Source: Mesostigma viride
Taxonomy: Eukaryota; Streptophyta; Mesostigmatophyceae; Mesostigmatales; Mesostigmataceae
Direction of reading: 5' to 3'
DNA length: 64,000 nt
Assembly: GCA_009746045.1 (NCBI GenBank)
Contig: RPFO01000164.1
Coordinates: 660,712-724,711 of the forward strand
Below the pieces are notes generated by a model. It did no database searches. It saw only the letters and a list, made by a program, of their open reading frames with translations, and was not told the origin of the DNA. Positions 1-64,000 of this stretch are shown here, in pieces. Numbering within the stretch: position 1 is the stretch's first letter; each line of letters opens with the position of its first letter. The translations under genes and the position numbers were made by a program.

Positions 1-223
1 CACCAACATCCGCGCCCCAGCCCAGCCTGCGCAGCCGACAGCCACATCGGCTTCCTCCCTCTGCAAGGATGACATCCGAGCAGTGCTGGAGGAGCACGTG
101 ACCTGGCCGTTGGCCGAGAAGCTGACCTCGCTGAACACGACGCTCAACACGGTGGAAGCCCGGGTCTCCAACGTGGAAACCAAGGTCGTCCACAAGCTAC
201 AACCCCAGTTCACAGCGCTACAC
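1..223 (+). repeat. partial tandem duplicate of ORF1-like coding sequence
   Basis: Bases 1-223 match 398-620 almost base for base (for example one t/g difference near base 30), an offset of 397 bp. After base 223 the two diverge abruptly. This is either a local duplication inside the retroelement ORF at 255-1358 or the remains of an older copy into which the second copy inserted. The copy is cut by the window edge. Confidence 0.8.
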
Positions 224-254
224 TGAGCTTACCACAGCAGAATGCGCCGCAATC

Positions 255-1358
255 GTGCGTTACTTAGCACGGGAACGCAAGCTCCATGGGTGCACAGGGC
301 CAATCCCCGACGAGAACCTGGAGAGGTTCTTTAACAGGGGAGACCACCGCCTCGCTATCCTGTGCAGCTTCTTCCAGCTACCCCTGGACCAAATCGCCAC
401 CAACATCCGCGCCCCAGCCCAGCCTGAGCAGCCGACAGCCACATCGGCTTCCTCCCTCTGCAAGGATGACATCCGAGCAGTGCTGGAGGAGCACGTGACC
501 TGGCCGTTGGCCGAGAAGCTGACCTCGCTGAACACGACGCTCAACACGGTGGAAGCCCGGGTCTCCAACGTGGAAACCAAGGTCGTCCACAAGCTACAAC
601 CCCAGTTCACAGCGCTACACACCGCGGCGCAGGCTTCGGAAACGCATGCTGCACTTGTCTCTCGCCTTAACCAGGTGGAGGGCAAGTGTGGCGTGCTCCT
701 GAAGAAGCTTGAGGCCATCACCGCCCACACCGAGGCCCTGGCCACACAGGTCCCCAAGATAGCGGAGCAGACGGCCACCATTGCATCCCAGCCACCCCGG
801 CAGGATGCTGGCGACCTCCCGCCGCTCTCCTACGCGGACCTGCTGCGGACAGCGACCGCCTCCACCACCGACGCCATCGCCACAAAGCTCCAGGAGCTGG
901 AGGACCACCGCCAAGCCCAGCAACGGGAGGTCACCGACCGCGCTCGCCGCGAGTGCCGAGTGGTGCTACGTCGCTTCCCCCAGAAGCCAGGTGAGACGTC
1001 AACCTCTCTTGCTGACGAGCTCAAGAACCAGCTTCTTACCCTCATGGGCCTGGTAGGTGAGGTAGAACTGCGTGGGTGCCACCGCCTTCCCCACTCACGG
1101 GACAAGGCGGCTCCCCCACCAGTCCTACTCACCTTCCCCTCCCCTGAGGATAAGCAGCGGTTCCTCTCTCGTCGCAAGCGGTTGCACGACCTCACCTGGA
1201 CGCTGGATGACGACCTCACCCCCGCTCAGCAACAGCAGCGACGCGACCTGTGGCCGGAATACCTCCGCCATAAGCAGGACCCCCAGAAGCCCAAGGTGTA
1301 CTGGAGGGGCGGGGACCTGATGATCAACCACAAGATGTGGACGCCCCCAGCGGGCTAG
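255..1358 (+). CDS. ORF1-like protein of a non-LTR retroelement
   Basis: This 367-codon frame encodes a protein built like LINE ORF1 proteins. Residues about 70-230 are rich in heptad-like Leu/Val/Ala positions and probably form a coiled coil. A small RNA-binding-like segment follows at about 230-300 (RRECRVVLRRFPQ, then VLLTFPSPEDKQRFL). The C-terminal block is typical of such proteins: LTPAQQQQRRDLWPEYL and a final VYWRGGDLMINHKMW. In known elements this protein coats the RNA and aids reverse transcription. No RT lies downstream, so the copy is ORF1-only. The same C-terminal block recurs at 1769-2030, 39700-39930, 47100-47270 and 62700-62890. The start codon is uncertain because the upstream 223 bp duplicate part of the ORF. 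Confidence 0.7.
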   Translation: MRYLARERKLHGCTGPIPDENLERFFNRGDHRLAILCSFFQLPLDQIATNIRAPAQPEQPTATSASSLCKDDIRAVLEEHVTWPLAEKLTSLNTTLNTVEARVSNVETKVVHKLQPQFTALHTAAQASETHAALVSRLNQVEGKCGVLLKKLEAITAHTEALATQVPKIAEQTATIASQPPRQDAGDLPPLSYADLLRTATASTTDAIATKLQELEDHRQAQQREVTDRARRECRVVLRRFPQKPGETSTSLADELKNQLLTLMGLVGEVELRGCHRLPHSRDKAAPPPVLLTFPSPEDKQRFLSRRKRLHDLTWTLDDDLTPAQQQQRRDLWPEYLRHKQDPQKPKVYWRGGDLMINHKMWTPPAG

Positions 1359-1766
1359 AATAGCAATAGCCCTAGCTTGTAACCAAGGCAGCCATGCCTA
1401 GAATGTTGCCTAGCTGTGCCAACACACCTAGTCACGTGCCGCCAACGCACGGTACACAACCAGCCATATAGCCTTAGCCTAGTCCTAGTACAGCCATGCT
1501 ACGCCCTGGCTATGTTCAGATTACTTGCCCACGCTCCTTGCTATGATATGCTCACATGGGTCTTATTGCACCCACAGTTTGCCGGATCGTTAGCCTGTCC
1601 TTTTAGCTAGCCGCGCCCGATTGCAGCTGTGGCATGCCTTTGGCATGAAGGAGACTGGGGGTCTCTGCCCTTTCTCCTGTAGTGCACACACAGGGATTAA
1701 AAGCACTTCGGTGCTCCGTGACTCCCCAACGGGAGCACGAGTTTAATTAATTAATTAATTAATTAA
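1359..1766 (+). mobile_element. 3' UTR and (TTAA)n tail of the retroelement
   Basis: Non-coding sequence follows the ORF1-like stop codon and ends in a hairpin (GTGCTCC ... GGAGCAC, about 1710-1740) directly followed by TTAA repeats at about 1743-1766. The same hairpin-plus-tail ending occurs at 37882-37930 and 42183-42240. A 3' hairpin and short simple-repeat tail are typical of LINE and SINE 3' ends read by a LINE reverse transcriptase. Confidence 0.7.
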
Positions 1767-1768
1767 GG

Positions 1769-2070
1769 CTGGGCCCCCTCCAGTGGTCCTCACCTTCAGC
1801 GACATCACAGCCCGAGTTCGGTTCCTCTCTCGCCGCAAGAAGCTGGTGGACACCTCCTGGCTGGTCGCTTGACGACGACCTGTCAGACGCCAGCCCAGCA
1901 GCAGCAACGCCGCGATCAGCTAGTGGCCCGATCGACTACATCCGCCACAAGACCAACCCCGAGAAGCCCCAAGTGTACTGGCGGGGCGGGGACCTTTATG
2001 TCAACAAGAAGCTGTCACAGGCGGGAATTAAGCCACCCCACGGGCTTCCCCGCGATAGAGCACTCAAGCT
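1769..2070 (+). pseudogene. decayed ORF1-like fragment
   Basis: The sequence right after the TTAA tail resembles the C-terminal third of the ORF1-like protein (VVLTF, RFLSRRKKL, then QQQQRRD and VYWRGGDLYVNKK), but only across frame changes and an internal stop near 1870. It is a second, older copy, probably interrupted by or adjacent to the element ending at 1766. Confidence 0.65.
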
Positions 2071-2334
2071 AGTTGTCTAGCTGGCCGGGGGCAATCGATG
2101 ATGGTATAATAGCTTAGTAGGTATTACAGCACTTGAAACGATATTAGCGCACATGCAGCGTTATAGTACCTTCAATTAGCTCTGGCACCTTGTGGTCATC
2201 AGCTTGCGCCTCAATTAGCCGACGTCTTGAGCCCACCTCACATTTGTAGCATAAGCTATGCGTCAGCCTACCTATGGTATTGCACTGGTTGTATTGCACC
2301 CACAGTGTTGCGCCCCGGCATGATGCACCTGATG

Positions 2335-2506
2335 CCGTACGTGTCCAGAGAGAGCGCTCCGTGGCCTGCCCACCTGCGGCAGTGAGAGAAGCTAGGGCGC
2401 CCTCCCTCCTTCTCGCTGTGTATATAGGGTCAGTGAAGGTTCCTTTTCTCTGTATTGGCACCCACGTGACGCAGTCTGACAGGTGCTTATTAATTAATTA
2501 ATTAAT
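2335..2506 (+). mobile_element. short interspersed element, copy A
   Basis: About 170 bp ending in a CACGTGAC-type inverted repeat and TTAA repeats (about 2488-2506). The same sequence appears in opposite orientation at 9385-9540 (old, degraded) and 45046-45213 (with clean flanking duplications). All share the block around GGCGCCCT, a TATATAGG-like stretch and a GGCACCCACGTGAC motif next to the tail. No pol III A or B box was recognised, so it may be either a SINE or a 5'-truncated LINE 3' end. Confidence 0.6.
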
Positions 2507-2903
2507 CTTGGTGGCGTCAGATACAAGTCCTGATGACTGTGCCGACTACCTTCCTAGCCACTATAGAATCTCTGCTGCCCACATGTGCGGCGTGGGATAC
2601 AACTGACTGTGACTGACTGACAGGGATTACATAGTTTATTAATTATACCCCCCCTGCGCTATATACTACTTGTCATGAGCCTCAATGGTGTAGCCGGCGA
2701 TGGCACAGTCATATGGCCGGGCCAATCGCATGTTCTCCAACAGCTCCCGCACCCCTGCATCGGAGTTCCGTAGAACCGGCTGCATGCTTCAACATGGTGC
2801 TGGTCAGAAGGTCGGCAGGAGTGAGAGGGTGCTGATCCGTGTCAAGAAAGAACGGGGTATATACCCATGTGCTGCGATAGGAGAATTGTTGAGGGCATTA
2901 AAC
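2507..2903. other. no gene recognised
   Basis: Intergenic sequence between the short interspersed element and the integrase remnant. No protein similarity, array or obvious hairpin was seen beyond short AT-rich stretches around 2630-2650. Confidence 0.5.
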
Positions 2904-3450
2904 TCACCATCGGCACGTCGATCTCATCCCAGTCGCCTCCACCCCGATCCATGCGTAATGACGCAGACTCTCCTGCACCACACGGTTGAGTCGCTCCACC
3001 AGATGTGAAGTCGAACTGTGACAGGCGGTGCCGAGCGTTACCTTGGTACCAAGGGCAGAGAAGAAACTCTGCCAGAACTTGGATGTGAACAACTTGTCCT
3101 TGTCGCTAATGAACTGGCGACTCATTCCGTGGAACCGGAAGACATTGTTCAGGTAAAGCCAAGTGGCACATGCCTCAGCCGTGAGGTTCAGAGGACACGG
3201 CAGTAAGTGATGTCCAACGCCCTGTCATCCGGTCTAGAATGACAAGAAGTTGCTCATTGCCCGCCTTGGTCAACGCGAACGGTCGGGACCACAAAGTCCA
3301 TCATGACGAGCTGTCCCAAGGGCCGGCGCACAGGGTCCGGGATGCCTAAGGGGATAGCAGCTGACCCAGTGTTCCTAGGCTTCATAGCCCGGCATGATCT
3401 GCAGGTGCTGACGTACTCCTCAGCATCGCGCCGCATACCTTTCCTGAGTA
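2904..3450 (-). pseudogene. Ty3/gypsy-type integrase remnant
   Basis: Read on the minus strand, 3450-3254 encodes the end of an integrase zinc-binding region (a CRSCRAMKPRN motif) running into the start of the integrase core (MMDFV). 3125-2904 encodes a later part of the core with ISDKDKLFTSKFW and a degenerate SER/TER region (HLVERLNRVVQESLR). The two parts are in different frames, so the polyprotein is broken. No RT, protease or LTR was found nearby. It is a decayed internal fragment; family assignment beyond Ty3/gypsy-like is inference. Confidence 0.75.
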
Positions 3451-3624
3451 GAACGTTCGCTGTAAACGTTCCTGCCCGCGACCCTAGGGGTCTTGTCTAG
3501 CATTCTTTCCACCGGTGGGCAAACACGCGGCTTCCCCACTGCAGGGGGGCTGTTGTCCCTTATGACCCGCCAAGAAGACCAGCATTTGATTGATCGAATA
3601 CAATAAGTGGAGCCCTGCCACAAA

Positions 3625-5358
3625 TGCAGCAGTTAGTTCAGTGGCCTTAAGGTTCCTCAGCAATCTGGACGCGGAAGCAAGACGCCTCCACCCAAGTAAG
3701 TACCCCCCCCTGGCCCCAACCCCATTGCGCCGATTAATCTCATGACCACCGTGCGCGAAAGAGCGTGTCGCGACATCTTAAATGGCGACTCAGCCTGTGC
3801 TAGGCTATATTAACCCCCGCAGGGGCCTGCTGGTTACCATGCGACACAAGCCGGTGACCACCCCAAATTAAAGCAAGCCCCCAAAAGGAGCCAGCATTTC
3901 GCAATTCCGGAATCATCCAAAAAGGATGGAAAGATGTTTTACGACGCCATAATAGAATCGCGCAGCAGGTGCTGATCGAGACGAAAAAAGGAACGACAAA
4001 GGTCTGGTGTTGCCTCGCCTCCCTAAGACGCCCTCCCCAACTCGAGTCTCTCATTGAATAGGGAATAATTTTTAGCTTCGGAGCGCAACCCTCGCGCAGC
4101 TCCTATAATCCCCAACTACCTCTCCTCGGCAGGGGCAACTGGACAACGGACCTGCCACCACAAAAAATGATTTATGAAAACAGGCCGTCGCTGACAGGAA
4201 CCGGCCCGGGTCATGACCTCATGAGAGTCCAGGTCACGTCCCACGCACCATCGCAAGGTGGCAAGCCTGTGATGTGACACTAGAGCAGTTTTAGAAACTC
4301 ATGAACAGCTCCGCCGAAGCTGGTCAAACCGCCGAAGTAGCGCCCCGTCCTTTTGCCCATGTCAAAAAGACACGCAGCCGGGGAAAATGACATGGGGGTA
4401 ACTTTCCATTGCACGACCAACTCTGCTATGCTTGGTCGAACAACTTAGCGGTTGTGCCACCATCTGCCTCGGCTACAAGACATATGCAACCCGCGCTAGA
4501 ATGTGCAATTTTGCACAGTCGGCCATTGCCGCCATTGGAAAAGAAACAACACCGGACCATTGCCAGCCCAGCTTGCATCGTCTGCCAACACACAAGCTGA
4601 CATCATCCGAAATGAAGTAACACCGGCATGCGTCACGCGCCGGCCTGAACAGTGCTGAAAACGCCACTACAAAGAACGTGACCACGCACCCCCAGGCGTA
4701 CAGGTAGTCGTACAAGGTTCTCAAGGCTGACAAACATAAAACTCGCCCATCGACCCCTTGCGCCGGTCCGAGTCCACTATACGACTCACTAAAAAAAAAC
4801 GAATCAGTCAAAGATTCGTTAAGCAACCAGCCGACCCTACAGGTCCCCAGGTACATTTAGCCAGTGCAACCAAATACGAAGCAAGCAAGTCGTTTAAAAC
4901 CTACAATTAATTTTTTCGGACCACTAATTAATAGCCACTGACCCTCACAAACAACCGGGTAATCCAAGGAAAATCCAGGCGAGCATGAAATCCTTTGGAC
5001 AGATCGAATTAGTCAGCCCATGTCGCAGACAGCCTTCCACATGCAGGCCAAGGCATAGCGGCCCTATCTTTCTCGCATGCGCTAATTAAACTATTCAGAG
5101 AAAACCGATTTGCCAGTATACAGGTCTGAATGCATGCTCAACACCAGTTGATCCTTCACATGTGCAGCGATGACTCGCCGAAAAATTGCAGGCCGAACAC
5201 GCTGCTAGACATACAACTACAATGAGACAATGCACTCGAGATAAGCTGCATGTGCTGCGCCTAATTAACACCAGCAAAAGCCATGATCCCAGAAAGCTGA
5301 AGGCTGGTAAACTCTGAAACGACACCCTAACAAGTGGTTTCGAGACACACAGCCTGTA
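3625..5358. other. 3' flank of the glycosyltransferase gene
   Basis: No gene is recognised. The part next to 5359 should hold the 3' UTR and polyadenylation site of the minus-strand gene. No convincing TGTAA-type green-algal poly(A) signal was found on that strand here. A minus-strand frame at 4856-4473 is open for 127 codons but resembles nothing known. Confidence 0.5.
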
Positions 5359-5640
5359 TCATCCCAAGCTCAAGACGGGGGTCCCTATGCTATACTCTGC
5401 AGTGCCGCCCGCTTTGGTGTTGCTGGCCTGCTTGTCCGAGGCACCAGCAGCAGCAACATCACATACTTCCTCCGGGGTCAGCACGCGAACCACGACCTCG
5501 TCAAACCAGACTTCTCCTGAATGGAAGCGGAAAAGGCAGAGCACGTGGGCTGACTTGACCGGCTTGGCTGGAAGCAGCACGAGTTTCTCCCACATCCAGT
5601 CGTGGGTGCCCAGAGGGAACTTGAGCGCAACGCCATACGT
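5359..5640 (-). CDS. exon 15 of the GT4-GT2 gene (residues 1045-1137)
   Basis: Begins after an AAGCAG acceptor with TYGVALKFPLGTHDW and runs to a TGA at 5361-5359. It carries the last strands of the carbohydrate-binding-like domain (VCDVA follows VWFDEVVVRVLTPEE). A further splice near the end cannot be excluded, but the frame is open to the stop. Confidence 0.82.
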   Translation of the reverse strand, partial: TYGVALKFPLGTHDWMWEKLVLLPAKPVKSAHVLCLFRFHSGEVWFDEVVVRVLTPEEVCDVAAAGASDKQASNTKAGGTAEYSIGTPVLSLG

Positions 5641-8600
5641 CTGCTTGGTAAGGAACCCAGGGGCAGTGCATGCAGGGACGAAACAGGTTCATGGCAACCA
5701 TGGCTTCATTCTGTACATCAGCAGGCAGTCAGACACTAGATTCATCGATCACTGGGTAAAAGCATACAGCTTTATGGTCACGCCTAGCATGAGAAAGCCG
5801 TATGATCACATCATGTACCAAGCCTTTCTTGCATGGTGGCAAAGTCAGGAGATTTCACATTCGCGGGAAGAGAGCAAAGTTACTAACCACTCTCGGGCAT
5901 CCAAAGGGTACTACCTGGCAATCCCTGTGGGAGCGTGCAAGGAAACCAGACGGACAAAGAAGAGTGCTTGCAAGGGCAGCAGCACCCTCGGAACAAGATG
6001 CTGAGACCTCGCTATGCACGCCACGATAGATGTGCGAAACACCACAAACCAAACCGATGCCCCTCGTGTATAGTGTGGTAAGGGAGGTAAGGCCACACTT
6101 TGACAGGCCTCTTTTCAATTAAGCACGAAAACATTCCCTCAATACATTAACCGGGGATGCACGCCCAAGGCTCTTGGAACCTTCAAACAAGTCACATAAT
6201 TGGAGATGCACATCGTGTTAGGGCCTATAACAAGAAACTAACCAGTAGGATTTCTTCCTATCATCAACGAAAAGAAACGCATGGACTCCGGACAGCTGTA
6301 CGCCCTAGCTAGCTCTACCAGCTGCGCCTCCCTACCTCGGTGCCATCGGCATAATTGAGGTCCAGATACAAGGAGTAGTGCGGGTTACGCGTGTCGCTCT
6401 CCCCCACCACGTTCTTTGCCTGTAAGGACCCCACAAGGTGCCACGCGCACACACAAAGATGCAACACAAGATCCCAAAATACAAAAATTGGTAAATACGT
6501 CTGATGCTATTGTTAGCGGGAAAACAGAAGAAGTGGCAGGAAAGGACGTATGCACAGGATAAGGACATGCAAGGGACGGCCACTCTGAGTGATTGCCAAG
6601 CCAGCTGACGTATCTCGTGATGGTGAGCTTGATGACAAGTCCGTTAACCTATCAAGAGATGGTATCGATGGCCCGCAAAGCTAGACCTATGGAACCCAAA
6701 GCCAAGAGGAAACAACGAGGCTCTGGGGAGTTGAACCGTACACCCCTCAACTGAAGCATTCACAGGTGGCATTGATGCTACGCCCACGTCGCGTGCTGGG
6801 CTATGAATGCCACCACCTCAGCACACCCCTCACTCAGTAATACACGGCCGCTGGGTGCGAGGGGCAAGGCTCGCCACGTTCCGGATGGTAGTAGCGGCCT
6901 GTGTGTGGATGATAGTAGCGGCCTGTGTGTGGACGATAGTTGCAGGTGGTAGTAGTGGCCTGTGCCTCATTGCAGGTGGCACTGGGTAGAGAAGAGGGTG
7001 AGGAGCCATGGGCCCACAGAGCGATTGTGGATGGGGCACACGAGTATAGAGTGACTGCTTCTGTACCGCACAAACTCCTTCGCTGTGTGGCTCCAGCCTG
7101 ACATTGCCCCGTCGTGCTCATTGTGCAGGGGCAGTGGTGGATGGAGTGGGACGTGACCATAGAGTGGGACATGACCATGGAGGAGTGGGACGTGACCATG
7201 GAGGAGTGGGACATGGCCATGGAGGAGTGGGACATAGCCATGGAGGAGTGGGACATGGCCATGGAGGAGTGGGACGTGACCATAGAGTGGGACATGGCCA
7301 TGGAGGAGTGGGATGTGACCATAGAGTGGGACATGGCCATGGAGGAGTGGGACGTGACCATAGAGTGGGACATGGCCATGGAGGAGTGGGACGTGACCAT
7401 GGAGGAGTGGGACGTGACCATAGAGGCCCTTATAATAATATCAATAACAATAATAATAATAATTGTGATATCACAAACGTGTGCGATGGGGGCTTTGCCT
7501 AGCGGGGGGCCGAGCATAATAACACGCCAGCTACACACGGCACCATAATCTGGCGGAGCCCCCATTCGGAACCCCCTGAAAGGTTCGCCGAGCGGGCAAA
7601 GCCAATTTACTTGGAGAGGTGCGCGAATGCGGGATGGAAAATGAGCCCTCCCATTGCACGAAACTAAGCCGATGGTAGATCTTCCTCTAAAAGGTTTTGC
7701 ATCTGCGGCAGAAATGGTACGGCAAGAAATAAAAAGTCAGGGATATACGAAATCCTGCGAGTAGACCATCCACCGAATTAGATGCAAGCGGCTAGTTGTA
7801 TATCTCCCAAATGGCTAGTTGAATTTGATGCAAACCGTCACTATGCGCCAAACTCGCTCTCAAGCCTGTGGCAAGGCCCATTCCGCGCTGCGCCAGCATA
7901 GGAGTCCGTGCGGTGGCGCGGCGGGGTGGGCTGGGGTGGGCTGGTGAACGTTCTTCCGAAATTGGGCTTCACCGCCGGAAGTTTTAACGTGAAAGTTACA
8001 ACGCACGTTACTTAATACGATGCCAGCAACACAGGGTATTTTATTTAAAGCACATACCTTGCTGTGTGCTGCCACAGACAATAGCATTAAGATTCATTTC
8101 AAGGATGCAAGGGCACTTGCCTTGCTGTGGGCCGCCACAAATAAGTTCGTTTGAACAATCATATTGTATTAACATATGGGCACTTGCCTTGCTGTGGGCT
8201 GCCACGAAGATGGGCATGGGGAGTGACTGATGCAAATCGACCACCTGGGACGCTCCCAGCACCTGCCAGGGGGGGTGGAGGAAAGGCATATCCACACGAG
8301 CAGCAACAACCACAGGAGAGTCATGTTCTTGCATTGAGCCAACGAAAGGATTCATGCCTTGCCATGGTCATTGGTGCCGCATACATTTTCATTGAGGACA
8401 TTGCCCTTGCTAGACACACAAACCATCTCCATGTGTTGGCAAATGATCAATGACAACATCAAATAAGTCACTCCCAAACATGCGCACCTACTTAAAACAA
8501 GACACTCCCAGAAGAATTCGCTTGAAACAAGCTTCCCCGAACAAGCGGCCCTACCTTCCAACCACAGGCTCCGTCCCGCTCGTCCTTACCTCTGAGGTGG

Positions 8601-11600
8601 ACATGGATAGCATGTGCAGCGCGCACGGGGGGGTGCTGGCCCCAGCCACCGCCGGCTTCTCCTCTGCTGACGAGCACACATCTGGCGGGTGCCATAAAGC
8701 CGGCGTGACCAGTGGTGGTGGCAAGTGGTGGTCAGGGCAATAGCAAGGCCCGCAGTGGTCAGGGCAAGAGATGGTTGGAGCGAGGACAAGGCTGGTGATG
8801 TTGACGACGGTGATGAGCCCGTGGTTGGGCCGCGCTGGTGATGCATGACCAGGGGGTCAGCGACGATGATCACGGGCACAACCTGAGTGTGGGGCACAAT
8901 CGTGGTGAGCAGTAACGAAAGGGCGCGACAAAAGGGTGCTACCGAGGGCACTGCTACACATGACCAGAACAATGCCTTCTGTCCCACCGTTCCAGAGACG
9001 ACGGGGGTCATCAAGCCAAGAGGGGGTAGAGACAGATGGCAGGCCAAGAGTGTGTGGTTGGCCATGGTAGGAAGTGTGAGTGTTGTGTGCGCGATCGTTC
9101 GGGGTGGAATTATCCGAGGGAGGTTGGCGAGGGGAATGAGCGGAGAAAAGAAGGACACATCCAGGCAATTCACACCTCTCCCAGGGACTCTTGATTTGTG
9201 TCCTACCCCACTGTGAGGGTGTGGTCGCACCCACAGGGTAGCATCGTTTCCTGCCTGCCACGTGCACACTCAAACCCTACTAGTGTACCAAACTCAGCTG
9301 GTCCATGTCCCGTCCTGCCCGAAAGCGCGCACTTGAAAGCAAGCAAGCAATCCTCGGCAAAACTATGCCCCCGCACACACCCAATGAACAAATCAAGTAA
9401 TGATCTCGTAGACTGCGTCGCGTGGGCACCAATAAAGGAAGCTTCAACCCCTATACGCAGCGAGGAGGGAGGGCGCCCTCGACTAGCTTGCACTAGCTTC
9501 TCTCACTGCCACAAGCGGGCAGGCCACACACGCACCCAGCAACAAGCAGCGCTTGCCAAATCTGACCCCTCATGTATATGTATAGCAGGTAGTTGTTGCG
9601 CCCCGCCCCCCCCCCCCCCCCGCGCACCTGACAGCAAGTACCCCTCGCCGAACATGGCCCACCCCTGCGCGCGCTGCGGCATGTGGGGGTCCACCTGGCG
9701 GAAGCTGGGGTTGACCATCATGTTTCTTCCGGACGAGTGCGGCCGGTGGAAGGCCAGCCAGCTCTCGCCGCACAGCAGCCGCGACACGAGCTCGTCGAGT
9801 TGCACGATGGCCGCTGCTTCTTGCCGCCGTAACGCTTCATCCGCCTGTGTGGTGCGCGCGGTGTGGGACCCGGGGGCAGCAAGGAGGGGGGAGGGGCATG
9901 GGACGGCGAGCATGGCGCTGCGGGAAGGTTTGGGAACGACAGGTGGCAGAGGGGAGGCAGAGAGCACAATGGAGGGGAGGGGAAGGGGAGCCAGATCTGA
10001 TAAACCTGCAGGAAGAAGAAGACCGTATGACCATGAAAGTGAGTTTACTCTACCCTGTAGGAGTAGCAGGACGAGAAAATCCAACTCACGACACAGAACA
10101 TGCACGACATCGACTAGGTCGGTGATGTTCGATCGAGGACTCGTGACAGTGTGAGTGCCTCGTGACAGTGTGAGTGCCTCGTGAAAATGTGATTTGCCTC
10201 GTGACAGCGCGTGTTCCTGAAAAGGCAAAACGTGTCTTCAGCAGGAATAGGGTACCGCGGCACTGCCATCTGCATGCCCGGCAAAAGCAGAGGTCGAGCC
10301 AGCCGGCAATCGAAATCAAAGATGGGAGGATGAACTTGACACATGGGCGCATGGCGAGGGAGATGAGAAACTAAACCATGGCCTCGATGAGCGGATCGTT
10401 CATAAAACTGCCCCCGCCATGTGGGGCAAAAACGACCCCTGCCGGCTGGCACATCATTTGCAGAGCAGGTCGCAGCTGGCACAGCGATAGGTCAGACCCT
10501 CACCCGCACCCACCCCCCTGCGTCCAACCAGTTATAAGACCTATTCCTATTCCCTCTCCAAATAGGGTATATATTCCTATCCAGAAGCTTATCAGGGGTG
10601 GATACGGGGATATCCTACGGAAAGATGCAAATGATTCATCATTTATCGCCAACCTCCTTGGAGTAGGTCAACCCCCTGGCCAGGTGGAGCGCGGGCGACA
10701 TGGCGGCAGGGAGTGCCTCTCGGTACGGCCGCAGCGTGCGCTCCCGGTACTTGGCCCGTGACGTGGAGTGGCTGAGGCTGCCGGGCGACCGGCGGTACCA
10801 GAACAAGGGCAGCGGCACCGCCTGCAGGGAGTAACCGCGTAGCGTCGCGCGCGCAAATAGCTCCCAGTCCTCGCCCGTGGAGTCGGCTGCGTGCCGCAGG
10901 CAGGGTGATTGTGTTGTGTCGTACAATAGCATAACATCAATGTGTGCCGCAGGCAGGGTTTTTTATTTCATGTCATACAACAGTATAGCATCAATGCGCG
11001 CCACAGGGGGGGGGTGTTGTAACATAACATGTGGTAGCGCGAATATAATACCATGTGGTAGCACGAATATAATAACATGTGGTAGTACGAATATAATACC
11101 ATGCGGTAGCACGAATATAATACCATGCGGTAGCGCGAATATAATAACAAGTGGTAGCACGAATATAATACCATGTGGTAGCGCGAATATAATACCATGT
11201 GGTAGCACGAATATAATAACAAGCGGTAGCGCGAATATAATAACAAGTGGTAGCGCGAATATAATACCATGCGGTAGCGCGAATATAATAACAAGTGGTA
11301 GCACGAATATAATACCATGTGGTAGCGCGAATATAATACCATGTGGTAGCACGAATATAATAACAAGCGGTAGCGCGAATATAATAACAAGTGGTAGCGC
11401 GAATATAATAACATGTGGTAGCGCGAATATAATAACAAGTGGTAGCACGAATATAATAACAAGTGGTAGCACGAATATAATAACATGTGGTAGCGCGAAT
11501 ATAATAACAAGTGGTAGCACGAATATAATAACAAGTGGTAGCACGAATGTACGATGCACGCACCACGCGGCGCATCATCAAATAGCAGCGTGATGCAATC

Positions 11601-14600
11601 ATATCAGATGCACCTATGGACGCGCTGAGTTTCAGTACTGAAAATTGAACGTGTAATCGTACTAATACATGTCTTACTGTATGACTGCACACAATGCCAC
11701 CCAGGCGACCGCAATAAAGCTGGTCGTTGCCACTGGCCAAACGAGCATGCAACATTCCTTTTTGTCCAGCCCGAGGTCGCACACATTCACCCAGGGTTTT
11801 GCTGCTTGTGTTCCCGATGTGCTGGCAGAGAGTTTACACAGGACATGTCGTCCCTGCGTGCCCCATTATTTTTGTTGCCGCCCCGTGCCCCAACAGCAAC
11901 GCGCGTGCAGACGAGCGAACGATACGCTGTGCAGTTTGCACGCCAGCGCCTACCGTCGAGAAAGGGATCCTCTTTGCGTTGATACAGGGGGAACGGGTGC
12001 AGCGAGCCGGTGCTGACTACCATGCCACAAAACTACATCATGGTATTACCAACCAAGGCTTAAGAAACTTGGGTCACAAACAATACAACAGGATCACAAA
12101 ACAACTTGGGTCACAAACAATACAACAGGATCACAAAACAACTTGGGTCACAAACAATACAACAGGATCACAAAACAACTTGGGTTACAAACAATACAAC
12201 AGGATCACAAAACAACTTGGGCTACAAACAATACAACAGGATCACAAAACAACTTGGGTTACAAACAATACAACAGGATCACAAAACAACTTGGGTCACA
12301 AACAATACAACAGGATCACAAAACAACTTGGGTTACAAACAATACAACAGGATCACAAAACAACTTGGGCTACAAACAATACAACAGGATCACAAAACAA
12401 CTTGGGTTACAAACAATACAACAGGATCACAAAACAACTTGGGCTACAAACAATACAACAGGATCACAAAACAACTTGGGTTACAAACAATACAACAGGA
12501 TCACAAAACAACTTGGGTTACAAACAATACAACAGGATCACAAAACAACTTGGGCTACAAACAATACAACAGGATCACAAAACAACTTGGGCTACAAACA
12601 ATACAACAGGATCACAAAACAACTTGGGTCACAAACAATACAACAGGATCACAAAACAACTTGGGTCACAAACAATACAACAGGATCACAAAACAACTTG
12701 GGCTACAAACAATACAACAGGATCACAAAACAACTTGGGCTACAAACAATACAACAGGATCACAAAACAACTTGGGTCACAAACAATACAACAGGATCAC
12801 AAAACAACTTGGGCTACAAACAATACAACAGGATCACAAAACAACTTGGGTTACAAACAATACAACAGGATCACAAAACAACTTGGGTCACAAACAATAC
12901 AACAGGATCACAAAACAACTTGGGCTACAAACAATACAACAGGATCACAAAACAACTTGGGTTACAAACAATACAACAGGATCACAAAACAACTTGGGTT
13001 ACAAACAATACAACAGGATCACAAAACAACTTGGGCTACAAACAATACAACAGGATCACAAAACAACTTGGGTTACAAACAATACAACAGGATCACAAAA
13101 CAACTTGGGTCACAAACAATACAACAGGATCACAAAACAACTTGGGTTACAAACAATACAACAGGATCACAAAACAACTTGGGCTACAAACAATACAACA
13201 GGATCACAAAACAACTTGGGTTACAAACAATACAACAGGATCACAAAACAACTTGGGCTACAAACAATACAACAGGATCACAAAACAACTTGGGCTACAA
13301 ACAATACAACAGGATCACAAAACAACTTGGGCTACAAACAATACAACAGGATCACAAAACAACTTGGGTCACAAACAATACAACAGGATCACAAAACAAC
13401 TTGGGTCACAAACAATACAACAGGATCACAAAACAACTTGGGTCACAAACAATACAACAGGATCACAAAACAACTTGGGTTACAAACAATACAACAGGAT
13501 CACAAAACAACTTGGGCTACAAACAATACAACAGGATCACAAAACAACTTGGGTTACAAACAATACAACAGGATCACAAAACAACTTGGGTTACAAACAA
13601 TACAACAGGATCACAAAACAACTTGGGTCACAAACAATACAACAGGATCACAAAACAACTTGGGTCACAAACAATACAACAGGATCACAAAACAACTTGG
13701 GCTACAAACAATACAACAGGATCACAAAACAACTTGGGTCACAAACAATACAACAGGATCACAAAACAACTTGGGTCACAAACAATACAACAGGATCACA
13801 AAACAACTTGGGTCACAAACAATACAACAGGATCACAAAACAACTTGGGCTACAAACAATACAACAGGATCACAAAACAACTTGGGCTACAAACAATACA
13901 ACAGGATCACAAAACAACTTGGGTCACAAACAATACAACAGGATCACAAAACAACTTGGGTCACAAACAATACAACAGGATCACAAAACAACTTGGGTCA
14001 CAAACAATACAACAGGATCACAAAACAACTTGGGTCACAAACAATACAACAGGATCACAAAACAACTTGGGTCACAAACAATACAACAGGATCACAAAAC
14101 AACTTGGGTCACAAACAATACAACAGGATCACAAAACAACTTGGGTCACAAACAATACAACAGGATCACAAAACAACTTGGGTCACAAACAATACAACAG
14201 GATCACAAAACAACTTGGGTCACAAACAATACAACAGGATCACAAAACAACTTGGGTCACAAACAATACAACAGGATCACAAAACAACTTGGGCTACAAA
14301 CAATACAACAGGATCACAAAACAACTTGGGCTACAAACAATACAACAGGATCACAAAACAACTTGGGCTACAAACAATACAACAGGATCACAAAACAACT
14401 TGGGTCACAAACAATACAACAGGATCACAAAACAACTTGGGTCACAAACAATACAACAGGATCACAAAACAACTTGGGTCACAAACAATACAACAGGATC
14501 ACAAAACAACTTGGGTACAAACAATACAACAGGATCACAAAACAACTTGGGCTACAAACAATACAACAGGATCACAAAACAACTTGGGTCACAAACAATA

Positions 14601-17600
14601 CAACAGGATCACAAAACAACTTGGGTCACAAACAATACAACAGGATCACAAAACAACTTGGGCTACAAACAATACAACAGGATCACAAAACAACTTGGGC
14701 TACAAACAATACAACAGGATCACAAAACAACTTGGGTTACAAACAATACAACAGGATCACAAAACAACTTGGGTCACAAACAATACAACAGGATCACAAA
14801 ACAACTTGGGTCACAAACAATACAACAGGATCACAAAACAACTTGGGCTACAAACAATACAACAGGATCACAAAACAACTTGGGCTACAAACAATACAAC
14901 AGGATCACAAAACAACTTGGGTCACAAACAATACAACAGGATCACAAAACAACTTGGGCTACAAACAATACAACAGGATCACAAAACAACTTGGGTTACA
15001 AACAATACAACAGGATCACAAAACAACTTGGGTCACAAACAATACAACAGGATCACAAAACAACTTGGGCTACAAACAATACAACAGGATCACAAAACAA
15101 CTTGGGTTACAAACAATACAACAGGATCACAAAACAACTTGGGTCACAAACAATACAACAGGATCACAAAACAACTTGGGTTACAAACAATACAACAGGA
15201 TCACAAAACAACTTGGGTCACAAACAATACAACAGGATCACAAAACAACTTGGGCTACAAACAATACAACAGGATCACAAAACAACTTGGGTCACAAACA
15301 ATACAACAGGATCACAAAACAACTTGGGTCACAAACAATACAACAGGATCACAAAACAACTTGGGTCACAAACAATACAACAGGATCACAAAACAACTTG
15401 GGTCACAAACAATACAACAGGATCACAAAACAACTTGGGCTACAAACAATACAACAGGATCACAAAACAACTTGGGTCACAAACAATACAACAGGATCAC
15501 AAAACAACTTGGGTCACAAACAATACAACAGGATCACAAAACAACTTGGGCTACAAACAATACAACAGGATCACAAAACAACTTGGGTCACAAACAATAC
15601 AACAGGATCACAAAACAACTTGGGCTACAAACAATACAACAGGATCACAAAACAACTTGGGCTACAAACAATACAACAGGATCACAAAACAACTTGGGTT
15701 ACAAACAATACAACAGGATCACAAAACAACTTGGGTCACAAACAATACAACAGGATCACAAAACAACTTGGGTCACAAACAATACAACAGGATCACAAAA
15801 CAACTTGGGCTACAAACAATACAACAGGATCACAAAACAACTTGGGTACAAACAATACAACAGGATCACAAAACAACTTGGGCTACAAACAATACAACAG
15901 GATCACAAAACAACTTGGGCTACAAACAATACAACAGGATCACAAAACAACTTGGGTCACAAACAATACAACAGGATCACAAAACAACTTGGGCTACAAA
16001 CAATACAACAGGATCACAAAACAACTTGGGTCACAAACAATACAACAGGATCACAAAACAACTTGGGTCACAAACAATACAACAGGATCACAAAACAACT
16101 TGGGCTACAAACAATACAACAGGATCACAAAACAACTTGGGTCACAAACAATACAACAGGATCACAAAACAACTTGGGTACAAACAATACAACAGGATCA
16201 CAAAACAACTTGGGTCACAAACAATACAACAGGATCACAAAACAACTTGGGCTACAAACAATACAACAGGATCACAAAACAACTTGGGTACAAACAATAC
16301 AACAGGATCACAAAACAACTTGGGCTACAAACAATACAACAGGATCACAAAACAACTTGGGCTACAAACAATACAACAGGATCACAAAACAACTTGGGTC
16401 ACAAACAATACAACAGGATCACAAAACAACTTGGGTACAAACAATACAACAGGATCACAAAACAACTTGGGTCACAAACAATACAACAGGATCACAAAAC
16501 AACTTGGGCTACAAACAATACAACAGGATCACAAAACAACTTGGGTTACAAACAATACAACAGGATCACAAAACAACTTGGGCTACAAACAATACAACAG
16601 GATCACAAAACAACTTGGGTTACAAACAATACAACAGGATCACAAAACAACTTGGGCTACAAACAATACAACAGGATCACAAAACAACTTGGGTCACAAA
16701 CAATACAACAGGATCACAAAACAACTTGGGCTACAAACAATACAACAGGATCACAAAACAACTTGGGTACAAACAATACAACAGGATCACAAAACAACTT
16801 GGGCTACAAACAATACAACAGGATCACAAAACAACTTGGGTCACAAACAATACAACAGGATCACAAAACAACTTGGGTTACAAACAATACAACAGGATCA
16901 CAAAACAACTTGGGTCACAAACAATACAACAGGATCACAAAACAACTTGGGTACAAACAATACAACAGGATCACAAAACAACTTGGGTTACAAACAATAC
17001 AACAGGATCACAAAACAACTTGGGCTACAAACAATACAACAGGATCACAAAACAACTTGGGCTACAAACAATACAACAGGATCACAAAACAACTTGGGTT
17101 ACAAACAATACAACAGGATCACAAAACAACTTGGGTCACAAACAATACAACAGGATCACAAAACAACTTGGGTTACAAACAATACAACAGGATCACAAAA
17201 CAACTTGGGCTACAAACAATACAACAGGATCACAAAACAACTTGGGTTACAAACAATACAACAGGATCACAAAACAACTTGGGTCACAAACAATACAACA
17301 GGATCACAAAACAACTTGGGTTACAAACAATACAACAGGATCACAAAACAACTTGGGTTACAAACAATACAACAGGATCACAAAACAACTTGGGTTACAA
17401 ACAATACAACAGGATCACAAAACAACTTGGGTTACAAACAATACAACAGGATCACAAAACAACTTGGGCTACAAACAATACAACAGGATCACAAAACAAC
17501 TTGGGTCACAAACAATACAACAGGATCACAAAACAACTTGGGCTACAAACAATACAACAGGATCACAAAACAACTTGGGTCACAAACAATACAACAGGAT

Positions 17601-20600
17601 CACAAAACAACTTGGGTCACAAACAATACAACAGGATCACAAAACAACTTGGGTCACAAACAATACAACAGGATCACAAAACAACTTGGGTACAAACAAT
17701 ACAACAGGATCACAAAACAACTTGGGTACAAACAATACAACAGGATCACAAAACAACTTGGGTCACAAACAATACAACAGGATCACAAAACAACTTGGGT
17801 TACAAACAATACAACAGGATCACAAAACAACTTGGGTCACAAACAATACAACAGGATCACAAAACAACTTGGGTCACAAACAATACAACAGGATCACAAA
17901 ACAACTTGGGTCACAAACAATACAACAGGATCACAAAACAACTTGGGTCACAAACAATACAACAGGATCACAAAACAACTTGGGTCACAAACAATACAAC
18001 AGGATCACAAAACAACTTGGGTCACAAACAATACAACAGGATCACAAAACAACTTGGGCTACAAACAATACAACAGGATCACAAAACAACTTGGGTCACA
18101 AACAATACAACAGGATCACAAAACAACTTGGGTCACAAACAATACAACAGGATCACAAAACAACTTGGGTCACAAACAATACAACAGGATCACAAAACAA
18201 CTTGGGTCACAAACAATACAACAGGATCACAAAACAACTTGGGTCACAAACAATACAACAGGATCACAAAACAACTTGGGTTACAAACAATACAACAGGA
18301 TCACAAAACAACTTGGGTTACAAACAATACAACAGGATCACAAAACAACTTGGGTCACAAACAATACAACAGGATCACAAAACAACTTGGGTCACAAACA
18401 ATACAACAGGATCACAAAACAACTTGGGTCACAAACAATACAACAGGATCACAAAACAACTTGGGTCACAAACAATACAACAGGATCACAAAACAACTTG
18501 GGTCACAAACAATACAACAGGATCACAAAACAACTTGGGTTACAAACAATACAACAGGATCACAAAACAACTTGGGTCACAAACAATACAACAGGATCAC
18601 AAAACAACTTGGGTCACAAACAATACAACAGGATCACAAAACAACTTGGGTCACAAACAATACAACAGGATCACAAAACAACTTGGGTCACAAACAATAC
18701 AACAGGATCACAAAACAACTTGGGTCACAAACAATACAACAGGATCACAAAACAACTTGGGTTACAAACAATACAACAGGATCACAAAACAACTTGGGTT
18801 ACAAACAATACAACAGGATCACAAAACAACTTGGGTTACAAACAATACAACAGGATCACAAAACAACTTGGGTTACAAACAATACAACAGGATCACAAAA
18901 CAACTTGGGTCACAAACAATACAACAGGATCACAAAACAACTTGGGTCACAAACAATACAACAGGATCACAAAACAACTTGGGTCACAAACAATACAACA
19001 GGATCACAAAACAACTTGGGCTACAAACAATACAACAGGATCACAAAACAACTTGGGTTACAAACAATACAACAGGATCACAAAACAACTTGGGTTACAA
19101 ACAATACAACAGGATCACAAAACAACTTGGGTCACAAACAATACAACAGGATCACAAAACAACTTGGGTCACAAACAATACAACAGGATCACAAAACAAC
19201 TTGGGCTACAAACAATACAACAGGATCACAAAACAACTTGGGTCACAAACAATACAACAGGATCACAAAACAACTTGGGTCACAAACAATACAACAGGAT
19301 CACAAAACAACTTGGGTTACAAACAATACAACAGGATCACAAAACAACTTGGGCTACAAACAATACAACAGGATCACAAAACAACTTGGGCTACAAACAA
19401 TACAACAGGATCACAAAACAACTTGGGTCACAAACAATACAACAGGATCACAAAACAACTTGGGTCACAAACAATACAACAGGATCACAAAACAACTTGG
19501 GTCACAAACAATACAACAGGATCACAAAACAACTTGGGTTACAAACAATACAACAGGATCACAAAACAACTTGGGCTACAAACAATACAACAGGATCACA
19601 AAACAACTTGGGTTACAAACAATACAACAGGATCACAAAACAACTTGGGTCACAAACAATACAACAGGATCACAAAACAACTTGGGCTACAAACAATACA
19701 ACAGGATCACAAAACAACTTGGGTCACAAACAATACAACAGGATCACAAAACAACTTGGGTCACAAACAATACAACAGGATCACAAAACAACTTGGGTCA
19801 CAAACAATACAACAGGATCACAAAACAACTTGGGTTACAAACAATACAACAGGATCACAAAACAACTTGGGCTACAAACAATACAACAGGATCACAAAAC
19901 AACTTGGGTCACAAACAATACAACAGGATCACAAAACAACTTGGGCTACAAACAATACAACAGGATCACAAAACAACTTGGGTCACAAACAATACAACAG
20001 GATCACAAAACAACTTGGGCTACAAACAATACAACAGGATCACAAAACAACTTGGGCTACAAACAATACAACAGGATCACAAAACAACTTGGGCTACAAA
20101 CAATACAACAGGATCACAAAACAACTTGGGTCACAAACAATACAACAGGATCACAAAACAACTTGGGTCACAAACAATACAACAGGATCACAAAACAACT
20201 TGGGTCACAAACAATACAACAGGATCACAAAACAACTTGGGTCACAAACAATACAACAGGATCACAAAACAACTTGGGTCACAAACAATACAACAGGATC
20301 ACAAAACAACTTGGGCTACAAACAATACAACAGGATCACAAAACAACTTGGGCTACAAACAATACAACAGGATCACAAAACAACTTGGGTTACAAACAAT
20401 ACAACAGGATCACAAAACAACTTGGGTTACAAACAATACAACAGGATCACAAAACAACTTGGGCTACAAACAATACAACAGGATCACAAAACAACTTGGG
20501 TTACAAACAATACAACAGGATCACAAAACAACTTGGGTCACAAACAATACAACAGGATCACAAAACAACTTGGGCTACAAACAATACAACAGGATCACAA

Positions 20601-23600
20601 AACAACTTGGGTCACAAACAATACAACAGGATCACAAAACAACTTGGGTCACAAACAATACAACAGGATCACAAAACAACTTGGGTCACAAACAATACAA
20701 CAGGATCACAAAACAACTTGGGTTACAAACAATACAACAGGATCACAAAACAACTTGGGCTACAAACAATACAACAGGATCACAAAACAACTTGGGCTAC
20801 AAACAATACAACAGGATCACAAAACAACTTGGGCTACAAACAATACAACAGGATCACAAAACAACTTGGGTTACAAACAATACAACAGGATCACAAAACA
20901 ACTTGGGCTACAAACAATACAACAGGATCACAAAACAACTTGGGCTACAAACAATACAACAGGATCACAAAACAACTTGGGTCACAAACAATACAACAGG
21001 ATCACAAAACAACTTGGGCTACAAACAATACAACAGGATCACAAAACAACTTGGGTTACAAACAATACAACAGGATCACAAAACAACTTGGGCTACAAAC
21101 AATACAACAGGATCACAAAACAACTTGGGTCACAAACAATACAACAGGATCACAAAACAACTTGGGCTACAAACAATACAACAGGATCACAAAACAACTT
21201 GGGTTACAAACAATACAACAGGATCACAAAACAACTTGGGCTACAAACAATACAACAGGATCACAAAACAACTTGGGCTACAAACAATACAACAGGATCA
21301 CAAAACAACTTGGGTTACAAACAATACAACAGGATCACAAAACAACTTGGGTTACAAACAATACAACAGGATCACAAAACAACTTGGGCTACAAACAATA
21401 CAACAGGATCACAAAACAACCAAACGGGGGTACCCACCTTCCGTGCTGAACCCGCCAAGCGCGACAAACGCATCTCGCCGAATCAGCGCGGTTGCGTCGC
21501 CGTAGCAGTCCTTGTACATTCCCACGCCGAGCGCCTGCCCCATCGGGATCCACCGCCCCAGCGCGGCTTTCGCGTCCAAAGGGAGCGCCTGGCCGGCAAA
21601 GTATTCGTTGCCGGGCGCTAGAATGTCCACCTCGGTCGCCAGGGCGGCGCGGACAAGGGTCGACACCAGGAAGGGCCGCGCCAGATTGTCGTCGTCCATA
21701 AACAGGAGGTAGTCCCCTTGCGCGCGCGCCGCGCCCGCGTTGCGTGCCGCGCCCAGAGAGGTGCCAGGTGGCAGTGTCAGCACCTGCCAGTGTGGCTTCC
21801 CGATGAAGTGCTGTGAAATAGTACCGTTAGGGAAAGGTGAAAAGAACGGATGGCGACAGGTGTACCCATCAGACCACACACAACAGGAAAGGTGCCCGAA
21901 TGGGTGGCAGTCATGATTAATACTTTTTACCACACTTTGGCCCGCCATCATAAGATCAATGAGACAAGCGCGCAGGCCTGGATACCTGGAAGATCCGGCC
22001 CATGGAAGCTTGAGCCTGCCGTCTCAAGATGCAGGGCCAGCCATCCGCGCCACCATCTGGCAAGCCTGGCACTGCAGCCTGCTGATAAATCCGTAAACGG
22101 CAAAGAGTCTAGAGTCCTGCCATGCATAAGCGCATATATCTGGCCTGCGCTGGTTGTCTCATTGATATGCTCCCTATAGGCTTCCACCCAGCATCTCTTT
22201 TTGCTCACGCCAGCCCATAGGATGTCACCTTGGTGTGAGCATGCTCCATCAAACGGGGCATCTCCACACAGTGTGAGTGTCAAAAACGACGGTGGCCGCC
22301 TGTCGTGTACAACACTATCATTTTGCAAATATGATGGGTTTCGTGTACCCCCCTGCGACGCGCTTGACAAGTGGCCGCTGAACGACTTGCCGCGTAATGC
22401 CAGCAAAGCAGACATGATGGGGCGCGTGGAACTCGTGCTTGACTTTGCATATGGCAGGCCTGCTGTCAGTCATGGTAGAACAGTAAGCATCAATACACGG
22501 GGGCTCTCTGACACCCTATCATCCAATCACCAAGTCCTTCCCGCCTTACCTTCGGCTGTGCTGTGTTATACTGTGTTGCGCTGTGTTGTACTGTGCTGTG
22601 TTGTACTGTGCTGTGATGTACTGTGCTGTGTTGTACTGTGCTGTGTTGTACTGTGATGTGTTGTACTGTGCTGTGTTGTACTGTGCTGTGTTGTACTGTG
22701 CTGTGTTGTACTGTGCTGTGTTGTACTGTGCTGTGTTGTACTGTGCTGTGTTGTACTGTGCTGTGTTGTACTGTGCTGTGTTGTACTGTGCTGTGTTGTA
22801 CTGTGCTGTGTTGTACTGTGTTGTGTTGTACTGTGCTGTGTTGTACTGTGCTGTGTTGTACTGTGCTGTGTTGTACTGTGCTGTGTTGTACTGTGCTGTG
22901 ATGTACTGTGCTGTGTTGTACTGTGCTGTGTTGTACTGTGCTGTGTTGTACTGTGCTGTGTTGTACTGTGCTGTGTTGTACTGTGCTGTGTTGTACTGTG
23001 CTGTGTTGTACTGTGCTGTGTTGTACTGTGCTGTGTTGTACTGTGCTGTGTTGTACTGTGCTGTGTTGTACTGTGCTGTGTTGTACTGTGCTGTGTTGTA
23101 CTGTGCTGTGTTGTACTGTGCTGTGTTGTACTGTGCTGTGTTGTACTGTGCTGTGTTGTACTGTGCTGTGTTGTACTGTGCTGTGTTGTACTGTGCTGTG
23201 TTGTACTGTGCTGTGATGTACTGTGCTGTGTTGTACTGTGCTGTGTTGTACTGTGCTGTGTTGTACTGTGTTGTGTTGTACTGTGCTGTGTTGTACTGTG
23301 CTGTGTTGTACTGTGCTGTGTTGTACTGTGCTGTGTTGTACTGTGCTGTGTTGTACTGTGCTGTGTTGTACTGTGCTGTGTTGTACTGTGCTGTGTTGTA
23401 CTGTGCTGTGTTGTACTGTGCTGTGTTGTACTGTGCTGTGTTGTACTGTGCTGTGTTATACTGTGTTGCGCTGTGTTGTACTGTGCTGTGTTGTACTGTG
23501 CTGTGTTGTACTGTGCTGTGTTGTACTGTGCTGTGTTGTACTGTGCTGTGTGTTACAGGGTCATGAAGCTACCATTTGTATGGCAGGGGTAAAGGAGTGG

Positions 23601-26600
23601 TAGAACCCCCTTCTGACTAGTTACTTGACCATTGTAGTTAATCATGATTAGAGAAGAAGAAAGAAAGAACCAAGAACTAGGCGACCCCATGCCAAAAGGT
23701 TCTGCCACGTAGTTTCTAGAAGGCAAGAGGCCCATGGGCGGGGCGGAGCCGCACCTTCCTCAAAAAGTCGAGCACCGCGGCCACCTCAGGCAGGTCGGAC
23801 CCGTTGTCCACCACCACCAGCTGCAGGGTGGCATTCTCCTGGGCTTCGATTGCGTCCACCGCCTGTTGTCGACAGAATAAAAATAAAGATAAAATTTGTT
23901 GCAATTGGACCAACCAGCTTTAGGCCATATGCTGGAGATGGCGTGAATGGGCCGTTGCTGGGACAGTTGATAGTCTATTACGAGAGCGCATGCACTGATA
24001 GAGACTGCACAAAGCCACAGCTTGCAACAGTGGGGCACAATCTGCCATGCAGGAATAGGAATGGGCGGGCAGGCGGGCGGGAGGGCATGGTGGGCAGGCG
24101 GGGTGAGTGGCAGAAGGGAATAATGACACCGTGCACAGACGGGCAGTAGAGCGGATGCAATAGTGAGGGCATGTAGAGCGCGCAGCCACAGGGGGGGAAA
24201 TAATTACAGTGTGGTCTGAAATAGACAGAGCACTCCGACCGGCCACCGGGCGCTCGTACCTGTGTGAGCAGGCTGGGCCGGTTATGGTGAACCACCACGA
24301 CGGTCACCGGCGGTGGGGACGGATGCAATAGTGAGGGCCCCGCAGCAGCGGCGGAGACAAATCCGTGGCGTGCCAGCAGTGCCGCAGTGCCATGGATGGC
24401 GGTGGCCCAGCGTCGCGCCTGAGGCACCTTCCTCTGCAGCGCGTCATCCAGGAGGAGCGGGCACCTGGCCCCCTCCGACAGGATACCCTGCAGGCGGACG
24501 CTCAGCCCCTGCCATGTGCCGGGTGTATATTGGGTAGGTGAACAAGGTGGTCGCTGGTCTATACAATGAGGGGGGGCTATGCGAAATTGGTCGCGGCACC
24601 AGCAAGCGTGGGCATGCTGCTCAGGACGCGTGCCATAGAGACATAGAGAGAGACACCCAGGGACCAAGGGCCAGAGACCAGTGACCAGTGACCAGTGAGC
24701 GGGGAGCAGGGAGCAGGGAGCAGGGCGCAGGTAGCAGGTAGCAGGTAGCAGGTAGCAGGTAGCAGGTAGCAGGTAGCAGGTAGCAGGTAGCAGGTAGCAG
24801 GTAGCAGGTAGCAGGTAGCAGGTAGCAGGTAGCAGGTAGCAGGTAGCAGGTAGCAGGTAGCAGGTAGCAGGTAGCAGGTAGCAGGTAGCAGGTAGCAGGT
24901 AGCAGGTAGCAGGTAGCAGGTAGCAGGTAGCAGGTAGCAGGTAGCAGGTAGCAGGTAGCAGGTAGCAGGTAGCAGGTAGCAGGTAGCAGGTAGCAGGTAG
25001 CAGGTAGCAGGGAGGAGGGAGCAGGTAGCAGGTAGCAGGTAGCAGGTAGCAGGTAGCAGGTAGCAGGTAGCAGGTAGCAGGTAGCAGGTAGCAGGTAGCA
25101 GGTAGCAGGTAGCAGGTAGCAGGTAGCAGGTAGCAGGTAGCAGGTAGCAGGTAGCAGGTAGCAGGTAGCAGGTAGCAGGTAGCAGGTAGCAGGTAGCAGG
25201 TAGCAGGTAGCAGGTAGCAGGTAGCAGGTAGCAGGTAGCAGGTAGCAGGTAGCAGGTAGCCGGTAGCAGGTAGCAGGTAGCAGGAAGCAGGGAGCAGGTA
25301 GCAGGGAGCAGGTAGCAGGGAGGAGGGAGCAGGGAGCAGGGAGGAGGGAGGAGGGAGCAGGGAGCAGGGAGCAGGGAGCAGGGAGCAGGGAGCAGGGAGC
25401 AGGGAGCAGGGAGCAGGTAGCAGGTAGCAGGTAGCAGGTAGCAGGTAGCAGGTAGCAGGTAGCAGGTAGCAGGTAGCAGGTAGCAGGTAGCAGGTAGCAG
25501 GTAGCAGGTAGCAGGTAGCAGGTAGCAGGTAGCAGGTAGCAGGTAGCAGGTAGCAGGTAGCAGGTAGCAGGTAGCAGGTAGCAGGTAGCAGGTAGCAGGT
25601 AGCAGGTAGCAGGTAGCAGGTAGCAGGTAGCAGGTAGCAGGTAGCAGGTAGCAGGTAGCAGGTAGCAGGTAGCAGGTAGCAGGGCGCAGGTAGCAGGTAG
25701 CAGGTAGCAGGTAGCAGGTAGCAGGTAGCAGGTAGCAGGAAGCAGGGAGCAGGGAGCAGGTAGCAGGTAGCAGGGCGCAGGGAGCAGGGAGGAGGGAGCA
25801 GGGAGGAGGGAGCAGGGAGGAGGGAGCAGGGAGGAGGGCGCAGGTAGCAGGTAGCAGGTAGCAGGTAGCAGGGCGCATGTAGCATGTAGCAGGTAGCAGG
25901 TAGCAGGTAGCAGGTAGCAGGTAGCAGGTAGCAGGTAGCAGGTAGCAGGTAGCAGGTAGCAGGTAGCAGGTAGCAGGTAGCAGGTAGCAGGTAGCAGGTA
26001 GCAGGTAGCAGGTAGCAGGTAGCAGGTAGCAGGTAGCAGGTAGCAGGTAGCAGGTAGCAGGTAGCAGGTAGCAGGTAGCAGGTAGCAGGTAGCAGGGAGC
26101 AGGTAGCAGGTAGCAGGTAGCAGGTAGCAGGTAGCAGGGAGGAGGGAGCAGGGAGCAGGGAGGAGGGAGCAGGGAGGAGGGAGCAGGGAGCAGGGAGCAG
26201 GTAGCAGGTAGCAGGTAGCAGGTAGCAGGTAGCAGGTAGCAGGTAGCAGGTAGCAGGTAGCAGGTAGCAGGTAGCAGGTAGCAGGTAGCAGGTAGCAGGT
26301 AGCAGGTAGCAGGTAGCAGGTAGCAGGTAGCAGGTAGCAGGAAGCAGGTAGCAGGTAGCAGGTAGCAGGTAGCAGGTAGCAGGTAGCAGGTAGCAGGTAG
26401 CAGGTAGCAGGTAGCAGGTAGCAGGTAGCAGGTAGCAGGTAGCAGGTAGCAGGTAGCAGGTAGCAGGTAGCAGGTAGCAGGTAGCAGGTAGCAGGTAGCA
26501 GGTAGCAGGTAGCAGGTAGCAGGTAGCAGGTAGCAGGTAGCAGGAAGCAGGTAGCAGGGAGCAGGGCGCAGGGCGCAGGGAGCAGGGAGGAGGGAGCAGG

Positions 26601-29600
26601 GAGGAGGGAGCAGGGAGGAGGGAGCAGGGAGCAGGGAGGAGGGAGGAGGGAGCAGGGAGCAGGGAGCAGGGAGCAGGGAGCAGGGAGCAGGGTCACAGGT
26701 GCTGCAGGTGGCATGTGGGTACCTTGCGTGGTGTTGGCCTGTGTTGGTCGAGCTCTCCGCCACCCTTACTTTACTTGCGTTATACCTTTAAAAAAAATCC
26801 GATCAACTGTCCCACATCTGGCCTCGTTTTACACTCAGTATTGCCAAAAAAAAAAAGGAAACTCTCACCATGGCCACGTGGTTGTGGGGAATATCTCACA
26901 AGGGTTGCGCCTCTCTGTACAGTACGTAATGATGCATGCGGGACAGGCAGGAAGCTCTAACCGAACTGCGCAGCAAAAGGAGGAACCGACCAACCATGCC
27001 CCAAAGCAGCATACCCAACGTGCCCCAAAGCAACATACCTCGGCCGTGGGCTGATACTCCACACTGCGCCGCTGGTGGTCATCCCGAAATAGCGGCTCCG
27101 CCTCATGCGACCCAGCGTCCGGTCGGTGCCCTCCTGCTGCCGCCACCACGGTTGGCCCCCCTGGTGCTGGCGCGTCCCCCCCCTGCCCTGCAATCAGCCC
27201 CTGGCTGTCACTCAGCCCATTTGTGAGCTGACTTGCTGCCGGGATGAGCAGGGGGATGCCCAGGATGGCCAGCTCGGATGTCAGGTGGGCCACCTCCGCA
27301 GTCCACGCGCTCGCTACTAGTAACGCCACGCGGCTGCCTGCACGCACCCGACACGGCACAACACATCGCGGAATTAAACTGAGCTGCCAGAAGGAGGCGG
27401 TTGGACCATCAAGAAACATAGTGCGTACAGGAACTGAGTGCATACAGGAATCGAGTGCGTACAGGAACCCGAGCGCGTACAGGAACGCTAAACAGGTTTC
27501 CTTGGCTGGCATACATGGCGTGCGAGGTGCCGCGGGGGCTGCGGTGAGCACCACTATGAAGTAAATAAATAAATAAATAGATGGATATTATGATCAGCCA
27601 ACACTACTAGATAAAATATGTACTGCCATATGAGCCCATGTGCGACAGCACGGGTCGTGTCGTCAATGGGTGGCTGCTGGGAATCACACCGACAGGACGC
27701 AGAGAGTCGCAAGGGCAGCAGAAAGGGCATTCCCAGTGCCCTCGACGCCACCCAGTGTGCCGAGTGGCCCGTATTGACTTAGTGTGGTGAATGACTTGCG
27801 TGACCATGCCACCCTCGTTGCTGGCAACAGGCACCCGCACACGGCAAGAGCAATCATCCACGAACAGAAGCCGGATGCGTTTCATGGATGAATGGGAGCC
27901 CGGAACATGCTTACATTCATACATGGACATTGACTGACTACAATGCAGAATACTGAATCCAAGATCTAGATAATAACGATAATATCTTGCGTGTGGGTGA
28001 TGAGAAACACATCACGTATCATGCATGCATGATGGCATGGCTGCGGTGGTGCGGCATGCACCTTGCTGCGCAGGCGCCAGCAGGTAATGCAGCACCTCCC
28101 GGTGGTCCCTCAGCGGCAGCATGCGGTACTCCACCTGCGCCGACCAATGTGTGCTCCGGTGCCGCAGATACTCCTCCGCGCTGACCGCGACGCGCCGGCC
28201 GCCGTGCACGGTGACGTCATTCACGCCCGGGTGATGCCCCACGAAGGATACACGGATCGGGCCAGACCCCCCCCCGTTGGCCCCCCCTTGCCGAGCATGC
28301 CGATCCCTGCCGCCATCCCCTCCCCTGCTGCCACCTGCGCGCGCCGCCGTCACCCTCAGGACGGCGTCCAAGGCGTCGCAGAACATGGGCAGGCCGCCCG
28401 GGGTGAACTGGAGTCCCCACACGACAATCTCCCCCACCGGGAGCGCCTTGTCCCTGGCCACCTCGGACAGGGTGGCCACCTGCACGGTGAGCGAGAGGGG
28501 CAGGCGCAGCACGTGGGCGGTGTTGTGCGTCCACGCCTGCACGTGCGCCAAGGACCCCACTCCGGGGACGTTGTCGTGGATGGCCAGCGCCAGCGCGTCC
28601 CTCGCTTGGTCCATTTCGCAGACCACGATATCGGCGAGGGGCGCGGCCATGGCCTCAAGGAACTCAGACTCGATGTCCTCGAGGGAGGAGACCTCGAGGG
28701 CCAGCGCGCGCCGCGTCGCGCCCAGCGTGGTCCTGCACGCGTACAACGTTGGGTCGGAGGGTCGTTGGGCATGAGCATGAGCGTCAGCGTGGTCCTGCGC
28801 AGACAGTAGGGGACAGGAATCCGCCTAGGTATGGGCACGGGTGTGGTCGTGCGCGCACCTGAGGCCTGGGCATGGGCCTGGGCATGAGCATGGCATGCCC
28901 CTGCGTCGAGCCATTGTAGAGGTTTACGGTTCATCATTGTGTGGCAGGATGAGGGGTTCGCCATTCCATCCCTTGCAAAAGTACTTTGGGTCCATGACGG
29001 AACATGAAGGGGGAGGGGGGGGGGGGGGGCGCGGGGAGAAAAAGTCATATTCTAGATCCACCATCCGTAACACATTCTAGATCCACCATCCGTAACACAT
29101 TCTAGATCCACCATCCGTAACACATTCTAGATCCACCATCCGTAAAAACAGAAATGGACAAGAAGCAGTCCACAAAATAGACTGTTTGCGACCTAACCGC
29201 CGCGTTACCTCTAGTGAATGAGGATGGCGGCGTGCCTCATGCGTGTTTTCCTATAATGACAAGCCAATCTGTTGACTGTACCTATAGTGACCACTCTTTA
29301 CCTATAGTGACCACTCTTTACCTATAGTGAACGATGATCGCAGTGTGCTCCAGCGCTAGGTTCTGGTAGCGGATGAGAGCCGCCGCGTACGCCAGCTGCG
29401 GGGAGGTGAAGTGGACCACCGAGAAAGGGGGGGAAGCCTGCCAGGGGGAAGGGGAGGGAAGAAGGTGGAGGGGTGGAGCGGAGCAGAGGTTTTAAAGGGT
29501 GGAAGGGTTGTAAGGGGTGTGAGGATTGTAAGTGGTGCGAGGGGTGGAAGGAATAAAGGGGTGGCAGGGGACAAGGGGAATGTGAAAACCATGGGTTGAT

Positions 29601-32600
29601 GAGAGGCGGACATCTCACAATACAGCTCAGCACGAACATCGCAAACCAAGGGGTGAAGCAAGGGTGGATGGTTTCGGTCACTGTAGCAGGTTGATCACTG
29701 TAATGTGGAGGGCCAGGTCGTGCATGCCTTGCGCCATAAGGCCGTGCTAGCTTGCCAACGTCATTTCAATCGGCAAACTTGGCAAGGCGTGGTTGTGCCT
29801 GCCATGACCCTGAGTGTATGATTGCAAGTCCGGGGCTCCCAACATCCTCAAGACCTCAACCATTGCATGCAAATTCATCGCACACAAAATTTGACGCACA
29901 CAACATTCAATGCACAAGAATTCATGGCACACAAATATCCTCTACAAAAAGCTTTACAGACAACCCTTCTCTCCGACAACTCACACAAGCCTTCCCAGCT
30001 TTTTTTGTCCCTATAGACGCCTTCCCTATCGGTGCAAACCTGCCGCCTAGCTTGGCCCGTCTGGATCGCCCAGCAGATATCTGAGATATCGACGCAAGCA
30101 TGTGGCCTACACTGCGCGCCCGAACAAGATGGCCTCAGCCAGCAAGACAACATACCGCAATGCCTGGTCCATAATCAATCTTTCCCGGTTGCTACATACT
30201 GGACCAAACATATGCCTGTGCCCTGCAGGGAAGCCGTGCACCACTGTTATCTACGTAGTGGCTCATAAGCCCTGTTATGAGGTGCTTTACTACCCCCTGT
30301 TATGAGGTGCTTTACTACCCCCTGTTATGAGGTGCTTTACTACGCACTGTCATTAGGTGCTTTACTACGCCCTGTTATTTGGTGCTTTACTAAGCCCTGA
30401 AATGAGGTGCTTCACTACGCCCTGTTATGAGGTGCTTTGCTACGCCCTGTTATGAGGTGCTTTACTACGCCATGTTATGAGGTGCTTTACTACGCCCTGT
30501 TATTTGGTGCTTTACTACGCCCTGTTATGAGGTGCTTTGCTACGCCCTGTTATGAGGTGCTTTACTACCCCCTGTTATTTGGTGCTTTACTACGCCCTGT
30601 TATGAGGTGCTTCACTACGCCCTGTTATGAGGTGCTTTACTACGCCCTGTTATGAGGTGCTTTACTACGCCCTGTTATGAGGTGCTTTACTACGCCCTGT
30701 TATTTGGTGCTTTACTACGCCCTGTTATGAGGTGCTTTACTACGCCCTGTCATTAGGTGCTTTACTACGCCCTGTTATGAGGTGCTTTGCTACGCCCTGT
30801 TATGAGGTGCTTTACTACCCCCTGTTATTTGGTGCTTTACTACGCCCTGTTATGAGGTGCTTCACTACGCCCTGTTATGAGGTGCTTTACTACGCCCTGT
30901 TATGAGGTGCTTTACTACGCCCTGTTATTTGGTGCTTTACTACGCCCTGTTATGAGGTGCTTTACTACGCCCTGTCATTAGGTGCTTTACTACGCCCTGT
31001 TATGAGGTGCTTTACTACGCCCTGTCATTAGGTGCTGTACTACGCTCTGTACACACGCGCCACGTGGCGGGCATGCAACCCTCTGTCGGTGCGGGAAACC
31101 AACTCGCCTTGCCCAGCACCAGAAGCACCAGAAGCACCATGCGACACTGCCAGAGCGCCTACCTGTGCCAGCGCAAGAAAACATGACGAGCACCGTACGG
31201 CACCGCTGCCTGCACATACCTGTTCCAGCACAAGAAGCATGCATCACCTTTCACCAGCCCTGTGCACAATGTGCAACGGGGTGGGCAGGCAACCCTTTGA
31301 CGCTGCTGGCAAGCGTACATTGGCCAGCACCCATAGCACCATCCACTGAAGCATAAAAAGTCACTACTTCAAGTACATGATAGAGTGCCTACCTTGATCA
31401 GCACATCCATGACCGACAGCGTCAGCTTCATGGGCGCGGACACGTCCAGCAGCACATCAGGCTCCGGCAGCCACTGCGAGGTGACATGCTTCCTGCCCCC
31501 CCCTTGCCCCTGTGGACAGCCACAAGACCAAGCACAGTGATGATTGCCAGTAAGAGGCCGTGGTTCGTCAAGCGAAAATGCATCTGACTCCGCTGGGGTG
31601 GCAGTCGAGCCAGCCATGTGCAGTTTCTCGGGGCACGGGGAGAGTGCTGCCTTCCCACCTCAGTTGCTACGTAGGCAGAGGTGTCGCATGCCCGGCTGAA
31701 CAGATAGTAAGATTACAGCTCACAAGATGCAAACCTGCCCGCCAGCAAGCATTGCCGGACACAGTTAGCCTCGGACGATTCACTTGCTGCTGAACAAAGT
31801 CACCGCTCCAACGGCCAGCTTTGGCAACCAGCACAACCCAGGAATATCTAGTAATTGCACAAGGAAACACCCCACCCAAACCCATTATGTCCCTCTCAAC
31901 TTGCCCTTTTCCTGGCCAGCATTGGCTATTATTATTACTATTGATAATATTATAATTATTATTAACAGAGTACTATTGCTAGAGCACCACAAAGCGTGAC
32001 GTACCGACGCGCCAAACATCCCCCCCTGCAGGGTGTCCATTGCGGTGTCGACAAACCAGACCACGTTGTCCTCCACGTTGTTGTCCTGCTCGTCGCCGCC
32101 GGCGCCGCTGGCACTGCTGGTCGAGAATCGGTCCTTGGCGTGGGTGGCCACCAGGACAGTGACGGAGGCGTACTGGGCCGACAGGGACTGGGGGCGATGA
32201 GCACGGCAGTGGTGAACAAGATGTTGATAACCAAGATGATGGCAGGTAGCGGGCGGACGATAGGCAGTACAGTAAGCACACGATGGCAGGTGGCGGGCGA
32301 TAGGCGGTAGGGTGAGCACCAGGGAGATAGCCGAGGGTGTTCCCCCCACAGTGGCGGTAGAGGTTGTCGTGGTAGCAGGCATACACGTTGTTAGTAGTGA
32401 TAGTGTTTGATAGTTGTTAATGGTGATAGTGGTTGTTATGGTAGCAGGCATACATGTTGTTAGTAGTGAATAGTGCTTGATAGTCGTTCGTGGTAATAGT
32501 AGTTGTACTTGTAGCAGGCATACACGTTTGATGGCAGCAGGTGGTCGGTAACCAGAGGGATTAGCACAATGGTGGCGAGCAGGGAAACAATGGGAAAGGG

Positions 32601-33833
32601 CGGTGTGTGGGAATGGAGACTGGTGCAGACATGCTCAAAGGAACGGTAGCTGGGCTTTATGGGCTTGAGGGTAGCATGGGCTTGAGGGTAGCTGGGCTGA
32701 GAGGGAGGGGCGTAAGTAGCACAACGGGCCTGTGATGGTAAAACGAGTGGACATGGCGACATACAAGTGAGGATGCAGAGGTGGTGACTGGGTGGTTTGG
32801 GCAGCGCTGCATATAAGGAGGGGAAAATTGCGAGAATGCGATTCCAGGCGCCTGACAATGACAGTCGTCACACGTTTGGAGTGCAGGGCAGCGCTAGAGA
32901 CAGCGCATTCTCCCCCGACCGGCTCAGCAGGGTTGGATGCTTTGATAACAGTTTTAAGACAAGGAGGCTTGCATCATTCCTGGCCGGACATCCCCTGCAT
33001 TCTTGACCTTGACATCATTGTTTCATGCCTGGGAGGGATTTGCACGTGCACTACCACCTGGGTAAATTGAGTTGAAACTTTTGATACTACTACCAATCAG
33101 CTCAAACTAGCTAATATTTTAGCTAAAAGTGGCAATTTGAGATGGATATCGAGGTATCGGGGTCTCAAAAGGAGAATAAAGAAAGCGGGCGTGTGCAATG
33201 TAGAAAGCGGTGGCCTCTTGGAGGCAATTGCCTCGTGGGCACGTGCGATGAGCTGCCCCAAGTTAGGCAATGGTTACCCTGCGTGTCCTGGGAGTAGACC
33301 ATGTAGCGAGAGACGTGGGATTAGACTAACATCCAGGCTTTTGACCAAAATTGCAGACTGACAGCGCAATGAGTAACGTAAGGGTCTACCACTTAACCGG
33401 CATGTACCTACGCCGAGTATGCTACTATTTGTGTATTTATACAGCCTGGTCGTGAAAGAAGCTACATTTCACGCAAGCTCACCTGGACCAGCGTTGCCAG
33501 CCCATTGATGAAGTACTCTGTGACGTCCAAGTCGGACGGGCTGACGACGATGCATGCCGTCAACCCGGCCAGAACGGTGTCGTTGTGTGCGGCTTGCTGC
33601 CGTGCAGCATTACGCGCAGCGCTTCTGGCGGACTGCGTTCGAGATTCCAACCAGCCGGGCTTATCGAGCAGCTTGGGGCTGTCAACGAGGTGAGCGATTG
33701 ACAAGCCCTCCCTTGATGGAGGCGGGTTGTTGACTACATAGAGAAGCCACGCAAGCCCCAGCAGAGCTGCTGCAAACGGTGCACAATTTCTACATCTATT
33801 GGGCTTCCCGCGGCGCTCGGATGAGCGCATCAT
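5359..33833 (-). CDS. GT4-like + GT2 + carbohydrate-binding-like protein, 15 exons
   Basis: Exons in transcription order: 33833-33483, 32187-32005, 31509-31393, 29437-29322, 28732-28062, 27337-27039, 24508-24260, 23862-23755, 21810-21438, 10886-10654, 9844-9628, 8663-8590, 8244-8188, 6419-6336, 5640-5359. They total 3,414 nt (1,137 aa) and every junction keeps frame. Residues 18-34 form a signal anchor, predicting a type II Golgi protein. Residues about 90-600 look like a GT4 (GT-B) enzyme, with VVWGLQFTPGGLPMFCDAL and AILGIPLLIPAAS. Residues 647-880 are a GT2 (GT-A) domain: VTVVVVHHN, GAARNAGAARAQGDYLLFMDDDN split across exon 9, and GEDWELFARA. Residues about 941-1103 resemble a beta-sandwich carbohydrate-binding domain (NPSF, GWAMFGEGY, GTHDW, VWFDEVVV). 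The product likely glycosylates secreted or cell-wall glycans; donor and acceptor are unknown. GT4 catalytic competence is doubtful because the EX7E motif is off-register. Confidence 0.85.
5641..6335 (-). other. intron 14 of the GT4-GT2 gene
   Basis: 695 bp, donor GTAGGG, acceptor CAG. One of few introns in the gene in which no clear tandem array was noticed. Confidence 0.7.
6336..6419 (-). CDS. exon 14 of the GT4-GT2 gene (residues 1017-1044)
   Basis: 84 nt, phase 0 at both ends. Encodes NPHYSLYLDLNYADGTE, the strand pair typical of carbohydrate-binding-like modules just before a GTHDW block. Confidence 0.85.
7137..7430 (+). repeat. 21-bp/18-bp minisatellite in intron 13
   Basis: About 14 units of GAGTGGGACATGGCCATGG type, mixing 21-bp and 18-bp variants (ACATGGCC, ACGTGACC). 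It lies wholly inside intron 13 (8187-6420) of the glycosyltransferase gene. Open frames across it are artefacts of unit lengths divisible by three. Confidence 0.95.
8041..8210 (-). repeat. triplicated exon-13 end with its splice donor
   Basis: The exon end plus donor (CAGCAAG then GCAAGT) at 8188/8187 is repeated at 8121/8120 (again GC donor) and at 8058/8057 (GT donor, GTATGT). Spacings are 67 and 63 bp. Only the first copy, a GC-AG intron of the classic AG|GCAAGT form, joins in frame to exon 14; the others shift frame by one. Confidence 0.85.
8188..8244 (-). CDS. exon 13 of the GT4-GT2 gene (residues 998-1016)
   Basis: 57 nt, phase 0. Encodes VVDLHQSLPMPIFVAAHSK, which matches the V-x-LNQ-x-x-P-x-PI-x-V-x-G-x-SK pattern of carbohydrate-binding-like modules next to glycosyltransferases. 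It uses a GC splice donor. Confidence 0.82.
8590..8663 (-). CDS. exon 12 of the GT4-GT2 gene (residues 973-997)
   Basis: 74 nt between CAG acceptor and GTAAGG donor, completing the split codon left by exon 11. Encodes ...GASTPPCALHMLSMSTSE. Small and weakly conserved; supported mainly by frame continuity. Confidence 0.72.
9385..9540 (-). mobile_element. short interspersed element, copy B, in intron 11
   Basis: Degraded reverse-oriented relative of 2335-2506 and 45046-45213. It shares the CGTGGGCACCAATA, GGCGCCCT and CTTCTCTCACTGCC blocks. It is an insertion into intron 11 (9627-8664) of the glycosyltransferase gene. Confidence 0.6.
9628..9844 (-). CDS. exon 11 of the GT4-GT2 gene (residues 901-972)
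   Basis: 217 nt, acceptor ACACAG, donor GTGCGC followed by a 16-base G run. Links the GT2 domain to the carbohydrate-binding-like domain, which starts at NMMVNPSF and continues GWAMFGEGYLL. Confidence 0.85.
10139..10210 (+). repeat. 19-bp tandem repeat in intron 10
   Basis: Four units of CTCGTGACAGTGTGAGTGC type inside intron 10 (10653-9845). Confidence 0.85.
10654..10886 (-). CDS. exon 10 of the GT4-GT2 gene (residues 823-900)
   Basis: 233 nt. Encodes the GT2 catalytic-base region (GEDWELFARATLRGY) and the LFWYRRSPGSLSHS block usual at the end of this GT2 type. Completes the split Ala codon from exon 9 although that exon lies 10.5 kb away. The donor GTTGGC is weak, so the end could shift by a few bases. 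Confidence 0.85.
11029..11550 (+). repeat. 24-bp minisatellite in intron 9
   Basis: About 21-22 units of GTGGTAGCRCGAATATAATA plus four variable bases (CCAT, ACAT, ACAA). Variation sits at one purine and at the last bases. It starts about 140 bp from the exon 10 acceptor, in the same intron as the 37-bp array. Confidence 0.95.
11551..12067 (+). other. unique sequence between two arrays in intron 9
   Basis: About 500 bp of non-repetitive intronic DNA separating the 24-bp and 37-bp arrays. No exon or element was recognised. Confidence 0.6.
12068..21421 (+). repeat. 37-bp minisatellite, about 250 copies, in intron 9
   Basis: The 9.35-kb array repeats a 37-bp unit starting GGGTCACAAACAATACAACA and ending ACAACTT. 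Units differ almost only at bases 4-5 (TC, TT or CT), and a minority are 36 bp with a single T there. It ends 17 bp from the exon 9 splice donor at 21437. The unit lacks stops in all three plus frames and 37 is not a multiple of three, so each frame stays open for over 3,000 codons; these are not genes. Confidence 0.98.
21438..21810 (-). CDS. exon 9 of the GT4-GT2 gene (residues 699-822)
   Basis: 373 nt, acceptor CACAG, donor GTGGGT. Core of the GT2 domain: LGAARNAGAARA, the metal-binding DXD-like MDDDN (D737-D739) and YGDATALIRRDAFVALGGF, a usual acceptor-side block. Confidence 0.92.
21956..22165. mobile_element. tail-to-tail pair of Penelope-like element ends in intron 8
   Basis: The left end reads TCAATGAGACAA then GCGCAGGCC and about 55 bp resembling the element 3' end. 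The right end is the reverse complement (GGCCTGCGCTGG, TTGTCTCATTGA). About 210 bp in all. It could be taken for a small inverted-repeat transposon, but both ends match the Penelope-like tail at 42586 and 48147. No clear flanking duplication was seen. Confidence 0.65.
22556..23551 (+). repeat. 15-bp minisatellite in intron 8
   Basis: About 66 units of TTGTACTGTGCTGTG with rare variants (ATG, TTG) inside intron 8 (23754-21811). Unit length divisible by three yields meaningless Cys/Leu/Tyr/Val frames. Confidence 0.97.
23755..23862 (-). CDS. exon 8 of the GT4-GT2 gene (residues 663-698)
   Basis: 108 nt, phase 0. Encodes ATLQLVVVDNGSDLPEV, the second strand of the GT2 nucleotide-binding fold. 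Confidence 0.92.
24260..24508 (-). CDS. exon 7 of the GT4-GT2 gene (residues 580-662)
   Basis: 249 nt, acceptor TGGCAG, donor GTACGA. Spans the end of the GT4-like domain, a linker, and the first GT2 strand (PPPVTVVVVHHNRPSLL). It therefore shows directly that the two domains are one polypeptide. Confidence 0.92.
24697..26692 (+). repeat. 7-bp microsatellite in intron 6
   Basis: About 280 units of GGTAGCA with clustered variants (GGGAGCA, GGGCGCA, GGAGGAG). Inside intron 6 (27038-24509). The minus strand gives long heptad frames (LLPATCY) in two frames; these are not proteins. Confidence 0.97.
27010..27041 (-). repeat. duplicated exon-6 splice donor
   Basis: The donor GTATGTTGCTTTGGGGCA at 27038 is repeated 24 bp downstream as GTATGCTGCTTTGGGGCA at 27014. 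Confidence 0.8.
27039..27337 (-). CDS. exon 6 of the GT4-GT2 gene (residues 480-579)
   Basis: 299 nt. Encodes the GT4 C-terminal nucleotide-sugar site region: SRVALLVASAWTAEV and SELAILGIPLLIPAAS. In active GT4 enzymes two Glu are eight positions apart (EX7E); here Glu pairs are seven apart. Confidence 0.88.
27421..27487 (+). repeat. 17-18-bp tandem repeat in intron 5
   Basis: Four units of GTGCGTACAGGAACTGA type inside intron 5 (28061-27338). A short AAAT run follows at 27560-27580. Confidence 0.85.
28062..28732 (-). CDS. exon 5 of the GT4-GT2 gene (residues 256-480)
   Basis: 671 nt, the largest exon, acceptor GTGCAG, donor GTGCAT. Covers the middle of the GT4-like domain, including VVWGLQFTPGGLPMFCDAL (equivalent to the GRLEpRKG strand-loop) and IRVSFVGHHPGV. 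A Gly/Arg-rich insertion separates them. Confidence 0.88.
28732..28803 (-). repeat. duplicated exon-5 acceptor
   Basis: GCAG followed by GACCACGCTG occurs at the exon 5 start (28732) and again 62 bp upstream at 28794. A weaker third copy lies near 28850. Confidence 0.7.
29049..29145 (+). repeat. 25-bp tandem repeat in intron 4
   Basis: Four units of ATTCTAGATCCACCATCCGT plus AACAC inside intron 4 (29321-28733), following a G-rich run at 29015-29035. Confidence 0.92.
29279..29330 (-). repeat. triplicated exon-4 splice donor
   Basis: TCACTATAG followed by GTAAAGAGTGG is repeated exactly every 20 bp. Donors fall at 29321, 29301 and 29281 (the last GTACAG). Using the second or third would add 20 or 40 nt and change frame. 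Confidence 0.92.
29322..29437 (-). CDS. exon 4 of the GT4-GT2 gene (residues 218-256)
   Basis: 116 nt. Encodes FSVVHFTSPQLAYAAALIR, the DVVHxHx strand of the GT4 N-terminal Rossmann fold, and HTAIIVHY. Confidence 0.88.
30266..31046 (+). repeat. 25-bp minisatellite in intron 3
   Basis: About 31 units of CTTTACTACGCCCTGTTATG plus AGGTG, with TTTGGTG and CATTAGGTG variants occurring in a repeated higher-order pattern. Inside intron 3 (31392-29438). Confidence 0.96.
31393..31509 (-). CDS. exon 3 of the GT4-GT2 gene (residues 179-217)
   Basis: 117 nt, acceptor CCACAG, donor GTAGGC. Encodes VTSQWLPEPDVLLDVSAPMK. The acceptor sits in a G-rich stretch; other AG choices would break frame. Confidence 0.8.
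32005..32187 (-). CDS. exon 2 of the GT4-GT2 gene (residues 118-178)
   Basis: 183 nt, phase 0. Encodes YASVTVLVATHAK, a Rossmann strand of the GT4-like domain, then an acidic loop and NVVWFVDTAM. Confidence 0.85.
32373..32530 (+). repeat. 69-bp tandem repeat in intron 1
   Basis: About 2.3 units beginning GTAGCAGGCATACA at 32373, 32441 and 32511, inside intron 1 (33482-32188). Confidence 0.85.
33483..33833 (-). CDS. exon 1 of the GT4-GT2 gene (residues 1-117)
   Basis: Two adjacent ATGs open the frame (33833 and 33830). A basic N-terminus (RRGKPNRCR) precedes a hydrophobic helix (AAALLGLAWLLYVV), the layout of a type II signal anchor. A stem region follows, then LTACIVVSPSDLDVTEYFIN, the first GT4-like strand. 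Donor GTGAGC at 33482. Confidence 0.88.
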
Positions 33834-34675
33834 TGTTCGGACAACTTCATGAAGCTATTTCCCGCTCCGTCTTCCACAATGCTGCAGTCCGAGCCATACC
33901 ACAAGCCGTTGCCCCATGCCCAGGGCCCCTAGTGTCTAAATCTGTAATGCTGATAAATTGGAAGTTGCTACATGGAGTATTGCCTTGGGGATTGTTGCAG
34001 TTTTGTGGTGTTCAGTCTGCTCGTTTCAGTCACGGGCATCGTCACCAGTCCGTTTTAAAGTTCTTGGATACGCGTTCGGGGCTAGCGTATGCATTGCACG
34101 GCTAATTTACAGTGCCATCGCCAGATTAACCGTGCATGAGGTTGGAGTCCCGCCAAATCCGTCACATGCTGTTGGCTACTGTAGAGAGCCAAGAGAGAGC
34201 TTACAATTGTCAACGCTTGTGGCGACGTTCTATGACCGGCGTGAAATCCAACTGTCTGACTGACTGACTGGCGACGTTCTGTGGGCGTTACGAGGTTCAG
34301 ACATCAGTTGGGAGTACGACGCAGATCTACAAGTCCCCACAACGCGCCGCTATTGTGCTGTACAACTGACATGTACGTCGTTCATGGCTTCACCGTCCAC
34401 AACAGCCCAAGTTCCTGCTCGCATCTCCACCGCTTAGAATTGCACAACGTGTAAGTACAGACCCAAACCCGTTGGGACCAAATTTGGGGTTCTGTTGGCC
34501 TGGCCCAGAGCATGGGCTCGATAACTTATCGATGCCCCCACGAGGAAGGTTATAATATGGGATCTACATTCCTCACGGGGGTAATCTGTAAAGCTATGGC
34601 AACGAGCTGTCAGCTGTGATAAGTAAGCTAGCTAATAGGCCACCTTCTCAAATTATTCTATAAGATTACGCCGCC
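33834..34675. promoter_or_regulatory. divergent promoter region
   Basis: 842 bp separates the start codons of two divergently transcribed genes, so both promoters should lie here. No specific binding site is claimed. A TATAAG occurs 20 bp before the plus-strand ATG, too close to act as a TATA box unless the leader is minimal. Confidence 0.55.
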
Positions 34676-35182
34676 ATGTCACAGTCTAGGAGCCCATTCT
34701 GGGCTCCCCGTAATTCGCATTCTCGTTTTGATATGGGGATTTCCAACGTTGACAAATCACGCTTCTTGCATGACAGTTCGTTGGGTCTTGACGGGACTTG
34801 GGACAAAAGCTTGGATATGCATGCGTCCCAGCGGAGGACATCAGGCCCAAAGGTGACCACTTCTAGGGGTGCTCGACCGGTGTCGGCGCGCCCAATGTCC
34901 AGTTTGGCATCCAGTAAAGACAGCATAAACGAAGACTACCGCTTCCTACAAGAGTATCGCGTGGACAATAATATATCTATGGGCCGTGCAGTACGTCCGA
35001 AATCAGCTCCCCGTGAAAGGCTCCCTGGAATGCGAGCTAAGGCAGATCCTAAATTATCTTTGTCACAGATCATCGACGATCATCGAAGCCCCGACCATCG
35101 ATTAGAGAAGGTGAATCTGGCCTCGTTCAGGCTCGAAGACAGCATGGCGGGACGGAGGGAGCGTAGCAGCAGATCATTTCAG
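34676..35182 (+). CDS. exon 1 of an unrecognised Ser/Arg-rich protein
   Basis: The ATG sits in a good context (GCCGCC before it). 169 codons lead to a GTAAGC donor. The product is polar and rich in Ser, Arg and Pro, with RPVSARP and RPKSAPRERLPG motifs and no predicted membrane segment. RPKSAP-type motifs occur in some ciliary proteins, but that is not enough to assign a function. Exon 2 is proposed at 35799-35892; later exons are not found. Confidence 0.7.
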
Positions 35183-35436
35183 GTAAGCGGAGATGCGTGT
35201 CATGTTTTCGTGGTGGAGCCAGTCTGGGTGGCGGGTGTTTCGGTCGGGTTTCCAAAAGGTCTCCAGCCCGTTCCTTGGGACATGATCAGGTCAGGGCGCG
35301 CATTTGATCACCGGCGGCCATGAATCCAGTAATGGTGACGTGCGTTTTCCACCATCAGCCCTCGCTTTGTCAACAGAAAACAGAGAGCAAGACCATGTGA
35401 GCATGATTCTTTTTTCCTTTTTATTTCCTTTTTTTT

Positions 35437-35467
35437 TCGTGTGTGTGTGTGTGTGCGCGCGCGTGCG

Positions 35468-35523
<56 letters not shown>
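35437..35523 (+). repeat. GT microsatellite
   Basis: Interrupted GT run following a T-rich tract in the proposed intron 1 (35183-35798) of the plus-strand gene. Confidence 0.97.
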
Positions 35524-35525
<2 letters not shown>

Positions 35526-35798
35526 CGGCTGAGGGATCCTTCGCCATTGTCCACGGTGGTGAACTGGATGCTCTGCCACTGGATGGTGGATATCGAACGG
35601 TTGCACTTGAACAGCTGGGTGCTCGTGCCAGATCCCTTTCATACGTCCGCATGCACATTCCCCGCCGCCTTGGAAGTGCATCGAATGACAGATCTCGACC
35701 CAAGGAATGGGTGCCTTGCGAAGCCATGGAATGGTACTCGTTGATGATGTCCTCGGCGTGCCTTGGATGCTTGCCTCTTGCCCCCGTGGGTGCCACAG

Positions 35799-35892
35799 GT
35801 GGACCCTGTGCGGGTGCAGCTGCAGGAGCCCCTGCGCACGTCACGCTTCCAGCGGCCCCTCTATGAAGACTACAAGTACTACAAGTACTATG
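35799..35892 (+). CDS. exon 2 of the Ser/Arg-rich protein gene
   Basis: Phase 0 after a CCACAG acceptor, encoding VDPVRVQLQEPLRTSRFQ and YEDYKYYKYY, then a GTGAGG donor at 35893. The 94-nt length leaves a split codon, so at least one more exon is required. The next recognisable sequence is retroelement DNA. Confidence 0.6.
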
Positions 35893-36062
35893 GTGAGGTG
35901 GCGCAGATAATTATTACAACTGCGATGGTGAGTTGGCGTGTGCAAGTATACTAAGGTGGTTGTCTCCTCGATGTCAAGTGCTACGGTGAGTTGGCACGCG
36001 CAAATATCATGATTACTACGGTGAGCTGGCACGCACAAGTGTTACAAGCACCATGGTGGGTT
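35887..36062 (+). repeat. five-fold repeat of an exon end and splice donor
   Basis: TACTATGGTGAG-type donors occur at 35893, 35928, 35986, 36021 and 36056, a 35-bp period broken once by a 23-bp insertion that carries a GGTTGTCTCCTCG element tail. Flanking TTGGCRYGYRCAAGT is shared. Confidence 0.85.
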
Positions 36063-36099
36063 GACATGTGGGAGCTACCCGTATCATCCATAAGCATAC

Positions 36100-36188
36100 G
36101 GATTCATTTGTAGATCGCGTTTTCCGCGTTTTCCGCGGCCCGGCACTGAACGCAAAGGTTTTCACCTTTGCGGAGTGTCTGATCAGAA
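36100..36188 (+). repeat. hairpin-bearing repeat, copy 1
   Basis: About 89 bp nearly identical to 44540-44628. It contains a tandem CGCGTTTTC and an 8-bp perfect stem (CGCAAAGG, 6-nt loop, CCTTTGCG). Confidence 0.85.
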
Positions 36189-36234
36189 TATACGCTTGTT
36201 TCACCTTTATTCCAGACACCACAAGTCATGCTAT

Positions 36235-36568
36235 CAAGGAGACAACCAGCGCAGGCCAGAAATCGGGAGAATTCGGACCATGGTAGCTCGAGCCTGCCGT
36301 TATCTTGTCCGTGTTTTCGAGTCGTTCAGGATGATGAATATGAATGGAGATGGAAATGTGTAGCCTTGTGCATTGAAATTATGGCTGGCTTACGTGTAGA
36401 GCGACTAGATGACCTAGACGGTGGGGCCGGAAACAGCTTGCTTGATCAGGGCGTGTGTTTCGAGCCTAACTGGCCGGGAGTGTCTAGTGGTGAGCACCAT
36501 TGCTGCGATCGCTCTCCCACCATTTACGAGGAAATACCCGCAAATGGAAAACCACTGAAAAGGGCACT
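36235..36568 (-). mobile_element. 5'-truncated Penelope-like copy with 18-bp target duplication
   Basis: 334 bp matching the 3' end of the element at 42585 onward. It is flanked by the identical 18-bp sequence CACCACAAGTCATGCTAT at 36217-36234 and 36569-36586. Confidence 0.92.
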
Positions 36569-36599
36569 CACCACAAGTCATGCTATGGCCACCTGGTGA

Positions 36600-37355
36600 T
36601 GCCTCTCCTTTCTTCTGTGGAACATTATTTCCTCGTATCAAAGAGACAACCGTTTTCTCGTATGCCTGCAGAGGGCGTGGTTAATATCGACGGTTCCCCG
36701 CGGCCATAATACGCGGTGATAGGTTCGTCCGCTGTATCACAATATCAGCCATGCTGTGGCAAGGTGGTTGCTACACTCCTGGGCAAACGTTTTTGCACGT
36801 CCACAAGAAAGCCAGCCACAATGCTTGCGTCCATCGTTACCTTGTCGTAACCGCTGATTGGCTCTTGGCCTCCACACATGCGGTGCCTCTTCGGACGCAT
36901 GCTTCGTGGCTCACAGGGTTCGCGGGCCAGGGGGCGCGCACGAGCTGGGCGTACAACCCGGGCAAACCGCCGGTGCTTGGGGACACCTGTTTTCCACAGG
37001 CAACGTGCTACTTCCACCGTCGGCACTGCCATGAGGATGACTTGTGACATCTGAAATATGCTATGTGTGAGCCAAAGCAGTGACTGGGAGCAGCAAACTT
37101 GCGAGGGGGATGCGATCATAGCGCAAGTGAGTGTGAGGGGAACACAGGGGGGGGCGGCGCGCACAAGTGAGCACTACAGTTACACAACAGTCACAAGTTA
37201 GCACTACACTGAGTCCCCTTCTGTGGGTCCATGTGTGACGCACTAGGTCTGTTGATGAAACCACGTGGGGATCATCTGTGATGGACTTCAGGTTTTCAAT
37301 GCCTCCCTGAAGTTTGCTTAGGAAGTGAGAGCAGCAATCTCTGAATCTTTTGGAC
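36600..37355. other. no gene recognised
   Basis: Sequence between retroelement copies. A minus-strand frame at 37164-36745 is open for 139 codons but resembles nothing known. Confidence 0.45.
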
Positions 37356-37360
37356 AAACT

Positions 37361-37373
37361 GGTTGTCTCCTTG
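37361..37373 (+). mobile_element. 13-bp Penelope-like tail insertion
   Basis: GGTTGTCTCCTTG flanked by AAACT on both sides (37356-37360, 37374-37378). Confidence 0.6.
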
Positions 37374-37539
37374 AAACTAGGTCATGGCCCTGTAGAATTG
37401 TAAACAGCCAACTGCATGTTGAAAGTGCAGGAATGCTTCATTTAGACATGTCCTCATGCTTTGTGACTGCCGCGGCGGCGGCGGAAGAATGAGGAACATG
37501 GGTAGACAGCCCTGCATGAACTGCACACATGGGATACAT

Positions 37540-37549
37540 CAAGGAGACA
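37540..37549 (-). mobile_element. 10-bp Penelope-like tail insertion
   Basis: CAAGGAGACA flanked by ACAT on both sides. Short enough that chance is possible. Confidence 0.35.
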
Positions 37550-37881
37550 ACATGCCCAGAGAGCGATTCTACGTTGATTTCATTCATTCATGCACGAGCC
37601 TCCGTTGGGAGAGTCACAGGGTACAAAATTTTGGGTAGATACCAGGGTTGGAGGAACTGGGTTTTGGGGTGGCAGGCCGGATGGACCCGGAATGGAACAA
37701 GGGCTAACCCGCTGGAATCGCGGAACGGAACTGGCACTGTCTGACCGCTGATCCTAGCTCGAGGCATGCAATACATCAAGGAGACAATGTTGTTTAGATA
37801 GATGTTGTAGGTAGCTGATGTATGATAGATTAGACCGGTAGGACTGTTTGCACCCATTCATCCATCCATCGGGGTTAATGC

Positions 37882-37933
37882 TCCGTGACTCCCCAACGGG
37901 AGCACGAGTCTAAGTAATTAATTAATTTATTAA
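37882..37933 (+). repeat. retroelement 3' hairpin and TTAA tail
   Basis: GTGCTCC ... GGAGCAC hairpin and TTAA repeats, the same ending as at 1710-1766 and 42183-42240. Confidence 0.75.
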
Positions 37934-38345
37934 GGAGACAATCAGCGCATGCAATTAAGAAATCGGGAGAATCGGGACCATGGTAGCTCAAGCCCAGGCT
38001 GTTATCAAGGAGACATGCAACCAGCGCTATCTTGAATTTTCGCGTTTTTGAGTCGTTCATGCAGGATGATGAATATGAATTTGGCCGGAGATGGAAATGT
38101 GTAGCCTAGTTCGTCGAAATTATGGCAGGCTTCCGTGAAGAGCTAGCGACTAGATGATCGACCTAGATGGCTGTGGGGCCAGAAGCAGCTTGCTTGAGCA
38201 GGGCGTGTGTTTCGAGCCTAACTTGCCAGGATCGAGTGCATGTCTAGTGCATGAGCACCGTTGCTGCGATCGCTCTCCCACCATTTACGAGGAAATACCC
38301 GCAAACGGAAAACCACTGTTCAAAAAGGTCTAGCAAGTCAGTCAT
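37933..38345 (-). mobile_element. diverged Penelope-like 3'-end copy with 4-bp insertions
   Basis: Aligns end to end with 36235-36568 but carries at least six extra 4-bp blocks (ATGC, CTAG, ATCG, CATG types). A nested 21-bp tail copy at 38007-38027 is flanked by TATC. Confidence 0.8.
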
Positions 38346-38389
38346 TACTTTGACTAGCCATGCCATGGTTCAATTGGATGCCACGAGAA

Positions 38390-40021
38390 GCCACGAGCCA
38401 CGAGCCACGAGGTAGCCATGGCTGACGGCGGAGCTCATAACTTTCACGTTTGGGCACCGAATTTAGTCGTGAACATCACAATCGCTTCGTCTTTCTAAGA
38501 CGCACATGCTGATATAATTTTCCAACGCTATTACGCAATATATGACGAGCAAACGCTCCTCGACGCAACGCAGCAATGAAAATACGTCTGCAGCTCCGGC
38601 TGCAGCTTCGCCCTCAGGCCCGGCAGGCAGCCGGGTGACACTAGTCGCGCACTGGTCGGGTCGCCCAGCACCCTCCTGGGCTTCCTGCCTCGCCTGCAGC
38701 CTCCCCCGAGCCCAAACGCAGCCGCCCAACTGAACCTATAGCTGGTCCGAGTAAGACTTAGACGTTGATGAGTTATTTTCCACCTTCGACGTCAACAGAC
38801 CCGGCTATTTAATTCGACAGGCCACACATCCGGATACTGTACATAGCTCCTGTTTTATGGGTCGTATGCCTCCCTTCTTGACCTGTGCCAGCGCCTCCAA
38901 CGCCACAAATGCTTCCGCAGCCAGTCTGACGGCCAGTTTCAGCTCCGCGCAGCTGACCTGTCTGGCTGGTCGCGACCGCGCCTTCAGCTTGCCGCCCTCT
39001 TTTCCATCCTTAAGCGCGGTTCTTCCGCGGAACTCTGGCAACCCGTCCCCTTGGGCGAATTCCCCTCCTCCACCACCTCGCACAGCACGTGACGCCCCTC
39101 GCTTGCGAAATGCAAGCTTTGGGTCGTAAGCTGGCTGCTGAGCTTCCCCACCATCCCCGGCACCCGGCCACCGCCACCGCCACCGCCACCGCCACACTCC
39201 TCGCCTCCCCCCCCCCCCCCCCCCCTCCGCCTCCACCGACTCCATCACCGCCCAGCTCCGTGACATTGACCAGCGCCAATGCAATCGCCATCGAGGTCCT
39301 GCAGAACACCGCAGGCCTCACCGGCGCCCAGGCGGTGAAGGACATTGCCGCCAAGCCAGCCCCGGCTGGCCTGGCCGGTGATGCTCCTCCCATCCCGACC
39401 TGGGCGGACATGCTTAAGCAGCACGCCACCTCCACCACCTCCGCCGTCGCAGCACAGCTCGAGCTACAGAAGCTCGACCTCCGCGAGGACGGGCCGAGCT
39501 CGCCAAGCGCAGCCTCAACGCCATGCTCAAGAACTTCGACATGGTGGAAGGTGAGAATTCTGAGAAGCTTGCACGTGCGTTTGAGAGCAAAATCCTTTAT
39601 CGCATGGGCCTTCTAGGTGAGATTAAGCTGACCGCCCACCGCCTCCGGCCCCGCACGCGGGGTAAGGCAGGGGCGCCCCCGCTTCTTCTGATCTTTGCAT
39701 GAGAGCCCATCGGACAAGATTTCGTTTCTCAGACGCCGCAAGCGGCTCGAGAACACTCCCTTCACCGTGGATCGACGACGACTTGACCCTGGCGCAGCAA
39801 CAACGGCGACGGGAGCTATGGCCGACCTACCTCCGGCCAGCTCCGGCAGACCAAGGCGGGCCAGCCGGTGTACTGGAAGGGGGCGGCCATCTACGTCGGC
39901 CACAAGCCCTGGCACGCGACCCCCTCGACCACCGCGGCCCCGGCCAGCGACTCCAGACGCCCCAGCCTAGGGGAATACAGCAGCAGTAGTGTAGAATAGT
40001 TAGACCGTGGCCTTGTACATG
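38390..40021 (+). mobile_element. ORF1-only retroelement copy
   Basis: Shares its 5' end (CCACGAGGTAGCCATGGCTG) and leader with the copies at 45797 and 61380. The ORF1-like frame starts with ATG at 38542 but is broken by several frameshifts. Recognisable parts are a Pro/Ala-rich region, GLTGAQAVKDIAAKPAPAGLAG-like coding at 39320-39370, and the C-terminal block near 39780-39930. It stops at 40021, where a reverse-oriented LINE tail begins. Confidence 0.75.
38542..39960 (+). pseudogene. broken ORF1-like gene
   Basis: Related to 255-1358 and to the copies at 45931 and 61520. Frames change repeatedly; the A/P-rich middle contains a C18-type run at 39211-39228 prone to slippage. Confidence 0.7.
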
Positions 40022-41158
40022 CCCGCCTACTATTAAAAATTAAATTAAATTATAACATGACTCCGTCATGGGAGATCATGTAGCACATATTCCCGTGGAT
40101 GGATGGAGGGGGGGGCAAAGCCGCGAAACCGAACTAATCTAACTCTAAGCTAATCTAATCTAGAAATTAATTAATGAATGAATAGACACGTGACTGCGTC
40201 ACGTGAGCATAAGTCCTCAGTGGGAGGGGAACATGGGATGGAATGGATGGTATAAGCTATCTAGGTCCTAGTTACAGGGGTGTGGGCACCGCGGCCCGAA
40301 TCGCTATGAATGCCATACTTGGTCACACGCGGAGCCCCCACAGGCTTGGGGGTGGTCTCCTTCATCACTACTTGCCATCTATCCTTGCGCACCATCTGCC
40401 TCCATATTACAGACAAACCAGGAGGCTGCGGCCGGGGGTGAGCCCGTCACGTCTAGTGTAGCACATGTCCATGCCGAGTCTATCACGAAAAGTCCACGGG
40501 TGGCGGCCCTGCCGCGCGCGGCCGGGGGCACGCCAGGTGAGGACATATCGCCCAGGCTGGGCGGGCTTGGTGCCAGCTAGTCTATCTGATGTATCTACCT
40601 GATCTGTGCGGGCCAGGTGCCCGGCTAGGCCCAGGCGCCTGTGCCTAATAATGTGGGAAACATAGGGCAAATCAGCGTACAAATCCTCATTACTAATGTG
40701 CAAACCAAAGGGGATGTTAAGGGCCTGGCGCAGCATCTTGGTGACGGCGCCGTCGAGTCGTTGCTCCAGCTCCTGCGTCAGTGCCCACGTCTCGGCGCCG
40801 TAGGTCAGGATCGTCAGAATGACGACCTTGAAGAGGTCACGCTTGACGATCCGGGGTAGGGCGGGGTTGCTCCACCAGCGGCGGTGGTCATGGAGGTGCG
40901 CCCACGCCATGCCGATCCGTGTCGTCATGTCGTCCTCGCAGTCGGGAAGCCAACTGCCGAGCAGCTTGAAGCGGCCTGAAGGAGGGTAGTTGACCTCCGC
41001 ATCGTCTAAGAGGCGGAGTGTGGGTGGGGGCCCTGCCATGCCGAGGGCCAGGGCCTCCGTTTTGGGGCTGATTTCTAGACCAACCGCCCGAGCCTCGAGC
41101 GCCAGGCAGTCCAGCCAAAGTTGGGCAGACTCCGGCTTCTCGATGAGCGTGAAAACCT
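40022..41158 (-). mobile_element. 5'-truncated LINE
   Basis: Minus-strand order is ORF2 C-terminal part (41158-40407), a 3' UTR containing a CACGTGAC/GTCACGTG palindrome (about 40187-40206), then a hairpin (CTCCCATGACGGAG) and an ATTTA-type tail at 40022-40055. Confidence 0.8.
40407..41158 (-). pseudogene. LINE ORF2 C-terminal part (end of RT and thumb)
   Basis: An open frame of 250 codons truncated at its 5' end. It shows GLEISPKTEALALG, FKLLGSWLPD, LTYGAETWAL and RRLGLAGHLARTD, the well-known order after the catalytic RT motifs in non-LTR elements. The catalytic domain itself is missing. Confidence 0.88.
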
Positions 41159-41180
41159 AATCTAGAAAACCCTACTTATT

Positions 41181-41310
41181 CTACTCAGCAAAGCGCCCCT
41201 TCCGCTTGGGGGGAGGGGGCTTGCCCACAGGGGCGGGCGTATGAGCCTGGACAATGGTTTTCCACCTCCTCTTGTCCTGCATAGCAGTCCAAGCAAGAGA
41301 GAGGGCCTAC
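41181..41310 (-). pseudogene. extreme C-terminus of a LINE ORF2
   Basis: Encodes LAWTAMQDKRRWKTIV and a Pro/Lys-rich end with TAG at 41183-41181. The related LLWTAMQKKPRW end lies at 45328-45460. Confidence 0.7.
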
Positions 41311-41765
41311 TATACAGGAACTATACCAGCTGAGGCCTAGCATTTTTAGTCATGTACATGTGTCCGCTACCATGGTCCGGAATCCTTCCGATTTCTGGCC
41401 TGCGCTGGTTGTCTCCTTGATGTGTGCCTATGATGAGCCACACTCCAGATGATGCCTAGCTTTATTTCATTATGCAGTGCCCATGCAGGGAGTCAACTCT
41501 CTGCTGAGAAGCCATACCCTAGCTCTTGTTGTATAGCTATGCTGATCTTCCCCCCCATGACAGTCTCCCCCTTAAAGCTGGGCATAGCTTGATAGATCAT
41601 GGGGCCGTGCAGGTGTCCTGGGGCACCTAGCTAGTAGAGCAAGGGTCGTTTACATTCCCACCCTTGCAGGAAGTAGCTTAGAATGTATTATAGGCGCTCG
41701 TATGCCCCCTCTGTGCCGGGCTATCAGGCTATGTGCTACAGATACTCCCAACGGGGTCAGTATGC
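41311..41765 (+). mobile_element. 3' UTR fragment of the ORF1-only element
   Basis: Matches 62960-63350 and 48170-48560 through the CTAGCTTTATTT, CCCCCCATGACAG and ACTCCCAACGG blocks. It is interrupted at 41364-41419 by a Penelope-like tail. Confidence 0.8.
41364..41419 (+). mobile_element. 56-bp Penelope-like tail insertion with visible empty site
   Basis: The insertion ends GGTTGTCTCCTTG and is flanked by ATGTGT (41358-41363 and 41420-41425). The uninterrupted site is present at 63005-63010 in the homologous element. Confidence 0.92.
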
Positions 41766-41769
41766 CGCC

Positions 41770-41880
41770 CCCCCCGCAGGTCTGCGACCAGCTCAGCCTG
41801 GCTGGCACCTCCTGACGTGGGCCGGGCCCAGTGATGTTAGACGCCGCAAGGCCCGCACCTTCAAAGAACAGCTAGTGTAG
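41770..41880 (+). pseudogene. LINE ORF2 fragment
   Basis: Encodes AQPGWHLLTWAGP ... TFKEQLV with a stop. It matches the QPGRYVLTW region of the minus-strand LINE at 40500-40560. Confidence 0.65.
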
Positions 41881-42182
41881 AGGACATGGGGGGCCTAGGC
41901 CTCTCCGTGATTTGGACGAAGATGATGGACAAGGCCAAGTGGGCCCAGCTAGGTCATAGAGGACAACGAGCCCCCCCCCTGTCACAGTCCCACGGTGGGG
42001 AAGCGCCCACGTGTGCAAACCCGTGCCCGGAGGCACGCCCGACAGGTCCCCTAGGGCAGCGTGAGGCTGTCTACATAGATGTTGTAGTTAGAATGCTGTT
42101 AGATAGATGTCGTAGGTAGCGGATGTAGATAGCTTAGACCGGCAGGACTGTTTGCACCCATCCATCCATCCATCCATCGGGG

Positions 42183-42240
42183 TTAGTGCTCCGTGACTCC
42201 CCAAGGGGAGCACGAGACTAATTAATTAATTAATTAACGG
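42183..42240 (+). repeat. retroelement 3' hairpin and TTAA tail
   Basis: Same GTGCTCC hairpin and TTAA run as at 1710-1766. Confidence 0.75.
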
Positions 42241-42393
42241 GGTTATGTTCCTACTTATTTTTAATTAACTAATTAATGGTTCCATTGCCATTCCCCCACC
42301 TGCAGGCCAGAAGTAGCCCCGAATTTATTAAAGGCCATATCAAGGATCTAGACGTACGTACAACCAGCGCAGGCCATACATATATCAAGGAGA

Positions 42394-42567
42394 CAACCAG
42401 CGCAGGCCAGAAATCGGGAGAATCCGGACCATGGTAGCTCGAGCCTGCCGTTATCTTGTCCGCGTGTTCGAGTCGTTCAGGAGGATGAAGATGAATGGTG
42501 ATGGAAATGTGTATCCTTGTGCATTGAAATTATGGCTGGCTTACGTGTAGAGCGACTAGATGACCTA
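42394..42567 (-). mobile_element. Penelope-like tail copy with 16-bp target duplication
   Basis: 174 bp of the element 3' end. CGCAGGCCATACATAT flanks it at both sides (about 42376-42391 and 42568-42583), directly abutting the larger copy that starts at 42585. A further damaged tail begins near 42346. Confidence 0.8.
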
Positions 42568-43141
42568 GCGCAGGCCATACATATCAAAGAGACAACCAGC
42601 GCAGGCCAGAAATCGGGAGAATCCGGACCATGGTAGCTCGAGCCTGCCGTTATCTTTTCCGCGTTTTCGAGTCGTTCAGGATGATGAAGATGAATGGTGA
42701 TGGAAATGTGTATCCTTGTGCATTGAAATTATGGCTGGCTTACGTGTGGAGCGACTAGATGACCTAGACGGTGGGGCCGGAAACAGCATGCTTGATCAGG
42801 GCGTGTGTTTCTAGCCTAGCTGGCCGGGAGTGTCTAGTGGTGAGCACCAGTTGCTGCGATCGCTCTCCCACCATTTACGAGGAAATACCCGCAAATGGAA
42901 AACCACTGAAAAGGTCTAGCTAGTCAGTCATCACGTTAGCCATGCCATGATTCCAAACGTCCAAGAACTGCACACGGTGCAAAGGCAAAAAGCCGGAGGA
43001 CAGCACTTTCAAATGTGCGGCGGGAACCAAAAGCCCGCGGATGCCAGAAAACATCGTGTTGCGGCAGCGACGCGACGATGTGGACAACGAATCCAGTGCC
43101 AAGCTCGGAACGGCCGCAAAGGAGATCTGGCATCACAGGGT

Positions 43142-44503
43142 TCAGATGTGCGGAGATACTATGCGATCCAGCCGGTCCACGACCTGTTTGTAGAGCTTGT
43201 GCCAAGGGGCAGCACCGAACAGATGTGGGTGACGTTGCAAAAAACATCGGACTTGACGGAGCATAATGGCTCGGTCATAGTCTTTGACCAATAAACGCTG
43301 CAAGAGTTCAACAAGAGTCGTGATGAAATCAACACGATAAGAACAAAGACGGGAAAAACGATGTAACTGAGAAAGAACAACACCATATTTTGCTGTGTGG
43401 GAAAGGAGACTGTGAATATCGGGGTAACGAATAAAAGGAATTTGCTGGTATTTAGGATCCTTGCGCTTATCATAGACAGCCGTACGCCAGCCCTTCTTGT
43501 TATGGGTAATGTTAAGATCGAGGTAATTGCAATGAGTATCCTCCGACGTGAGCTTTAATGTGAGGGACGCTTGCGGGTAGATGCCAGGCAGACCAGCGGT
43601 GATATACAAATGGGTTGCGAAATCAGGGTTGTCGAAAGCGATGACATCATCAATGTATCGACATGTATGGATAAAACGCCTGATGAGAACATCATCGTTT
43701 GAGGCAATGAGATTCTCCATGAATGCAAGCTCATAAGTGTATAGATAGAGGTTTGCAAGGAGCCCGGCACAGTTAGTGCCCATAGGGATGCCGATAGCTT
43801 GTTGGTATACATTGCCCGCAAAACAGATGAAGGTGTTATCAACAAGATAAGAGATCCAATGGACAAGGTCAGCCTTCGTGATAATATAATTATAACCATC
43901 CCGCACGATAGCACCTGCCGCGATCCCTGAGAGCCACGTTGCCGTGGGCTTGGTCTGAGAAACACGCACGTGCAGGTGGTTGCGCCCGTGAGGCCTACGT
44001 GCATACAGACGAGTAAGGAGGCTATCTAAACGAGCTTTCAAATCGTGCAAATCTAGTGTGGTATATAGAGTGGTGAAATCATAGGTGGCTATGGGCATAG
44101 GTATACGTTTCTCTGCTGCTGTCTTAGAACGGCTAAGGGCGGCAAGGCGTAGGCGTACTTGGGCTGAGTCTATGACGATCCAACTACCAGCGCATTCATA
44201 CCCGGCATTCGACAGCACCTCCACCCATAATGCATTGGCTCCGGGGAGAAGAGCATTCAAAGCATGGCAGATGAGTTTCGAGAGAGGCATCAGTGGGGCT
44301 GAATGCGACGCAGCAATGGTGCGCAAAGCAACAGGAGTTTTGTGCAGCTTAAGAGTGAGATACAGATATGGGAACGTAGTGGTGGTGGCGCGTCGCTGCC
44401 GCTTAAGGAATGCCCGAGCAAAAATGTTTTGGCTGTGCAGAAAAGCCCGATGAGCAGCAGTGATACTGGCGGTGGAATGTGCACGCTGAACATAGGTAGG
44501 CAA
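43142..44503 (-). CDS. Penelope-like reverse transcriptase
   Basis: A 453-codon open frame whose first codon is TTG, not ATG, so the true start is upstream, lost or non-canonical. RT motifs appear in order: LTLKLHKTP, motif A YDFTTLYTTLDLHDL, motif B GIPMGTNCAGLLANLYLY, motif C with the catalytic RYIDDVIAF, and LDLNITHNKKGW. A thumb-like segment ends in DRAIMLRQVRCFL. The GIPMGTNCA plus YIDD combination fits Penelope-like RTs better than LINE or LTR types. In that family RT primes at a target nick and shows similarity to telomerase RT. The frame is intact over the RT core. Confidence 0.85.
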   Translation of the reverse strand: MPTYVQRAHSTASITAAHRAFLHSQNIFARAFLKRQRRATTTTFPYLYLTLKLHKTPVALRTIAASHSAPLMPLSKLICHALNALLPGANALWVEVLSNAGYECAGSWIVIDSAQVRLRLAALSRSKTAAEKRIPMPIATYDFTTLYTTLDLHDLKARLDSLLTRLYARRPHGRNHLHVRVSQTKPTATWLSGIAAGAIVRDGYNYIITKADLVHWISYLVDNTFICFAGNVYQQAIGIPMGTNCAGLLANLYLYTYELAFMENLIASNDDVLIRRFIHTCRYIDDVIAFDNPDFATHLYITAGLPGIYPQASLTLKLTSEDTHCNYLDLNITHNKKGWRTAVYDKRKDPKYQQIPFIRYPDIHSLLSHTAKYGVVLSQLHRFSRLCSYRVDFITTLVELLQRLLVKDYDRAIMLRQVRCFLQRHPHLFGAAPWHKLYKQVVDRLDRIVSPHI

Positions 44504-44539
44504 AATTGGTGCGAGAGGTCCCCAGTTCGATTCCGGTCG

Positions 44540-44628
44540 GATTCATTTGCAGATCGCGTTTTCCGCGTTTTCCGCGGCCCGGCACTGAACGCAAAGGTTT
44601 TCACCTTTGCGGAGTGTCTGATCAGAAT
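44540..44628 (+). repeat. hairpin-bearing repeat, copy 2
   Basis: Near-identical to 36100-36188. The perfect stem is 44590-44597 with 44604-44611. Just upstream, 44524-44534 reads like a pol III B box (GTTCGATTCC). Confidence 0.85.
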
Positions 44629-45003
44629 AGGTAGGGCTGGACGCCAACTCGTGTTGCAAAGTAGCAAGGTAGTGCTTCTTGCATATGAAAGCAAAGTTGT
44701 TGGCACTCTTGCATATGCCCCTTCGATCTCAGGGCTATGTGCCACATGTACTCCCAACGGAGTCGTGTTCCTAATTAGTTAATTAATGAATGGTTCCAAA
44801 CGTCCAAGAACTGCATACGGTGCAAAGGCAAAAATCCTGAGGACATCTCTCTCAAATGTGCGGTGGAAACCAAAAGCCCACGTATGCCAGAAAACATGAT
44901 GTTACTGTACATAGCGACACGACGGTGGGGACAACGAATCCCAGGTGCCAAGCTCGGATCGACGGTCGCAAACGGATGTTCTGGCATCACAGGGTTCATC
45001 GAT

Positions 45004-45614
45004 AAAAAAAAATTAAATTATAACATGCCTCCGTTGGGAGATCATTAATTAATTAATTAATAAGCACGTGACTGCGTCACGTGGGTGCCAATACACTATA
45101 CAGAGTAAAGGAACCTTCAACCCTATATACACAGCGAGAAGGATCGTGGGAGGGCGCCCTAGCTTCTCTCACTGCCGCAGGTGGGCAGGCCACAGAGCGC
45201 TCTCTCCACGGCATGGGAGATCATGTAGCACATATTCCTTGATGGGTGGTGGTGGAGAGAGCCGCGTAATCTGACTATCCTAACGCTAATCTATCTCAGT
45301 CTAGAAAAATCCTAACTGCCCTACTCATCAAAACGCCTCCGCCTCTTGGGGGGAGGTGGCTTGCCCACAGGGTTGGGCGTGTGAGCCCAAGTGACAAATC
45401 TTCTGCCACCGCGGCTTTTTCTGCATGGCAGTCCAAAGAAGGGAGAGAGAGTGGATGCGGTATTCAAACTGGGCTGGGACCAGTAGGTCATCCAGCAACA
45501 TCTGGACGTAGTTCATGACATGTTTCCCTACCCTTTTGGGAATGCCCTTGGGGCCATGCCAGGTCAGAATGTGCCGCCCTGGCTGGCCAAGCCGCTGGGG
45601 GCCTGCCAGACCAA
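45004..45614 (-). mobile_element. 5'-truncated LINE with 11-bp target duplication
   Basis: A/T-rich tail at 45004-45022, 3' UTR, and the ORF2 C-terminus at 45614-45328 (QPGRHILTW, LLWTAMQKKPRW, stop). Itself interrupted at 45046-45213. Confidence 0.88.
45046..45213 (-). mobile_element. short interspersed element, copy C, with 11-bp target duplication
   Basis: 168 bp inserted in the LINE 3' UTR hairpin, flanked by TGGGAGATCAT (45035-45045 and 45214-45224). TTAA tail at the left end, then GCACGTGACTGCGTCACGTG, a perfect 8-bp-arm palindrome. Confidence 0.88.
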
Positions 45615-45930
45615 GGTTCATCGATGCGCGCCGGAGATACTTCGCGATCCAGCTGGTCCACAAGCTGTTTGTAGAGCTTATGCCAAGGGGCCGCATCGAA
45701 CTGACAGATGTGGGTGACGTTGAAAAAAACGAACCGGATCAACTTGATATCCAGAGCATAATGTATCGATCAGCAACATGTAACACAAAATTCCGGCCAC
45801 GAGGTAGCCATGGCTGTCGGAGCTCATAACTTTCACGTTTGAGCACCGAATTTAGCCGTGAATATCACTATCGCTTCGTCTTTCTAAGACGCACATGCTG
45901 ATATAATTTTCCGAATCTAAAACGCAATAT

Positions 45931-47276
45931 ATGGCGCACAAACGCGCCTCGACGCAACGCAGCCTGGCGGCTGCGCTCGGCAATGAAAATTCTGCAGCTC
46001 AGGCTGCAGCTTCGCCTTCAGGTCCGGCAGGCGGCGATGACACTAGTCGTGCACTGGTGGTCGTCCAGCAACCCCCCGGGCTTAACGCCTCGCCATCTGC
46101 ATCGCCTGACCCCAAGCGCACCCGCCCAGCCGACGACACAGGAGGGTCTTCACGCCCAGAACCGAGCTTTCGGCCCCGGCCTTTCAAGGTCGCAGATTAC
46201 GACTGGGCCACCATTTCTCCGACCGATGCTCTGCGCTGCATCTTCTTCGGGGATTACGCTTCGCTTTACGACCTGTGCCTCCATTTCCACTCCATCAATC
46301 GCCTCCTCGCCCCGGACGGCAGCCGCTGGGCCAACATCTACGGGCTGTCCGGCTGCGTCCGCCCCCATCTCCAGCACGCCATCCTCAACTCCCTTCTCCA
46401 GCGCTCTGACGGCGAGATCTGGGCTCCACCCCTTTCCGTCCCCACCCTCCGCTCCATCCTCACGGAAGCCTTTCAGCAGCACGTGACCCCCTTGCTGCCG
46501 ACATAGCAGCAATCGGCGGCACGCTGACTGCTGAACTTCCTCACATTTCCACCGCCGCCGCCTCCACCTCCACGGCCATTTCCGCCTCCACTGCCGACAT
46601 CAAAGCCCAGCTCCTCGACCTCGACCAACGCCTTCAAGCCACCGCCAACGCCCTTGAGAGCTTGCATGACACCGCCGGCCTCACCGCCCAGGCGGTGAAG
46701 GACATCGCCGCCCAGCCGGCGCCTGCTGGCTCGGCCGGCGATGCTCCCTCCACCTGGGCGGACTTGCTTAAGCAGCACACCACCTCCACCACCTCCACCA
46801 TCTCGGCACAACTCAAGCAACAAGCCCTCGACCTTCGCGAGGAAGCCGACATCGCCCGGCGCAGCCACAATGTCATCGTCAAGCACTTCGACCAGCAGGC
46901 AGGTGAGACCTCCACGAGCCTTCTTGAGGCATTTAAGCGCGCCATTCTTGCCCCCATGTTACTCACTGGTGAGCTGGACATGTCGGCTGTCCGCCTCCCC
47001 CGCGCGCGGGGGAAGGCTGGCCCGGCCCCCGTGCTCCTCACCTTTAAGTACATGGCGGACAAGCTGGCGTTCCTTAAATGCCGCAAGAAGCTCTCGGAGA
47101 CTCGCTTCACGCTGGACGACGACTTGACCCTGGCCCAGCAACAACGGCGACGCGAGCTATGGCCGGCCTACCTTCAGCTCCGGCAGAGCGCAAGGGGGAA
47201 GCCGGTATACTGGAGGGGGGCGGTCATCCACGTTGACCACAAGCCCTGGCAGCCCCCTCCTGCCACCTCAGACTAG
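45931..47276 (+). pseudogene. ORF1-like gene with one frameshift
   Basis: 45931-46506 encodes an N-terminal part (191 codons, with FKVADYDWATISPTDALR). It ends at a stop reached through a frameshift. 46662-47276 encodes the C-terminal part: coiled coil, RRM-like segment with VLLTFKYMADKLAFL and the LTLAQQQRRRELWPAYLQLRQ block. Undamaged, the protein would be about 450 aa. Confidence 0.78.
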
Positions 47277-47289
47277 GAATATATATACC

Positions 47290-48147
47290 AAATTCCTTTT
47301 ATTCGTTACCCCGATATTCACAGTCTCCTTTCCCACACAGCAAAATATGGTGTTGTTCTTTCTCAGTTACATCGTTTTTCCCGTCTTTGTTCTTATCGTG
47401 TTGATTTCATCACGACTCTTGTTGAACTCTTGCAGCGTTTATTGGTCAAAGACTATGACCGAGCCATTATGCTCCGTCAAGTCCGATGTTTTTTGCAACG
47501 TCACCCACATCTGTTCGGTGCTGCCCCTTGGCACAAGCTCTACAAACAGGTCGTGGACCGGCTGGATCGCATAGTATCTCCGCACATCTGAACCCTGTGA
47601 TGCCAGATCTCCTTTGCGGCCGTTCCGAGCTTGGCACTGGATTCGTTGTCCACATCGTCGCGTCGCTGCCGCAACACGATGTTTTCTGGCATCCGCGGGC
47701 TTTTGGTTCCCGCCGCACATTTGAAAGTGCTGTCCTCCGGCTTTTTGCCTTTGCACCGTGTGCAGTTCTTGGACGTTTGGAATCATGGCATGGCTAACGT
47801 GATGACTGACTAGCTAGACCTTTTCAGTGGTTTTCCATTTGCGGGTATTTCCTCGTAAATGGTGGGAGAGCGATCGCAGCAATGGTGCTCACCACTAGAC
47901 ACTCCCGGCCAGTTAGGCTAGAAACACACGCCCTGATCAAGCATGCTGTTTCCGGCCCCACCGTCTAGGTCATCTAGTCGCTCCACACGTAAGCCAGCCA
48001 TAATTTCAATGCACAAGGATACACATTTCCATCACCATTCATCTTCATCATCCTGAACGACTCGAAAACGCGGAAAAGATAACGGCAGGCTCGAGCTACC
48101 ATGGTCCGGATTCTCCCGATTTCTGGCCTGCGCTGGTTGTCTCTTTG
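47290..48147 (+). mobile_element. 5'-truncated Penelope-like copy, near-identical to 42585-43443
   Basis: 858 bp covering the RT C-terminus and 3' UTR, with ATACC on both sides (47285-47289, 48148-48152). With 42585-43443 it forms an inverted repeat. The two differ by one small indel and very few substitutions, so this insertion is recent. Confidence 0.93.
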
Positions 48148-48601
48148 ATACCAGTAGTGTAGATTAGTAAGGCTTAGCCTAGCATGTGGCCCACGCGCAT
48201 GTGCGCCCATAATGGCCCCCATGGATGATGCCTTCAACATTTAGCCATGCTTTGTCTATAATGGGACCCCCATGGATGTTGCATTAAGAACTTAGCCATG
48301 CTATGCCATGCAGAGAGATGCTCTCTGTCGAGAAGCCATGCCCTAGCCCTTGCATAGCCATGATGATCTTCCTCCCCCGTGCCAGGATCCCCTTAGCTGG
48401 GTTGAACCTGAGACAGCATGGTGGTGCCGGTGCCCTTGCGGCACCTAGAGCAAGTGTTGCTTACATTCCCACCCTTGCATGAAGTAGCCTAGGATGTATT
48501 TAAAGCCATATGCCCCTTCTCAGGGATATGTGCTACATTGACTCCCAACGGAGTGATGTTGATAATTAATTAATGTATCGATCGGTCGTATTAAGCTAGT
48601 G

Positions 48602-48636
48602 TTTAGTATTTCTGGCCTGCGCTGGTTGTCTCCTTG
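48602..48636 (+). mobile_element. 35-bp Penelope-like tail insertion with 14-bp target duplication
   Basis: Insert ends GGTTGTCTCCTTG. GTATTAAGCTAGTG flanks it at 48588-48601 and 48637-48650. Confidence 0.92.
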
Positions 48637-48685
48637 GTATTAAGCTAGTGAGACAACTGTGCCTGGACGCATGGCAATCCGGATT

Positions 48686-48792
48686 ACGCATAGTCTTTGA
48701 CCAACAAACGATGCAAGAGTTCAACAAGCTAGTCTTACTGAAATCCATCGACACGATAACTAAGAACAAAGACTAGAAAAACGATACCACTG
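48686..48792 (-). pseudogene. Penelope-like RT fragment with 4-bp insertions
   Basis: Matches 43275-43375 (RT C-terminal coding) but with extra 4-bp blocks that destroy frame. Confidence 0.7.
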
Positions 48793-48802
48793 ACAGCAAT
48801 AT

Positions 48803-48815
48803 CAAGGAGACAACC
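48803..48815 (-). mobile_element. 13-bp Penelope-like tail insertion with 8-bp target duplication
   Basis: CAAGGAGACAACC between two copies of AGCAATAT (48795-48802, 48816-48823). Confidence 0.8.
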
Positions 48816-48854
48816 AGCAATATATTTCAGTTTTGCATACATGCATGCATAGCC

Positions 48855-49400
48855 ATGCAGGTGGCACACTGCCCCGCCATGTGGACCCGTGAGCTAGCTG
48901 TGATGCCGCACATGGCCCGGCCCCTACCTCTCCTCACGGCGGGGTTGCCACCTGCTCATCGATGTCTCCGTGGCTCGGCCGCGCTCTCCGGTCGCCACAT
49001 CCTCCGGGCGGCTGTGGATGCCGGCGCTGCTGCCGCTGTGGCTGAGCGCGACAAGTTTGCCTTCTACGGCACTGCGGGGCCCCACCGGGGCATCCTCTTT
49101 GTCCTTGAGGAGTTCGGGGCCATGGGCCCCAAGACAGCGCGGAGATTTTCCACGCGTGCTACCAGCGCCGTGAAGACCGCCTCGACATCGAGGGTCAGAC
49201 CGCCCCGTGGTCTGCCGGCCGCACGTGGTCCTCGTACTGGTGGCAGCGCCTGTCACTCGCCCTCACTCGCACCGTGGCTGATGTGTTATTCCGCCGCACC
49301 CGGGCCGATATCGACTTTGTCGCGACCCATGCGCCGTCTAGATCCCTCCCAGGCCTGCATGGTGCCGGTGGGCCGGCACTGCGATGCTGCTGCGTGTCAT
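48855..49400 (+). pseudogene. retroelement polyprotein C-terminal fragment
   Basis: Frames covering this stretch read DKFAFYGTAGPHRGILFVLEEFG, split by one frameshift near 49140 from WWQRLSLALTRTVADVLF. The order (Tyr-rich strand, then FxxLExFGxxG, then W-R-LS-AL-R) is typical of the region after RT in retroelement polyproteins of plants and algae. RT itself is absent. Confidence 0.55.
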
Positions 49401-49409
49401 AGTTTTGTG

Positions 49410-50507
49410 ATGTACATCTATAGTTAGTTGTACCTTGTGCAGCTGGCATGATCCTTGGATGTCAATTAATTGGATGTCCATGTCAGATTACTATTCATTT
49501 CTTCAGGGTTCTTATTCTTTTCGGGGTTTTCCTTATGTTGCATGCCAATCTCACCTCCGTAATTGAAATATAGTTTTCAATGGCTAATTAAATTATGTGA
49601 GACTACAATTATATCAAGTGAGACAAGTGATTTTCATGTCGCTTAACGCCGGCTACTGGATGAGCCTGGCATGCTACGTGTTTCAGCACGTACTGCCATG
49701 TTGAGGCCTGCGCTGGTTGTCTCCTTGATGTTGAGGCCGGCAAAGTGTAATGATATCAATGAGACAACCTGCGCAGGCAAGGCAGTGAAGGCCTGAAATC
49801 GAGATCCGGAACAGTTCAGAACCATGGAAGCATGATTTAGTATTTATTTTAAAATGTTTTGTTATGACGAAGGTGCGATAAGGCGTGGCGCAGACAGGAG
49901 GTCCACCCCGTGAGTACAGCATGTTTCAAAAGGATGACGTAAACATACTCCACAACATAGGACCCCCTAGTCAGCTTTCAATTTATGCAGCACCAGCTCT
50001 ACCCACAAAAAGGTTTCTCAACTGGACTGGGGAGATGTTTCTTTAGCTTAACGTGGGCCAACTGATTCCAGAGCTGCTTGTGTCTCTGCTGCAAGTTCAT
50101 TCCCCCTCACTGATAAATTGCACGGGGCTGCCAACAATTTATTCAGTTGCCTTGGAAACGGTGCATGGTCGGCCATACATGCCAATATGCCCACAACTTC
50201 CACGAGGCGGTTTACAGGGCTGGACAAGAGTGCATGCGCCTTACAAGAATACCTGGCAAGGCTTGCAAACATGATTCCACAAGGCAAGGCCCATTCGCCA
50301 TGCACAAGTCCATGGGATGACCACATCCAAGCCTTGGAACACATGGCCCTAGAAAGTGCATCCATAAAGAAGAGGTCATAATATCACTAAGCACAGCTCT
50401 TATTGTAAATAAAAAATGAATGCCCACCATATGCCTAACCTCAGAACAGGGGTCACCAAAGACCCCGCACCTGCCGCTGCATCCCACCCACATGCAGACA
50501 ACCCCCT
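49410..50507. other. AT-rich spacer and 3' flank of asparagine synthetase
   Basis: Contains two Penelope-like tails (49709-49727 and 49755-49830) and, nearer 50500, the likely 3' UTR of the minus-strand synthetase. No gene recognised. Confidence 0.6.
49709..49727 (+). mobile_element. 19-bp Penelope-like tail insertion with 11-bp target duplication
   Basis: Insert TGCGCTGGTTGTCTCCTTG between two copies of ATGTTGAGGCC (49698-49708, 49728-49738). Confidence 0.92.
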
Positions 50508-58877
<8,370 letters not shown>

Positions 58878-61356
58878 TTTCGGTCGATTAAAATGTGAAT
58901 GATGGCGACACTTCCGGGTAGATCTGGTGGGTCGTATTCATGGGCGGCAGACGAATTCGAGAGTCACGCGAAAATGTGGTTATACACAAAAGGAGCAACG
59001 AGGCCAAAGTGTGCTGCGAAACAGACTGCCATAATTCCACATTCTGAACAGCAGCACTAAAAGGCTGCCGCCGCAGTCAGGGAAAGAAATTGTTATTTTC
59101 ACGACTGCTGAACATCCGGGGGAAAAACGCCAGGCGTGGCCCGAAAGGCATGAGTAAACGTCTCACCAACCATTACACAGGATGGGGATTAAAGCGAGAA
59201 ATCCACTAATCCCGAATCGACCAAGAAATGCCGAAGTTCCTAAAAAAAAAAAAAGCGCCAACTCACTCGCTACCCACGGCAGAGTACCGCCCGCGGCTGC
59301 CGCTTCAGCTTCCCGAAAGAACTCACGCGCGTGATGCGTGACGGGATATCATCATTTGCTCACAAGCAGGGATGGGGCTTTCCGCAGCTTTTTTCCGCCG
59401 GAGTGCAACGTTCGCGTACGACGAGCGAAGGCCACTAGCATGCTCAAGTGATCGGCGCGGCGACAGGCGACGTTCGGTCACCACGCGTCAACGGTCTACT
59501 GACGGGACTCTTAGTGAAATGTAAGCTACTAAATAGTATTAGCCTATTAGGACAACATTTTCAGCAAACAGAATTAACGATGGCGTGACCATTGCGTCTA
59601 TCCCACAATCAGGTTGACACTAGGCACGTGGCACTTGGTGGTGTAGTAAATTGAATGCACGCGCCATAGTACGGCAGGCGCTCTCAGGTATGGAAGGCAT
59701 GTCTTGTGGCTCCTAATACATAAACGGCTTCTAACTCCAGTAAGCTATTCCAATGTCATATGTACGCACTTCTATGACTACCGTAATCAGTAATGAAAAT
59801 GAACGCTCCTGTGACTTTTAATCAGCTGTAAGAAGCACGTATCACGGCTCATGATGACCATTGCCTTGGGAGTCGGACATGGCGACTATTTGGAAATGCG
59901 TGTGTCCTACTATGCATTACCATCGTAACAAGGATTAATAGTGGGATTATTATTCTAATTGTCTTGTTAGGTCAGATCCCCGCTCGCGTGACTGCCACCG
60001 GGCCGTCATCACACACCGGCCGCTGTGACAGATGCCAAGCTACAGCGTACTAGACATGGACTCGGGCGGTGTTGTTTGACATAGCCAACGTGGTGGCGTC
60101 GTAACTTTGCTGGTGAATGTCTGCAAGGCAATGGGTACGGCGGCTGACCAGCGGGCGATGAAAGATTACCGTGGTGGCACGGCACACGCGGAGCAGCGAG
60201 CAAAATTGGAACATGCCTAGATGATAGTCTGGGTATGGTTTTACCAACCAGTCGCACTTACGCCTTAGCTTCTAGGACGGTTAGAATCATAAGGCTGGGG
60301 AAATTCGCGTACAACGAGGTTTATTCAGGCATCTTAGATAATTTATACCCATTATTCCATGGCCCCTTCCCCCGATGGTTAAGCCATGTAACCCGCGGTT
60401 TATACTCGCGGCCATGACGGTAAACGTCATGGCCGAATGCATCCGCAGCGACCTTTTACCGCCGCAAGGTTAAAGTTACAATAGCCACACGTGCTACGCA
60501 ATATGGAAGCCGCCAACGACGTGTTGTCGGGGGAAGATGGGGGATGCGTGATATTTATCATGCCCGTCAGCCAGGCTCGTCTGCATCATGCATGGCTCCA
60601 AGCATGGCTTTGGACGAGTAAGTGGGTTCACGCCTTTGACCATTAATGTAGGGTTCTCACTTTCTGCTTATTATCTTTTTCATAACAAACTTACTATGCA
60701 GTTGAGTGGGATAATGCATGTGTTAAATACAAATCCTTGGCAGTGTATTTAGCATCACAATTGGTCATGGCACGATTTCGTGATTGTGTCATCCCGTGAT
60801 CGCGCCATCTCACGATGGCGTTGTTGAGTGTTGACAGTGAGCTGCCTCTACTAGGATCACGCCGACGTCTCATTCATGCTATTTGAATTCTCCACCCGGC
60901 CCCCCATGCAACCCCTCGAAATGCAACTAGCTGCTTGTCCCGATCGGCTTTCCTCACATCCTCACGCCTGTGCATTGATGGTCGATCAGCTGCCAGATGT
61001 CAATAGCTACATCGCTTTGGTGGTGCACCCCCACATGCATGCAAACAAATGGATCTGGCCTCGAAAGGCTGCAGCCTGCAATGGTGCTGTGGTAAGAATA
61101 GCCCACGTCCGCCATCTGGCAAGCATACGTTGATAGGACACAGCTTGCATTTGCATGGTACATCTACCGCTAGCAAATGAGGTGGAGCACATGTGATGTT
61201 TTGGTCGAGCTAGTCTGCAGTCACTTTCTATTTTTTAATGATATCGTGCTATATTACGAGCACAAGATCTCAAGGGACGGATCAAATTGTAGTACTATAT
61301 GCCTGTCTCAGTGATTACATTGTGTATCATGAGCATCCATGCATGACGGCATGTAA
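58878..61356. promoter_or_regulatory. 5' flank of asparagine synthetase and intergenic DNA
   Basis: Must hold the synthetase promoter and 5' UTR. No gene, array or mobile element was recognised except the hairpin at 60409-60435. No specific regulatory motif is claimed. Confidence 0.5.
60409..60435. other. perfect 11-bp inverted repeat
   Basis: CGGCCATGACG, 5-base loop, CGTCATGGCCG. Isolated in unique sequence with no poly-T after it. Confidence 0.9.
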
Positions 61357-63365
61357 TGTAGCCACGAGGTACGAGCCACGAGCCACGAGGTAGCCATGGC
61401 TGTCGGAGCTCATAACTTTCACGTTTGAGTGCCGAATTCAGCTGTGAATATCACAATCGCTTCGTCTTTCTAAGACGCACATGCTGATATAATTTTCCGA
61501 CGCTATTACGCAATATACGATGAGCAAACGCCTCTCGACGCAACGCAGCCTGGCGGCTGCGCTTAGCAATGAAAATACGTCTGCAGCCCCGGCTGCAGCT
61601 TCGCCAACCGGCCCAGAAGGCAGCGGCGTCACTAGCCAAGCTCTAGTGCTCGCCCAGCCTCCCGGGCTTGCCTCGCCATCTGCCTCGCCTGAACCCAATT
61701 AGCGCAGTCGCTCTGCTGAGCCGCCCTGGGAAGAGACCTCCTTTGACGTCAACAGCTCCGGCTTCTGGCAACGCAGCTGCACTTGGTTCATGGAAGACGT
61801 GTTTTACGGCAATCACGCCTCGCTTCTAGCCCTGTGCGTGTACCTCACGTCCCACAACCGTGGCCGCTGGCCTGGTGACGGCAAGCTTGTCGACCCCGCC
61901 GAGGCTCTCCCAATCATTCACCGCATGCCTCGCCCCAGGCTTCAACGCTTCGCCCTCTGCTCCCTTGTTGGACGCTCCGAATCCGAGATCTGGGCTTCCC
62001 CACCGCCCCCCCCCACCTTCCCCACCGAAGCCACCATCCGCACCCTCCTCAAGGAGGCTTTCGAGCAGCACGTGACCCCTCTTGCCGCAGATGTGGCGGC
62101 ACTTGGCGGCACGCTGGCTGCTGAGCTCCCCACCATCCCCACCGCCACCGCCACCCTCCTCGCCTCCACCCCCCCCCCCCCTCCGCCTCCATCACCGCCC
62201 AGCTCCGCGACATCGACCAGCGCCTCAAGGATAATGCAATCGCTATCGAGGTCTTGCAGAACACAGCCGGCCTCACCGCCCAGGCAGTGAAGGACATTGC
62301 CGCCAAGCCAGCCCCGGCTGGCCTGGCCGGCGATGCTCCTCCCATCACGACCTGGGCGGACATGCTTAAGCAACATACCACCTCCACCACCTCCGCCGTC
62401 GCAGCCCAGCTCCAGCGGCAGACGCTTGACCTCCGCGAGGAGGCCGAGCTCGCCAAGCGCAGCCTCAACGTCATTGTCAAGAATCTCAAGATGGAGGAAG
62501 GTGAGAATTCCGAGAAGCTTGCGCGTGCTTTTGAGAGAGAAATCCTTGATCGCATGGGCCTTACTGGTGAGATCGAGCTGGCCGCCCACCGCCTTCCCCG
62601 CGCGCGGGGTAAGGCCGGGCCGCCCCCGCTCCTTCTCACCTTTAAGACCCCGGCGGACAAGATTTCTTTTCTCAGACGCCGCAAGCGGCTCGAGAAGACT
62701 CTCTTCACCCTTGACGACGACTTGACCCTGGCACAGCAACAACGGCGACGGGAGCTATGGCCGACCTACCTCCAGCTCCGGCAGACCAAGGCGGGCCAGC
62801 CGGTGTACTGGAAGGGGGCGGCCATCTACGTCGGCCACAAGCCCTGGCAAGCGACCCCCTCGACCACCGCGGCCCCAGCAACTCCAGCCCCAGCCTAGGG
62901 GAATACAGCAGTAGTGTAGAATAGTTAGTTAGACAGTGGCCTTGTACATGCCCGCCTACTACAGGCACTATACCAGCTGAGGCCTAGCCTTTTTAGTCAT
63001 GTACATGTGTGCCTATGCTGAGCCACACTCCAGATGATGCCTAGCTTTATTTAATTATGCAGTGCCCATGCAGGGAGTAACTCCCTGCTGAGCAGCCATG
63101 CCCTAGCTTTTTGTATAGCTATGCTGATCTTCCCCCCCATGACAGGCTCCCCCTTCGCTGGGCATAGCTTGACGATCATGGGGATGCAAGTGCCCTGGTG
63201 CACCTAGAGCAAGGGTCCTTTACAATGTGCTTAGTGTTTAGTTTACATCCCCACCCTTGCAGGAAGTAGCTTAGGATGTATGATAGGCCATATGCCCCCC
63301 TCTCAAGGGCTATGTGCTACATATACTCCCAACGGAGTTATGTTACAATTCAATTCAATTCAGTT
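61357..63365 (+). mobile_element. ORF1-only retroelement, both ends present
   Basis: About 2.0 kb from the CCACGAG-repeat 5' end to the ACTCCCAACGGAG hairpin and a CAATT-type tail (63345-63365). It encodes only the ORF1-like protein and no RT, so it must be mobilised by another element. It holds the empty target site corresponding to 41364. Confidence 0.8.
61520..62898 (+). pseudogene. ORF1-like gene, broken
   Basis: ATG at 61520, an in-frame stop near 61700, frame regained at 61790-62290, then a frameshift in a C-run (62169-62180). The long C-terminal frame 62254-62898 (214 codons) is intact: AQAVKDIAAKPAPAGLAG, an RRM-like VLLTF equivalent (LLLTFKTPADKISFL), and LTLAQQQRRRELWPTYLQLRQ. Confidence 0.78.
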
Positions 63366-63679
63366 CAATGCATGCACTCAATCATTCGCTCATTATTCAT
63401 TGCAAAAATGCAGTTTGATCCCAGCATTCAAAAAAAAAATTATATTATAACATGACTCCGGCCGTTTGGAGATCATGTAGCACATATTCCCTTGCTGGAT
63501 GGGTGGAGGTGGGCGAAGCCACGAAACCGAACTAATCTAACTCTAATCCCAGCATAAGCAAGTGTTACTTACATGTTTGGTAGTTTCACGACATTTTCAA
63601 AAATCATGGAACGCTAAATCATGATAGATAAACATATGTAGTGTCCATTTTATCCCACTCGATGCCGGCATATGTACAC
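63366..63679. mobile_element. LINE 3' UTR fragment
   Basis: 63428-63545 matches the LINE 3' UTR at 40040-40150 (ATAACATGACTCCG, GATCATGTAGCACATATTCC, CCGAACTAATCTAACTCTAA). The rest shows nothing recognisable. Confidence 0.7.
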
Positions 63680-63880
63680 CTAAGTCTCCATGCAATTGAC
63701 TGAGGAATAGTTACCATAGTTGTGAGATGTGAGCCATGCCTTCATGTCCGTAACCTGAGCATTCTGCTCGTTGATGATGGTGTACATTAGATCTACCACC
63801 TCCGGCTCCAGGTTTTGCTCGCCCATGGCTTTCAGCAGAATGCGTGCCATGTTAACCGCATTCAAATGGTGAGGAATCAT
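63680..63880 (-). CDS. DUF305-like protein, partial at window edge
   Basis: After a TTTGCAG acceptor the frame reads MIPHHLNAVNMARILL and INEQNAQVTDMKAWL, the MxPHHxxAVxMA signature of the DUF305 family, a ferritin-like helical fold often tied to copper or metal handling. The exon may end at 63715 (donor GTAACT) or run to the stop at 63680. Upstream exons lie beyond the window. Confidence 0.75.
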   Translation of the reverse strand: MIPHHLNAVNMARILLKAMGEQNLEPEVVDLMYTIINEQNAQVTDMKAWLTSHNYGNYSSVNCMET

Positions 63881-64000
63881 CTGCAAATATTCACGGCACA
63901 GAGGACGGCACGTGCATCCAGCAAAAGCAACCACCATCCCCCAAAACCCTTTGGTAAGATGGAATGTTTCGTAAGCCCTTTGATATAAATTGCATGCGAT

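Follow-up and report, generated by a model that had tools for sequence, protein, structure and literature searches.

Copies of a Penelope-like element in the 64-kb window of Mesostigma viride DNA analysed here (the window being the whole stretch of 64,000 nucleotides) share a common 3' end, GGTTGTCTCYTTG. Very probably, this tail marks the 3' terminus of a Mesostigma Penelope-like retroelement that inserts by target-primed reverse transcription, with a fixed start, early stops and joined ends. Aborted target-primed reverse transcription had been proposed for the short inserts in a first-pass annotation made from the sequence alone, and it is supported by set-wise tests of the target site duplications (TSDs) and by genome-wide counts.

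Copies of the tail in the window and the element behind them

The window contains 14 instances of the motif GTCTCYTTG, against 1.35 expected, and none of 100 shuffles got to 14. The copies and the reading frame discussed below are as follows.

22140..22164, + strand, 25-bp tail piece, GTCTCATTG variant, with TSD ATAT (4 bp, the level of chance alone)
36235..36568, - strand, 334-bp 5'-truncated copy with an 18-bp TSD (36217-36234 and 36569-36586)
36639..36656, - strand, short insert of 13 bp of tail and 5 bp of filler, with TSD CTCGTAT (36632-36638 and 36657-36663)
37361..37373, + strand, candidate 13-bp insert with TSD AAACT (5 bp; chance alone 9.3%)
37540..37549, - strand, candidate 10-bp insert with a 4-bp TSD (chance alone 27%)
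38006..38027, - strand, 22-bp insert inside an older element copy (37926-38371), with a TSD of 3-4 bp
41364..41419, + strand, 56-bp insert with TSD ATGTGT (41358-41363 and 41420-41425)
42386..42568, - strand, ~180-bp copy at the 3' flank of the 42585..44711 copy, TSD score 14
42585..44711, - strand, longest copy in the window, ~2.1 kb, 5'-truncated, with a possible weak TSD ATATG (44712-44716)
43142..44503, - strand, reverse transcriptase reading frame of 453 aa, fold nearest telomerase
47291..48147, + strand, 857-bp copy with TSD ATACCA (47285-47290 and 48148-48153)
48602..48636, + strand, 35-bp insert with TSD GTATTAAGCTAGTG (48588-48601 and 48637-48650)
48803..48814, - strand, 12-bp insert with a 9-bp TSD (48794-48802 and 48815-48823)
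49709..49727, + strand, 19-bp insert with TSD ATGTTGAGGCC (49698-49708 and 49728-49738)

The first-pass annotation had listed ten copies with one shared 3' terminal base between 36217 and 49831, and all ten were found in place. As measured here, the inserts and their TSDs are 857/6, 334/18, ~183 with a TSD score of 14, and 56/6 bp for the larger copies, and 35/14, 22 (nested)/3-4, 19/11, 12/9, 13/5 and 10/4 bp for the smaller ones. The first-pass annotation had given 174 bp for the ~183-bp copy, and 13 bp with an 8-bp TSD for the 12/9 insert. Seven of the ten have TSDs beyond chance, the 857/6 and 56/6 copies only modestly so. The TSD of the nested 22-bp copy is weak, and the insert itself is borne out by an empty site, while the flanking repeats of the 13/5 and 10/4 copies are singly within chance. 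The list was also incomplete, having overlooked the short insert at 36639; the tail piece at 22140..22164 lies outside the interval covered.

Empty sites are available for some of the inserts. The site of the 38006..38027 insert is empty in four other element copies, and the 41364-41419 insert has an empty paralogue at 62960-63089 in the window, with 95% identity. When short inserts were searched against ~354 kb, 4 of 21 had a clear empty paralogous site, in addition to the nested insert at 38006. Among the longer copies, that at 47291..48147 is 99.8% identical to 42585-43444 across 863 bp, and the 42585..44711 copy is broken by a 92-bp repeat at 44538-44629.

In a Foldseek search with the 453-aa frame, the best 10 PDB matches were all telomerase (TM-scores of 0.40-0.53 by query length), which by fold places the reverse transcriptase in the telomerase-related lineage; Pfam RVT_1 matched at E 0.16. 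The predicted telomerase-type reverse transcriptase fold supports the earlier designation of the element as Penelope-like. No GIY-YIG endonuclease was found in the 453-aa frame, whose copy is 5'-truncated; a homologue, P0017, has an N-terminal GIY-YIG domain at 21.1 bits, just below the Pfam cutoff of 22.6. Searches of 35000-51000, where the copies are without their 5' part, gave no Rfam match to a hammerhead ribozyme at E values up to 5, and no pseudo-LTRs were seen in the truncated copies in the window. The RNA fold of the 3' end has no surplus stability (z 0.43), and the window contains no tRNA gene. An 18-mer match in viral contigs was confined to a single contig and was taken as chance.

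Target duplications measured against chance

With tandem repeats masked, a flanking repeat of at least 4, 5, 6 or 7 bp occurs by chance at 27%, 9.3%, 3.2% and 1.2% of window positions, and one of at least 9, 11 or 14 bp at 0.26%, 0.09% and 0.03%. At rates of 9.3% and 27%, the 13/5 and 10/4 inserts are thus singly indistinguishable from chance. Taken jointly, the 14 short or doubtful sites in the window have a mean repeat of 5.5 versus 3.04, a value reached in none of 100,000 resamples. Against a null drawn over all window positions the sites did not stand out, since that null was dominated by the long repeats of tandem arrays; it was dropped for masked, permuted and shuffled nulls.

The duplications are about as frequent around short inserts as around long ones. 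An exact TSD of 7 bp or longer is present at 14 of the 40 short sites, where permuted flanks gave a mean of 0.30 and a maximum of 2 in 300 permutations, and at 10 of 32 long sites in the same kind of test; 26 of the short and 22 of the long sites have no exact 7-bp TSD. Allowing mismatches, TSDs were found at 10/21 sites of up to 20 bp, 6/19 of 21-60 bp and 14/32 of more than 60 bp, that is, 16/40 short versus 14/32 long, where the permuted null is 1.4%. Among the matches listed in the genome, 39 of 79 sites had a TSD of 7 bp or longer, where permuted flanks gave a mean of 1.97. In the 53 inserts selected for exact TSDs of at least 7 bp, these span 7-20 bp.

Two further tests approached the question from other sides. 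A scan blind to the tail collected 5,532 spaced repeats, and 14 of the spacers end in at least 9 tail bases, where shuffled tails gave a mean of 0.02 and at most 2; the same scan yielded exact 7-nt inserts in three cases, flanked by TSDs of 8, 11 and 14 bp. In 354 kb, 15.3% of GGTTGTCTCCTTG sites (9/59) lie between repeats of 7 bp or longer, compared with a mean of 0.6% across 493 frequent 13-mers, so that the micro-insertion claim withstood, on this stretch, the refuting comparison named in the first-pass annotation. Two other 13-mers outrank GGTTGTCTCCTTG, both of them belonging to the element's internal direct repeat.

Abundance in the genome

The 439.9-Mb Mesostigma viride assembly contains 8,517 occurrences of the 13-mer tail, against 10 for the control. 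Two strains of the alga, NIES-296 and CCAC 1140, have been sequenced (PMC6947507, PMC7027972). Genome-wide counts of the tail with flanking repeats also favour the first-pass interpretation: the pattern with matched flanks, ATAT..CTCCTTG-ATAT, has 1,480 matches (reversed-pattern control 3), versus 235 for the mismatched ATAG..CTCCTTG-ATAT. In a sample from contig C1, 32 of 60 sites were inserts of up to 60 bp; overall, the shortest inserts are of 7 nt and the longer ones of hundreds of bp, with one copy of ~2 kb. By extrapolation, the genome would hold ~4,400 inserts of up to 60 bp. This makes the idea of a major hidden source of small insertions plausible, with the qualification that the commonest single insertion length in element copies is 4 bp, of a kind other than the tail inserts.

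We make no claim for a class of inserts below 7 nt. The pattern CCTTG gave 386 matches (control 12), and among 100 matches listed, inspection by eye found a 6-nt insert flanked by an 11-bp repeat (C777:375215), another of 6 nt that looks tandem-like and is present at two places, and a 5-nt insert, possibly a chance match, flanked by a 7-bp repeat (C777:1211028), 5-nt cases within TA runs being left uncounted.

If this reading is correct, thousands of 7-60 bp insertions sit under the detection limit of repeat annotation, in line with the earlier remark that they escape standard masking: ordinary repeat searches would miss inserts of 7-60 bp. Activity estimated from maskable copies alone could then overlook about half of the events, and these would pass for plain indels. 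Each micro-insert would also record a single start of reverse transcription, such that the start position, stop distance, target cut and formation of the second junction could be read in numbers, for steps that have very little biochemistry behind them in Penelope-like elements.

Mechanism, alternatives and known systems

The copies combine a constant 3' end, 5' truncation and TSDs of variable length, as target-primed retroelements do. The target base next to the tail is A at 71 of 72 sites, and ATA is found at 52 of the 72. At the 5' junctions, 27 of 53 inserts carry 1-25 bases of filler, part of which may be mutated TSD, and 14 of 26 filler-free junctions have microhomology of at least 2 bases, which is above chance; the 19-bp insert at 49709..49727, for example, shows a 4-bp microhomology to the element. 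A scheme consistent with these features would begin with an endonuclease cleaving AT-rich DNA in a staggered fashion. Reverse transcription would start at a fixed position of the element RNA, usually at ATA targets, and the enzyme would very often drop off or be displaced before it had copied more than some tens of nucleotides. The end of the short cDNA might then pair through a few bases with the other target strand, or be joined with filler, and fill-in would create the duplication. A vertebrate Penelope-like enzyme cleaves both strands, with a preference for AT-rich DNA, and initiates at an internal position of its RNA (PMC11167929).

It is possible, though we hold it only tentatively, that micro-insertion is the normal outcome for this element and not a failure. 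A telomerase-type enzyme in a template-limited start mode would lay down 7 to ~60 nt at AT-rich sites, thousands of them, with a stop after 7 nt perhaps favoured and long copies being the less common product; combined with a separate process of palindromic 4-bp insertion, this would tilt the genome towards growing by insertion.

Alternatively, the templates themselves could be short, with processed or degraded 3' RNA fragments copied to their ends and no drop-off from a long RNA. This would equally yield a fixed 3' end with variable short lengths, and the recurring exact 7-nt inserts could mark a discrete RNA end. However, the lengths are spread between 7 nt and hundreds of bp, and the single enzyme tested inserted only from a long RNA that included the ORF's first 172 nt (PMC11167929), and we regard short templates as unlikely. 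Capture of free element cDNA pieces or oligonucleotides at random double-strand breaks would account for the microhomology and filler, which look like end joining. Random capture does not predict pieces that always have the same end and orientation, an A beginning 71/72 targets, or TSDs of up to 20 bp at the frequency seen in long copies, making this very unlikely. Still less probable is that the short pieces are longer copies after 5' deletion. Some of the 26/40 short sites without an exact 7-bp TSD may be such worn copies, but clean TSDs directly abut 7-20 bp of tail, so that deletions would repeatedly have had to end exactly at the upstream repeat, and deletions are rare in element copies (26 versus 182 insertions). 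Coincidental repeats beside short tail matches, an explanation that holds for the 13/5 and 10/4 cases taken singly, are contradicted by all five set-wise tests and have a negligible chance of explaining the whole.

Target-primed insertion with early stops invites comparison with known systems. Penelope-like elements with an endonuclease, such as animal Penelope and Poseidon, share the telomerase-type fold, 5' truncation, TSDs of variable length (in Adineta, for instance, of 9 and 10 bp; PMC3846280) and AT-rich cuts with a fixed start (PMC11167929; the Mesostigma cut would be analogous). The homologue P0017 has its candidate GIY-YIG domain, which scores just below the cutoff, ahead of the reverse transcriptase. 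In contrast, more than half of the sampled Mesostigma copies are at most 60 bp, down to 7 nt, and the endonuclease, pseudo-LTRs and hammerhead were not seen in the truncated copies of the window. Chlamys and Naiad are permuted groups of Penelope-like elements with an endonuclease. None of the papers searched by title and abstract opening describes Penelope-like micro-insertions.

The 5'-truncated insertions of LINE-1 likewise end at a fixed 3' position and carry TSDs, with a median of 13 bp (PMC12016303), and LINE 5' junctions are noted to show microhomology (PMC3846280); unlike LINE-1, the Mesostigma element has no poly(A) tail. One LINE-1 mapping method detects inserts down to 150 bp (PMC6407172), and no figure for LINE-1 inserts of 7-60 bp was found in the literature searched. 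Telomerase is the nearest solved fold and may offer a parallel in its short synthesis from a fixed template position. However, the Mesostigma element inserts internally at AT-rich sites with TSDs, makes long copies too and adds no telomeric repeat.

A separate observation, perhaps stranger than the micro-inserts, is that repeats gain 4-bp palindromic insertions, in which XY becomes XY-rc(XY)-XY. No description of these was found in the literature searched by title and abstract opening. Insertions of 4 bp in element copies are mostly palindromic, and one such insertion lies within the 22-bp insert at 38006..38027.

Flanking repeats at the 3' end of the element

The assembly searched comprises 439.9 Mb in 2,243 contigs. 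The published assembly of Mesostigma viride NIES-296 is 441.8 Mb, and the repeat classes named in a figure legend include Penelope-like elements (PMC6947507). The window holds 14 occurrences of GTCTCYTTG, the 3' end of the element under study, against 1.35 expected, and 12 window sites carry GGTTGTCTC(C/T/A)TTG; across the whole genome, GGTTGTCTCCTTG gave 8,517 matches and its control 10. The 12 window sites were combined with 60 from loci on another contig, C1 (of 100 matches listed, 30 loci around the first 30 and 20 stretches around later ones), so that the analysis covers one genome, one element, 72 distinct sites and three pattern lists drawn from the matches listed.

The first-pass annotation had read a series of window copies, down to 10 bp, as insertions with target duplications. 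Repeats do exceed chance at the inserts of 857, 334, ~183, 56, 35, 19 and 12 bp, only modestly for 857/6 and 56/6 (insert/repeat in bp), while for 13/5 and 10/4, each taken alone, repeat length was inside the chance range of the masked-window null. An extra insert of 18 bp was found at 36639. The 14 short or doubtful window sites have a mean repeat of 5.5 against 3.04 under the same null, a value unmatched in 100,000 resamples.

Five tests agree that flanking repeats at tail sites exceed chance. Flanks were permuted 300 times over the 72 sites. Repeats of 7 bp or more flank 14/40 short sites (inserts no longer than 60 bp), where permutation gave a mean of 0.30 and at most 2, and 10/32 long sites (permuted mean 0.28). 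With mismatches tolerated, the counts were 10/21 (up to 20 bp), 6/19 (21–60 bp) and 14/32 (above 60 bp), with a null of 1.4%; on these figures, support for short inserts is roughly equal to that for long ones.

A scan blind to the tail collected 5,532 spaced repeats in ~354 kb. Fourteen of their spacers end in at least 9 tail bases, where shuffled tails gave a mean of 0.02 and at most 2 (300 sets). CTCCTTG alone forms the whole spacer in three cases, whose repeats measure 8, 11 and 14 bp and all begin ATA. In a second scan (1,628 spaced repeats), TCCTTG was the most frequent spacer end (13 times, 14.6-fold enriched); certain other ends show a higher fold at counts of 4–8, several of them from tandem arrays or one repeat family. 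The expectation that repeats would be commoner around the tail than around random 13-mers was borne out: repeats of at least 7 bp flank the tail in 15.3% of cases (9/59), against a mean of 0.6% for 493 other frequent 13-mers of the retrieved DNA. Two internal 13-mers outrank the tail because of a direct repeat of the element, AATGGTG at 47868–47890, which bounds a stretch holding the palindrome GCGATCGC.

Genome-wide, ATAT followed by 3–33 bases and CTCCTTGATAT gave 1,480 matches (control 3), a count inflated by overlapping starts (19/100 among the matches listed). The mismatched left word ATAG gave 235, part of which contain ATATAG repeats, and in the retrieved DNA ATAT outnumbers ATAG 1.46-fold; given this base rate and the overlaps, the matched-flank excess is roughly three- to fourfold. 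The 100 matches listed reduce to 79 sites once 19 overlapping and 2 identical-letter matches are removed. Of these, 39/79 carry a flanking repeat 7 bp or longer, where permutation gave a mean of 1.97 and at most 7, and in 14/79 the repeat is 12 bp or longer (zero in 500 permutations).

Lengths, junctions and empty sites

The 60 sites on C1 include 18 of up to 20 bp, 14 of 21–60 bp, 5 of 61–150 bp, 18 of 151–450 bp and 5 above 450 bp, the shortest being undercounted because a 13-mer match was required. Inserts of at most 60 bp make up 29/56 CCTTG-type sites, which, applied to the 8,517 matches, extrapolates to ~4,400 genome-wide, a short site being not necessarily a proven insertion, as worn longer copies are also counted. 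The first base 3' of the tail is A in 71/72 sites, the next T in 65 and the third A in 60; ATA directly follows the tail in 52/72.

Junctions were compared for 53 inserts flanked by repeats of 7 bp or more, pooled from two lists that share at least one site (C1:1137973). Filler of 1–25 bases is present at 27/53; the other 26/53 are filler-free, and 14/26 of these have target–element microhomology of 2–4 bases (~1 in 16 expected). Inserts of exactly 7 nt (CTCCTTG) recur at three retrieved loci (L013, L020, L049) and on a further contig (C2:506207), while exact 8 and 9 nt are scarce; the numbers are small, and a preferred early stop after 7 nt is possible.

For 21 short inserts whose flanking repeat is 5 bp or longer, the same ~354 kb was compared for insert-free paralogues with a single repeat copy. 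Four of the 21 had clear ones; two further matches were set aside as too weak. A nested insert at 38006 is missing in four other element copies.

Short inserts with clear empty paralogues (L numbers, retrieved loci)
56 bp, 41364–41419: empty at window 62960–63089 (95%) and four other places, overlapping L010–L012 counting as one
15 bp, L033: empty at window 63027–63195 (92%) and others
15 bp, L010/L012: empty at several loci, with small gaps
39 bp, L040: clear empty paralogue

The inserts have a fixed 3' end, a target preference, duplications, empty sites and microhomology. We propose that priming would occur at a target nick, that reverse transcription would begin at a fixed internal RNA position and halt early, and that the short cDNA would then anneal to the opposite target strand. 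Poor processivity at the start, or fast capture by repair, may cause the halt; that the element's RNA templates are themselves short remains a rival explanation. The proposed priming and internal start fit a vertebrate Penelope-like enzyme described as cutting both strands, preferring AT-rich DNA and starting inside its own RNA (PMC11167929).

Identity of the element

The window encodes the following frame.
43142–44503 (-): reverse transcriptase, 453 aa

Over 84% of its length it shares 99% identity with the protein Mesvir1/15504, and it has only a trace of RVT_1 (E 0.16). A close solved sequence was sought and none was found; the ten best PDB matches of the predicted model (pLDDT 81.5) are all telomerase. 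A homologue, P0017 (29% over 367 aligned positions), carries a GIY-YIG match N-terminal to its reverse transcriptase at 21.1 bits, under the cutoff of 22.6. This is the permuted order of the Chlamys and Naiad groups. The longest window copy is truncated near 44711, so that no endonuclease is seen in it. A hammerhead search gave no match in 35000–51000. A 92-bp repeat (36099–36190 and 44538–44629, 98.9% identical) breaks the upstream part of the frame with its second copy.

Palindromic 4-bp insertions and other window features

With one window copy as reference, 67 alignments of element copies (overlapping loci contribute some of them, and each event is counted once) give 182 insertions vs 26 deletions. 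Among 64 insertions of 4 bp, 35 are palindromic (8.1% expected) and 46 duplicate 2 bp of flank (15.6% expected). Such palindromic insertions with a 2-bp duplication are seen, for example, when 37926–38371 is compared with 36232–36563, 42582–42953 and 47780–48150. With duplicate alignments removed, copies 2–10% diverged have 48 four-bp insertions, 0 four-bp deletions and 512 substitutions; those above 10% have 11 insertions and 4 deletions of this size. The form is XY-rc(XY)-XY in 34 of 61 four-bp insertions, another XY-NN-XY in 12 and neither in 15.

Other repeats (window and L002–L051) have 120 four-bp gaps vs 18 of five bp, one-bp gaps being still more frequent (210), and 63/120 four-bp gaps are palindromic (null 9.4%). 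A smaller initial sample gave 9/21. Median 6-mer enrichment is 2.0 for XY-rc(XY)-XY, 1.27 for other XY-NN-XY and 0.93 for all 6-mers, with ACGTAC and GTACGT at just 1.14. The 4-bp form could be obtained from a two-base staggered break, fill-in and two hairpin-derived bases, though we have no trusted mechanism for it.

No tRNA gene was found in the window. Another repeat family has three copies with long open frames (45796–47276, 38393–40032 and 61371–62961), and no Pfam match was present in the frames tested. An asparagine synthase domain lies in a 1000-aa frame (51310–54312) that overlaps large tandem arrays at 51758–51962 and 52013–53461. Three overlapping plus-strand frames at 11727–21621, each above 3,100 aa, are open across the same 9 kb, which is probably a tandem-repeat array.
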